Below are positions 1 through 64,000 of a DNA stretch of 64,000 bases, piece by piece. How positions within the stretch are numbered: the first letter of the stretch is position 1; each line of letters begins with the position of its first letter. The DNA lies in assembly GCF_040802235.1 (NCBI RefSeq), contig NC_133169.1:40865034-40929033 (forward strand). Direction: 5' to 3'. Both the position numbers and the translations under genes were made by a program. The DNA comes from Manis javanica (Eukaryota; Chordata; Mammalia; Pholidota; Manidae). A model generated the notes under the pieces. The model was not told the DNA's origin. It made no database searches and saw only the letters and a list, made by a program, of their open reading frames with translations.

Positions 1-262
1 GGTACAAACTTGGAACTAATAGATAAACAAGCCCTGGGGATATAATGCACATATAGTGATTATACACAATGCTGTCTTATAAACCTCAGACTCTGAAACA
101 CTAGATCTTAATTGTTTCCGCCAAAAAAAAAGTATAAGTATCTGATGTGATAGAGGTTAGCTAACAATATAGTGGTAATAACACTGCAATACGTGAATCA
201 AACAAACACACCATAAGCTTAGAGAATGCTATATGTAAATTATATCAACAAAATAAATTTAA
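1..262 (+). mobile_element. Ancient L1 3' end (L1M-like)
   Basis: This stretch follows the pattern of old mammalian L1 3' untranslated ends, with phrases such as 'ctggggatataatgcacat' and a late 'gtaaattatatcaacaaaata' tail. It has no usable reading frame. The subfamily is not assigned. Confidence 0.6.
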
Positions 263-560
263 AAATAATATTATAGGAATTACACAATGTTTTCCAAACT
301 TGGAAAATCCAGAATCTTTTTTGTTTAATATAAAAATTAATAGAGTATTTAAATAATTGAGTTAAACAATCACAGACACCTCAAAACACCAGAAGTAGAT
401 TTTTCTCAGTTGATTTCTTATCTGTCCATTGCTTGATTTGTATTATGGGAATCTAAATTTAAAAAAGAGTAAGAAGAATCATTAGAAATAAAATTGTTCT
501 TTAGTTAAGTAAATGTACAACATTTATTTGGGTATCCAATTCAGTAAGAATTTTTTTTTG
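263..560. other. AT-rich stretch, nothing recognised
   Basis: The sequence is AT-rich and I see no gene, RNA or clear repeat family in it. Confidence 0.5.
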
Positions 561-930
561 TAGAGATTTAAAGGACATTAATTAAGTAAACAAATACCAT
601 ATAATTTCATTATGTGTGGAATATAAATACAAAACAGAATGAACAAAATAGCAGGTGGCTCATAGACACTGAGAAGGGACTGGTGGTTACCACAGGGAGG
701 GCTTGGAATGGGTGGGTTGGGGGAGAGAGGTTGATAAAGGGACACAAAAATTGTCAATCTTAAGTTTGTCACAAAACTTTAGAACAGCGTGGAGAATATG
801 TAATGTCTTCCTATGTTGACAGTAACTGTATTAGTTGATAGGATTTAATAATATGAGTAACTGTTGAACCACTGTGTTGTATAATTGAAACCAATATACA
901 ATTGTCTATCAAATACACTTCAATTCAAAA
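561..930 (+). mobile_element. Old L1 3' UTR end
   Basis: The block carries the usual L1 3' terminal landmarks in order: a 'ggaatataaatacaaaacagaatgaac'-type stretch (about 619-645), a G-rich tract near 698-730, the 'accactgtgttgtataattgaaacc' type segment near 869-893, and an A-rich tail near 925-940. Similar 3' ends recur at 25645-26085, 26695-27095 and 48545-49320. Confidence 0.75.
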
Positions 931-944
931 AAGAAAAATAATAG

Positions 945-1670
945 CAATAACACCTAAAATAAAAGAGGTTCTGCACAACAAAGGAAATAACCAACAAAAT
1001 AAAATGAAACCTGTGGAATGGGAAAAATATTTGGGAACCATAAATCTGACAAGGGGTTAATGACTGAAATATGCATGGATTCATGCAACACAGTAGAAAC
1101 ACATAACATGATTAAAATAATGGCAAAGGAGCTGACTAGATGTTTTTTCCCAAAGTAGGTGTACAAATTGTGAACAGGAAAATTAAAAAATAGCCAGTAT
1201 CACTAATCCACAGAAACATGCCAAGCAAACCATAATGAGGTATAACTCACATTTATTAGGGTAACCTTTATTAATAAAAATACATAATATTGGTGAAGAC
1301 ACAGAGAATAGGGAACACTTGTACACTGTTAGTAAGAATATAAATTGATATAGACATTATGACAGTTTAATATCAGGCTTATACCTGTGCTTTTATGTTT
1401 ACTGAAAGAATTGTTCACTAAAAGAAACATGACTGCAGTAGTGCAGGTGCGGATTCAGTGATACGGGTACCTGCTGGACCACTGTGCTGTACACTGGAAA
1501 CCAAAGAAATATTTTATGTCAATGAAATTATATTATTTAATTAATTTAAAAAATAAAGACACAACTGCCAGGTAAATGTCTTTCAACCAATGAATAAAGA
1601 AAATGTAGCAAGTGTGGATAATGTATGGAATTGATTGTCACAGTGGAGTATCATTTAGCATTAAAAAAGT
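945..1670 (+). mobile_element. Old L1 ORF2-end / 3' UTR fragments
   Basis: Decayed pieces of L1 ORF2 C-terminus and 3' UTR follow one another here, including a second 3' terminal motif at about 1476-1545. The order suggests two or more overlapping old insertions or internal rearrangement. No reading frame survives. Confidence 0.55.
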
Positions 1671-1674
1671 GCGG

Positions 1675-2425
1675 ACCTTTATATCCCTTCATGTATTTCA
1701 CCCATCACTCCAGTACTTCCCTCTGGTAACTGGTATTTGTTTTCCATGTTTATAGGACTATTTCTTTTTCATTTGTGTTTTTTTTTTAGATTCCACATAT
1801 AAGTGAAATCATATAGTATTTGTCTTTTTCTGCCTGGCGTTTTTCACATAGCATAATACCCACTAGGTCCAACCATGTCACAAATGGCAAATTTAGTTCT
1901 TTTTTGTGACTAAGTAATAGTCCATTGGGTATATGTGCTAATCTTCTATGTCCATTCATCAGTCTATGGGTATTTGGGGTGCTTCCATATTTTGGCTACT
2001 GTATGTAAATAATGGTTCTATGAACATAGGTAATCATATATATTTTTGAATTAGCAAGTTTGCTTTCTTCAGGTAAATTCCCAGAAGTGGAATTGCTGGG
2101 TCATATGTTTTTTTTTTTTCTATTTTTAATCTTTAGAGGAATCTCAATGTTGTTTTCCCACAGTGTACCAATTTACATTCCCACTAACAGTGCCTGAGGT
2201 TTCCCTTTTTTCTTCATACTCACTAACACTTGTTATTTCTTGTCCTTTGGATAGTGGCCAGTCTGACTGGTATGAGGTTATATCTCATTGTGGTTTTGAT
2301 TTGCATTTCCCTGATGATTAGTGATGTGGAGCATCTCTTCATGTGCCTGTTGGCCATCTGTATGTGCTCCTTGGAAAAATGTGAATATATTTTCCTGAAC
2401 TGTAGGTTGCTTTTGCAAAGTGGGA
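1675..2425 (-). mobile_element. Old 5'-truncated L1, minus strand
   Basis: Read on the minus strand this is an L1 ORF2 C-terminus and 3' UTR. The minus-strand translation near 2223-2390 contains [20 protein letters not shown], the conserved ORF2 C-terminal motif also seen in the younger L1 copies of this window. It is truncated and degraded. Confidence 0.75.
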
Positions 2426-3243
2426 GTAAATTTGAGGTGAAACTAATCCTCAACATATATATTACTCAACATATATATATGTAAATATATTTATATGCCT
2501 GTGTCAAAACTCTATTGAATAAGAGAGTTGAGAAATGTGGCACACTATTATTTTTACTACAATGGGTAGTTTAAATCATGTACATAGGAAAAGGAGGGGA
2601 CTTCATTTATTTGTATTATCCATTAAACAAATGAAATTGGTACACATAAGAGCAATTTATCTTTACTTAACTAGCACACTGAAAAAGTTAATAAAGGGAA
2701 ATTTTCCATTATAATATATGTTTAGGATGGGTTTTATAGTCATGTTCATTACTGGAAGCCACATATATATAATAGATATAGTTCAATTTGTTGGCTAGAA
2801 GTATGGGCTTGGGAGCCAAAATATCAGGCTTGACCATGGACTTTGAAAATTGCTTTTATTTTACCTTATTCTTTTCCATTCAATTATATCAATCATCTAA
2901 AAATCCATTCAGTCTATCCAAATATCTATCTTCCTTTCCCTTCAGAAAAATAATATGAAATCATGCCTTATATTTAGAATCATATCTATTTCATTCTACA
3001 CTTAAAAAGAAAGAAAATAACCCTTAACATTATGATATATTTGGGTCTTTTAAAATTAAAAGCATGTGAGAAGTTCTTAGAGCATTGTCTCACACATCAT
3101 TATTTGTAGTTGTTACTGTAATGGTAGTAGTTTCAAATGACAAAGTCTCTAGAAATAAGTTGCACAAAAAAATAAAATGAATCACAATGAAATACATAAA
3201 TATATTTTTGATTCTCATGCTCAGGTTGTTCCAAGCATAGCTT
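2426..3243. other. AT-rich intergenic DNA with possible MIR remnant
   Basis: This region holds an (AT)-rich run at about 2450-2500 and otherwise unassigned sequence. Around 3065-3125 there is a stretch resembling the 3' part of a MIR SINE (a 'cttagagcattgtctcacaca'-like segment), but the match is weak. Confidence 0.4.
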
Positions 3244-3259
3244 AAGATGTTCCAATAAC
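3244..3259 (+). repeat. Left TSD of the outer L1-ERV chimera
   Basis: The 16-bp sequence aagatgttccaataac occurs here and again at 19620-19635, directly after the poly(A) of the LTR end. The upstream context ctt|aaga fits the L1 endonuclease preference (TT/AAAA-like). It shows that everything between the two copies belongs to one insertion plus later insertions nested in it. Confidence 0.92.
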
Positions 3260-4092
3260 TGGTGGAGCCAAGATGGTGGCGTGAGTAGAGCAGCGGAAAT
3301 CTCCTCCCAAAACCACATATATCTAGGAAAACATAACAAAGACAAATCTTCCTAGAATAAAGACCAGAGGACACAGAACAACATCCAGAGCACATCCACA
3401 CCTGCGAGAACCCAGCGCCTCACAAAGGGGGTAAGATACAAGCCCCTGCGGGTGGGACATGTGCGCCCCTGCCCCCAGCTCCTGGTGGGAGGAGAGGAGT
3501 CAGCAGGGAGGGAGAGGGAGCCCAGGACTGCTGAACACCCAGCCCCAGCCATCCGGACCAGAGCGCACACACAGTGCATGTGCCAGACCCTGGATACTAG
3601 GGAAACAGGGCACCACGAACGGTGAGTGGGTACCAGAGGCTGGCCCTGGAGGACAAAAAAAAAGCAAATGGTCATTTTTTTTTGTTGTTGTTGTTGTTTT
3701 GTTTTGGTGAGCGGTGTTTGGAAGTCTTAAAGGGGCAGGGCAGGACACTTAGTCCAGAGGTAGGGAACCTGGGTATCTCTGTGCAGTCTAATCCCCTGGG
3801 CTCCAGGGAACACGGAGGCCCCTTACAGAGATAAATAGCTTCCCGACCGCTCCCCCTCCAATACGACTCTACCACATTGGAGGAGCAGCCCAAGCCAGGA
3901 CACACCCACAGCAACAGTGGAGATAAACTCCATTGCAGCCAGGCAAGAAGCAGAAGCCCTGTCTGCATGTAGCTACCCAGCACAAGCCACTAGAGGTCGC
4001 TGTTCTCTCAGGAGAGAAAGGCCACAAACCAACAAGAAGGGAAGTTCTTCCAACCATCAATCGTCCCAGCTCTGCAAACTATTACTATCACC
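3260..4092 (+). promoter_or_regulatory. L1 5' UTR / internal promoter region, copy 1
   Basis: The start ggtggagccaagatggtgg matches the usual L1 5' end and lies just inside the TSD. The 833-bp UTR contains one copy of the unit that is tandemly repeated in L1 copy 2, and a (GTT)n run at about 3682-3706. L1 5' UTRs normally hold an RNA polymerase II promoter. No separate factor site is claimed. Confidence 0.75.
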
Positions 4093-4997
4093 ATGAAAAG
4101 ACAAAATTACAGGCAAACCAAGATCACAGAGACATCAGAGAAGGAGACAAACCAAACCAGTCTTCCTGACAAAGAATTCAAAATAAAAATCATAAACATA
4201 CTGACAGAGATGCAGAGAAATATGCAAGAGAAATTTGATGAAGTCTGGAAGGAGATCAGAGATGCCAGAAAGAAGATTACAGAAATGAAACAAACTCTGG
4301 AAGGATCTACAAGCCGAATGGACAAGATGCAAGAGGCCAGTGATGGAATTGAAACAAGAGAACAGGAACGCATAGAAGCTGACATAGAGAGAGACAAAAG
4401 GATCTCCAAGGAATGAAACAATATTAAGAAAACTGAGTGACCAATCGAAAAGGAACAATATCCATATTATAGGAATACCAGAAGAAGAAGAAGAGAGAAA
4501 AAGGGATAGAAAGTGTCTTGGAAGAAATAATTGCTGAAAACTTCCCCAAACTGGGGAAGGAAATAATTTAACAGACCACGAAAATACACAGAAACCCCAA
4601 CAGAACGGATCCAAGGAGGACAACACCAAGACACATAATAATTAAAATGGCTAGGATCAAGGACAAGGAAAGAGTTTTAAAGGCAGCTAAAGAGAAAAAG
4701 GTCACCTATAAATGAAAACCCATCAGGCTAACATCAGACTTCTCAACAGAAACCCTACAGGCCAGAAGAGAATGGCATGATATATTTAATGCAATGAAAC
4801 AGAAGGGCTTTGAACCAAGGATACTGTATCTAGCACGACTATCATTTAAACATGATGGCGAAATTAAACAATTCCCAGACAAGCAAAAACTGAGGGAATT
4901 TGCTTTCCACAAACCACCTCTACAGGGCATCTTACAGGAACTGCTCCAGATGGGAGCACACCTAGAAAGAGCACAGAAGAAAACACCCAACATATGA
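4093..4997 (+). pseudogene. L1 ORF1 (broken), copy 1
   Basis: The ATG at 4093 opens MKRQNYRQTKIT, the same start as in copies 2 and 3. A basic N-terminus is followed by a Glu/Lys-rich coiled coil (about 4190-4400). Frame is lost near 4410 and again later, and the C-terminal part resumes at about 4794-4997, ending AQKKTPNI. ORF1p normally trimerises and binds L1 RNA; the trimer coiled coil here has one 11-residue unit where copy 2 has three. It cannot make a full protein. Confidence 0.88.
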
Positions 4998-5144
4998 AGA
5001 ATGGAGGAGGAGGAATAAGAAGAGAGAAAAGAAAAGAATCTTCAGACAGTGTATATAACGGCTCGATAAGTGAGCTAAGTTAGGCAGTAAGATACTAAAG
5101 AGGCCAACCTTGAACCTTTGGTAACCACAAATTTAATGCCTGCA

Positions 5145-8100
5145 ATGACAATAAGTACATATCTTTCAATAGTCACCCTAAATGTAAATGGACTTAATGC
5201 ACCAATCAAAAGACACAGAGTAATAGAATGGATAAAAAACCAAGATGCATCTATACGCTGCTTACAAAAAACTCACCTCAAACCCAAAGACATGTGCAGA
5301 CTAAAAGTCAAGGGATGGAAAAATATATTTCAGGCAAACAACAGCGATAAGAAAGTAGGGGTTGCAGTACTAATATCAGACAAAATAGACTTCAAAACAA
5401 AGAAAGTAACAAGAGATAAGGAAGGACACTACATAATGATAAAGGGCTCAATCCAACAAGAGGATATAACCATTCTAAATGTATATGAACCAAACACAGG
5501 AGCACCAACATATGTGAAACAAATACCAACAGAACTAAAGGGGGAAATAGACTGCAATGCAATCATTTTAGGAGACTTAAACACACCACAAACCCCAAAG
5601 GATAGATCCACCAGGCAGAAAATAAGTAAGGACATGTAAGCACTGAACAACAAAGTAGAGCAGATGAACTTAATAGACATCTATAGAACTCTACATCCAA
5701 AAGCAACAGGATATACATTCTTCTCAAGTGCACATGGAACATTCTCCAGAATAGACCACCTACAAGCCCACAAAAAGAGCCTCAGCAAAATCCAAAATAC
5801 TGAAATTCTACCGACCAATTTTTCAGAACACAAAGGTATAAAACTAGAAATAAATTCTACAAAGTAAACAACAAGGCTCACAAATACATGGAGGCTTAAC
5901 AACATGCACCTAAATAATCAATAGATCAACAAACAAATTAAAAGAGAGATCAAGGAATATATAGAAACAAATGACAACAACAACACAAAGCCCCAACTTC
6001 TGTGGGACTCAGCGAAAACAGTCTTAAGAGGAAAGTATATAGTGACCCAGGCACACTTGAAGAAGCAAGAACAATCCCAAATGAATAGTCTAACATCACA
6101 ATTATCAAAATTGGAAAAAGAATAACAAATGAGGCCTAAAGTCAGCAGAAGGAGGGACATAATAAAGATCAGAGAAGAAACAAACAAAATTGAGAGGAAT
6201 AAAACAATAGCAAAAATCAATGAAACCAAGAGCTGGTTCTTCGAGAAAATAAACAAAATAGATAAGCCTCTAGCCAAACTTATTAAGAGAAAAAGAGAAT
6301 CAACACAAATCAACAGAATCAGAAATGAAAACGGAAAAATTACGACAGACTCCACAGAAATACAAAGAATTATTAAAGACTAGTATGAAAACCTATATGC
6401 CAACAAGCTGGAAAACCTAGAAGAAATGGACAACTTCCTAGAAAAATACAAACTTCCAAGACTGACAAAGGAAGAAACACAAAAGTTACACAAACCAATT
6501 ATGAGCAAAGTAATTGAAACGGTAATCAAAAAACTACCCAAGAACAAAACACCCGGGCCGGATGGATTTACCTCAGAATTTTATCAGACACACAGAGAAG
6601 CACAATCCCATTCTCCTTAAAGTTTTCCAAAAAATAGAAGAGGAGGGAATACTCCCAAAGTCATTGTATGAAGCCAGCATCACCCTAAAACCGAAACCAG
6701 GCAAAGACCACACCAAAAAAGAAAATTACAGACCAATATCCCTGATGAATGTAGATGCAAAAATACTGAATAAAATATTGGCAAACTGAATTCAAAAGTA
6801 TATAAAAAAGATCATATACCATGACCAAGTGGGATTCATCCCAGGGATGCAAGGATGGTACAACATTCGAAAATCCATCAACATCATCCACCACATCAAC
6901 AAAAAGAAAGACAAAAACCATATGATCATCTCCATAGATGCTGAAAATGTATTTGACAAAATTCAACATCTATTCATGATAAAAACTCTCAGCAAAATGG
7001 GAATAGAGGGCAAGTACCTCAACGTAATAAAGGCCATATATCATAAACCCACAGCCAACACTATACTGAACATCTATAAGCTGAAAGCTTTTCCTCTGAG
7101 ATCAGGAACTAGACAGGGATGCCCACTCTCCCCACTGCTATTTAACATAGTACTGGAGGTCCTAGCCACGGCAATCAGACAATAAAAAGAAATACAGGGA
7201 ATCCAGATTGGTAAAGAAGAAGTTAAACTGCCACTATTTTCAGATGACATGATATTGTACATAAAAATCCCAAAAGACTTCACCCCAAAAGTACTAGAAC
7301 TGATATTGGAATACAGCAAAGTTGCAGGATACAAAATTAACACACAGATATCTGTGGCTTTCCTATACACTAACAATGAACCAATAGAAAGAGAAATCAG
7401 GAAAACAATTCCATTCAGAATTGCATCAAAAAGAATAAAATACCTAGGAATAAATCTAACCAAAGAAATTAATGACCTATACTCTGAAAACTGCAAGTCA
7501 CTCTTAAGAGAAATTAAAGGGGATACTAACAAATGGAAACTCATTCCATGATTGTGGCTAGAAGAATTAATATCATCAAAATGGCCATCCTGCCAAAAGC
7601 AATATACAGATTTGATGCAATCCCTATCAAATTACCAGCAAGATTCTTCAATGAACTGGAACAAATAATTCAAAAATTCATATGGAAACAGCAAAGACCT
7701 CGAATAGCCAAAGCAATTCTGAGAAAGAAGAATAAAGAAGGGGGGATCACAATCCCCAACTTCAAGCTCTACTATAAAGACATAGTAATCAAGACAATTT
7801 GGTATTGGCACAAGAACAGCCACAGACCAGTGTTACAGACTAGAAACTCCAGGCATTAACCCAAACATGTATGGTGAATTAATATTTGATAAAGCAGCCA
7901 TGGACATACAATGGCAAAATAATAGTCTCTTCAACAGATGGTGCTGGCAAAACTGGACAGCTACATGTAGGAGAATGAAACTAGACCATTGTCTAACCCC
8001 AATACACAAAAGTAAATTCAAAAAGGATCAAAGACCTGAATGTAAGTCATGAAACCATTAAACTCGTGGAAAAAAAGATAGGCAAAAACCTCTTAGACAT

Positions 8101-8836
8101 AAACATGAGTGACCTCTTCTTGAACATATCTCCCTGGGCAAGGAAAACAACAGCAAAAATGAACAAGTGGGACTATATTAAGCTGAAAAGCTTCTGTACA
8201 GCAAAAGACACCATCAATACAACAATTAAAAAATGGGCAGAGGAACTGAACACACAGTTCTCCAGAAAAGAAATACAGATGGCCAGACACATGAAAAGAT
8301 GCTCCACATGGCTAATTATCAGAGAAATGCAAATTAAAACTACAATAAGGTATCACATCACACCAGTAAGGATGGCTGCCATCCAAAAGACAAACAACAG
8401 CAAATGTTGGTGAGGCTGTGGAGAAAGGGGAACCCTCCTACACTGCTGGTGGGAATGTAAATTAGTTCAACCATTGTGGAAAGCAGTGTGGAGGTACACC
8501 AAAATGCTCAAAACAGACTTACCATTGGACCCAGGAATTCCACTCCTAGGAATTTACGCTAAGAATGCAGCAATCAATTTTGAGAAAGACAGATATACCC
8601 CCATGTTTATCGCAGCACTATTTATAATAGCCAAGAATTGGAAGCAACCTAAGTGTCCATCATTAGATGAATGGATAAAGAAGATGTGGTACATATACAC
8701 AATGGAATACCATTCAGCCATAAGTAGAGGGCAAATCCTACCATTTGCAGCTACATGGAAGGAGCTGGAGGGTATTATGCTCAGTGAAATAAGCCAAGCT
8801 GAGAAAGAGAAATACCAAATGATTTCACTCATCTGA
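5145..8836 (+). pseudogene. L1 ORF2 (broken), copy 1
   Basis: L1 ORF2 encodes an endonuclease (EN) and reverse transcriptase (RT). EN opens with TLNVNGLNAPIKRHRV. The usual QETH active-site motif reads QKTH (near 5270), the usual SDH reads SEH (near 5827), and the usual IYAPN reads VYEPN. The RT box reads FSDD instead of FADD (near 7238). The C-terminus contains [15 protein letters not shown] and [13 protein letters not shown]. At least ten frame breaks exist. An in-frame stop-restart, TAA CAA ATG at 6123-6131, is shared with copy 2. ATG 5145 is the first good start; the upstream ATG of copies 2 and 3 is lost. Confidence 0.9.
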
Positions 8837-9197
8837 GGAGTATAAGAACAAAGGAAAAACTGAAGGAACAAAATAGCAGCGGAATCACAGAACCCAAGAA
8901 TGGACTAACAGGTACCAAAGGGAAAGGGACTGGGAAGGATGGGTGGGTAGGGAGGGATAAATTGGGGGGGGGAAGAAGAAGCGGGTATTAAGATTAGCAT
9001 GCATAGGGGTGGTGGGAGAAAGGTGAGGGCTGTACAACACAGAGAAGACAAGTAGTGATTCTACAACATTTTGCTGTCCACTATGCTGATGGACAGTGAC
9101 TGTAAAGGAGTATATAGTGGGGTCCTGGTATAGGGGAGAGCCTAGTAAACATAATATTATTCATGTAAGTGTAGATTAAAGATAAAAAAAAAGAAGG
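8837..9197 (+). other. L1 3' UTR with G-rich tract, copy 1
   Basis: This segment runs from the ORF2 stop to the A-rich end 'gataaaaaaaaagaagg'. A strongly G-rich purine tract lies at about 8921-8980. G-rich 3' UTR tracts able to form quadruplexes are a known L1 trait. The same tract appears in the minus copy (about 16862-16955) and in copy 3 (about 47388-47430). Confidence 0.8.
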
Positions 9198-9360
9198 AAA
9201 AAAAAGGGGGATTACTCCCTGATAGGATAAAACTAACTGTAAATCAATGATTAATGCATGCTTTAAATATGCTTAATTTTGATCACTTAAAGGGTGTCAC
9301 ATGATTGGCTATGGAGGTACACTTTTCTGATAATATTACTTTCTCTTAAAAAAAAAAAAA
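9198..9360 (+). other. Linker between L1 and ERV, flanked by A-tracts
   Basis: About 150 bp of non-L1, non-coding sequence sits between the L1 A-rich end (about 9183-9207) and a second A-run (9348-9360). The minus-strand chimera has the same linker at about 16507-16705. A segment with its own terminal A-run directly after an L1 3' end is what a 3' transduction leaves behind. Confidence 0.8.
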
Positions 9361-10451
9361 GCAGTTCCTGTGTGGTGACCTCCAATGAGTTCTACACAAT
9401 GATATAAAGGGCATATCAAAGTGTGGGCAATGTTCTGTTTGTGTTTATACAGAGGATCAAAGCCTAATTTGGCGACCCAGAAAATGAACTAAGATATGAT
9501 ATGAAGAAGAACTTCCAACATCAGCACTCTCGGGAAGAGTCATACCAGAAGATGATCATCATAAACCCTTCACAAAGATCCAGGTGATGCTGCAGTTGTA
9601 GCTGCATCCATCCCACCGGTTCCTGGACTTGCCATTGGAATGAAGGAGATATCTAAGCTGACCTGTGCTTTCAGTAAAACAACAAATTTGACTGGATCTA
9701 TACTGTTGGAACTCAATCAAGAATTAGGAGAAATGAAAGTTGTAGTGCTCCAAAATCTTACAACTACAGACTATATACTGTTAAAAGAATATATGGGATG
9801 TAAACTGTTCCCAGGAATGTGTTGTTTTAATCTGTCTGATTTCTCTCAGATTGTTCAAGTACAGTTGAACAATATCCATCATATCATAGACAAATTTTCG
9901 CAAATGCCTAGGGTCCCTAAATGGTTTTTTTGGCTTCACTGGAGATGGCTGGTAATTATAGATCTGCTTTGGTTATGTAACTATATTCCTATTATGTTAA
10001 TGTGTGTGCGCAATTTAATTAGTAGTTTAAAACCTATACGTGCTTAAGTTACTCTACAAGAAGATATGTCAAAGAAATAATCAATCCTCCCATGATTTCT
10101 TCCATCTGCTACCTCTATAGCTTTTCTTCTTCCTTCCTAATTACAACCCTTAAATAGAATTCGTGCCTCATATCGAATTTACCGAGTATCATAACTCCTC
10201 CAGGTGATAAAGATACCTCGAGACAAGTGCTGGGCATAGAAGCCACAGGGCATAAATTTGCAATGAAGTGAAAAGCTAACCTTTTCAAACAATATGGCTT
10301 CTCTTTCACATACCAACTTTACATCTCCCTGTATGGCCCCAGAAGATGACTGGTTAGCCAGAGACGGGTAAGATTCCTCAAGGGAGGAACAACCTAAGAC
10401 AGGCACAGTCGCAGGGGGGCCATCAGGTGAGAAATTGGGGAACAACAGTGG
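9361..10451 (+). mobile_element. ERV-derived env / 3' segment, copy 1
   Basis: This segment follows the linker A-run and holds a leader-like part (9361-9639), a retroviral env transmembrane remnant (9640-10047) and non-coding sequence up to the proposed LTR start. It lacks gag, pol and the env surface subunit, so it is only the 3' portion of a retroviral transcript. The phrase 'tttggcgacccagaaaatg' near 9468 could come from a spliced leader, but that is a guess. Confidence 0.75.
9640..10047 (+). pseudogene. env: Retroviral env transmembrane-subunit remnant
   Basis: The open frame gives 135 residues from a non-viral start. It holds the core of a retroviral TM ectodomain: a heptad-like stretch, a region positioned like the immunosuppressive segment, and the disulfide motif CKLFPGMCC (CX6CC, about residues 53-61). 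A hydrophobic segment rich in Trp, Leu and Ile (about residues 95-125) looks like the membrane anchor. CX6CC is typical of gammaretrovirus-type Env. The surface subunit, signal peptide, cleavage site and fusion peptide are absent, so it cannot act as an Env. The frame may be open by chance or by youth of the insertion. Confidence 0.75.
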
Positions 10452-10645
10452 TGAAGCTTAGAACCTCACCCCCTCCTGTTTTGAGAGAAAGCTTCTGCAT
10501 CCATGGATGTTTTATTGCCCTTGTCTAGCTCAGATAAGCACATAGTCTACAGGCACACACCTGATCATCTACAATTGCTCTCTTACAACACTAAACTATG
10601 TTTTCTAACTTTATATTGCATCTACCTACCTCTTCAGCATATTAT
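10452..10645 (+). repeat. LTR-like U3 start (interrupted by L1 copy 2)
   Basis: The proposed LTR starts near 10452 (tgaagcttagaacctcacc) and is cut by the second L1. It resumes at 19275. Comparison with the uninterrupted minus copy (14873-15430) supports the join. The exact LTR start is uncertain because no clean polypurine tract was found. Confidence 0.6.
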
Positions 10646-10663
10646 TAAAAATAAAAATAATAA
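10646..10663 (+). repeat. Left TSD of L1 copy 2
   Basis: taaaaataaaaataataa occurs here and at 19257-19274. The copy at 63361-63809 shows the same LTR region without interruption, giving the empty-site structure. Confidence 0.85.
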
Positions 10664-12324
10664 CGCAGAGCCAGGATGGCGGCATGAGTAGAGCAGTGGA
10701 AATCTCCTCCCAAAACCACATAGATCTATGAAAATATAACAAAGAAATCTCTTCCTAAAATAGAGAGCAGAGGACACAGGACAACATCCAGACCACATCC
10801 ACACCTGCAAGAACCCAGCGCCTCGCGAAGGGGGTAAGATACAAGCCCTGGCCTGGCAGGACCCCAGCACCCCTCCCACCGGCTCCTGGAGCGGGGAAAG
10901 AAACCAGAGCGGTTTTACTTTTTGGCGAGTGCTTTTTGGAAGCTTTAAAGGGACAGGGACCCCAATACCAGTGAAACAGGGCAGCAAGACTGGTGAGCGG
11001 GTGCCTGAGACCAGCACCTGAGAACAAAGAAAATCGCGCATTTTTCCTAGTACTGGGGAGGCAGGGCGGCAGGACCGGTGAGCAGGTGCCTGAGACCGGC
11101 GCCTGGGGACAGGGAAAATCGTGTTTTTCCCTTTTTATTTTTGGCGAGTGCTTTTTGGAAGCCTTAAGGGGAGAGGGACCTCAATGCCAGGGAGGCAGGG
11201 CAGCGGGACCGGTGGGTGGGTGCCTGAGACCAGCGCCTGGGGACAAAGAAAATCACGTGTATTTCTCAATACCAGGGAGGCAGGGAGGTGGAACAGGTGG
11301 GCGGGTGCCTGGGGCCAGTGCCTGAGGACAAAGAATATCACGCGTTTTTTCCTTTTTTTTCTTTTTTTTGTTGAGTGCTTTTTGGAAGCCGTAAAAGGAC
11401 AGGGACCCTAATGCCAGGGAGGCGGGGCGGAAGGACCGGTGATCGGGTGCCTGGGACCGGTGCCTGAGGACAAAGAAAATGGCACATTTTTCCCTTTTTT
11501 TTTTGGCAAGTGCTTTTTGGAAGCCTTGAAGGGATGGGGACCCCAATACCAGGGAGGCAGTGAAGCAAGACCAGTGGGCGGGTGCCTGGCGGACAAAGAA
11601 AATTGCGCATTTCTCCCTTTTTTTTTCTTTTTGGCGAGTGTTTTTGGAGGCCTTAGGGGGACAGGGACCCCAGTGCCAGGGAGGCAGGGCAGTAGGGCTG
11701 GTGGGCGGGTGCCTGGGATCGGCTTCTGGGGACGGAAAGGGTCGCGCGTTTTTCCCTTTTTTTTTGGCGAATGCTTTTTGGAAGCCGTGAAGGGACAGGG
11801 ACCCCGGTGCTAGGGAGGCAGGGCAGCAGGACCGGTAAGCGTGTGCCTGTGACCGGTGCCTGAGGACAAAGAAAATCATGCGTTTTTTCTTTTTTTTTTT
11901 TTTTCCTCTTTCGTTGTTGCTGTTGTTGTTTTGGTTTGAAGAGTGATTTTTGGAAGTCTTAAAGGGGCAGGACAGGACACTTAGACCAGAGGCAGGTAAT
12001 CTGGGGACCTCTGGACACTCTAACCCCCTGGGAAACAGGGAGCACAGAGGCCCCTTACGGAGATAAATACCCTCCCGGCCACTCCCTCTCCAACAGGGTT
12101 CCACCATTTTGGAGGAGCAGCCCCAGCCAGGCCACACCCACAGCAACAGTGGAGACAAACCACATAGCAAATGGGCAGGTAGCAGAAGCCCTGTCTGTGC
12201 ACAGCTGCCAAGCATAGGCCACTAGAGGTTGCTATTCTCCCAGGAGAGGAAGGCCACAAACCAACAAGAAGGAAAGCTCTTCCAGCTGTCACTCGTACCA
12301 GCTCTGCAAACTATCTCTATCACC
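10664..12324 (+). promoter_or_regulatory. Expanded L1 5' UTR, copy 2
   Basis: The UTR is about twice as long as in copies 1 and 3 because of the monomer array at 10915-11890. In mouse L1, tandem 5' UTR monomers act as additive promoter units; whether these do is inference. Confidence 0.7.
10915..11890 (+). repeat. Tandem 5' UTR monomers (about 8 units)
   Basis: Each unit contains 'ggcgagtgctttttggaagc', a 'cagggaggcagggc' segment, a '(c)ggtgcctgagaccggcgcctg' segment and 'gacaaagaaaatc'. The gtgcctg mark lies at 11001, 11086, 11220, 11305, 11447, 11582, 11709 and 11843. Spacing is 127-142 bp, with two short 85-bp units that lack the 'gctttttggaag' part. Units are CpG-rich and end in T-runs of variable length. 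Copies 1 and 3 have a single unit each. Confidence 0.88.
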
Positions 12325-13286
12325 ATGAAAAGGCAAAACTACAGGCAGACAAAGATCACAGAGACAACACCTGAGAAGGAGACAGACCTAACTAGTTCTC
12401 CTGAAAAAGAATTCAAAATAAAAATCATGAACATGCTGACAGAGATGCAGAAAAAAATGCAAGAGCAATGGGATGAGATGCAGAGAAAAATGCAAGAGCA
12501 GTGGGATGAGATGCAGAGAAAAATGCAAGAGCAGTGGGATGAAGTCCGGAAGGAGATCACAGATGTCAGGAAAGAGATCACAGAAGTGAAACAATCCCTG
12601 GAAGGATTTATAAGCAGAATGGATAAGATGCAAGAGGCCATTGAAGGAATAGAAGCCAGAGAACAGGAACGTATAGAAGCTGACATAGAGAGAGATAAAA
12701 GGATCTCCAGGAATGAAACAACACTAAGAGAAACATGTGACCAAGACAAAAGGAAAAACATTCGTATTATAGGGATACCAGAAGAGGAAGAAAGAGGAAA
12801 AGGGATAGAAAGTGTCTTTGAAGAAATAATTGCTGAAAACTTCCCCAAACTGGAGGAGGAAATAATTGAACAGATCACAGAAACACACAGAACCCCCAAC
12901 AGAAAGGATCCAAGGAAGACAACACCAAGACACCTAATAATTAAAATGGCTAGGATCAAGGACAAGGAAAGAGTTTTAAAGGCAGCTAGAGAGAAAAAGG
13001 TCACCTATAAAGGAAAACCCATCAGGCTAACATCAGACTTCTCAAAAGAAACCCTACAAGCCAGAAGAGAATGGCATGATATATTTAATGGAATGAAACA
13101 GAAGGGACTTGAACCAAGGATACTGTATCAAGCATGACTATCATTTAAATATGTTGGCGGGATTAAACAATTTCCAGACAAGCAAAAGCTGAGGGAATTT
13201 TCTTCCCACAAACCACCTCTACAGGGCATCCTACAGGGTCTGCTCTAGATGGGAGCACTCCTAAAAAGAGCACAGAACAAAATACA
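12325..13286 (+). pseudogene. L1 ORF1, nearly open, copy 2
   Basis: The ATG at 12325 opens MKRQNYRQTKITETTPEKE. 270 residues are open up to a TGA at 13135-13137. Copy 1 has CGA (Arg) at this codon, so one CpG transition made the stop. The frame then continues with the expected C-terminal sequence (FPDKQKLREF) until a TAG near 13245. Layout: basic N-terminus, coiled coil (about residues 30-110) with three 11-residue repeats, the RNA-binding RRM-like core with IRIIGIPEEEE, and the C-terminal domain with RPIRLTSDFS-like sequence (here KPIRLTSDFS). The product would lack most of the C-terminal RNA-binding domain. Confidence 0.9.
12445..12543 (+). repeat. 3 x 33-bp repeat in ORF1 coiled coil
   Basis: Three direct units at 12445-12477, 12478-12510 and 12511-12543 encode MQ(K/R)KMQEQWDE plus E/M/V junctions, an 11-residue repeat. 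Units 2 and 3 are almost identical, so the expansion is recent. Copy 1 has one such unit and copy 3 has a different, shorter segment. Confidence 0.93.
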
Positions 13287-13425
13287 CAACATACAAAGAA
13301 TGGAGGAGGAGGAAAAAGAAGGGAGAGAAAAAAAGAATCTCCAGACAGTGTATATAACAGCTCAATAAGTGAGCTAAGTTAGGCAATAATATACTAAAGA
13401 AGCTAACCTTGAACCTTTGGTAACC

Positions 13426-14861
13426 ATGAATCTAAAGCTTGCAATGGCAATAAGTACATATCTCTCAATAGTCACCCTAAATGTAAATGGACTTAATGCA
13501 CCAATCAAACGACACAGAGTAATAGAATGGATAAAAGAGCAAGACCCATCTATATGCTGCTTACAAGAAACTCACCTCAAACCCAAAGACAAGCACAGAC
13601 TAAAAGTCAAGGGATGGAAAAAACATATTTCAGGCAAACAACCGTAAGAAGAAAGCAGGGGTTGCAGTACTAATATCAGACAAAATAGACTTCAAAACAA
13701 AGAAAGTAACAAGAGATAAGGAAGGACACTACATAATGATAAAAGGCTCAGTTCTATATATATATGCACCCAACACAGGAGCACCAGCATATGTGAAACA
13801 AATACTAACAGAACTAAAGAGGGAAATAGACTGCAATGCATTCATTGTAGGAGACTTCAACACACCACTCAGCCCAAAGGATAGATCCACCGGGTAGAAA
13901 ATAAGTAAGGACACACAGGCACTGAACAACACACTAGAACAGATGGACCTAATAGACATCTATAGAACTCTACATGCAAAAGCAACAGAATATACATTCT
14001 TCTCAAGTGCACATGGAACATTCTCCAGAGTAGACCACATACTAGCTCACAAAAAGAGCCCCAGTAAATTCCAAAATATTGAAATTCTTCCAACCAATTT
14101 TTCAGACCATAAAGGTATAAAAGTAGAAATAAATTCTACAAAGAAAACAAAAAGGCTCACAAACACATGGAGGCTTAACAACATGCTTCTAAATAATCAA
14201 TGGATCAATGAACAAATCAAAATAGAGATCAAGGAATATATAGAAAAAAATGACAACAACAACACAAAGCCCCAACTTCTGTGGGACTCAGCGAAAGCAG
14301 TCTTAAGAGGAAAGTATATAGCAATCCAGGCACACTTGAAGAAGCAAGAACAATCCCAAATGAATAGTCTAACATCACAATTATCAAAATTGGAAATAGA
14401 ATAACAAATGAGGCCTAAAGTCAGCAGAAGGAGGGACATAATAAAGATCAGAGAAGAAATAAACAAAATTGAGAAGAATAAAACAATAGCAAAAATAAAT
14501 GAAACCAACTGCTGGTTCTTTGAGCAAATAAACAAAATAGATAAGCCTCTAGCCAAATTTATTAAGAGAAAAAGAGAATCAACACAAATCAACATAATCA
14601 GAAATGAGAATGGAAAAATCACAACAGACTCCACAGAAATACAAAGAATTATTAAAGACTACTATGAAAACCTATATGCCAACAAGCTGGAAAACCTTGA
14701 AAAAATGGACAACTTCCTAGAAAAATACAACCACCCAAGACTGACCAAGGAAGAAACACAAAAGTTACACAAACCAATTACGAGCAAAGAAAATGAAACC
14801 GTAATCAAAAAACTACCCAAGAACAAAACCCTGGGGCCAGACAGATTTACCTCAGAATTTT
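13426..14861 (+). pseudogene. L1 ORF2 first half, broken, copy 2
   Basis: The start ATG 13426 (MNLKLAMAIS) is shared with copy 3. EN motifs are intact by eye: NVNGLN, QETH, IYAPN, GDFN and SDHKG. Breaks are a frameshift at about 13645, a TAG at about 13897 (CAG in relatives) and the shared stop-restart TAA CAA ATG at 14402-14410. The rest of the frame is open to the insertion point, where 'FTSEF' is cut by the minus-strand chimera; it continues with [16 protein letters not shown] at 19124. Confidence 0.88.
14846..14861 (+). repeat. Left TSD of the minus-strand chimera
   Basis: tttacctcagaatttt is found here and at 19108-19123. Copy 1 carries the uninterrupted target at about 6566-6581, which is the empty site. 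Confidence 0.92.
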
Positions 14862-14872
14862 TTTTTTTTTTT

Positions 14873-15430
14873 GAGAGGGCATCTCTCATATTTATTGATC
14901 AAATGGTTGTTAACAACAATAAAATTCAGTATAGGGGGGGCAACGCTCAATGTACAATCATTAATCCATCTCAAGCCTAATTCTTGTCAGTCTCCAATCT
15001 TCTGAAGCATAACAAACAAGTTCTTACATGGTGAACGAATTCTTACATAGTGAATAAATTCTTACATGGTGAGCAGTACAAGGGCATTCATCACAGAAAC
15101 TTTCGGTTTTGGTCATGCATTATGACCTATAAACAATCAGGTCAAATATGAATATTCGTTTGATTTTTGTACTTGATTTATATGTTGATCCCACATTTCT
15201 CCTATTATTATTATTATTTTTATTTTTAGTAAAATGCTGAAGTGGTAGGTAGATGCAAGATAAAGGTAGAAAACATAGTTTAGTGCTGTAAGAGGGCAAA
15301 TGTAGATGATCAGATGATCAGGTGTGTGCCTATGGACCAAGTAGTAATCCAGGCTAGACAAGGGCAGCAAGACATCCACGGATGCAGAAGATTTCTCTCA
15401 AAGCAGGGGGGGGTGAGGTTCTGAGCCTCA
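14873..15430 (-). repeat. LTR-like U3-R end, uninterrupted copy
   Basis: This 558-bp segment is the complete reference for the LTR-like end. On its sense strand it starts tgaggctcagaacctcacc, carries three and a half 19-bp tandem repeats (about 15019-15080) and the poly(A) signal AATAAA (plus-strand TTTATT 14891-14896). It ends with gagatgccctctca directly before poly(A). Confidence 0.75.
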
Positions 15431-15833
15431 CCTCTGTTGATCCCCAAATTCTCACCTGATGGCCCCCCTGCGACTGTGCCTGTCTTAGGTTGCTCCACCC
15501 TTGAGGAATCTTACCCGTCTCTGGCTAACCAGTCATCTTCCAGGGCCATACAGGGAAATGTAAAGTTGGTAAGTGAGAGAGAAGCCATATTGTTTGCAAA
15601 GGTTAGCTTTTTACTTCTTTGCAGATTTATGCCCTGTGGCTTCTATGCCCAGCACTTGTCTCGAGGTATCTTTACCACCTGGAGGAATTATGATACTCGA
15701 TAAATTCGATATGAGGCACGAATTCTATTTAAGGGTTGTAATTAGGAAGGAAGAAGAAAAGCTATAGATGTAGCATATGAAGGAAACATGGGAGGATTGA
15801 TTATTTCTTTGACATATCTTCTTGTATAGTACC

Positions 15834-16275
15834 TTAAGTATGTATAGGTTTTAAACTACTAACTAATTTGCACACACATATTAACATAATAGGAATACGA
15901 TGACATAAACAAAGCAAATCTATAATTACCATCCATCTCCAGTGAAGCCAAGAAAACCATTTAGGCACCCTAGGCATTTGTGAAAATTTATCTATGATAT
16001 GATGGATATTGTCCAACTGTACTTGAACCATCAGACAAATTAAAGCAGCCCATTTCTGGGATCTGTTCACATCCCATATGTTCTTTTAACCATAGATAGT
16101 CTATAGTCATGAGATTTTGGAGTGCTACAACTTGCACCCCTCCCAACTCCTGGTTGAGTTCCAACAGTACAGATCCGGTCAAATTCGTTGTCTCACTGTA
16201 TGCACATGCCAGCCTAGACATCTCCCTCCTCATTCCTATGGCAAGTCCAGGAGACGGTGGGCTGGATGCAGCCAC
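15834..16275 (-). pseudogene. env: Retroviral env TM remnant, minus copy
   Basis: This is the paralogue of 9640-10047, with sequence such as LLELNQELGGVQVVALQNL. It is broken by a frameshift near 16040. The CX6CC motif has lost one cysteine (it ends GC). Relative to the outer copy it therefore lacks a TM disulfide residue and a continuous frame. No surface subunit is present. Confidence 0.75.
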
Positions 16276-16506
16276 AACCGCAGCATCGTCCTAATCCCTG
16301 TGGAGGCTTCTTGATGATCATCCCCGGCACAAGTCCTCCAGAGAGTGCTGATGCCGGAAGCTCCTCCTCATATCATATCTTAGTTCATTTTCTGGATATC
16401 CAAGCTAGGCATTGATCTTCTGCGTAGAAACAAACAGACCCTTTGCCCACACTTTGACATGCCCACTATACCACTGTGCAGAACTCATTGGAGGTCAGCA
16501 CACAGT

Positions 16507-16705
16507 AACTGCTTTTTTTTTTTTTTTAATTAAGTGAAAGGAATATTATCAGAAAAGAGTACCTCCATAGCTGATCATCTGACACCCTTTAAGTGATCAA
16601 CATTAAGGATATTTAAAGCATGCATTGATCTTTGATTTACCAATAGTTTTATCCTATCAAGGAGTAATCCCCCTTTTCTTTCTCTCTTTCTTTTTTTTTT
16701 TTTAA
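16507..16705 (-). other. Linker with A-tracts, minus copy
   Basis: The same non-L1 sequence as at 9198-9360 lies between the env segment and the L1 3' UTR. It includes 'gataggataaaacta' and 'cacttaaagggtgt' on the minus strand and an A-run at each side. Confidence 0.8.
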
Positions 16706-17042
16706 TTTTTAATCTACACTTACATGAAGAATACTATGTTTACTATGCTCTCCCCTATATCAGGTCCCCCCTAACAACCACATTACAGTTACTGTCCATC
16801 AGCTTAGGAAAATGTTGTAGAGTCACTACTTGTCCTCTCTGTGTTGTGCAGCACACCCTCCACTTTCTCCCTCCCCCCATGCATGCTAATCTTAATACCC
16901 CCCTTCTTCTTCCCCCCCTTATCCCTCCCTGCCCACCCATCCTCCCCAGTTCCTTTCCCTTTGGTACCTGTTACTCCATTTTTGTGTTCTGTAATTCTGC
17001 TGCTGTTTTGTTCCTTCAGTTTTTCCTTTGTTCCTATACTCC

Positions 17043-19107
17043 TCAGATGAGTGAAATCATTTGGTATTTCTCCTTCTCCGCTTGGCTTATTTCACTGAGC
17101 ATAATATTCTCCAGCTCCATCCATGTTGCTGCAAATGGTTGGATTTTTCCACTTCTTATGGTTGAGTAGTATTCCATTGTGTATATGTACCACATCTTCT
17201 TTATCCATTCATCTACCGATGGACATTTAGGTTGCTTCCAATTCTTGGCTATTGTAAATAGTGCTGCGATAAACATAGGAGTGCATCTGTCTTTCTCAAA
17301 CTTGATTGCTGCGTTCTTAGGGTAAATTCCTAGGAGTGGAATTCCTGAGTCAAATGGTAGGTCTGTTTTGAGCATTTTGATGAACCTCCACACTGCTTTC
17401 CACAATGGTTGAACTAATTTACATTCCCACCAGCAGTGTAGGAGGGTTCCCCTTTCTCCACAGCCTCGCCAACATTTGTTGTTGTTTGTCTTTTGGATGG
17501 CAGCTATCCTTACTGGTGTGAGGTGATACCTCATTGTAGTTTTAATTTGCATTTTTCTGATAATTAGCGATGTGGAGCATCTTTTCATGTGTCTCTTGGC
17601 CATCTGTATTTCTTTTTTAGAGAACTGTCTGTTCAGTTCCTCTGCCCATTTTTTAATTGGGTTATTTGTTTTTTGTTTGTTGAGACGTGTGAGCTCTTTA
17701 TATATTCTGGACGTCAAGCCTTTATCGGATCTGTCATTTTCAAATATATTCTCCCATACTGTAGGGTTCCTTTTTGTTCTATTGATGGTGTCTTTTGCTG
17801 TACAGAAGCTTTTCAGCTTAATGTAGTCCCACTTGCTCATTTTTGCTGTTGTTTTCCTTGCCCGGGGAAATATGTTCAAGAAGAGATCACTCATGTTTAT
17901 GTCTAAGAGGTTTTTGCCTGTGTTTTTTTCCAAGAGTTTAATGGTTTCATGACTTACATTCAGGTCTTTGATCCATTTTGAGTTTACCTTTGTATATGGG
18001 GTTATACAATGGTCCAGTTTCATTCTCCTACATGTAGCTGTCCAGTTTTGCCAGCACCATCTGTTGAAGAGACTGTCATTTTGCCATTGTATGTCCATGG
18101 CTCCTTTATCAAGTATTAATTGACCATATATGCTTGGGTTAATTTCTGGGGTCTCTAATCTGTTCCACTGGTCTGTGGCTCTGTTCTTGTGCCAGTACCA
18201 AATTGTCTTGATTACTATGGCTTTGTAGTAGAGCTTGAAGTTGGGGAGTGAGATCCCCCCTACTTTATTCTTCTTTTTCAGGATTGCTTTGGCTATTAGG
18301 GGTCTTTGGTTTTTCCATATGAATTTTTGAATTATTTGTTCCAATTCATTGAAGAATGTTGCTGGTAATTTGAGAGGGATTGCATCAAATCTGTATATTG
18401 CTTTGGGCAGGATGGCCATTTTGACAATATTAATTCTTCCTAGCCATGAGCATGGGATGAGTTTCCATTTATTAGTGTCCACTTTAATTTCTCTTAAGAG
18501 TGACTTGTAGTTTTCAGAGTATAAGTCTTTCACTTCTTTGGTTAGGTTTATTCCTAGGTATTTTATTCTTTTTGATGCAATGGTGAATGGAATTGTTTTC
18601 CTGATTTCTCTTTCTATTGATTCGTTGTTAGTGTATAGGAAAGCTACAGATTTCTGTGTGTTAATTTCGTATCCTGCAACTTTGCTGTATTCCGATATCA
18701 GTTCTAGTAGTTTTGGAGTGGAGTCTTTAGGGTTTTTTATGTACAGTATCATATCATCTGCAAATAGTGACAGTTTAACTTCTTCTCTACCAATCTGGAT
18801 TCCTTGTATTTCTTTGTTTTGTCTGATTGCTGTGGGTAGGACCTCCAGTACTATGTTAAATAACAGTGGGGAGAGTGGGCATCCCTGTCTGGTTTCCGAT
18901 CTCAGTGGAAATGCTTTCTGCTTCTCGCTGTTCAGTATAATGCTGGATGTGGGTTTATCATATATGGCCTTTATTATGTTGAGGTACTTGCCCTCTATTC
19001 CCATTTTGCTGAGAGTTTTTATCATGAATGGATGTTGAATTTTGTCAAATGCTTTTTCAGCATCTATGGAGATGATCATGTGGTTTTTGTCTTCCTTTTT
19101 GTTGATG
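17043..19107 (-). pseudogene. L1 ORF2 C-terminal two-thirds, open frame
   Basis: 678 codons are open on the minus strand from 19079, and the frame continues back to the truncation point. It starts in the RT domain ([13 protein letters not shown]), holds the catalytic box [11 protein letters not shown] and the [11 protein letters not shown] segment, then the long C-terminal region with the Cys-rich end [20 protein letters not shown] and [11 protein letters not shown]. The endonuclease and the N-terminal RT part are missing by 5' truncation, and there is no promoter. It is not a host gene. The open frame shows a recent insertion from an active source. Confidence 0.93.
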
Positions 19108-19123
19108 TTTACCTCAGAATTTT
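19108..19123 (+). repeat. Right TSD of the minus-strand chimera
   Basis: Second copy of tttacctcagaatttt (see 14846-14861). Confidence 0.92.
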
Positions 19124-19256
19124 ATGAGACACACAGAGAAGACATAGTACCCATTCTCCTTAAAGTGTTCCAAAAAATTGAAGAAGAGGGAATACTCCCA
19201 AACTCATTCTATGAAGCCAACATCACCCTAATACCAAAACCAGGCAAAGACCCCAC
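19124..19256 (+). pseudogene. L1 copy 2 ORF2 continuation and 3' truncation
   Basis: The reading frame resumes with [20 protein letters not shown] and ends at IPKPGKDPT. It stops just before the A-rich codons that are AAAAAAGAAAAT in copies 1 and 3. There is no downstream ORF2 or 3' UTR. The join to the LTR lies in the TSD. Confidence 0.88.
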
Positions 19257-19274
19257 TAAAAATAAAAATAATAA
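19257..19274 (+). repeat. Right TSD of L1 copy 2
   Basis: Second copy of taaaaataaaaataataa (see 10646-10663). Any poly(A) of copy 2 merges with the A-rich start of this TSD. Confidence 0.85.
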
Positions 19275-19619
19275 TAATAAAGGAGAAATATGGGATCCAC
19301 ATATAAATCAAGTATAAAAATCAAATGAATATTCATATTTGACCTGATTGTTTATAGTTCATAATGTGAGATCAAAACCGAAAGTTTCTGTGTTGAATGC
19401 CCTTGTACTGTTCACCATGTAAGAACTTATTCACTATGTAAGAATTTGTTCACCATGTAAGAACTTGTTCGTTATGCTTCAGAAGATTGGAGACTGACGA
19501 GAATTAGGCTTGGCGTGGAATAATGATTGTGCATTGAGCATTGACTCCCCTATACAGAATTTTATTGTTGTTAACCATTTGATCAATAAATATGAGAGAT
19601 GCCCTCTCAAAAAAAAAAA
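19275..19619 (+). repeat. LTR-like end and poly(A) of the outer chimera
   Basis: The LTR resumes here. It holds three 19-bp tandem units (19411-19429, 19430-19448, 19449-19467) and a partial fourth, then the AATAAA signal at 19585-19590. The end is gatgccctctca at 19609, followed by poly(A). Confidence 0.85.
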
Positions 19620-19635
19620 AAGATGTTCCAATAAC
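19620..19635 (+). repeat. Right TSD of the outer chimera
   Basis: Second copy of aagatgttccaataac, after the poly(A). The first base is ambiguous with the A-run. Confidence 0.92.
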
Positions 19636-21516
19636 CGAACTGAATATCCGATTTTAAATTTAAATGAACTGAAACTAATTAATATCACTGTCATGTTAGC
19701 TAGATTTCAAGCCCTTAATAGTCACGTATATTAAGTATTAACATATTTGATAGTACAGTTCTGGCCACCTTTTACTTGTAATCTTATGTATAGTGATAGA
19801 ATTCCTACCTCTAATTAAAAAACCCACTTTTTAAAAATCCTCCATTGAATATTATTTTAAAAATTTTGTGCATTTTTTTTGGTGTCTTTCATATCCTTTT
19901 TGCTGGTATGATCTTCAGGTTATGCCATCACAAACCAGTATTCTAACATATGAGCTTCCCAAATTTAATTAAAAATGCAAATATTTGCAATCTTGTTAAA
20001 CATTATTGTATTGATCACCATCTGGAATTTAGACCACGGTCAGTGGGAAACCACATTCCTTGGAGATGCCGCCAAATGACTAGTATTGGATATTTGATTT
20101 AATTACCTGCTTGTGGAATAGTTTAGGTAAGTTTTCTAATATGTCAGAAAATAATAAACAAATATGTTTACACCATACAAATTCAGAATATTCTATAAGC
20201 CAATGGAAACTATGGAGAGCTTTCTGAGAGCACTGCACATATTTTGCTTCACTTTATGAGGACCACACATTCTTTTTTCAGATTCAAAGGGCCTCCCTGA
20301 ACTGAGGTGGGGGCCCTATTTCCACTCATTTTCATCTGACTGTTCCCTGTGACTGTGACACTTGGGGAAATGGAGAAGGAAGGCGTGGAGGGGAAGTGCT
20401 GTGCAGGACTGCGGGGGTCCCACAGCTGAGCCAGGTTCCCAGTGGATGCAGGAAAGTCTATCACAGTGGAAGCTCCATGAAGCAGGTGAAGGAGGACCAC
20501 GACACTGGGCAAAGGGCCACAGGGCCCTGCTGTCGCGGTGATGCTCTGCCTGACTGTCGCTTCACAACACCAGAGGACCAGTGACGTGTCATAGTTCTGT
20601 GTCCCGTGAGGACAACCGTATGAAATCGCCTTGATTCTTCTACATTACACTACTGCTTCTCCTTTTCCTCCTCCACTTGAAGTTTTGGTTGCATTTGTAA
20701 GTGTCTGTATATATATTAGTGTGATTTACCACATACTTGTGGTTTCTCCCCAAAATTGAGTCATTATAACATGTACCTGATTCTCAGATAAACTTTTTCA
20801 TATTTCGATGTTTCTATAATAGGCACTCAACTGAAAATTGGTATATTCCTTTAACGTAATGTTTACTTTCCTGAAAAATGTATAATTATATTTATTATGC
20901 ATTTGAAATGATGTAACTCTAGACCAGGAATATGTTAAAGAGAGAGTTATGACATGACTAGTACATGCTCAGAAATAGGACATGCTCTGTGAACACAGAG
21001 AGTTTATGCATGGGTTTCTCACACAGGCATCACAGACACCACTTGCTGTGTTGTACCAATGTGCCCCTTAGAGGAGCTGTAGTTTTCTGTTGCTACATGT
21101 ATGGGACTCCCTAGAGGAGTTATTTATACTATGTTCATCAGCCATGTACAAGGGTTTAGAGATTGGGAAATGCATAATGTGTTCATAATTTTCTCTAGCA
21201 AGCTGAATAAAAAACAATACCAAGAAGATGATAGTGTAGGAAGAGTAAGAACCTCGTACAAATATCATGTTTATAAACTATAAAGATCAGAACAAGAATC
21301 AAAGTCAAATGTAAGAGGAAAGCCCTCCTGATTTTTATATAGCTAAAAGATATAAAGTGAAAAAGTATGAGGGAAGACAATATCTATTAAAACTGATCAC
21401 CTGAGGCTATCACCAACAGGACTCAGTGGTAGATTCATCTCTAATAGAAATAATTTCAATCAGCTCGTTAATGGCAAAACAGAAAAGGAATTCCTATTTC
21501 CTAACTTCAAATTAGG
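19636..21516. other. Intergenic DNA, nothing assigned
   Basis: The sequence is AT-rich except for a more GC-rich patch at about 20260-20600 that has no convincing reading frame. I recognise no gene or repeat family. Confidence 0.5.
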
Positions 21517-22461
21517 TCATCTTTCCTTTACTCCACTGCTTCTCACATTCCACAGGACTTTACCTAGAGCTGATTTAATGTCCTTGTTCCTCAGACAGTA
21601 TATAAGAGGGTTCAAGGTTGGGGGTACAACCGAGTAGAATACAGACACCAGCAAGTCTAGGAGAGAAGGCTCATTGGCTGCTGGCTTCAAGTATGCACAG
21701 CGCCTGTTAGAAGGAATGCACTCACAACAGTAGGGTGAGGCAGGCAGGTGGAGAAGGCTTTGGACTGCTTCTCTCTTGCTGGAATATTTAACACAGTGGA
21801 AAATATATACACATAGGAAATAACAATGGATACCAAGCATGAAAATGCATAGCAGACCCCAATGGCCACGCTGAGCTTACTAGTTGCATGTTTCTTCAGA
21901 ACAACTGAGGCTTAACAAGGCAGGAACATCACAGAAAAACTGATGTATCTTATTGTACCCACAGAAATTCAGAGAGAATGTCTCAGCTGCGTACAAGATT
22001 CCCAAGGCCACTCCATTGAGCCAGGACACTGTCATCAACTGTACACAAACTCCTTTGTTCATGACAGACTCATAATGCAAAGGGCGGCAGATAGCGACAT
22101 AGCGGTCATAGGACATTGCAGTGAGGATGCCTATCTCTGACCCAGTCATCAACACCACCAGGAAGAGCTGTATCACACATCCTAGGAAAGATACAGAGTC
22201 AGTCAAGGTGAGGGTGCTGAGGACAGATTTGGGGAATGTGGCAGAAATGAAACTCAGACCTAAGCAGGACAAATGCCTGAGAAAAAAGTACATTGGTGTG
22301 TGGAGGTGTTTGTCCACAATTGTGAGGAGGATGATAATTAAATTCTCCAACACGGCCACCAGGTAGATCACTGAGAAGAGAGCAGCATGCAGCCTTAACA
22401 GCATCTGGCTCTCAGTAAAAGTCACAAGCACGAATTCCAGCATTACTGTCTGATTCATCAT
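21517..22461 (-). pseudogene. Olfactory receptor pseudogene, OR14-like
   Basis: The frame from the ATG at 22461 gives 193 residues with OR landmarks: LHTPMYFFLRHLS at the TM2 region, MSYDRYVAICRPLHYE after TM3, and the cysteine-rich second extracellular loop ending SLSCSEE. A +1 frameshift near 21885 (extra A) breaks it before TM5. The next frame gives SYVYIFSTVLNIP and KAFSTCLPH. A second frameshift near 21700 leads to the C-terminus with PTLNPLIYCLRNKDIKSALGKVL. An OR is normally a single-exon seven-helix GPCR of about 310 residues in olfactory neuron cilia. The sequence style resembles family 14. It cannot make a full receptor. Confidence 0.9.
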
Positions 22462-23459
22462 GTTTTAAAATTATAAGCCACCTGTTGAGTAAATAAGAAA
22501 GTTATATTAATATAACAAATTAAGAAATCAGTTGCTTCTTTATTTTGAAGCATGTATACTTCACTACAATGGGTTAAATGGAAAGTTTTAAAATGCCCAG
22601 ATATTCATATACAGAGTCGACTTAGGTACAAAACAATTATGGGTAGAACAGCCCAATATAACTGGGCTTAAATTTATTGTGTAAGGAGAAAAGAACTCCA
22701 CTTCCCTCATTATTGGTTGAAATGATTTTAAAAGTTTATTTCTAGTGGAATTTCAGGTTTAGCTATGTAACAGTAATTGTAATAGAGTACATATTTGTTA
22801 TGCATCAATATCATCTTAGTTGATGTAAATTTTAGTGTGTACTACGTGTCATAATGAATTTTCTCTTTCTTGCATAGTGTAATCTGTTTAAATAATCATT
22901 TAGATGATACTACAATTTACTATCTACTACCCATTAAAGGACATTAAAATTGTTCTCCATTTTTCATAAAAATGTTAACTCTATGATGAAAATGTCATTA
23001 CAGAAATTTATGTTCCTGTAATGCAGATATTTACTGTAATGGAAAAATTAGAAAGATACTTTTGACATTTTGACTAATTGATTTAAGAATGTACAGTGCC
23101 ATGTTTTCTTAAAAAGAGCAAAATTTAAGACTATAAGCCAGGTATTATCACGTAACACTAGGAAGCATTTAATTAACACCAAGAGCCACCAAATATTAGG
23201 GATGTCTCCTGCATCTAATGAGAGAAGCAGAGCGTCCTCCTCTCTTAAAGACACACAGGCTTGTCATCTAAGATCATGCACTTAACCTAAAATGGGGGAG
23301 AGGGAATCATGCTTTCCTCCTTCAGATCGTCCTTGTCTTTAGGGACTCTCTTTTGCATCACTTCAATGACAATTTATTTCCCTACCAGCCTCGTTTCTTC
23401 CCCAATATATGTGGCTTTTTCAGTGGACAATGTAAGTTTAAGAAAAAGTATTCCTCCTT

Positions 23460-23690
23460 AACATGTGTGCATGAAACCCAACCTCTGGTGCCCAGGCTCT
23501 GGCTAGGCTCTGCGAAGAGACGCTGTGTGGCCTCGGTGTCCGCCCGCGGGAGCGTCCCCGGTGGCCTGACCTTTACCTCGGTTAGGCTTCTCAGGAGGCT
23601 TGGGCCCTGAGCCCATCTCCTCTGCGTCACTGCTCAGCTCCCCAGTGGCTGCGTTTGCACGCCATGCCTCCAGACCAAGCAGGTTCTATT
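23460..23690. other. CpG-rich patch of unknown origin
   Basis: Within AT-rich flanks, this patch is GC-rich and holds many CpGs (for example ccgcccgcgggagcgtcc). Short open frames on both strands match nothing I know. It could be an LTR fragment, a retroposed exon or a small CpG island. Confidence 0.4.
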
Positions 23691-24767
23691 AAAATATAAA
23701 GGTAGTGGGAATTCATAATTAGTATCCTACTTAGATTCTTCTGCCAATGGGAAGATTCTCATTCACTTTAATTTTAGTGTCTTGATTATCTGAGTACACC
23801 ACGGCGAACACAGTGTTTTTACGCCTGGAACAAAAGCAGCAATTATTGATTGTGTACAAAATGAATTGTCAAATTTGAATTTTCCATTGTGCTTTCCTTG
23901 GTATTTCTTCTCTACACCTGGAAAGTCAGGTGTTTTTCTATGGATGGTTCCTTATATGTCTTCTACAACTTTCAAAGTAACGGTTTCTCAAATTTTTGCA
24001 AGTTCCGTTTTGTTGATATTCTGTTAATCTGAAATTCCCAAAACTATAAACTAGAGCATATACATGTGATCTGATCAGTTCAGCTTATTGCTTACAATGT
24101 GGACTTTTCTATTAATAAATCAATGATTTTAATATGAAATCTGCATTTACCAGTTTCAAAATCAGAAATAATTATTAATATTTTCTGCAAACACAATTAT
24201 TAACATTTTATAATGAAATTTTCCCTTATTATTGTCTAATGCAAGTCATCTAGGGTACGTTAAATTTACAAAACCAAAAGAAGTTAATATTTTCTATTTT
24301 CATCTTATAGGAAAACGTATTGAAGTTACCTAACTCTAAATACCTAGTGTACTAATGGAGAATAAATAGTGATATTTTAATGCAAAAATAAGTTCATATA
24401 AATATTAAATGATTAAAAATATCTAACAGACTGAAAATTTATTTCACCCTTATGGACTTTAAACAAGGAGAGCCTCTTCTCCCAAGACCACTTATAAAAT
24501 TTTTATTTTTTTAATATTCTGGTTTCATGCTTTATTTTCAAAGATAATAAATATCAGAAAATTGAATAAATTACATGAAAGTGAATATCTGATACAAAAC
24601 ATTAGGCATTTGATTTATTATATTTTTAGGTTAAATAGAGGCAAGAGAAATCGAAGAGGACAAAGGAAATGGGAAAGTGAAATTAAATATGATTTAAATC
24701 TGGAAGATTTAAATAGATAAGAAGTTAAAGTTGAAGAACTAATCAGGACATGCAGAGCACCTGTCAA

Positions 24768-24835
24768 ACCCACACGGACACACACACAGCACACAACATG
24801 CACAAACACCACATGCACCCTCCACACACACAGAT
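24768..24835. repeat. Degenerate CA-rich microsatellite
   Basis: The run is cacacggacacacacacagcacacaac-like and imperfect, followed by more CA-rich sequence. Confidence 0.7.
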
Positions 24836-25644
24836 GCTCTTCACATGTTCCTTCCAGCACTGTCCGGAAAAGTATGCCTTGTGAATCAGTCCAGGGTATC
24901 ACAGACACGGAGTCAAGTGAAAAAAGTCCTCATTATTTCAGAGATAATGACCCAGATTTATACATATTTTCTGCATCCAGTTTTTCTCTCAGGATAAGTT
25001 CCACTTCCAGAATCTTATATATACTTAAACGTTATGATTTATGGGGATCATAAATCTGCAGAAGATTCACCAAAACTTTGGGAACAATTTCAGTGGTGAG
25101 AGTATGAGGAGGAAGATGGTTTAAAAAATGGAGTGGTGAATTATAACTGAGCAGTGGGAATTACAATTATTTTCTTTGTGAATTGAATACACTATCTCAT
25201 AAATTTAAAGATACAAATTAAGATTGTAGAGGGAAAAGAGGATAAAAGAATAGATTGAGAATAAAGAAAGCGAAAGAGGGTAATAAAATGGCTGATTAGG
25301 AGGGAGGTAGAGAGAAGCACAATATTTTGAGAGAATAAAGGAGAGTAGGAATAAAAAGCATTGGAAGGCACAGGAGACTTACAGGGAGACAAAGCAACTT
25401 TCCATCCAGAACACAAGGGAAGAAAATAGTAATCTCTCGAACATGCAATCATTTCAATATACATTTCTATTTTTTTCTGTATCCATATGATGAGAGGGGT
25501 CAGCAAGGACAGACCGAGCCTTTCTGTGTGAACACGCCTATTTTGCACTTTCATAGAATCCATCCTCTCAAGTACTGGTAATTTCCAGAGTAAAATGACA
25601 AGTGTTTTCAAATTTAAAAGGCTCGTAAAAAAAATTTGCAACAA

Positions 25645-26085
25645 CATGGATGGATCTCGTGAGTATTATGCACAATGACATAAGGCAGGCAAAGACAAAT
25701 ACCATAGTATTTCATTTATTTGTGGAAAATAAAAACAAAGTGAAACAGAAGGAACAAAATAGCGGTAGACCCATAGACACTGAGAAGTGACTGATGGTGA
25801 ACATGGGGGAGCACTTGGGGTCGGTGGGTATGGAGGATGGGAGAGAAAAAGGCGCACAAAAGTTTTCAATCATGATGTCAGTTGGTCGACGGAATGGTAG
25901 TACAGTGTGGAGAATATAGCCGATGACTGTAACATCTTTGTTTGTTGACAGTAACTACACTTGTGAGGATGAGGATTTATTAAGGTGGGTAACTGGTGAA
26001 CCACTGTGCTGTATATTTGAAACCAATAAACCAATATAAGATTGTATATCAATGGTACTTCAATGAAAAAGAAAAAAAAAGAAAA
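25645..26085 (+). mobile_element. Old L1 3' end
   Basis: It shows the L1 3' landmarks: an 'aacatggatggatct' end of ORF2, an 'acaaaatagcggtagacccatagacactgagaagtgactg' type 3' UTR, 'gaaccactgtgctgtatatttgaaacc' and an A-rich tail. It is severely 5'-truncated. Confidence 0.8.
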
Positions 26086-26694
26086 TGACAATTTCATGTT
26101 TGTTTTTCAAACTTTGGATACCTTTGTAATGGAAAGAGATCATTGACCTACTTTTAGGAAAGTACTAAAAAACCTAACTCAAAATTCATAACAACATGAA
26201 CTAGATCACACACCTCAACTTTTAAAGACTTTGCTGTTTCACCTGCTGGGGAAATAAATCTTTAAACACTGTCTGCTTTCCCTGAGAGCTGGTCCAAAAC
26301 TAGCAGATCACCCATCATGGTTTCGGCTCAGCCTGTGTGCTTTAGGGACAGACAGGGTAAGTCACCCAGAGAGCATCCTTTAAACCTCCACTAATCCCCA
26401 CAGTGTCTGCCTTTGATAATGGATTTTCTCTCCCTTCTGAGTGCTTTGCACTGAAGACAATATCAATATCATAAAGCTCCGACACGTCATGTTGAGACAC
26501 TTGTCCACAGCAATTCCACATACCTGAGTAGTAGCCTGCGTGCTGTGTCCCAGCTGACCTTCTCCAAGGAGCCCCAAAGATCAAGGAGGGCCCAGTGTAG
26601 CTGTGCCTGCACTGTTTCAACATCGTGTGAATAACATATCTGCCCCTTGAGCAGAAACAGAGGGTGGGGATGGGAAAATTAAAAGGAGAGGGAG
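26086..26694. other. Unassigned block
   Basis: A moderately GC-richer section at about 26280-26640 has a minus-strand open frame of 93 codons that resembles no family I recognise. The rest is featureless. Confidence 0.4.
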
Positions 26695-27095
26695 AAAAGT
26701 TATTGCTTATATGTCAGGTGGAGAAAGAGAAACACCATATGAGTTCACTTTCATATGGAATCTAAAAGCAAAACAAAATAAACAAAACAGTGTTTTCAGT
26801 TTGAAACTGAGAAATGACAAGTGGTTACCATGGGGAGTGTTTGGAGTTAGTGAGTGAAACGGGTGAAGGGGACAAAAGGCACAAAATCACACTCATAATG
26901 TAAAATAGTCACGGGGGTGAAAGTACAGAAGAGAAAACCTGCTTCATAGTTCTGAACATCCTTCTGTGTTGGCAGTAAGGGCACTAGTTGCGGTGAGCAT
27001 TTAATAATGGAGATAACTGTCAAATCACTAGTTGTATAATTAAAAACCAATACTATATATTAACTATGCTTCAATTAAAAATATATCAAAAATAA
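26695..27095 (+). mobile_element. Old L1 3' end
   Basis: The order of motifs is the same as at 25645-26085: 'caggtggagaaagagaaacaccatatgag', a G-rich UTR tract and 'caccaaatca...ttgtataat' type end with A-rich tail. It is 5'-truncated. Confidence 0.75.
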
Positions 27096-28721
27096 TTGCT
27101 TAGAGTCAATAATCATGATAATGTTTGCATTATCCAGTAAGATCAATAAGAACAACACTTGAAGAAAATTCTGAAAAGAACATTTTCCCAAATTTGTTTA
27201 GATTTCAAATAATTTTAGTGAAGAAGGAGGTAAAAATGAAACAGCTAAATAATTTGGGGCTTCTAATCAATTTTTGTTAAGGAGAAAGCTCTTATTTTCA
27301 AGAAATAGGAAAAGCTAGAGCACTGCAAAAATTTCCCACGTGCTTCCAGATTCCTGTTTCAAGTTATACCCGTGCCATTCAAACTCACAATGATTTTGTC
27401 TGAGCTTCTCTGTCCTCCACATATCAGCATTTATTATTTCTTGAAGAATCCAACTTACAGGGGAAACATGTGTCCTTCATGTCCTGTGTCTCAGGCAATT
27501 ATTTCCCCAGGAAAGGATGAGACTTTTTGAGCAAGTATGAGAGGACCTTCATAGACTCTACGGTTTAGACATTTAGTTGTGCTTACATTTCATTTCTCAG
27601 ATTCTAAGTCCATGGAGACCCTGCCATTAACTCCCAACCCAGATTGGAGAGCTGACATCACCGCCCTTTCCCCCAGTGAGACAAAAGATGAGATCCCATT
27701 GTGTTTCATTAGAAAAAACTCTTCTGCAAACTTTTAAGTATTTCTAATATGTGTATAACTACGGTATACTAAGATACTCATTTGCCTCTAAAGCATCCAA
27801 CAGTTTAAATATAGGTGTGAATCCACTAATCTTTACATTGAGTCTAACAATCTCAGTTAAGTTTCAATGGAGAGGAACTTGAAAAGACACAGTCCTCTGA
27901 CTTTAGGATTGATAGCATGATTTTTTAAATGTTGAGCCACCGAATGCCTCATTGATTTTTCATTTAAATTGGACTTAAAGCAGCTTCCAGGGTGAATAAC
28001 TTTGCTTCAGATTCTCACTAATGAACCAGAGATGCCAGGGTTCCCCAGAAGTCTTAATTTTTGGCATCTGTAACAGTTCTCAAGTGATGTCAATGGCATT
28101 TTTATGAACACACAAAATGTATGGCCCCTCTTGGGAGCAGCATCCTAATGAAGCAGCAGTGTCCTCTCCATTGCTGGGATAAGTGGCATCTATTCTCAGA
28201 GACTAGTCATCTAATATTCTTATCTTCTAGAACATATGTAAATTTCAAACCAATGTATATGAATCTGTATATTGGTTTGTGCCAAATAATTGCCTCTCCA
28301 CATATTCTGAATGATACACCTCCATGTTGCCTATTTTATTTTTCTGTCACCTAGTAAGGCCTTGTTTGCTTTCCCACATTCATTAAAGTTGCTCTTTAGA
28401 TGATGTCTTCATCCTCATTATTTCCTGATAGCTTGATTGCATTTGGTAGAAAACATAAGACTGTTAGCCCATTTGAATCAAGTTAATTTCCAAATCCCTT
28501 GGAAGAATTTTTATTGAAATTGATTCCAAATCAATGTAGGGAACATTGTCATGGTAATAATACTAAATATAACAAGCAATGATATTGTGTATTTCTCTAT
28601 TTTAAAAAAGCTTTTTAAAATTCTCAGCAATGTGTACAGATTTAGTACACAAACTTCCACAAATTTTGTTAAATCCATAACAAAAACTTCATTTTCTGGT
28701 CCAAATGTGTTTGCATGTGCT
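27096..28721. other. Unassigned intergenic DNA with MER5-like remnant
   Basis: Most of this is unassigned. Around 27975-28105 the sequence resembles a MER5-type non-autonomous hAT DNA transposon (ending 'aacagttctcaagtgatgtc'). Confidence 0.45.
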
Positions 28722-29099
28722 GTCATTTAAAAAAATCACAGACTTAGTGACTCAAACAACAGAAATTATTTCTTCACCCATGTGAAGCTAGAAGTCCAAG
28801 AGCGAAGTGTGAGCAAAGTTGATTTCCTCTAATTTGTGTCTCCTTGACTTGCAAAAGCCTGCCTTCCGGTTGTGTGTTTATATGGATGCATCCTTCTGTG
28901 CAAAAGGCCCCTTGTGTCTCCTTGTGTGTGCTAATCTCCTCTTCTTAAAAGTACAAGAATCAGATTGGATAAGGCCACCCTAAAGACCTCATTTTAACCA
29001 AGGTGTGCCTTCAAAGCCCTGTCTCCAAACATAGTCATTTTCTGATGGATTAGGAGTTCAACATGTGAAATGGCTGAGGACACATTTCAACTCGTAACA
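28722..29099 (-). mobile_element. MLT1-like LTR (ERVL-MaLR)
   Basis: Read on the minus strand it starts tgttacgagttgaaatgtgtcc and carries the standard MLT1 order: 'ttgaactcctaatcc', 'atttggagacagggctttgaag'-like, 'aggtcttta...ggtggcc' and 'cttctagcttcacatg...aaataatttctgttgtttgag'. Length of about 378 bp fits the family. It looks like a solo LTR. Confidence 0.75.
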
Positions 29100-29119
29100 C
29101 AGTCAGTGCGTATAATGCA

Positions 29120-31120
29120 AATAAAATCTTAGCATACAAATGAGATATCTCAAAAAGAAATGCAAACATAAAAATTAGAAATTATAGATTTGGAAATTGA
29201 AGTTTCTGAAAGGAAAATTTTACAGAAAGAACCGGTAAATTGAACATAAAATGATAGAAATTATGCAGGACAGGAGAAGGATATAAAAGAGATAATTTTC
29301 CACCAATAATTTGTAGACACAATGGCCAGCATTTCCTCTAATTTGATGACATAGAAATCTGTACATAAAAGGTACTAAATAAACACCAAGCAGAAAACAC
29401 ACATACAGATAACCCAAAGATAAATTGTTTCAAAATTATTGAAAGTGAAGTATAAACAGCAAGTCTTTAAAGCAGCAAAAACAAAAGTATGTAAAAGGGA
29501 AAAAGTGCTCCAAATAATGGATGATTTCTCACTAGAAATAATGGTAGCCCAAAGAGGGTAGAAAGATATTTTTAAAGTACTGAAAGGGAAAAACTGGTCA
29601 ACAGAAATTTGAATGCCCATCAAAAATATGATTGGGTATAGAAAGAAAAATAAAGGAATCATTGTGTAAAGTGTGGGGAGCGGGCTATGCCCTTCCCCCA
29701 CTTGCCGATGTGGCGGGAATGGAGAACAAAGAACATTCTGTTTACGCATTCCATGAGCATCTAACTGGAACCCTGCTGAGCCTACCTTTGCCTGGCTACC
29801 GCTGCCGTCAATACTGTGCTTGATTGTCTATTGGATAATGCTATGTCCTGGAATCATGTAACCCCACTGCATTATATAAACCCTGGACCTTCAATAAAGT
29901 TTGGCTGGCGACGCGTGGGAGTGTCAGCCCTCCCAGTTCTTTCTGTCTTTCTTTCTTTTCTTCGCCCCCCTTCCGCACTTCAGGACCTGCTCGACAAGGC
30001 GCGGCTGGACCGCGTCAGTAAAGGACTAAGAGAATGTGTTGATGACAAAATTGTTCAAGAAGGCATACTAAAGTAAAATTAATCAGACAGAAGGAAATAA
30101 CGCAAGATGTGAAAGTCCGTTTCTGAGAAAAATAGTAAATAGAAAAATAAATGGTGAATATATGGATAAATGCCAACATGTTTTTTTCTTATTTGATGAT
30201 TCTTTATTTCTTCATGAGACCTATAACTTCAGAAACCATGTGTATTACATTTCCTTTTGTGGTTTATAGCATGTATAGTAATAGTATATATGAAGGGGTA
30301 ACAGATCAATGGGAGTATCTGATTTTATGAAATTGCAAAACATATTTTACAGAAGGACTAGGTTATTCATTTTAAATGACTTATAAAAGTACACTGTATT
30401 TCCTAGGGCAGCTATATGCAATAAAAATAGCAAGAAAACCAACAAAATATAGATTCTAAAAACCATTCAAATAATAACTAAAAATTGCAAGGAAAAAGAA
30501 ACAGCAGAAAAACAGAGAGGAGGTGGAAACAGAATATAATGGAAGACTCAATAACTTGGAATATTTTGTGGTTACAGAGTGTTTCTTTTTTAGAGCTGAA
30601 AAATATTTGGTGCAGTTTTTTGGGGGTATCTGAAGCAGGAAATCTCTACATGGGCAAAATAATCCTTTTTTGGGTTAACTGTTTTTGCTATATTCAAAAC
30701 AATTGGATGTGTAAAAACTTGAGTTTATGGGCACTGGGCTTTGAACATAGTCATAGAATGCTGTGAGGAAGTGAAAAACAGAGGCTGATAAAAAGTTATT
30801 GGCTCAGTTAGGTATTACCCTTATGTACTTCCTATATTCAATAATATCTTTCAAAGGTTTTTTATTTATTGCATTATTCATAATTGCAAAATTTTGTAAG
30901 GTACCTGAATGTCAAACACAGTATATTAGTAGAACTATGGTATACATAATAAAGTAAGTTATTCATTGGCTACAATATATAAGAAAAGCAATCTCTAGAA
31001 CTGATAAGTAATGATTCCCCACAAGTAGTAAGTGAAAAAGCTACTGCAAGAGAGTCTACACACTATACTATGAAATAAGAAAACATACATGGCTCTTCTC
31101 TTTAAAAAAGGAAACACAAG
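29120..31120 (+). mobile_element. HAL1/L1-like block, duplicated copy A (left part)
   Basis: The sequence resembles the end of an L1/HAL1 ORF1 (about 29400-29660), the following non-coding part (about 30060-30500) and an L1-type 3' UTR (about 30855-31110). It aligns by eye with copy B (from 49325) and partly with copy C (from about 63300). Copy A is interrupted by a solo LTR at 29672 and by an ERV-L provirus at 31121; copy B has neither. It resumes at 37394. Confidence 0.65.
29672..30017 (+). mobile_element. Solo LTR with 6-bp TSD (ERVK-like)
   Basis: The 346-bp element starts tgtggggagc and ends cgcgtca (TG...CA). The 6-bp direct repeat gtaaag lies at 29666-29671 and 30018-30023. It contains a TATA box (tatataaa, about 29873) and a poly(A) signal (aataaa, about 29893), then a C/T-rich U5. 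A 6-bp TSD suits class II (beta-like) retroviruses. The paralogous sites in copies B (about 49520) and C (about 63825) are empty. Many CpGs survive, which suggests youth. It comes from LTR-LTR recombination of a provirus. Confidence 0.88.
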
Positions 31121-31450
31121 TGTGGGTAAAATTGCAATTATTTCCAGAATCTCTCCCCTGGCCTTAGTGCATTGCCGTATCAATAGATGTTGCCAAGGGA
31201 TGGAGAGAAGTAATCCATTTCCATATCAACAGGTGATTACAAGGGGGAGCGAGGGCATATCTAGACTGGAGAGGTGGGGTGGGACCCCTTTTTGCAGCCA
31301 GTTCATGAGAGACACAGTTGAGCAGAAGTGGATGACAGCTTGTACGCAATAAACAAAGTGTTTCCCACATTATTTCTCCCTTTGATTTTGGCTTCAAAGA
31401 TTATTTGCTCAGGGCTGGGAACTTATTCCTCACCCCACCCCCAGGTTACA
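31121..31450 (+). repeat. ERV-L 5' LTR
   Basis: It begins tgtgggtaaaattgc and ends ggttaca. It aligns with the 3' LTR at 37067-37393 along its whole length, including 'ccatatcaa', 'cagaagt', the 'gcaataaa' poly(A) signal and 'tttctccctttgattttggcttcaaag'. A degraded possible 5-bp TSD (acaag at 31116-31120 versus acagg at 37394-37398) flanks the provirus. Confidence 0.85.
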
Positions 31451-33060
31451 TCTGGCAAGAGTCAGTAGGACCTCTGAACCCAAAATCTCCCTTTGTGCGT
31501 GTGACACTTAGGCAGGCTGCCCCTAGAGATGATGGGGAGATACCAGGAAATGTCCCTGTGGATGGTGGGGAGTTCCCCCTTGGCTCCAGCAGTGGAGGGT
31601 GTGGCATCAGCCAGGAGACCCGTATTTGTGGGGCTCCCAACTGGAGAGCACCTAGTGGGAAATTTAGACTAGAGTAAAGCTCCTACTAGATGGGTGGGGC
31701 CTTTTCCAGAATCAGGGAAGGGTGGAGACACCAGAAGCTCTGGAATCAGCCCTCTGTGAGACAGAAGACTGCACAGAGGCCTGAGTAGACATGTCAAAGC
31801 AGGGATTGTGGGATGTTTGTTTCTTGAGGTAGGGGAAAGTGTCTTCAAGGAGAGACACACAATTTGGCTTCATTTGGAGGAGCTGGGAGGTGACCTATAG
31901 GATGCCCTTAAAAGAGGCATTTATTGAGAAGACAGGTTTTGCTCCTGGGAGATACATTAGCAGTGAGAGAGGAGGCAGCATGAGAACCCACTTTGCAGGA
32001 GGCCATGTAGGAGGGGGATGAAAAAGTGGTGCCTTCAGCCCTGGAGACAGTAGAGGAGATGTCGGGAGAGGATGAGGAGGTGGAAGTGACAGCTGAACTG
32101 CTGCTGAGCCTACAGCCCAAGTCATTAGCACCTCTCATATTAAAGGCCTGCATGGTTGGAAATAAGAAAATAAAAATGCAACAACCATGTGCTCCTCAGG
32201 GGAAGGAGCCACCCCCTTCCTAGGTGTGGATCTCTCCATGCTCTGCCCCTATACCCAGGATGAGCTGACAGACATGAGAATCCAGTCTCAGTAGAAACTG
32301 TCAGAACCTCTGCCTACATGGCATTTGTACCTTGGGGTATGGGGGTTGAAAATATTCTTATGTCTGGTTCTGAAATGGGTAGACTGGCTTTGCCGATGAC
32401 TCATCCTTCTCTCTGGCAGTGGTGGCAAACTGGCCATCACACCTCAGGGAATCAGGAACTTCTGGATTGGCTGATAGCAGCCATCAGGGCAGTTTGGCCT
32501 AATCAGGGTGATTTACCATACTTACCCACTAGCTGTAAAACATGCAGAGCTCCAGCAGGTGCTATGGAAATTGGGCATGCAAAATATCATCTATAATATG
32601 GACCATCAGGGCCACAGTGAGGAGTTGTTCACTGTAGGAATGAGAAATCTGGTGCTGTATACAGCTCTCCATCGCTCCTTGGGTCCCTAGTGACTATTCT
32701 TGCCCCCCACATACTGCAACCCATACTCATAGTTTAGTAGATCTGGAGGAGGTTGAAACAGTAAGAATGGAAGGAAGCACAGGCTACAACTGAAAGGAGA
32801 GATGCAGAGAACCCGGGAAGGTCTCGAGGACCCAGATGTGGGTTGATTTGATAAAGGCGGGGGTAGTGAAAGTGCTTATTGATGGGCAGCCCAATAGGAT
32901 CTTGTTAGAATTGTGACACCAATTAAAGCCAGAGCAGCAGTTCCAGCCACTGAGGTCCAGGACATGGAGGCTGGAGGCAAAGCCCCACGTCTGGCCTGTA
33001 TCCCTGTGAGACTTCCTGGGGAACAGTACTCAGGGTCTGCCTGGGCCCTCACCCACACAG
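31451..33060 (+). pseudogene. gag: ERV-L gag region, degraded
   Basis: The primer-binding region should lie just after the LTR (from 31453, tggcaagagtcag), but it has mutated beyond a safe tRNA call. Frames are broken throughout, and the longest pieces (for example near 32040-32220 and 32420-32690) fit the gag position only by order. No intact zinc knuckle was seen. Confidence 0.5.
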
Positions 33061-36000
33061 GAGGAAAATTGGGTATTGTGCTTTGACTGAGGTGGGGGCC
33101 AAGGCCCCTATCTTAGTGGATGTGGTGGGGACCAGAGGCCATATATAGAATTACCAATTCATTGATTCCCCATGAATATACAAATTGTCCTGAAACTGGT
33201 AGGCAAAGGAGCTGAATGTTATCTGATTAATGGCGAATCTGAGCATTTTCCTGGGACCCCAGCTGTGAAAGGCAGCTATGGGGGTGAGGCAATTAGACTG
33301 AATAAAGCCCCAATCCCACTGGGGATAGGGCATTACCCCAATAGAGCATACTGAGTGTAGCTCTCCCATGCCTGAATATACTTTGGATATGGCTATCCTG
33401 CAGCACTTGAGGTTATAGACCACTGCAGGTGAGTTTAGACTGAGGGCACATGTGGTAAAGGCAGTTCTGAGAGGACTAGCTAAGCACCCACCTGTAGCTC
33501 TGCCTGTACCTCACTGGGAGACAAATGCTAAGCAGTATATACTGCCTGGGGACACAAGGAAATTGGAGAAACTCTAGAGGAGTTGGAGAAGTTGGACATC
33601 GTAAAGGCCACTCACAGTCCTTTTAAATTCCCAGTGTGGCCAGTGAAGAAGCCAGACAACTCCAAGCATATGACCATGGATTACAGGGTATTTAATAAAG
33701 TCACACCTCCTTTGCATGCTGCTGTCCCCTCTATTGCAGCCCTTTGTGGACACCCTCAGTCATGAACAAGGAATGTGTCATTATGGTGTGGACCTTGCTA
33801 ATGCTTTCTTCTCTACTGCCATAACAAAGGGAAGTCAGAAACAGTTTGCCTTCACCTGGGAAAGCTTGCAGTGTACATTCACTGTCCTTCCACAGGCATA
33901 CCTCCACAGTCCCACCAAGTGTCACAGTCTAGGAACTGCCCTAGACTGCTGCAACATCTATGGTAGAAAGGATAGGCTGTGAACAGCACCAGTGTTCAGG
34001 GACCTGGTTTGTTAACAAAGTTCTTGAAGGTTGTCAGGTTGGGTAAAATTAAACTTATTGCAGAAGCAGTCATAGAAAAGGTCCAGGCTTTCCCCACCCC
34101 TGCCACTGTGGCAGCATTACAAGAGTTTTGGGGTCTTTTGGGCTACTCTGTAGTGTTTATCCTGCACTGGGCACAAACTCTTAAGCCCTTTTACCAGTTG
34201 GTATGGAAGGGCATCAGGTGTGACTGAGATGAAACATATACAGCTTCTTTTACTGCTGATAAGTGGGTGGTCAAGGCAGTACAGTCCTTGAATGTAATGG
34301 ACTCATCAAGGCCATATGAGGTAGATGTACATGTAACAGAAGATGGTTATGCATGGGGCCTTTGGCAGTAGCTTTAATGGACCTGCTAACCTATTGGATT
34401 CTGGTCACAATTATGGAAAGGACCAGAGGTCCAGTACACCTTGAAAGAGCAGCAACTGGCTGTTGAGGTCCACACTTTGCTGGTACTGAGCCCATCACCA
34501 GAACAACTCTGACCTATGTAATAAATACCTATCCCATCACAGGGTGTGAGACTGGAACCAAAGGCCATGAAATCGCATGGCATGGGTACCTAAACTGGCC
34601 AAATGGTCACATATTTACAGCAACATAGCACCCTGTCCAATAGCCCTTTAGGGGAGAACTCCAATGCTTATTGGGGCCAGTAATATATACCAGTGGAAAG
34701 CAGGAAGAAATTTTTTTGAGCCATTTGGAGCCACGAGTCCTTATCAGAAGGGAAAAGCCCCTATACCTGAAGATAATTGGTACACCGATGTCTCCAGTCA
34801 TGGGCAGACCCCGAAGTGGAGGGCTGTGATTTTCCTAAGACTGAGACAATATGGATGAAAGATGGAGAGAGGAAGAGCAGGCAATGGGCTGAGATGCAGG
34901 CAGTATGGCTCATGATCAACCAGGAGACCTCCCCTATAGTTGTCTGCCCTTACAGTTGGTCTGCCTATTGGAACTTGACTTTATAGCTACCATTATGGCA
35001 CCATGCCAATGGGATGGTTTTTTACTGGCCTCTTTGGGTGCAAGAGTTGTGGCAAGACCTGTGGGCCTCTGGTCAAATTAAGACAGTTATCATAGATCAT
35101 GTGACTGGCCATTTGCCTTTGGCATCCCCAGGCAATGAAGCAGCAGACACATTGGCCCAGGTGTGCTGGCTGGAAGGAAAGCCTGCCTTTGATGTGGCCC
35201 AATGGTTACATCAGCACTTGTTGCATGCGGGACAAAAGACAATGAGGGCTGTAGCCCATCAGTGGGGCACGCTGTAGACCTTTGAATTAGCTCAGAATGA
35301 GTGCCTTGTGTTCTCTAAGAGGGGCTTACACTAAATCCTACAGCAACATAGACCATAGTAAAGGGTCTGATACCCCTTGTCAGGTGGCATATTGGCTCTA
35401 TTGGGCCTCTGCCCATATCAGAAGGATATCAGAATGCAGTGACTTGTGTGGAAACGGCTAGTGGACTGTTAGTTGCTTTTCCTGCACATTGTGCAAATCA
35501 GAAAAACACCAAGAGGGGCCTAGAGCATCTCTTTGCAGCCTATGGAGAGCCACAGGTGACAGAGTGATCAAGGCACCCACTTTACTGGAAGTATGTTACA
35601 AGAATTTGTACATCAGTTAGGGATAAAGTGGAAGTTTCATGTACTATATAACCTTACCAAGGCAGGCATGATAGAGAGGTACAATGGTTTGTTGAAATCT
35701 GGCCTGAAGTCAGACACCAATAGTCTATGGGGATGGTCAGTTCACTTATGCACAGTGCTACAGTGTTTGAATGAGAAGCCCTGAAAAGGAGCCTTGAGCC
35801 CTGTGGATATGCTAACACACATGGCTGCCTCTCTTATACAATCGTATGTGCAAACCAAAGAGGAGTTATTGAAGTTAGGATATGAACAGCAGAGCAACAT
35901 CTTGCTGCCAGCCCCAAATGCATTAAACCCTGGAGACTCTGTTGAGTGGACACGGCCCTGGACATTCTGACACATGGCCCAGCAATGGCTGGCCCTTCTG

Positions 36001-36070
36001 GCACCTTGGGAAAATGCCTGGAGCTGGCCTCCTGTATGTTACTATGTTACTGGAACAACAGCAGAATGAC
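33061..36070 (+). pseudogene. pol: ERV-L pol region, degraded
   Basis: Order protease, RT, RNase H, integrase. The RT signature DYRVFNKVTPPLHAAVPS (about 33695-33740) matches the ERV-L type DYR-NKVTPP motif. The YxDD region is disrupted and not visible. RNase H shows YTDVSSHGQTPKWRAV (about 34780) and GNEAADTLAQ (about 35130). Integrase shows the HLLHAGQKT zinc-binding region (about 35215), SDQGTHFTG (about 35563) and IERYNGLLK (about 35670). At least fifteen stops or shifts break it. ERV-L has no env, consistent with the short distance to the 3' LTR. Confidence 0.85.
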
Positions 36071-36159
36071 ACCCAATGGTCATGGTAGTGTACCTAAAAC
36101 ATTCAGGATGTAAGAGCATCTTACAGGGAAGTTTTGTTTATCTTTATGGTCTGTGCACG

Positions 36160-36275
36160 TACCTCCCATTTCTATAAATGAAGAAATTGAGTCCCACAGG
36201 GGTTTTGTGACTTGCCAAAATCATAGCCAGAAAAAAATGGGATATAGACTAAAATCTAAGTGTCTGGCCTGGCCT
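36160..36275 (+). mobile_element. MIR SINE fragment
   Basis: The pattern cccatttctataaatgaag...attgagtcccacaggggttttgtgacttgcc...atcatagccag matches the MIR core and 3' part in order. It lies inside the ERV-L between pol and the 3' LTR. Confidence 0.7.
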
Positions 36276-36660
36276 CCCTCGGGATCCCTCCTACTCCCAC
36301 AGACCCCGTCGCCCTCCCTTGGACTCCCTCAGCATCCCTTGGACACCCTAGCCCTCCCTCACCCTTCCTCAGACCCCATGGACTCCTGCGCCCTCCTTTG
36401 GACTCCCTCAGACTCTCTCAGACTTCATCAACCTCCCTCACCTTCCCTCAGAATCCCTCGCCCTCCCTCGGACTCCTTCAGACTCCCTCACCCTCTCTAT
36501 GAAGCCCTCGCCCTCTTTCGGATTCCCTCGCACTCCCTCACCCTCCTTCACCCTCCCTCAGACTCCTTCACCCTCCCTCAGATTCCCTTGGACTCCTTTG
36601 CCCTCCCTCGGATTCACTCTGGGTCCCTCGCCCTCCCTCAGACTCCCTCGCCGCCCCTCG
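36268..36660 (+). repeat. C/T-rich minisatellite
   Basis: About 390 bp of tandem variants of 'ccctcggactccctc' and 'accctccctcagactc', with unit lengths near 10-20 bp and no exact period. The strand is almost pure pyrimidine apart from the 'gga' and 'aga' interruptions. It abuts the MIR fragment. A 185-codon frame across it is a by-product of the repeat. Confidence 0.85.
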
Positions 36661-37066
36661 CCTGCCACTGTCCTGTCACAGGACCACTCTCTTGCATGCA
36701 TTCTACCTGATGGGCAAGATTTGCCTTTGCTGGTGTCATTAAAATGTGCATCTTATCTTCTTTAAGGTTATTTGCTTCTACAGTCCCTGTGACCTGGCCC
36801 TGGCCCCTGGCTGCAGTTTCCTCATGGTGATTGCTGTGAACTCCCAACTGTTCACCTGCTGACTGCCTGTGGAATGGGTGAGTTATGGCCTTAAACTGCC
36901 TAGGACTTTGAATCTAGCTGAATCCTCTGGCCTGAGGATTATCATGATTTTATTGCTATTGTTGTTGTATATCAGTAGTCTGGTTACAGTGCTCCACCTT
37001 TCTCACACAGGTGCCATTGTGAAAGATGGGGAGTGAGTAGATTGTGAGGTGACATTTCTGAAGGGG
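36661..37066 (+). other. ERV-L sequence before 3' LTR
   Basis: Non-coding and unassigned. It ends in the purine-rich ctgaaggggtgt junction, which would be the polypurine tract just before the 3' LTR. Confidence 0.55.
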
Positions 37067-37393
37067 TGTGCTCCGGATAAAATTGTAATATTTCCAGAAG
37101 CTCTCAGCTGGCCTTACTGCATCTCTATGTCAATAGGTGTTTCCAAGAGTGGGGAGAAGTAGTCTATCTCCATATCAAATATAATTACAAGGGGAGTGAG
37201 GGCATGACTGGACCAGAGTGGTTGGGTGGGGTCCCTTTTGGAAGCTGGGTCACGAGAGACACTGGTGAGCAGAAGTAGACAACTGCATGTAAGCAATAAA
37301 TGTGTTTCTTACACTTTATTTCTCCCTTTAACTGATTTTGGCTTCAAAGGTAACTTTTCCCAGGCTAGGAATATATTTTCTCCCAGAGTTACA
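37067..37393 (+). repeat. ERV-L 3' LTR
   Basis: It begins tgtgctccggataaaattg and ends agttaca, paired with the 5' LTR at 31121-31450. The two LTRs differ at many positions by eye, so the insertion is old. It still postdates the A/B duplication, or was lost from copy B. Confidence 0.83.
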
Positions 37394-39002
37394 ACAGGAA
37401 AGATAATCCCTAAAACCATGAGAGTGGTTTCTTGTGAGGTGCTGAGAGAAATAGTGAAAAGGATCAGAAGTGAGTGGGATTTTATTGAGTATAGATTTTA
37501 TTGTTTATACACATACAATGCATGTGTTTATATTTATTTATATATATAAACATATTTATTGTATTTTTTTCCTTTGGAGTGGCATATTTATACTCTGTGT
37601 GCAAAAGGTAAGTAATGAGAGGTGTAGGTAAAAATTAAAATTGATGAATATTGACTCGAAATAACTGCATTTCAAATGAAAAACATAACATGTTGATTTT
37701 TCTTAAAAGGATACAATTCCACATAACTTTTGCACAGTGAACTCTGAATATATGTACTTAGTCTAGAAGGGAAAAAAGCTCTACAATAAATTTTAAACTA
37801 TTTTATATAAGCAGGACGTTGTTTTGGTGTTATTATGGAAGTAATACATTGTGTCATTCATATTTTAAGACTGTGAAAGCAATAAATTATTTAACTTTTT
37901 AATCCTGCCGGTATGGAAATTTGGAAGAAGTGAAGGAAAGGAGGAATCCAGCATGTGTTGTACTGAAACAGCACCTCCCAGTGGGAACCTATGATGTAAG
38001 TTCTCCCAACAAGACATAGAATCCCTGAAACCTCAACGGCAGTGACCAAACCTCAGGCCCATATCTGAGTTACTAATTACCAATTTAGAAACCTCTCTTT
38101 CCTTTGTATTCATAGGTGTTAATCTCCCAAGCCTCAGAGATCACAAGTGGAGTACAAATAAATAAAAACAGTAACATCTCAAAATCCACTGATTAAAATA
38201 AAGATATGTTGTCATAGTATGCCTTGAGTTTGATCCTAATGTAATATTCTGATCAAAAATGCTAATCTACAAATTATGAGGAAAAAAAGAAAATCCCAAA
38301 TGATGGCACTTTCCTTCAAAAACAGTAATATGTTTCAAAAAATGTCAATGTCCTGAAAGACAGAGACTGCAGAACTGTTTCAGGTTATAGAAGACTAAAG
38401 GGGCACTGCAACTAAACACAACCCTTGGTCCTGAAATGCAAAAATTAAAAAAAATCAACAAAAGCAGGGAATACAATTAAATGTAATTATAGTATATTTA
38501 ATGTCTTTTATCTCATGCCTCTAATGCAAAAAAGGATTGAAAATTGGGGATACATGGTAAGAATATTTGAGAGGTCTTCACAATATCCTTGAACTTTTCG
38601 GTAAGTTTAAAATTATTTGAAAAAAATTAGGGTGCATCAGAGTGAAAAGTATTTATCAAATAAGACATGTATATTTTGCAATAATTTAAAACTTTATTAA
38701 AGTCATATTTAGTATAGGTTAATATAGAGATAACAATAAAATCAGTACTATTGTAATTCAAAATATGGGGACATATTCATTCCTCATACTAAAAGTCTAT
38801 CTGAAACAACCCACCTACCTGATCTTTATTTTAAAATGTTCCTTCCTTTTTGGAAAAAACACAGTCTCTTTCATATTCATGAAAAAGATAAGCCAATATT
38901 TAAGAATATTAAAATATAATCATATCAATATTGCTGTATATATGATGGTTGAAAATCATTTAAATATTGTCTACACAGTATATTTTACTGTTAGTGGGAG
39001 TT
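37394..39002 (+). repeat. Duplicated copy A, right part
   Basis: The sequence continues the homology with copy B (about 50600-52190), first through the L1-like 3' end and then beyond it into sequence that looks unique. Shared marks include 'gaaataactgcatttcaaatgaaa', 'tatggaa...ggaagaagtgaag' and 'gaactgtttcaggt'. It ends where a minus-strand LTR starts. Confidence 0.75.
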
Positions 39003-40106
39003 GATTTATTTTCCTCAGTTCTTGTCCCCACCACAGCAAAGAACTGAAAGACAGAAACACATTAGCGAAGCAGAGTAAAAGTTTTATTTGAATGCACTCC
39101 AAGAAGAGAAGTAGGCCAAAGTCAAGGCAGACAAAAGCAGGTTTACTTGACTAAAGCAGAGAGGAAGGAAAAAGTAAGGAAAGGGATGCTCACTGAATTG
39201 TTACTCAGCATGGGACACATCCCTGCCAACTCCTTAAGCCAGGGTTGCCTGGTGTCCAGTGATTCCTTGGATCTGCACAGAATGGGGACTGAGCCCCTCC
39301 CACCTAGGATGTGGGGGAGCTGCAGAGTACTGGATGACTGAGATTATATTCTGAGAACTTCCCAAGATAAAGGAGATTTTCAGGCAGGCTACTAAAGAGC
39401 AGGATGGTACAGTTGCAATCCTGTCTGGATCACCCAGGTGACAGGAACTTGCAAGACCCAGATCAGAGCTCCCAGCAGCCCCTCCCTACTTACATGGAGT
39501 AGGGCCAAGAGAGTGACACACTCAAAGAAAGGCAAGTGTGGGCAACCTCAGAGAGGAGGTGCACTTAAGGGTTTGGGGTCTGGTTTTTATAGGGCTTTCT
39601 TGGGTAAGGGTCAGCATAAGGCATGAACAGGTGATTTATAATCCCTTTGAAGGTTTATCTTAAGAATAGGATTATTTAGGTGACTGTTTTGGTTTGGGAC
39701 CTCATAATTCTTTGTCCATGTAGGTTTATTTACACTTCTGAGGTAGGTTTCCTGTCCTAGTTGCAAAGTTACTTGATTAGGGGATGGAGGAGAGGAAAAA
39801 ACAGCATATAGGTTAAGTTAAAGAATAAAATGGGCCTTTTATCAGGCTAAGCAGATTTTACAATGGCATTATCTAATTGATACAATGGAGCCATGGGCCA
39901 TGCTCAGATACTTTTCTCTATTTGGGGAATATCTGGATATTCCAAGTTACTCCTGGACTTTGCAGCTTCAACTAATTAACCCATTAACTCTGTACTCCTT
40001 TCTGGCTCTCTAGTTTAACCTGGCTAACTCTTTGAGTCTCTTCTAGTGGGCTCTAATGGGGAAAATTCCCTTTCCACCCCACACATATCCATTCTTCTGC
40101 CCAACA
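39003..40106 (-). repeat. LTR of an ERV1-like provirus, minus strand
   Basis: On the minus strand the LTR starts tgttgggcagaag right after the purine tract ttgagagggg aa, and holds AATAAAACTTTT (plus-strand aaaagttttattt, about 39078) near its end. Its sequence between about 39232 and 39600 is homologous, in opposite orientation, to the LTR at 52484-53640. The end point is approximate. Confidence 0.65.
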
Positions 40107-41418
40107 TTCCCCTCTCAAGCAGTTGGAATTCAAATCATTGGGATGAGGGGGGATAGCAAATCTGGCTGCTTCCTGCCTGTGAAGGATGGTGTGGTCATTG
40201 GGTTCCTCTGCTAGCTGACAGTGGAAATGGTGTAGATTGGGACAATGAGGGTTCCCATCAAGGGTCTCAGGAAGTTGGCTGGTTCATCCATTGGTAAGGG
40301 TTTGAATTTTCATGACAGCAGGGCTTTAACCTCTAGGGACTGTAGACCGGAAGACATCAATTTAGTTAAGACGCTTAGTAAACATGGTTCACATATTGGG
40401 GTTAGTAAAAGAATTAGTGGGAGCCCAACAAAGGATAGTTGCTAGGATCCCAGTTCTAAAAGTGTGACTGAATTCATGATTCTGAGAGCCTCTGTTGAAT
40501 CTGAGAAACTTGATCAGCTGGTTTCTTCACAGATTGTCAGAGACAGAGGTTGAAGTCCTTATCTGAGCAATAACTGGAGTTGGACTTTCCATTCTGGAAG
40601 GAATAAACTTGAGAAGGAGATTAAGAATGCATGGCTAAATATGAGAACTAGGAACAGTAAGACTTCAACTGAAATGATGGAAGAAAATTGGAAACATATG
40701 GAGAGTCAGAGCCATAAATCTTATGGAAAGCAGATTTCAGGATCCAGTCTATTTCACAATGACAAGTATTAGAATCTAGTACAGATAAGGCTGCACTATT
40801 GAAACATAATTCTTTTCTTCCAAAACCACCTTCATTTTTATTAGAGGCAACCATATTAAGACTAATTGGTTTAGCTTCAAATTAAAATTGAAAACAATTT
40901 TAGTTTAAAATATAAGTTTAAAATAAGTTAAGCTTCAAAACACTTGTCTTGAGTATTTACATAAATGCAGCAAGAACAACAATTGATTATACAGGCTCTT
41001 TTAAGTGTGCTTTGTTGTAAGGAATTGCAGATTAAACATTTAAAGGCCTCTTGAGGACAGGAAATCCAAGTCTTCAGTACCTGTAGAAATTGGTTGAATT
41101 ACTCTCTCCTCAAGGTCCTCAAGATACTCTGAGGTTCATACATTTGCCAGGTAGTGACCTTCTTACCAGGTAAGGCAGCTAGGACCCCTGTAAGCAAGGT
41201 CCCAGGCCAGTTCTTCCGAGGGGCTTTGTTGGCCCCATAAAGTCAATGTTGTTTCCTTCAAGTGGCCTGGTTATATCTGAGTGTATGTACGCCTCTCTCA
41301 AATATGTCACTTCAGTCACAGCTTTGGTAATATAACCAGTGTTTTCAATTGTGTCCTGTTACAAGGAGAGCACATTCTTATTGAATTTATTCAAATAAGA
41401 ATATTGCCATAACATATC
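40107..41418 (-). pseudogene. env: ERV1-like env C-terminal region, degraded
   Basis: On the minus strand between about 40490 and 40240 a reading gives LLLTPICEPCLLSVLTK, followed by an S-Q-L rich tail, the layout of the membrane-anchor and cytoplasmic end of class I ERV Env proteins. It sits directly before the polypurine tract and LTR. Upstream sequence to 41418 is broken and not assigned to a domain. Confidence 0.55.
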
Positions 41419-41429
41419 AAAATACTCAC
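41419..41429 (+). repeat. Left TSD of L1 copy 3
   Basis: aaaatactcac occurs here and at 47657-47667. Confidence 0.85.
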
Positions 41430-42339
41430 TGAAAGGAGAAGCCAAGATGGTAGTGTAAGTGGGGCAGTGGAAATCTTCTCCCAAAACCATATATATTTTT
41501 GAAAATACAACAAATACAACTATTCCTAAAAGAGAGACCAGAAGATACAGTACAACAGCCAGGCTATATCTACATCTGTGAGAACTCAGCACCTCATGAA
41601 GGGGGTAAGATTCAAGCCGCAGCCCAGCAGGACCCAAGTGCGCCCTCCACTACAGCCCACCAGCAGGAGGAGAGGAGTCAGAGTGGGGAGGGAGTGGGAG
41701 CCAAAGACTGCTAAATCACCAGCCCTAGTGATCTGCACCAGGAGCACAGACACACATTGCATGGTGTGTTGGATATTAGGGAAATGGAACAGTAAAATCT
41801 GCAAGTGGGTCCCTGCAGCCAACGCCCCTGGAACAGAAGAAAAACAGGTGCTTTTTGAAAGTCTTAAAAGGACAAGGGCCTCACAGCTGGACGGAAGCAT
41901 CCTGGCACACTCAGCCCAGCAGGTGCGAATCCTGGGGAAATTCAGGTGCTCCAGTCCCTGGAAGGCAGTGCAGTCCTGAAGCTCCTCATGGTAATAAACA
42001 GCCTCCCATCCATTCCCGCTCTGGCATGGCCCCGCCATAGCAGGGGAGCAACCTGAGAGTGGCTAGACCCACAGCTACCCCCAGAGCCTCCTCTGCAGAC
42101 ACCCGGCCCAGACTCAGAGGTTCCGCCAATGTGCACAGACAGAGGAAGCTGGGACAGGGCTCCAAGGGTTGCCACTCTCGCAGAAAAGCACACCCGGTGC
42201 ACCTGCCCCTCCCTGCAAGGATCTGTGCTGCCTCACCCATGGCAGCTCAGAAAATAAAACTGGAAGCTGTTCCCCATGTATGGGACATTGTTCTCCCAGC
42301 TGACACACATGCCAACTGCCCATGACTATCTCTATAGCC

Positions 42340-43193
42340 ATGAAAAGGCAGAAGAATCTGATCCAGTCCAGAATAACCCAGACAAACCCTAAGAGGGAGC
42401 CTGGGGAAATAGATTTAATCAATCTTCCTGAAAAAGAATTCAAAATAAAGGTCATAACCCTGCTGATGGACCTGCAAAGAAATATGCAAGAGTTAAAGCA
42501 TCAAGCTAAGATGGAGAATACAGAAATAAAACAATCTCTCGAAAGACTTAAGAGCAGGCTGGATGAGGTGAAAGAGGCCGTTAGTGGAATAGAAATCAGA
42601 GAACAGGAGCACAGAGAAGCTGAGGCAGAGAGAGATAAAAGGATCTCCAGAAATGAAAGAATACTAAGAGAACTGTGTGACCAATCCAAATGGAACAATA
42701 TTTGCATTATAGGGTTACAAGAAGAAGAAGAGAGAGAAAAAGGGATAGAAAGTGAATTTGAAGAAACAATTGCTGAAAACTTCACCAAAGTGGAGGAGAA
42801 AACAGTCTCTCAGACCATGGAAGCCCACAAATCTCCCAACACAAGGGACCAAAGGAGGACAACACCAAGACACATAATAATTATAATGGCAAAGATCAAG
42901 GACAAGTAAAGAGTATTAAAGGCAGCCAGAGAGAGAAGAAAGGTAAACCTACAAAGGAAAACCCATCAGGCTATCATCAGACTTCTCAACAGAAACCTTA
43001 GTGGCCAGAAGAGAATGTCATGGTATATTTAATGCAATGAAACAGAAGGGCCTTGAACCAAGGATACTGTATCTGGCATGATTATCATTTAAATATGAAG
43101 GAGGGATTAAGCAATTCCCAGATAAGCAAAAGTTGAGAGAATTTGCCTCCCACAAACCCCCTCTACATGGTAGTTTAAAGGGACTGCTTTAGA
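42340..43193 (+). pseudogene. L1 ORF1 (broken), copy 3
   Basis: The ATG at 42340 opens MKRQKNLIQSRITQTNPKRE. The coiled coil lacks the 11-residue repeats of copy 2. The frame stops at 42907 (TAA where relatives have GAA) after MAKIKDK, then shifts at about 42935. The C-terminal half is readable as FPDKQKLREFASHKPPLHG. The missing part is the C-terminal RNA-binding domain. Confidence 0.88.
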
Positions 43194-43487
43194 TGGGAAC
43201 ACTCCTAAGACTAAATAGATGACAACAGAGAAAATCAAATCTCAGTAAAGAAAGCAGGCCAACCAAATACGAACTGAAGGCAAAAAATAAAATCAACTAC
43301 CCACAAAAGCAGTTAAAGGAAGCACAAAAGAGCACAGAGTTAAACAACCAACATATAAAGAACAGAAGAGGAGGAATAAGAAGTGAGAAAAATTAAGAAT
43401 GACCAGACAGTGTTTAGAATAGCTCAGTAAGCGAATTAAGTTAGACAGTAAGATACTAAAGAAGCTAACCTTGAACCTTTGGCAAAC

Positions 43488-46400
43488 ATGAATCTAAAGC
43501 CTACAATGGCAATAAGTACATATCTTTCGATAATCACCCTAAATGTAAATGGACTGAATGCACCAATCAAAAGACACAGAGTAATAGAATGGATAAAAGA
43601 GCAAGACCCATCTACATGCTGCTTACAAGAGACTCACCTCAAACCCAAAGACATTCACAGACTAAAAGTCAAGGGATGGAAAAAGGTTTTTCATACAAAC
43701 AACAGGGAGAAAAAAGCAGGTGTTGCAGTACTAGTATCAGAAAATAGACTTCAAAACAAAGAAAGTAACAAAAGTAACAAGAGATAAAGAAGGACATTAC
43801 ATACTGATAAAGGGCTCAGTACAACAAGAGGATATAACCATTATAAATATATATGCACCCAATACAGGAGCACGAGCATATGTGAAACAAATACTAACAG
43901 AATTAAAGGAGGAAATAGAAAGGTATGCATACATTTTAGGAGACTTTAAAACACCAGTCACTCCAAAGGAAAGATCCACTAGACAGAAAATAAGTAAGGA
44001 CACAGAGACACTGAACAACACACTAGAACAGATGAGCCTAACAGATATCTACAGAAGTCTACACCCAAAACTGGCAGGATACACATTCTTCTCAAGTGCA
44101 CATGGAACATTTTCCAGAATAGAGCACATACTAGGCCACAAAAAGAGCCTCAGTAAATTCAAAAAGACTGAAATGCTACCAACCAACTTTTTAGATCACA
44201 AAGGTATAAAAGTAGAAATAAATTGTACAAAGAAAACAAAAAGGTTCACAAACCCATGGAGGCTTAACACCATGCTCCTAAATAATCAATAGATCAATGA
44301 CCAAATTAAAACAGAGATCAAGAAATATATGGAGACAAATGAAAACAATAGTTCAAAGCCCCAACTTCTGAGGGGCACAGCAAAAGCAGTTATACGAGGA
44401 AAGTATATAGCAATCCAGGCATATTTAAAGAAAGAAGAACAATCTCAAATGAATAAAGTCACAGTTATTGAAATTGGATGAAGAAGAACAAACGAGGCCC
44501 AAAGTCAGCATAAGGAGGGACATAATAAAGATCAGAGAAGAAATAAATAAAAGTGAGAAGAAAAAAACAATAGCAAAAAAAAATCAATGAAACCAAGAGC
44601 TGCTTCTTTGAGAAAATATAGAAAGTAGTTAAAGCCCTATCTAGACTCATTAAGAGAAAAAGAGAATCAATGCACATCAACAGAACCAGAAATGAGAAAG
44701 AAAAATCATGATGGACCCCAAAGAAATACAGAGTCTTTAGAGAATACTGTGAGAGTCTATATGCTAACAAGATGGGAAATGTAGAAGAAATGGACAACTT
44801 CCTAGAAAAATACAACCTTACAAGACTGATCAAGGAAGAAACACAAAATCTAACAGACCAATTACCAGCAATGAAATTGAAGTGGTAATCAAAAAACTAC
44901 CCAAGAGCAAAACCCCTGGGCCAGATGGATTTACCACAGAATTATATCAGACATACAGAGAAGACATAATACCCATTCTCCTTAAAGTTTTCCAAAAAAT
45001 AGAAGAGGAGGGAGTACTCCCCAACTCATTCTATGAACCCAGCATCACCCTAATACCAAAACCAGGCAAAGATCCCACCAAAAAAGAAAATTACAGACCA
45101 ATATCCCCGATGAGCATAGATGCAAAAATACTCAACAAAATATTAGCAAACCAAATTAAAAAATACATCAGAAGGATCATACACCATGACCAAGTGGGAT
45201 TCATCCCAGGGATGCATGGATGGTACAACATTCGAAAATCTATCAACATCATCCACCACAGAAACAAAAAGAAAGACAAAAACCACATGACCTTCTCCAC
45301 AGATGCTGAAAAAGCATTCAACAAAATTCAACATGCATTCATGATAAAACTCTCAACAAAATGGGTGTAGAGTGTACGTACATAATATAGTTAATATATG
45401 ATGAACCCACAGCCAACATCATACTCAACAGCGAGAAGCTGAATGCTTTTGCTCTAAGATCGGGAACAAGACAGGGATGCCCACTCTCCCCACTGTTATT
45501 CAACCTAACACTGGAGATCCTAGCTACGGCAATCAGACAAAACCAATAAATACAAGGAATCCAGAATGGTAAAGGAGAACTGTCACTATTTGCAGATAAC
45601 ATGATATTGTACATAAAAAACCCTAAAGACTCCAATCCAAAACTACTAGAACTAATACTGGGATTCAGCAAAGCTGCAGGATACAAAATTAACACACAAA
45701 AATCTGTTGCCTTCCTATACACTAACAATGAACTAGCAGAAAAAGAAATGAGGAAAACAATTCCATTCACAATTGCATCAAAAAGAATAAAATACCTAGG
45801 AATAAACCTAACCAAGTAAGTGAAAGACCTATACCCTGAAACCTACAAGACACTCTTAAGAGATATTAAAGAGGACACTAACAAATGGAAACTCATCCCA
45901 TGTTTGTTGGGTAGGAAGATTTAATATTGTCAAAATGGCCATCCTGCCTAAAGCAATCAACAGATTCAATGCAACCCTATCAAAATACCAACAGCACATT
46001 TCAATGAACTGGAACAAATACTTCAAAAATTCATATGGAACCACCAAAGACCCCGAATAGCCAAAGCAATCCTGAGAAGAAAGAATAAAGTGAGGTGGAT
46101 CTCACTCCCCAACTTCAAGCTCTACTACAAAGCCATAGTAATCAAGACAATTTAGTACTGGCACAAGAACAGAGCCACAGACCAGTGGAACAGAATAGAG
46201 TTTCCAGACATTAACCCAAACATATATGGTCCATTAGTATATGATAAAGGAGCCATGGACATACAATGGGGAAATAGCAGCCTCTTCAACAACTCATGTT
46301 GACAAAACTGGACAGCTACATGTAAGAGAGTGAAACTGAACCACTGTGTAACCCCATACACAAAAGTAAATTCAAAATGGAACAAAGACCTGAATGTAAG

Positions 46401-47302
46401 TCATGAAACCATAAACTCTTAGAAAAAAACATAGGCAAACATTTCTTGGGCATAAACATGAGCGACTTCTTCATGAACATATCTCCCCAGGCAAGGGAAA
46501 CAAAAGCAAAAATGAACAAGTGGGACTATATCAAGCTGAAAAACTTCTGTACAGCAAAGGAAACCACCATTATAACAAAAAGGCATCCTACAGTATGGGA
46601 AAATATGTTCATAAATGACAGACCTGATAAAGGGTTGACATCCAAAATATATAAAGAGCTCATGCACCTCAACAAACAAAAAGCAAATAATCCAATTAAA
46701 AAATGGGCAGAGGAGCTGAACAGACATTTCTCCAAAGAATAAATTCAGGTGGCTAACAGGAACATGAAAAGATGCTCCACATTGCTAAGCATCAGAAAAA
46801 TGCAAATTAAAACCACACTGAGATATCACCACACACCAGTAAGGATTGCCATGATTCAAAAGACAAACAACCACAAATGTTGGTGAGGTTGTGGAGAAAG
46901 GGGAACCCTCCTACACTGCTGGTGGGAATGTAAATCAGATCATCCACTGAGGAAAGCAGTATGAAGGTTCATCGAAAAGCTCAGAATAGAAATACCATTT
47001 GATCCAGGAATTCCACTTCTAGGCATTTACCCTAAGAATGCAGCAGCCCAGTTTGAAAAAGACAAATGCACCCCTATGTTACAATAGCCAAGAAACGGAA
47101 GCAACCTAAGTGTCCATCAGTAGATGAATGGATAAAGAAGATGTGGTACATATACACAATGGAATTTTATTCAGGCATAAGAAGAAAACAAATCCTACCA
47201 TTTGCAACAACATGGATGGAGCTAGAGGGTATTACGCTCAGTGAAATAAGCCAGGCAGAGAAAGGCAAGTACCAAATGATTTCATTTATATGTGGAGTAT
47301 AA
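43488..47302 (+). pseudogene. L1 ORF2 (broken), copy 3
   Basis: The start MNLKPTMAISTYLSI is shared with copy 2. EN holds NVNGLN and QETH. The RT box reads FADN at about 45595, so a catalytic aspartate is lost. At the site where copies 1 and 2 read TAA CAA ATG, this copy reads GAA CAA ACG (about 44486), the ancestral-looking state. The normal ORF2 stop is mutated and the frame ends a few codons later at 47300-47302. Many frameshifts occur. Confidence 0.9.
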
Positions 47303-47656
47303 GAACAAAGAAGAACTGAAGGAACAAACAGCAGAAACACAGAACCGAAGAATGGACTAACAGTTACCAAAGGGAAAGGGACTGGGAAGGATGGATGGGA
47401 AGGGAGTTATAAGGGGGGGAAGAAAGGTGGCATTACAATTAGCATGTGTTATGATTGGTGGGGCACTGGAATGGCTGTGTAATACAGAGAAGACAAGTAG
47501 TGATTATATAGCATCTTACTATGGTGATGGACAGTGACTATAATGGGTTTTGTGGGGGTGACTTGGTGAAGGGGGGAGTCTAGTAAACATAAGGTTCCTC
47601 ATGTTATTGTAGATTAATGATACTCAAATAAAAAATTTAAAAAGTTGGGATCATAA
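47303..47656 (+). other. L1 3' UTR, copy 3
   Basis: It includes the G-rich tract at about 47388-47430 and ends in an A-rich stretch, ataaaaaatttaaaaagttgggatcataaaaaa, with an AATAAA-like signal. Confidence 0.8.
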
Positions 47657-47667
47657 AAAATACTCAC
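47657..47667 (+). repeat. Right TSD of L1 copy 3
   Basis: Second copy of aaaatactcac. Confidence 0.85.
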
Positions 47668-48540
47668 AGAGTTTCTAAATTCTGGACAGATCAGGTCTAG
47701 AGAGAAAAATAAATGTTTCAATTTTGTTTTTAAAGGTATAATTTCATAAACTTTTGTAATTCAGCTTAAGAGAAAGGTTTAAAACAGACACTTACTTTAG
47801 AAGATCACCAACATATGAAACAAAATGTCATGAAAATAATATCATCCCCCTTAGTTTACCCAATCTTATGTAATTAAATTTTGTTCTGCTTCAGTCTAGT
47901 TGTTTTCAAATAGTTCTGAAGTGAAATAGTATCTAAACATGACAAAATACTTTAAAATGTGAGTAGTTAAATACCAAATAGAGAAGGTTACATAGTTTTT
48001 GCAAAACTTAGCTTATAGCTCTTTAATATTAAGATTTTGTATTCTTAAGTACTCAAACACCTTTAGACATTAAAAATCAGATATTGATACAATTAGAAAA
48101 ACCTTTCACAATCTCTTAATATTAAGAACAGAACAATAGTTTGAGAAAACTTTGTCCTTTTAATAGAAAGCAAAATTCTAATCTCATGGTGTACTTTTAT
48201 ATTAAGCTCCATTTACTTCAATCTCACATAGCATGACATTAATTTCTCCATTGTTCTTGGTCTCCTAGTTGGTGTTGCGGCCAAGATGTGTTGCAGAAGA
48301 ATATTACCTTTCCCTTTTGAGAGTCTCAGGGTCGAATTGGGGTCATTGGAGGAGAATGCAGCCCAGTGGTATGGCCCACCTAGGAAGAAAGAAATGGGTT
48401 AGAAGTTGGTGTCCCAACACCTGAAACACAACTCTTCCCATCCCAGATGTCTCCAAGGGCGGGACAGGAGACTGTAGTCCTGAGGAATGGGCTAGAGAGC
48501 CCAGCATTCCACTGTGCAAAACATCAGAAAGAACATGTGT
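47668..48540 (-). other. Probable ERV1-like internal sequence
   Basis: This lies on the far side of L1 copy 3 from the env remnant and should belong to the same minus-strand provirus. It is AT-rich to about 48240, then has a 'ggtctcctagttgg' to 'ctgaggaatgggctagagagcccagc' part that looks retroviral in style. No domain is recognisable. Confidence 0.35.
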
Positions 48541-48544
48541 AGGC

Positions 48545-49320
48545 GAAGATGTGAAGAACAGGAAACCCTTTTACACTGTTGGTGGGAATGAAAATTGATG
48601 CAGCCACTATGGAAAGCATAATGGAGGTTCCACAAAAAATTTTTAAAAAATTTGCCATAGACCTAGTAACTCCACTTTTAAGAATTTAACCAAAGAAAAC
48701 AAAATCTCTGATTTGTAAATATGTAAGTACCCCTATGTTTATTGCCACATTATTTACAGTAGCCAAGATATGGAAGCAAATGAAGTGTCCTTACAGAGAT
48801 GAATGGATAAAAAAGAGCTGGTACATATACACAAAAGAATATTATTCAGCCATAAAAAGTAAAGAAATCCTGCCATTTGTGACAACATGGGTGGACCTAG
48901 AGGTATTATGCTAAGGGTAATAAGCCAGGTGGAGAAACACAAATACCATATGCTTTCACTTATGTGTGGAATTTAAAAACAATACAAAACAAAATAAACA
49001 AAGCAGCAGTACACCCATTGTCCCTAAGAAGTGACTGGTGGTTACCATGGGGGCGGGGTCCTGATAGGGGGTGGGGTGGGTGAGGGGTATACAGAAGCAC
49101 CCACTCTCAGTCATAATATCAGTTGGTCATGGGGATGGAAGTGAAGCATGGAGAATATAGTCAGTGGTTCTGTAACATTTTCCTATGCTGACAAAGACTA
49201 GCGGCACTAGCAGGAGGGACGATTTAATAATGTGTGTAACTATTCAACCCCTGTGTTGTGTGCTTGAAACCAATATTGTATTTCCTCTATACATCAATAA
49301 AAAAATACACTTAAGAAAAA
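48545..49320 (+). mobile_element. Old L1 ORF2 end and 3' UTR
   Basis: It starts in the ORF2 C-terminal region (cttttacactgttggtgggaatg), passes 'gaatggataaaaaagagctggtacatatacac' and the G-rich 3' UTR, and ends in an A-rich tail near 49320. Confidence 0.85.
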
Positions 49321-49324
49321 GAAA

Positions 49325-52190
49325 GGGTCCAGAAATAAAACACTTTCTAAAAGGTGAAAGTGCTCCAAGTAATGGGTATTTTCTCACTAAAAACCATGGT
49401 AGCCAAAAGATGGGAGAAAAATAATTTTACAGTACTGAAAGTGATGTGAATGATCAGGCAAATTTCTATGTATTTCAAAAATATGATTGAAAGTTAAATA
49501 AAAGCAAGGATACCATTATATAAAGGACAAAGAATATGTTTACAGCAAGCTTACTGTAAAAGAAATATGAAATTAAATGCTTTGACTGTAGGAAATGCTA
49601 CATGTAGACTCCATCCCTAAGAAATTTGTGAATAGGATAAAAGTGGTGACTTTGTGGGTAAATATAAGTTACTTTTTGTTTTCCTTTTGGACAGTGACCA
49701 CTTCATAACTGTTTAAAAACTAAAATATTAACATTGCCATGTGGAGTTTATAATGCATATGGAAATATATATGACAATGTATGTGATTCTATATGATTTC
49801 AAAATTATTATATTTTATAAGAAGGTGCAGATTAATAATCATAAAAGTGCTATAAATTAAAATAGGTGTGTTGTAATTTCTGGGGCAGACATATGCAACA
49901 AAAATAGCCATAAAGCTAACAAAACTAAAAGAGAAATGCTATTAAATATAAAATGTACTAAACATTTCCCAGTAGAAGAAATGGAAAGGATAAAAGAAAA
50001 ACATTGGAAGCAAATGATCAAGCTGATTCCCTGAGGTGGAATATTTTGTAGGCCCAGAGGGTACCATTGAGAACTGGCAGATATTCCATACAATTCTGTG
50101 GGGTTTATGAAGCAGGAGGTCTCTACGTGGCCAAAATAATCTCTTACCTTTATTTTTTCTATTGGTATATTCAAAAAAATTGTATGTTTAAAACTTGAAC
50201 TTAGTGCCACTGGGCTTCAGGTACATAAACTGCTGTTCAGAAGTAAACAACACAGGGTCTAGTAATCAGGGACAATCACCAGACAAGATAATACCCTGAA
50301 AGTGTACCTCCTGTGTTCACTAATGCATTTTCCACATGTTTTGTTTTTTATTGGCAGCATTATGGGTGATTGTAAAATTTGGAAAATACCTCAATGTCTA
50401 AACCCAGGATATTAGTAAATCTATGGTATATATAATACAGTGGGTTATCCTTTGACTATAAAATACAAGGAAGGCAATCTCTAGAGCTGATAGGTAGTGA
50501 TTCCCAGCATGGAATAAGTGAAAAATCTAACACAAGAGAGTTTTCATCGTAAACTGTGCAATAAGTAAACATACACAACTCTTCCTTTTAAAAAACGAAC
50601 ACATTACAGATAAGCCTTGAAACGTCGAGAGTGTTTTTCTTCACAAGGTGCTGAGTGATTGGGTGAAAAGAATGGGAAGGGAGTGGCATTTCACTGAGCA
50701 TAGATTTTGTTGTTATTGTTGATACTGTTTTTAAACAGTTTTATTCTCTTGCAGAAGACATACTATTTTTCTTTATATTAAAAAAGTTAAGTGACCAAAT
50801 GTGGACAAAAATTGAAACTGAATGCAAACTCAATCAAATGAAATAACTGCATTTCAAATGAAAATAAGCATGTTGGAAAGTACATGTAAAAGACCTCATT
50901 CCGCATAACTTTTAAGCAATGTACATGCAATATATACACTTAGTTTAGAAGAGAAAAAGAACTATATAAATTCCGAAACTATTTAATGTAGGCTGGTCAT
51001 CAAAGAGTACAATGTGGAAAGCTTGGATTATGTATGCATATTTTAGGATTGTGCACATTAGTGAATAATTAAGTATTTTGTGGAGTTTCAGTGTTTCCAG
51101 TATGGAAAAAATGGAAGAAGTGAAGAAAAGGAAAACCCTGGTAGGTCTTTGAAATGAGAAACCACCAGTGAGAGGGCGTGATGTAAGTTCCCCTAGTAAC
51201 ACACAGAATCAATGGGATCCCAGCGGCAGTGACTGACACTGAGGCCCAAGCCTCGGTTTCTAAATCCCAGCATCCTTTCTTTTTCATTCCCTGGTGTTGG
51301 TCTCCCAAGGAATGCTGTCAGCCCTCTACATCCAAGCACCTCCTCTCAGACCACAAGTGCCCCACAGATACATATAAACAGTAATGGCTCAAAACCTACC
51401 AACTGAAATAAAGATAGGTCGAAATGGTGTATCTCCGAGTTTGATCCATAGATAATATTCTGGTAAAAAACTCTAACCTAAATGTAATGAAGAAAAAATA
51501 GAATATCCCCCCCCAAAAGCACATTTCCTTTACAAACCTGTTTTTCAAAAGTGTCAACATCAGGAAAGACAAAGACAGACTGAAGAACTGTTTCAGGTGA
51601 TAGATTAAATGACTAAATGAACAATGCAGTTACACACAATACATGATACTGAAACTAATTTCAAAATGAACAAGAATTAAATACAATTATTGTATTTTTC
51701 TTTATTTTTTCTGATGACTGAACTGTGGCGAAGTATTGAAACATGGAGAATTGTGGTAAGTTTACTTCAGAGTTTTCTACAACATACTTGCAACTTTTTT
51801 GTAAATTTAAAATTATTTAAAACACAATTAGGGTGTATCTGTGTAAAGCAAGATTGTAGCAAATAAACTAATACATATTTTTAATAATTTATAAATACAT
51901 ATTTAATGACATATTTAGTAAGAATTAATAATCTCATGACTTAATAAGATAAGTAGTATTTCAATTTGATGTTTTGACCTATTGTTCCTGCATAAGAAAA
52001 TTCTATGTTCTAATACAAAACAAAAACAGACTTTTATTCTGAATATTGCTTTTCTGGCAAAAAGAAAATATGCTTAATACTCATTAAAAAGTAAGTCAGT
52101 ATTTTAATAATGTTAATATATACACTGCTGTGTATATGATTATTAAACAATCTCACTTAATTTTCTACTGCATAATTGATATTATTAATT
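49325..52190 (+). repeat. Duplicated copy B (paralogue of copy A)
   Basis: The left part (49325-50600) matches the HAL1/L1-like part of copy A (about 29490-31120), and the right part (50600-52190) matches 37394-39002. The sites homologous to the solo LTR (about 49520, tataaaggacaaag) and to the ERV-L (about 50600, gaacacattacagat) are uninterrupted. Homology runs beyond the L1-like 3' end, which favours a segmental duplication over two repeat insertions. Confidence 0.75.
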
Positions 52191-52483
52191 CTCCATTTAA
52201 GATTGATAAGCTTTATTGTTTAAAATATTTTACTGAAACTATGTAGTAGATGGATGGCATATTGAGAACTATGTCTTGAGTAGCCAAAATAATTTTCAAA
52301 GAAACAAGCTAAAAGTGAGTGATGCTATTAAGACTTAATAAAAGCCAAAGCAAAAAAAATGAATGCGCAAATAATCAAAATCTCATTTCCATATTCTGTA
52401 TCTTTAAAATTTATTCCAGTTCCTTTACTCTACAATGAGGGTCTTAACCAGATGAACAATAAAATGTCTTTTGACTTTTATGT
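52191..52483. other. AT-rich spacer, nothing recognised
   Basis: Short AT-rich interval between copy B and the LTR. I see nothing in it. Confidence 0.5.
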
Positions 52484-53640
52484 TAGGCTGAGGTAGCTGA
52501 GGGGCATGGGAGAAGCACCATGAATAACTGTTCCTGACTGATGAAAACGCCAAGATAGAAACAATATAGTAAGAACAAGAGGGACCTCTTCTTATGGCTG
52601 AGAGGCCATTTTGAAAACCAGAGAGTTAAGAGGTAAGATTCCTAAGATATTCTTTGGTAATGAGACAGTAACCCACCTGATCTTAAGGCGGTGCATGTGG
52701 TGTTAACTGATGTGGTCCCAGTGCTTGAGGGAAGCCACTCCCTTGGAGGGGAACCAGATCAGTAAACACCCTGGGTTCAGTTTATCTTACAGAATTACCT
52801 AAAGAACTGACTGTGCGTGAGGACGCAGTGTCCCTCACTGGAGGCGGACATCATGAGACTGTAGGTTAAGCCTAGGTTCCACAACGCCCCTCCACCCTTT
52901 GCCCCATTCTCGGAAGCCTTGAAAGCCGCAATCCCCAGCCCTTTAGTGCACCTGCTCTCTGAGGTGGCCTGCACCCCTTTCTAAGTGCATGCTCTTAAAC
53001 AAAGCCTTCTCACTGCCCAGGTTGTTGCGTCTTGTCTCTGCCCTCTTTGAGTGGCAATTGTCTTCGTTGTCTCTGCTATTTCATTTTATTTCCAAGTCTT
53101 CATTCTGTCTCCGCTGTATGACTGACCTGCAGGGAGGGGCTCCTGAGAGCTCTGATTTGGGCCTGCAAGTTCCCATCACCGGGGTGACTCAGGCAGAACT
53201 TCAGCTGTGCCATCGGCTTTTAGCGGCCTGCCTGGAAATCTCTTATTTGGGAAGTTCTCAGAACATAATCCCCCTCCATCCTGCGCTTTATGGTTCCCCC
53301 AAATCCTGGGGTGGTAGGGGCTAGTCCCCATGCCATGCAGATCCAAGTGGAAACCGGCCACCTGAGGACCCTGGCTTCAGGAGCTGACAAGGGAATCTGC
53401 CCATGGCCAAGCAGGAGTCCAAAAGTTTTCCTTCCTCCCCTCTGCTCCTCCTTGCTTTCTCCTACCTGCAGGGCAGCTGCCGTTCGCTGCTGCTCTTGCT
53501 TTAATGAATCCCTTCCTTACCTGCCCGCCTCGGAGCTACTTGAGAATTCCTGCTCCGTCACAGTCACCAGCACTCCCACCTCCAGGCTGAGGTTCCACCG
53601 AGTGCCGAGGGGGAAACCTCCGTAGATGCGGCTGCCTGGC
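52484..53640 (+). mobile_element. LTR of the 39-40 kb family, plus strand
   Basis: It starts tgttaggctgagg and matches the minus-strand LTR at 39-40 kb over 52940-53400, for example 'cctttagtgcacctgctctctgaggt', 'gggaagttctcagaa' and 'gcagatccaagtgg'. The end is unclear. No retroviral internal sequence follows, so it is probably a solo LTR. Confidence 0.6.
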
Positions 53641-55578
53641 AATGAGATGACTAGGTCTACCGAAGGGATTTGCAAAGCATAATATCCATCTGCTTTGACA
53701 ATTTGACTGACTGAATTATTTTCTCCAACTTCACCGTGACCCACTCAGTCAGTAATTAGCAATGTTTGACAGGAATTTTTGTTTTTACCCAAGTGCCCAA
53801 GTGATTATTGACAGTTATGAAGTGGTAACCACTAGCATATAGTCTATGAATGAGCAGAATTAAGGGAATATTTAAGCACTCTATTATTGTTCTTCTCAAA
53901 GTCTGGACAATATCCTTCACAGTGTATTCCTGAAAGTCTTCTGGGGTGTGAACAGTTCTGCCTCCAGAAAATACCAATAATTATTTTTTTAAGACCATAA
54001 GAGACAATTACATAATAAGGCTGCTCAGAGGACTCCTAAGACATTCTTTTTTGGGGAAGTCTAAGCATCAGTCACATACTTTAAAAATAATTTGTTGTAG
54101 AAACTTTGACTATAATGTTTCAAATGATGTCAAATTTAAAACAAAAGAGGCAAATGAATTTCCTGGGTGCTTAAATATTCATCTTTCTCTCTGAAGAAAC
54201 TATCACATCTTAGTAGAAATCATTTACCACTCCCACAAAAGAACAGAAATACAACTACATCCTATAATGACAGAGAGATTCCAAAAGAAGGTATAGGTCT
54301 GTTTTAATTTCAGTTGATTAATTTTAAGTGAAATTATATATTTCTTTTTTCAGAATTTCCACTTTTAATTTACATGTAAAGTCATCTATAAAGTAATCCT
54401 TTGTCCAGTGGTTGAAGCATTGGAATTATTTTAAGGTATAAATTGCAATGCTTCATTGGTAAAATGTTAAAATACTCTGTTACAAAATAATAATGTTTAA
54501 ACCTTGTGGAAATTTATGGAATGCATCAAAGCAGTGAAGCTCAATAGCAGATTTCCCCACTCTTCTTTCTCTTTTGACCCCTCTCTGGGTATTTCTGGAG
54601 AGAATTAGAATAGAGTGATAAAATTCTTCAAAGTTATTTTATTTCTGCACCATGCATTCTTCTCATTCACCACACAGAGATTCTCCATATGTGATTCAGA
54701 TGCCGGCTGCGTTTTCTCTTTTGTTTCAGCTCTGCTTCCCAGAGTGTCTCCTTCAATGGCCTTTGTCCTGCATTCTTCTCTTCACTTAGGTTTCAGATTC
54801 TTGGTCCCCCAGCAGGGAGCCACTGCCCACCTCCAGACTGCACTGACCACCTAGTTAATCTGTAAAATAATACATTTGTGATATTTTAAGAACACAAAAA
54901 TCATTTGCAACTTTTCTTTATAGGTATGTTTATTAATTTTCTCCTCCCATTTATAGCAAGCTCCCAAAAATCAACCTTTTAAAAAGTTTTGTCTCTGCCA
55001 GGTTAATGCCCAATTCAAACACTTAACAAATAATTAATTTTTGATATTTCTTTGTGTGTATAAGGTAAGAATAAATTATTAGGCTATGTTTGATTATTAA
55101 ATGCTTTGTAAATGAGAGATCATGATTGTTACGAAAAAGGAGAATTTAAAATTTACTCTTCTTAGACAATTAGGGATAATAACATAAAAATCCTACAGTT
55201 AAAGGCCTTTAGATTGCTTTCTGAAAGCAAAAGAATTTCTCATTAATAAGAGCACAATATTATTGCAGCACTAATTGGGTATTGGAAAAAATTTATTAAA
55301 TTATAATAAATTATAATTTATTGTATTTATCTGGTTGGAAGTTATAGCAGAGGCTACAGGGTGAGGTTTAACTCATGTAAGGACTTATGTACTTTATATA
55401 TCATTCATGGAATCCTTTTATCTTAAAAAACGAACTTTTCAGTACTCTTCAGAGGCATTTAAGGTGGATCTATGCCTCTTCTTCAATGAAATGATTCTGT
55501 ATATCAGTATGGTTCCTGTAAATTAATGTTTCTTTGCATATCTCCTTGTCTTGACAGGCAGTGAAGAGAATCCAGCAT
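53641..55578. other. Intergenic DNA upstream of OR pseudogene 2
   Basis: AT-rich and unassigned. OR genes usually have an upstream non-coding exon and an intron ending before the coding exon. A 'tctccttgtcttgacag' acceptor-like sequence ends at 55558, 20 bp before the ATG, and could be that splice site. Confidence 0.4.
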
Positions 55579-56496
55579 ATGGTCAATGCCACAATGGCCA
55601 TAGGGTTTCTTCCTCAAGAGTTTTCTGAAGTCTGGGAGCTCCAGATTGTACACGGTGTGCTCTTCCTAGTGGTTTACCTGGCTGTCCTAGTGAGTAACCT
55701 CCTGATCATCACTCTCATCACCCTAGACCTGCAGCTACAAACACCCATGAACTTCTTCCTGTAGAATTTGTCCTTACTGGATGTCTTCCTCGTGTCTGTC
55801 CCAATCCCAAAATTCATTGTCAATAGCCTAACTCACAACAATTCAATTTCCATTTTGGGGTGTGCTTTCCAGCTACTTTTAATGACTTCCTTTACAGCAG
55901 GTGAGATATTTGTGCTCACTGCCATGTCCTATGACCGCTATGTGACGATTTGCTGTCCCCTGCACTATGAAGTTGTCATGAATGGTGGCACTTGTGCCCT
56001 CATGGCTGGTGTTTCCTGGGTCACTTGGGGTTTCTTTGGAGCTGTGTACACAGCTGGCACATTTTCCATGTCTTTCTGTGGCTCCAGTGTGTTTCCACAG
56101 CTTTCCTGTGATGTCTCCTCATTACTAAGGATGTCCTGCTCTGAAATATCAAAAATAGTTTATGGAAGTATTGGTTTCATCTGTATCATGATCTCTTATG
56201 TTTATATTTTCTCCAGTGTGCTGAAGATTCCTACCATGAAAGGTTAGTCTAGAGCTTTCTCCAGATGCCTTCCCCATCTCATTGTTGTCACCATTTTTAT
56301 TATAACTGCCTGTTTTGTTTATCTCAAACCACCTTCAAACTCACCATCAGTTACTGAGAGGCTGCTTTCTGTGGTCTACACTGTGGTACCTCCAACAGTG
56401 AACCCTGTAATCTACAGCCTCAGGAACAAGGACATGAAGCAGGCTCTGCTGGGATTGTTGCCTAAGACACATGGCCAAGATTCTCACTTCATATAA
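55579..56496 (+). pseudogene. Olfactory receptor pseudogene, OR14-like, two stops
   Basis: From the ATG at 55579 (MVNATMAIGFLPQEFSEVW) one frame reads through to TAA at 56494-56496, about 305 codons, the normal OR length, with an N-glycosylation site at NAT. OR landmarks: PMNFFL (usual PMYFFL), SLLDVF, MSYDRYVTICCPLHYE after TM3, SYVYIFSSVLKIP in TM5, SRAFSRCLPHL before TM6, and PPTVNPVIYSLRNKDMK in TM7. Two in-frame TAG codons interrupt it: 55762-55764 (MNFFL*NLS) and 56245-56247 (MKG*SRAF). Each is one transition from CAG. The style matches family 14. Ligand unknown. Confidence 0.93.
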
Positions 56497-59400
56497 TACA
56501 TCCAAACATCCCCAGGGACAGAGCACTTTCAGATCACTAGACATTTATTCTTCATTGGCCTTATCCTTAACTTCGGAAAGACCTGAGGAAAGAAAGGACT
56601 GTATTCATACACAATTAAGGAAATAAATGCTGAACAGCCTGATTATTTCAAAGTTTAGATAATTGCACCACATCAGACAGTGTAGCTCCCACTTGCTGAT
56701 CTTGTATTACCAGGCACCATTCCCTCTGTGATATAACACGAAAGACATTATTTTACTTTTCATGTAGAGTTTTTATTCTTGGTCACCTAATAACTTACTT
56801 TCTCTATTTGGTTTACTCAAAACAAAAAAACCAAACTCTTGAATGAGTGCAGTACCATGAAATATATTTGAGCTGACGAGATGAAATTTACATGTGACTT
56901 CACTGAAGCTGCATCTAGTGCTGAGGTGAAACAAACAGCAGGCCAAAATAATGCAGTAGGTTCATTGTGGACGTGCACGCAGACCCTTCCAGAGTCCTTG
57001 GGAGGGACACCTAAAGCAGACACAAATCCTAGAGGAAACTGGATCTGAACCATGTCTCAAATTAATGTTAATATTTCTAATCTGAGTCTAAAAAGAAGAC
57101 ATGAAATGTATTAAAATTATGGCAGATGTTGTTCAATGGAGGATTTTTCATCGCATTGAATGTCACCTACAGAGTGTGTGTCTCATCAAAACTATATTGT
57201 TGGCCTTATATTGATTTATTCTGTTCTTAATTAACAAAAACATACAAAGTTTTCTTCAAATGTTTCAATTATGTTAGGTCTGTTTCAACGGTAACAGCAA
57301 ATTATTTATGGTCTCTTGGGTTAGATATATGGTTAGTTATTGTTTTTCATTCACACACAATCTCATTTAACATGTCCCCAAAGTATCTTCTGACAACTCT
57401 TGATTCTTACCACACTAATATCAGATTGAAAAAAAAACCTGAATATGATAAAATAAAACTTTTGTGTTTCTTATACATAAAGAAATGTTTAAGATTTCCC
57501 ATAGGGTTTATGGAAAAATTTGCAAATTATATGTTCATTTCCCTTAAAGAAGCAGATACTGTAAACACAATTAGATATGTTCATGTGTCAAGGTAGTTGG
57601 GAAGAGTTGTGACAACAGAAACGACTGTTAGTCTGCATTAATTACACCTGTCTTGGTAAAATAGTATTAGTTTAAATATTTCAGAACTTGTGTGCTTTGT
57701 GGAGATCCCTGGAGATGCTTCAGTTCCCTTACTCTCTACATTATCTTTTTATTACCAGAGAAAACAGTGATTGAAAACTTATTTTTTCTTTAGAAGAGTG
57801 GCAGCTTGTTCTACGAAAAGAATTATAAAATTACAATTTTAATAATCGAAATTACAATTCATTCAAGTGGTGATCAATAATGGACATGAAATCCATTAGC
57901 ATAAGAGTTGCAAGAGGTTAATATCCTCTCATAATGGTAACTGGTGAATATTTCAAACTGAAAGAATTTGAGAAATGGCAGGTGCAGAAAGGACTTTCTG
58001 ACCTTCCTGTGGAGTGGATCATGAAACCCTAATGTGAGCGGTGCCATCTGTGTACCCAGCGGCAAGGAGCTTCCTCGGCTCCCCGACCAGGAGCACAGCG
58101 GCGTCTGAGCAGGCCAGCCCTGGTAGGGCTCCCACGGCTCACCACACTCAGCCCCGACTCTTCGTTCCTCCTCACCTTTCCACAGTGTTTCCCCCTTCAT
58201 CAACTAGAGCACCAAATTTCTCAGTATAAACCGTTTCTACAGGTCTTTACTTCATTTAGAGAGGCTCCTATATACATAAAACTTACATTGATTAAACTTT
58301 TATGATTTATCTTATTCAGGGGTCCCACTCAAGAACTAAAAAGAAAGAGGGAAGATAAATATTTCTTCTCCTGCAGTTTCTGACGCCCTAACAGGGATGG
58401 CTAGGAAAACCCATTCCTTCCAAAGCCTGAGGAAGACATCCTGGGAAAACTGGCAGAAGCTGTCAAAGGGCAATAATTATTATCAGAGTCAGATCTCCTG
58501 GGTCTCTGTGCTGACTGGGTGAGAGAGACAGAAAAATAAATTTCTCCCATTTTCCTTCTTTTCCCCATTCAGATGAGCAGGACAAAAATCACTTGTAAAA
58601 GTTGTTTCTCTGCACTGTGACTCTGCTCACACTGGAACTGGTCATAGATCTTGTCTGTCCTGGGACAGTCATTACTTTCCTGTTGCTCCTAAGAACTTGC
58701 CTTGCTTTCCTCCTACCAGGATCCAGGATGTTGCTTCTGTGTGTGCAGGAGGCCGGCTGTCAGGCAGGGGGACCTTCACAGGCTAGAGAGAGATATGACT
58801 GGCGCCCCATCTGTAGCTGACATCCTGCCGGCTGATATACTATATAAGATTGATTTCAGGTCCACAACATACTGATTTGACAAATATATACATTACTAAA
58901 TGTTTACCACATCAAGTGTAGTTATCCCATGGCAAAACTCAAAGAAATTAGAGTATTATTGGCTATCGTCTTATTTCTGGACTTCCACTGCCATGACTAA
59001 TTTATGTTAAAATTGTAATACTGTACCCTGCCTTTGGGGATGTCTCTAGAGTCTATGGTTATATAATAAAAGGCTCATTATTTCAGTCTTGAGTTCCTTT
59101 CTAAGTTTCTTTCTGGTTTAAAAGGTAAACTAATTTTTAAAAGACTTCAATATTCCCAGGAATGTCTGTGTGTCCAAGATGATACTAGATAATGCACTTG
59201 TGAGCTATATTTGTAAAGAGCTCTGTGGTCAGAAGTTGGCCTAATCAGAAGCGGATGATGAGAGTCCCGCAGAAGCCATCTGTTTAAAGTCCTCTTTCCT
59301 CTTTCCTTCCATCTCAGCGTGAGCCTGCTTTGCCCGTGGGAATGTCCCCGCTGACTTGAGCCCCTGTCTGAATGCCCGCTGACTCTATGATCTGACAGCT

Positions 59401-60724
59401 CTGACCATCTCCTCACTGGCATGATTTTGCTGAAGGAAATTTGCTGTTTCACTGGCTTCCTTGGGAAACTTACGCCCTCCAGTGTGACCCCTGGAAGCCC
59501 GCCTCCCGCCGAGAGCTTTGCCCCCTTCCCTCCCTGCCGCCTTGGAGCTCTCACCCAGTTCCCCTGCTCTCCTTGCGAGGCCCCCCTTCGGACCTCTGCT
59601 CCTCCATCACCCTTTCCCCGCCGTCGCATCCTTTCCCGCTGCAGTCCTGACCCTCACCTGAGCTCTGGGCCCCTCCTCACGTGGGGACTCTAAGGCACCC
59701 AGAGTCACTCCCCCGGAGGGCCAAGCGCCGTCTGAGAAGGAAAAAAAAAAATGAATCAGAAATATGGATTCTTGAGCCACTAATTTTTTCTTGGAAGAAT
59801 CAGAAAGACCATAGATGTCTCCTTGGTCACTCTCCTAAAATTTGGTCCACAGCCTACTTGAAATTACATTTCAGGTCAAGGGAGGGTCTTGAAATTCTCT
59901 TCCCGAAAATATTAAGAAACAGGTACCCTTAATTTTTCCTACATGATAGAAACACAATTCAGAAAAAGATACATAACATGGAGAAAAGACAAGAACTATT
60001 TCAAAGAAACCAGAGTCTCTATTACTAAGTTCTATTGACCCATGGCTGCAAATTTGGAAACACAAAGTAGAAAAAGCCCTGTTTCCATCTTTATGCATGT
60101 GTATGTATGTCTGCTTATATGTATGTTAAATCTGTGTGATGTCTTTCTATCCATATGCAGTGTTGCTAAATTAATTTATAAACTTTCTTAAAGAAGTTAT
60201 ATTCACAATTTCTAGAGATAAATGAGCATTTACATAAATTAGGTATCTAAATCTTTCAGAAATAAAGAATATAAACCAATATTTTTAAAGTATACATTAT
60301 CTGAAGTAATCTTAGGTAAGTAAAATCATTTTTAAAACTGTTAGTAAAATAAAAACAGGTTTAACTTTGATTTCCCAGTGTTAAATATAATGTAAACAAA
60401 GAGTATTTTCTCCCTAGGTTTATTAGACAAGCAGATTTATGTTATTTCTACTTGATATTTAAAATTATAAAATTATAAATTTTTCCTTTGAACAAAATGT
60501 ACAAATAAAATTGATTTCATGATACATGACAGGCACATCACTAAAAATAATCAAATGTTCAACTTTTTTTGGCTTTTACCTTCTGTGATTTTCTTTGTGC
60601 AGTATTTACTAAATTTCTCAAAAAGAAATGGTGAATTATGATGATGGCATGAGTTGACTAATGTCTCATGAAACTTTATTGAGCAATCAAATATAATTAC
60701 TTTATTATCTAATTTTCAGTTGTA
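56497..60724. other. Unassigned intergenic DNA with GC-rich patches
   Basis: Mostly AT-rich. GC- and CpG-richer patches lie at about 58030-58200, 58610-58830 and 59330-59720. They hold short open frames on both strands with no recognisable domain and may be LTR fragments. An AATAAA signal occurs near 58534. No gene is supported. Confidence 0.45.
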
Positions 60725-62345
60725 CAGCCTTATAATTATATATCTGTATACACTGCAGTGATCTCTTCAAGTTCATTTACCATATATCACAGTACTTGAC
60801 GTCCTGCACCCATTTTTCTCACCCCTAACCCCTTCCCTTCTGGTATTCAGTTGTCTATTCCCTGCATCTATGAGTTGTTTTTATTTTATTTATTTATTTA
60901 ATATTCTCAATTTTTTTAGATTATAAGTAAGAGTGAAACCATATGGTATTCATCTTATTTCTGAATTATTTAATCTTATATCTGACTTATTTCACTTAAT
61001 GTAATAACTTCATATCCATACATAGACCTTGTCACAAATGACATGGTTCTATTCCTTTTTTTGTGTGTCTTGGTTGTATTCCATTTTATACATAAACCAC
61101 TTACACTTTATCCATTCAACTATTGATGGTCAAGTAGGCTGTTTCCATTTTTTGCCTATTATAAATGATGCTGCAGTTAATATAGGGGTCCATATACTTT
61201 TTCAAATTACTGCTTTTGTTTTCATTCAGTAAATACCCAGATGTGAAATAGATGGGTCACACGGAAGTTCTATTCTTAATGCTTGATGAATTCCCATACT
61301 CTTTTCCCTAGGGACTACACTGATTAACAATCCTGGGAACAATTTTTATCCACATCCTATTCTACACTTGTTATTTCTTGTCTTTTTCATAATAAACACT
61401 CAACAGATGTTAAGTGATAATGTCACTGTGGTTTGTTTTTGCATTTCTTTAATTAGTGATTTGAGTGTTTTTTCATGTGCCCATCAGCCATCTGTACCTC
61501 TTCTCTGTAGAAATCTTTATCCTGATCTCTTGTACATTTTTAACTGAATTGTATGGGATTTTTGTTGTTACTGTTGAATTGTGTGCATTCCTTATATATT
61601 TTGGATACTAACCACCTATGTGACACTTGGTTTCAAATATCTCTTCATATTCAGTAAGTTGCTTCTTCATTTGATACTGTTTTAATATTCTGCATAAGAG
61701 CACTTTAGTTTAATGCATTCCTATTATTATTTTTGCTTTTATTTCCTGTGCCTTTGGAGTCATATCCACAAAGGTGTTCTTAAGACAAATGTCAATTTAC
61801 TACTAATGGTTCTTTTAGGAACTTTCTGGATTAGGGTCTTAAATTCAATTTCTCCATTTTGAATTATTTTTTTCTGAATGATCTAATTTCATTCCTTTTC
61901 ATATATCTGTCCAGTTTTTCCAACACCATTTACTGAAAAGCTGCCTTTTCTGCATTGTATGTCCTTGACTCTTTGTCTTAGATTAATTATACATACATGT
62001 ATAGGTTTGTTTCTGGTCTCTCATTTCTGTTCTATTGACCTGTGTGTCTATTTTTGTAACAGTTTGGATGACTATAGTTTGTACTGTAGTTTGAAATCAG
62101 AGAGTATGATATTTCCAGCTTTATTCTTCTTTGTGAATATTGCATTTCCCCATTTCCTTCTTGTAATAAACTTCTATTTTCATACAACTATAACTGGAAA
62201 TGATGCTTGATATAATTTAAATTTTCTTCAATTTATTGAGACATGTTTTGTGATCCAACATGCAATCTACCATGAAGAATGTGCCATGTGCATGTGAGAA
62301 GAATGCATATTCTACTGTTTTTGAATGGAATGCTCTTCATATATC
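60725..62345 (-). mobile_element. Old L1, 5'-truncated, minus strand
   Basis: On the minus strand this is an L1 3' UTR and much of ORF2. Plus-strand marks include 'ttattcaactattgatggtcaagtaggctgtttcc', 'gggtcacacggaagttctattctta' and 'catgtgcccatcagccatctgtacctcttc', the reverse complement of the usual L1 ORF2 end. It is old and full of breaks. Confidence 0.85.
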
Positions 62346-62374
62346 ATAATAACTGAGGGTATTGTGAGAAGATG

Positions 62375-62540
62375 GGATAATTGCCTAATGGATGTAGCTG
62401 GTTTTGCAATATGACAAGAGTTCATGAGATGGATGTTGGTGAGGATTGTACACCATGAATATACTTAATACCACTAGATTATACCTTGAAAATTACTAAA
62501 ATAGAAATTTTATGTAATATGTATTTTACAAAATAAAATA
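62375..62540 (+). mobile_element. Old L1 3' end, plus strand
   Basis: It has 'ggatgttggtgaggattgtacaccatgaatatacttaataccactagattataccttgaaa' and a 'gtaatatgtattttacaaaataaaa' end, the pattern of L1M 3' termini. Confidence 0.65.
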
Positions 62541-62669
62541 ACTGGAAGAATATTCTTAAAAGTTTATTTAAGAAATCATCTCTTATTGTAGTCAACCTAC
62601 TCCCTCTTAAAATGTAAAGAACACTGATTTGTTCTGTGTCTATAATTTTTCTTTTCCTCAAAAAAATAA

Positions 62670-62850
62670 TTAGAATCATGTTGACTTCTTTCACTTCACA
62701 TGAAGCATTCAAGATTTGTGCATGATTTTTGTATGCTCTAATAATTTATGCATTTATATTGCTGAATAGTATTCATTGTATGGTTGGACTATACTTTGTT
62801 TACCTGATCTCCTATTGAAGGACTCCTTAGTTGTTTTCATCTTTGGTGAT
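62670..62850 (-). mobile_element. Old L1 ORF2 fragment, minus strand
   Basis: 'tgctgaatagtattcattgtatgg' and 'cctattgaaggactccttagttg' are reverse complements of the L1 ORF2 C-terminal region. Confidence 0.6.
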
Positions 62851-63075
62851 TATAAATACAACTACTGTATCACTTGCAGGGTTTGTTTGAACATTAGTAA
62901 GTATCTAGAAAACAAGCTTTGTTGATCAGATTATAAATTCATGTTTGGTCTTGTCAAAAGGTGATTATTAATACAACTACCGTATCACTTTCAGGGTTTG
63001 TTTGGATGTTAGTAAGTATCTAGAAAACAAGTTTTACTGATCAGATTATAGATTAATGTTTGGTCTTGTCAAAAG
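62846..63075. repeat. 115-bp tandem duplication
   Basis: Two head-to-tail units, 62846-62960 and 62961-63075, both running from gtgattat(a/t)aatacaactac to ttggtcttgtcaaaag. They differ at a small number of positions by eye. Confidence 0.93.
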
Positions 63076-63346
63076 AAATGTTTTATTTCTGAAAATGACA
63101 GACTAGGAAAGAACTCTTTCTGACCATTCCTCTTCTCTGACAGAAAATAAATGTAAAACCCAAACATAATTCACAGCATAAATACCTGATATTATTGGAG
63201 AATGATTAGTAGCAGATGGTGGCAAGCAGATCATGCTCAATTGCAGGAGTAACAAATAGGCTTCATCCATCTCACATTTGAGTGTCAAATATCTGTAGTT
63301 TGCACAGTAAACACAGCATTTATGAGTGTCACACAGAGATTGAAAT

Positions 63347-63360
63347 AAAAATAAAGGCAT
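63347..63360 (+). repeat. Left TSD of the short L1-ERV end
   Basis: aaaaataaaggcat occurs here and at 63810-63823. Confidence 0.85.
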
Positions 63361-63809
63361 CATTCTCTTACAGCACTAAACTATGTTTTCTACCTTTATC
63401 TTGCATCTACCTACCACTTCAGCATTTTATTAAAAATAAAAATAATAATAATAATAAAGGGAGAAATGTGGGATCCACATATAAATCAAGTATAAAAATC
63501 AAGCAAATATTCATATTTGACCTGATTGTTTATAATTCATAATGCGTGATCAAAACCGAAAGTTTCTGTGATGAATGCCCTTGTACTGTTCACCATGTAA
63601 GAATTTATTCACTATGTAAGAATTCATTCACCATGTAAGAACTTGTTCATTAGGCTTCAGAAGATTGGAGACTGATGAGAATTAGGCTTGAGATGGATTA
63701 ATGATTGTGCATTGAGCATTGAACCCCCTATACAGAATTTTATTGTTGTTAACAACCATTTGATCAATAAATATGAGAGATGCCCTCTCAAAAAAATAAA
63801 ATAAAATAA
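63361..63809 (+). mobile_element. 5'-truncated L1-ERV chimera end (LTR plus poly(A))
   Basis: It begins in the LTR-like segment (cattctcttacagcactaaac) and has the three 19-bp tandem units (63589-63645), AATAAA (63766-63771) and the same end gatgccctctca before an A-rich tail. The 14-bp TSD shows an independent, severely 5'-truncated L1-machinery insertion. It also shows the LTR region without the interruption present in the outer copy. Confidence 0.9.
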
Positions 63810-64000
63810 AAAAATAAAGGCATTATTTTATAGAGGACTCAGTGAATGTGTTGGTAGAAGACTTGTTGTACAAAATATGATGAAGTAAATTATTCAGACT
63901 AAAAAAATGATACAAGATGTATAGTCCATTTGAGAAAAATTAGTAAATAGTATAAGAAATGATGAATACATGGATAAATGCCAATACTTCATTTTTAATT

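Follow-up and report, generated by a model that had tools for sequence, protein, structure and literature searches.

A LINE-1 lineage of Manis javanica carrying a retroviral env-LTR fragment as its 3' end

Thousands of L1 copies in the Manis javanica genome end in CTCTC followed by poly(A) and carry a retroviral tail which, in the copies examined, shows one common SU deletion. The same tail is borne by those L1s with an open ORF2 that were checked. We consider it very probable that the unit is an ORF2-coding L1 whose 3' end derives from retroviral RNA, acquired through insertion into a provirus and read-through to the LTR poly(A) site. The position of the tail end at the R/U5 border strongly implies that 3' end processing relies on the LTR signal.

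Results

Insertions within the window

The window, the whole 64,000-nucleotide stretch of DNA analysed, contains three L1 insertions (3260-19619, 14862-19107 on the minus strand and 63365-63811) which finish at the same terminal base, CTCTC plus poly(A), as the initial annotation had proposed. That annotation placed the third insertion at 63361-63809 and gave target-site duplications (TSDs) of 16, 16 and 14 bp; the first two lengths stand and the third copy, which consists of tail only, is present, but its span is shifted and its TSD is 16 nt long with one mismatch (AAATAAAGGCAT[C/T]ATT, 63349-63364 and 63812-63827). The two longer copies share L1 3'UTR, 'linker', env-TM and LTR in the order originally described, and a single 16-nt TSD (TTTACCTCAGAATTTT, 14846-14861 and 19108-19123) encloses the entire minus unit, in agreement with the claim that its L1 and ERV parts entered in one event. 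The ORF2 C-terminal frame of the minus unit (17043-19079) encodes 678 aa with a reverse transcriptase domain (RVT_1, E 1.8e-28). A 16-nt TSD also flanks the outer unit, which holds up as an element except that the nested L1B within its span, splitting the tail of the first L1 (L1A) and possessing an 18-nt TSD (TAAAAATAAAAATAATAA), lies outside the fused unit. Only one plus-strand ORF of at least 150 aa is listed for L1A (173 aa). L1 copy 3, which in shared blocks has mostly 80-90% identity with the other window L1s, lacks the ERV tail, as had been noted, and has its own AATAAA and flanking repeat (AAAATACTCAC).

Table 1. Positions of the fused units, their component parts and the associated L1s in the window
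Feature	Position	Strand	Basis or remark
5' TSD, outer unit	3244..3259	+	AAGATGTTCCAATAAC
L1A: 5' end, decayed ORF1/ORF2, 3'UTR, A-rich L1 end	3260..9201	+	
'Linker' and more: pol end (integrase C-terminus) into env start	9202..9539	+	provirus L063 849-1182, 80%
env TM frame, 160 codons plus stop, CX6CC type	9565..10047	+	ASLV TM match 8.6e-10
ERV non-coding stretch, env to polypurine tract	10048..10663	+	broken at 10664 by L1B
L1B, separate nested L1, 3' end inside ORF2	10664..19256	+	TSD 10646-10663 / 19257-19274
Minus unit: 5'-truncated L1, 3'UTR, integrase piece, env, U3-R, poly(A)	14862..19107	-	one TSD
Polypurine tract AAAGGAGAAA	19279..19288	+	named from position and composition
LTR U3-R, CTCTC end at R/U5 border	19289..19608	+	AATAAA 19585-19590
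Poly(A) and 3' TSD AAGATGTTCCAATAAC, outer unit	19609..19635	+	16-nt TSD itself 19620-19635
L1 copy 3, comparison L1 with own AATAAA, without ERV tail	about 41430-47656	+	
Third copy, 5'-truncated within ERV tail: non-coding end, polypurine tract, U3-R, poly(A)	63365..63811	+	

Composition of the retroviral tail

The tail comprises, in order, the integrase C-terminus, env minus most of SU, TM, the polypurine tract, U3 and R. The 'linker' that the initial annotation recognised between L1 and env is present and is now read as integrase sequence, the end of retroviral pol, so that the tail constitutes one retroviral 3' piece; this assignment follows from its position in the proviruses, the L063 peptide match being weak (E 0.034-0.075). 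A Pfam search gave no match for the TM, RNaseH or integrase peptides, and a PDB sequence search returned matches for TM and RNaseH and weak ones for integrase. A second A-run within the 'linker' was considered as a further poly(A) tail and rejected, as provirus L063 matches there.

The SU deletion is ∼0.9 kb, with its scar near 9576-9578 in the outer unit, and is identical in all ten fused copies compared, the window copy included. Splicing was rejected as its origin since the breakpoints, read by eye, are unlike GT-AG and better explained by a 4-base TGGA microhomology. The tail stops at the R/U5 border while parent-ERV LTRs continue into U5. The two LTRs with U5 and 4-6 bp TSD of an LTR retrotransposon or ERV are not found in the unit, which has a single U3-R without U5, poly(A) and, where clear, TSDs of 10-20 nt.

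Abundance of the tail and joint in the genome

The 19-base tail end followed by five A occurs exactly 18,640 times genome-wide and its reversed control not once, thus the shared end is not due to chance. CTCTC followed by non-A, any base and non-A was detected at only 10 places in the genome and CTCA followed by non-A at 88, of which five share a continuing U5. The initial proposal that the unit moves as one is borne out: copies scattered over the genome share one joint, whose exact L1-to-ERV pattern is present at 2,209 places; L1 3'UTR, integrase piece and env occur in this order in all 30 best matches, the window copy among them (drawn from 40 scored of 2,354 candidates); and, among 29 loci, a single TSD encloses the whole L1 and ERV unit at four of the five that were testable. 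Among the few copies that could be tested, none was noticed in which the L1 and ERV parts had different TSDs. At one locus, L042, about 18 additional bases are present at the joint.

Exact L1 3'UTR ends number 7,682 in the genome, and in a sample (C1:0-12.04 Mb) the tail is present on all 53 L1 3' ends of this type. Of these, 22 were identified through an exact tail end located between 1.2 and 3.5 kb downstream and 23 through the exact joint (union 40), and in all 13 others the tail was recognised by sequence. A shift control of the tail spacing gave a mean of 0.48 and a maximum of 4, versus the 22 observed. Where L1 ends contain a native AATAAA, a tail end was found downstream in none of 23. 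AATAAA lies within 40 nt of the tail end in 50 of 55 tail copies. At the L1 end itself, AATAAA is present in 2 and ATTAAA in 25 of 40 spacers, and the surviving ATTAAA means that the L1 end cannot be proved to lack a signal.

L1 characteristics and coding capacity

The unit possesses an ORF2 with reverse transcriptase, a poly(A) end, 5' truncation and long TSDs at TT/AAAA-type sites, as expected of LINE-1, but its last segment is U3-R, where a LINE-1 would have a 3'UTR terminated by a poly(A) signal of its own. Of the 22 tail copies that were testable, 10 have L1-type TSDs measuring 13-19 nt, the first base being A after T; the automatic search gave nothing clear in the other 12, and endonuclease sites were read by eye. 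The outer window unit is among these 12, though inspection readily reveals its TSD. Those tail-only copies that have a TSD resemble ordinary 5' truncations, at differing points. A stop-free ORF2 frame of at least 1288 aa is retained in 52 of 65 genome copies scored. All eight checked L1s with a full-length open ORF2 contain the joint, and all five open-ORF2 L1s traced to their 3' end finish in CTCTC followed by 23-34 A.

The parent ERV and the empty insertion site

LTRs of the parent ERV correspond to the five U5-continuing places among the 88 CTCA matches. Tail pieces are about 80-93% identical in DNA to L061-L065, and provirus L063, ordered RNaseH, integrase, env, LTR and U5, covers the integrase, TM, non-coding part and U3-R of the tail. 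The parent ERV has a betaretrovirus-like pol, a CX6CC env and a primer-binding site which we take to be of Lys type. Integrase continues uninterrupted across the joint, without L1, in all nine ERV copies examined (L063 and eight further), and the empty site reads TT/AAAA in four of seven copies compared at the joint. SU sequence is present in all eight further copies, amounting to only about 200 bases in L095 and lacking about the first 100 bases in L094 and L101, and U5 in seven of the eight. Thus, the proviruses examined differ from the tail in retaining SU and mostly U5 and in having no L1 at the joint. The empty sites in all nine copies fit the prediction of 3' transduction that the transduced piece is DNA downstream of the source L1.

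A source provirus containing the first L1 was not found by a pattern search yielding ten candidates; L102 and L103, whose sequence was compared, show no integrase match upstream and the other eight were judged from matched letters alone. In a U3-R tree, the branch dividing L1 tails from ERV LTRs is weak (85/0; 81% of bootstrap trees). Of 65 fused rows in this tree, 63 were used, two being without usable match, along with nine of 13 ERV loci, two having been omitted for length.

Discussion

We propose that an A-rich endonuclease site in the ERV integrase gene received a sense-oriented L1, whose transcript would then have bypassed the weak L1 end and continued to the poly(A) site of the proviral 3' LTR, at the R/U5 border. 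The resulting L1 RNA would be tailed by the integrase end, env, U3 and R, a 3' transduction that may subsequently have been fixed as the 3' terminus of a large L1 lineage. In each cycle, the poly(A) end which primes target-primed reverse transcription would be made by the retroviral AATAAA rather than by an L1 signal.

A nearly identical anatomy would be expected from a template switch, in which L1 reverse transcriptase copies ERV RNA from its poly(A), jumps to the tail of an L1 RNA and the product amplifies. The A-rich tract between the parts is as expected for a jump onto an L1 poly(A) tail, and chimeric L1 insertions are known in the human lineage (accessible text of PMC13174262). However, the ERV part begins at an A-rich site, TT/AAAA in four of seven ERV copies, as predicted by insertion of L1 into a provirus and not by a mid-template jump. 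A template jump would more naturally begin at an RNA 5' end, which also counts against a switch, and we regard this origin as unlikely. The tail might in addition be mobilised in trans without the L1 part, in the manner of a non-autonomous, SINE-R-like element. Many tail-only copies exist and tail ends outnumber exact L1 3'UTR ends (18,640 versus 7,682, a ratio biased by motif length and conservation), but the clear tail-only copies start at scattered env and LTR points, as 5' truncation gives, and no common 5' end is seen in a small sample of them, making such mobility rather improbable.

Two further explanations were rejected. Repeated spacings (657 bp twice, 4381 bp three times and 2719 bp three times) could mean that one fused locus was multiplied by segmental or satellite-like duplication; as the main cause this is highly improbable, since the copies examined differ in 5' truncation points, poly(A) tails and flanks, many have L1-type TSDs, and an unsystematic comparison of the loci read revealed no flank sharing. 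ERV LTRs and L1s are both common and nesting occurs in the window, as L1B illustrates, so that unrelated repeats inserted separately could merely look joined. The probability of this is negligible given one joint at 2,209 exact places and in all 30 loci examined, one TSD enclosing both parts and the 53 of 53 fused L1 ends, with 22 against a control maximum of 4 and mean of 0.48.

A search of the open-licence literature found no description of an L1 with a retroviral 3' end. In the hominid composite retrotransposon SVA (SINE-R-VNTR-Alu), the 3' part consists of the env end and 3' LTR of HERV-K10 followed by poly(A) (accessible text of PMC12593883), and a cell assay showed L1 proteins to mobilise SVA (accessible text of PMC7353768). 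The pangolin unit likewise has an env-LTR 3' part plus poly(A), from a different ERV. SVA is a non-autonomous element that lacks coding capacity and has CCCTCT hexamers and Alu-like and VNTR parts, whereas here the ERV end resides on an ORF2-bearing L1; L1 ORF2 and 3'UTR adjoin the joint upstream, and the tail, unlike the SVA end, also holds integrase sequence.

Ordinary 3' transductions are known to mark small copy groups, whereas the pangolin piece forms the 3' end of an L1 lineage that numbers thousands of copies and has since produced variants of its own. The read-through is the same as in L1 3' transduction, in which transcription continues beyond the L1 and reaches a poly(A) signal further downstream (accessible text of PMC12593883); here the A-rich L1 end remains between the parts. 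Law and Burns (2026) describe chimeric L1 insertions with small RNAs, Alu and mRNA which, like the pangolin unit, join L1 and another RNA in one insertion; in the accessible text, these chimeras belong to the human lineage and have sequence 5' of L1, whereas in the pangolin the ERV lies 3', and 'pangolin', 'Manis', 'ERV' and 'envelope' are absent from the main text (PMC13174262). L1 families with newly recruited 5'UTRs are reported in perissodactyls, with mouse and human cited (accessible text of PMC5872511), and resemble the present lineage in renewal by captured foreign regulatory sequence, although those captures are 5' promoters and this one a 3' end. One L1 located between env and the 3' LTR of a gamma ERV has also been reported (accessible text of PMC12584738).

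In the preferred reading of insertion into a provirus and read-through, a retroviral sequence took the place of the L1 3' end in a lineage that went on to flourish, while earlier-known L1 renewals concern 5' promoters; as the tail of an L1-driven element, this env-LTR end is a case apparently independent of SVA. As tailed and tailless L1s coexist in this genome, L1 3'-end requirements can be tested by comparing them. In a genome of this kind, L1 tails may account for many apparent 'solo LTRs', in which case ERV counts and dates may be off. It is probable, with less assurance than for the structure of the unit, that the currently young L1s with a competent ORF2 form a lineage reliant on a captured retroviral LTR for the 3' end of their RNA. 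If so, each tail insertion would also plant a retroviral U3-R, the promoter half of the LTR, L1 evolution would be able to exchange the 3' end besides the 5' promoter, and the SINE-R of SVA would represent one instance of a repeatable route.

Results

The three insertions of the window were proposed in the initial annotation to end at one common base, and this was borne out, each carrying its own target-site duplication (TSD). The minus copy sits within L1B, a nested L1 which stops at an A-rich stretch matching its duplication and lacks its own poly(A) tail, an end that reflects either internal priming or later deletion.

Features of the window
Feature	Position	Strand	Remarks
Outer unit (L001)	3260-19619	+	
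TM frame	9565-10044		
L1B	10664-19256		second L1 nested in outer unit, which it splits; own 18-nt duplication; end inside ORF2
Minus copy	14862-19107	-	
CT-rich tandem array	36264-36692		imperfect; step 10 bp
Third copy	63365-63811	+	

The genome searched comprised 63 contigs (2.56 Gb); the accessible part of a report on the Malayan pangolin assembly gives 49.25% repeats, 1,260.92 Mb (PMC11825179). Dispersed copies with a common joint between L1 3' end and ERV were found, with L1 end, integrase piece and env following in order in 30/30 best matches, the U3-R piece being reached within the fetched stretch in 27 and the GATGCCCTC end present in 22, all 22 followed by an A-rich run. The 18-base end of the L1 3'UTR occurs 7,682 times, 2,209 of these with a 4-34-base spacer and then the exact ERV joint. 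Contig C1 holds 53 such ends in its first 12.04 Mb; the exact tail end follows 22 of them at 1.2-3.5 kb downstream (same strand; median 1,844), versus a mean of 0.48 and a maximum of 4 in shifted controls, and the exact joint is present in 23. Because 40 of the 53 have the exact joint and/or tail end and the other 13, when fetched, all contain integrase or env sequence, all 53 are fused, a count silent on other L1 types as the 18-mer was taken from fused copies. L1 ends retaining AATAAA occur at 4,533 genome places, and the tail end was found at such spacing after none of the 23 in the same 12.04 Mb.

Several variant arrangements were also observed. Two of the 13 fetched loci (L089 and L090) lack the integrase piece, the A-rich L1 end being joined straight to env (GCAGTTCCTG). 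Tails are repeated head-to-tail with steps of ~370-396 bp at locus L018 (1043-1774) and at G000:C1:2241790, 2242160 and 2242532; L018 has two tails with no poly(A) at their junction, which might be the product of a template jump. Oppositely oriented L1 3'UTR ends form three pairs spaced exactly 4,381 bp apart (G000:C1:1823198(-)/1827579(+), 4500825/4505206 and 23476391/23480772), perhaps a duplicated inverted arrangement, and three native-AATAAA L1 ends (G000:C1:2540862(+), 5363995(-) and 5980592(+)) are each preceded, at exactly 2,719 bp, by a same-strand fused tail end, perhaps a duplicated composite.

The L1 tail is a single piece of retrovirus. The segment that the initial annotation called a linker aligns with provirus L063, elsewhere in the genome, and continues into env; its identity is that of a retroviral integrase end. 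Because L063 reads RNaseH (polymerase chain 7sr6, 2.3e-11) and, weakly, integrase (0.034-0.075) 5' of the joint, the tail order is read from sequence as integrase C-terminus, env, TM, non-coding stretch, polypurine tract, U3 and R. The TM frame matches avian sarcoma/leukosis TM in a search of solved-structure sequences (8.6e-10), with no match to this frame in Pfam, and ~0.9 kb of SU is absent from the tail relative to L063.

At the 3' end, ATATGAGAGATGCCCTCTC runs directly into AAAAA at 18,640 genome places. CTCA followed by a non-A base occurs at 88, five of which share a continuing sequence; these are the parent-ERV LTRs L061-L065, extending ~105-115 bases further to ...ACA (ATA in L065). 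After the LTR, L064 and L065 have a leader resembling a primer-binding site, presumably of Lys type. Since these LTRs continue past the tail-end base, the tail ends at the meeting point of R and U5, the retroviral poly(A) site.

In eight further ERV copies, picked from the 40 scored of 482 candidates, integrase continues through the joint without L1 and SU sequence is present (only ~200 bases in L095), with U5 in seven. The joint site is A-rich in all seven ERV copies in which it was read (six of these and L063), with TT|AAAA in L063, L094, L096 and L101. At this position the fused copies mostly have ...A(n)(GAAA)nAAGGGGGATTACTCC, consistent with the expected trace of an L1 and its poly(A) tract inserted into a provirus. 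Within the L1 lineage (e.g. L104-L111), the short A-rich ERV stretch at the joint has expanded into a (GAAA)n microsatellite whose length varies.

The SU frame of L063 (~1180-2150) includes an Ig V-like domain nearest SIRP proteins (SIRPA 7ygg, E 2.7e-12), Pfam giving for this frame only Ig_3 at 0.013, under the cut-off. The DNA is also found in eight other ERV copies (partly in L095), the frame being read in L063 alone, and this region is deleted from the L1 tail.

One origin of the fused copies is most likely because the SU deletion is common to all ten compared, window included, and absent from all nine ERV copies examined. A U3-R tree, for which some rows were dropped to leave 63 L1 tails plus 7 ERV LTRs, agrees weakly (support 85/0; 81% of bootstrap trees) and is ladder-like, nearest-neighbour distances of the closest copies being 0-0.6%.

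TSDs were scanned at 34 loci, 12 of which ran to the stretch edge. Clear duplications of 13-19 nt starting with A after T, of the type that L1 endonuclease gives, flank 10 of the 22 testable loci, the automatic search being unclear in the other 12, including L001. At 5/29 loci the unit was whole, the locus taking in both its 5' end and its tail end, and a single duplication surrounds both parts in L036 (10 nt), L052, L054 and L056 though not L032, upholding the earlier proposal that L1 and ERV move as one. When the minus copy's ORF2 end served as query, 65 copies were scored of 354,379 candidates; 53 of the 65 have a frame open over 1,288 aa or more, 52 without a stop. The joint lies just downstream of ORF2 in 8/8 open copies examined and CTCTC plus 23-34 A ends 5/5 followed through; thus, the sampled open-ORF2 L1s are members of the fused lineage, other young L1 lineages being possible as the query itself came from a fused copy.

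Discussion

Searches of open-licence papers turned up no account of an L1 lineage whose 3' end is retroviral. SVA, whose env-LTR end comes from HERV-K10 (PMC12593883), has a 3' end of the same kind but cannot move autonomously. Single events are accounted for by ordinary L1 3' transductions and by chimeric L1 insertions (PMC13174262), but a 3' end shared across a lineage is not. For mammalian L1, the acquisition of new 5'UTRs has been reported (PMC5872511).

The fused copies have a common joint, a single TSD and a retroviral end; a parent ERV and an empty site are present, as are ORF2-open copies with long poly(A). The main rival explanation, a template switch from ERV RNA to L1 RNA, is considered improbable. 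We favour insertion into a provirus, in which an L1 would have entered the provirus, its transcript would have read through to the 3' LTR and the resulting 3' transduction would have become fixed, such that the lineage may now depend on the LTR poly(A) signal.
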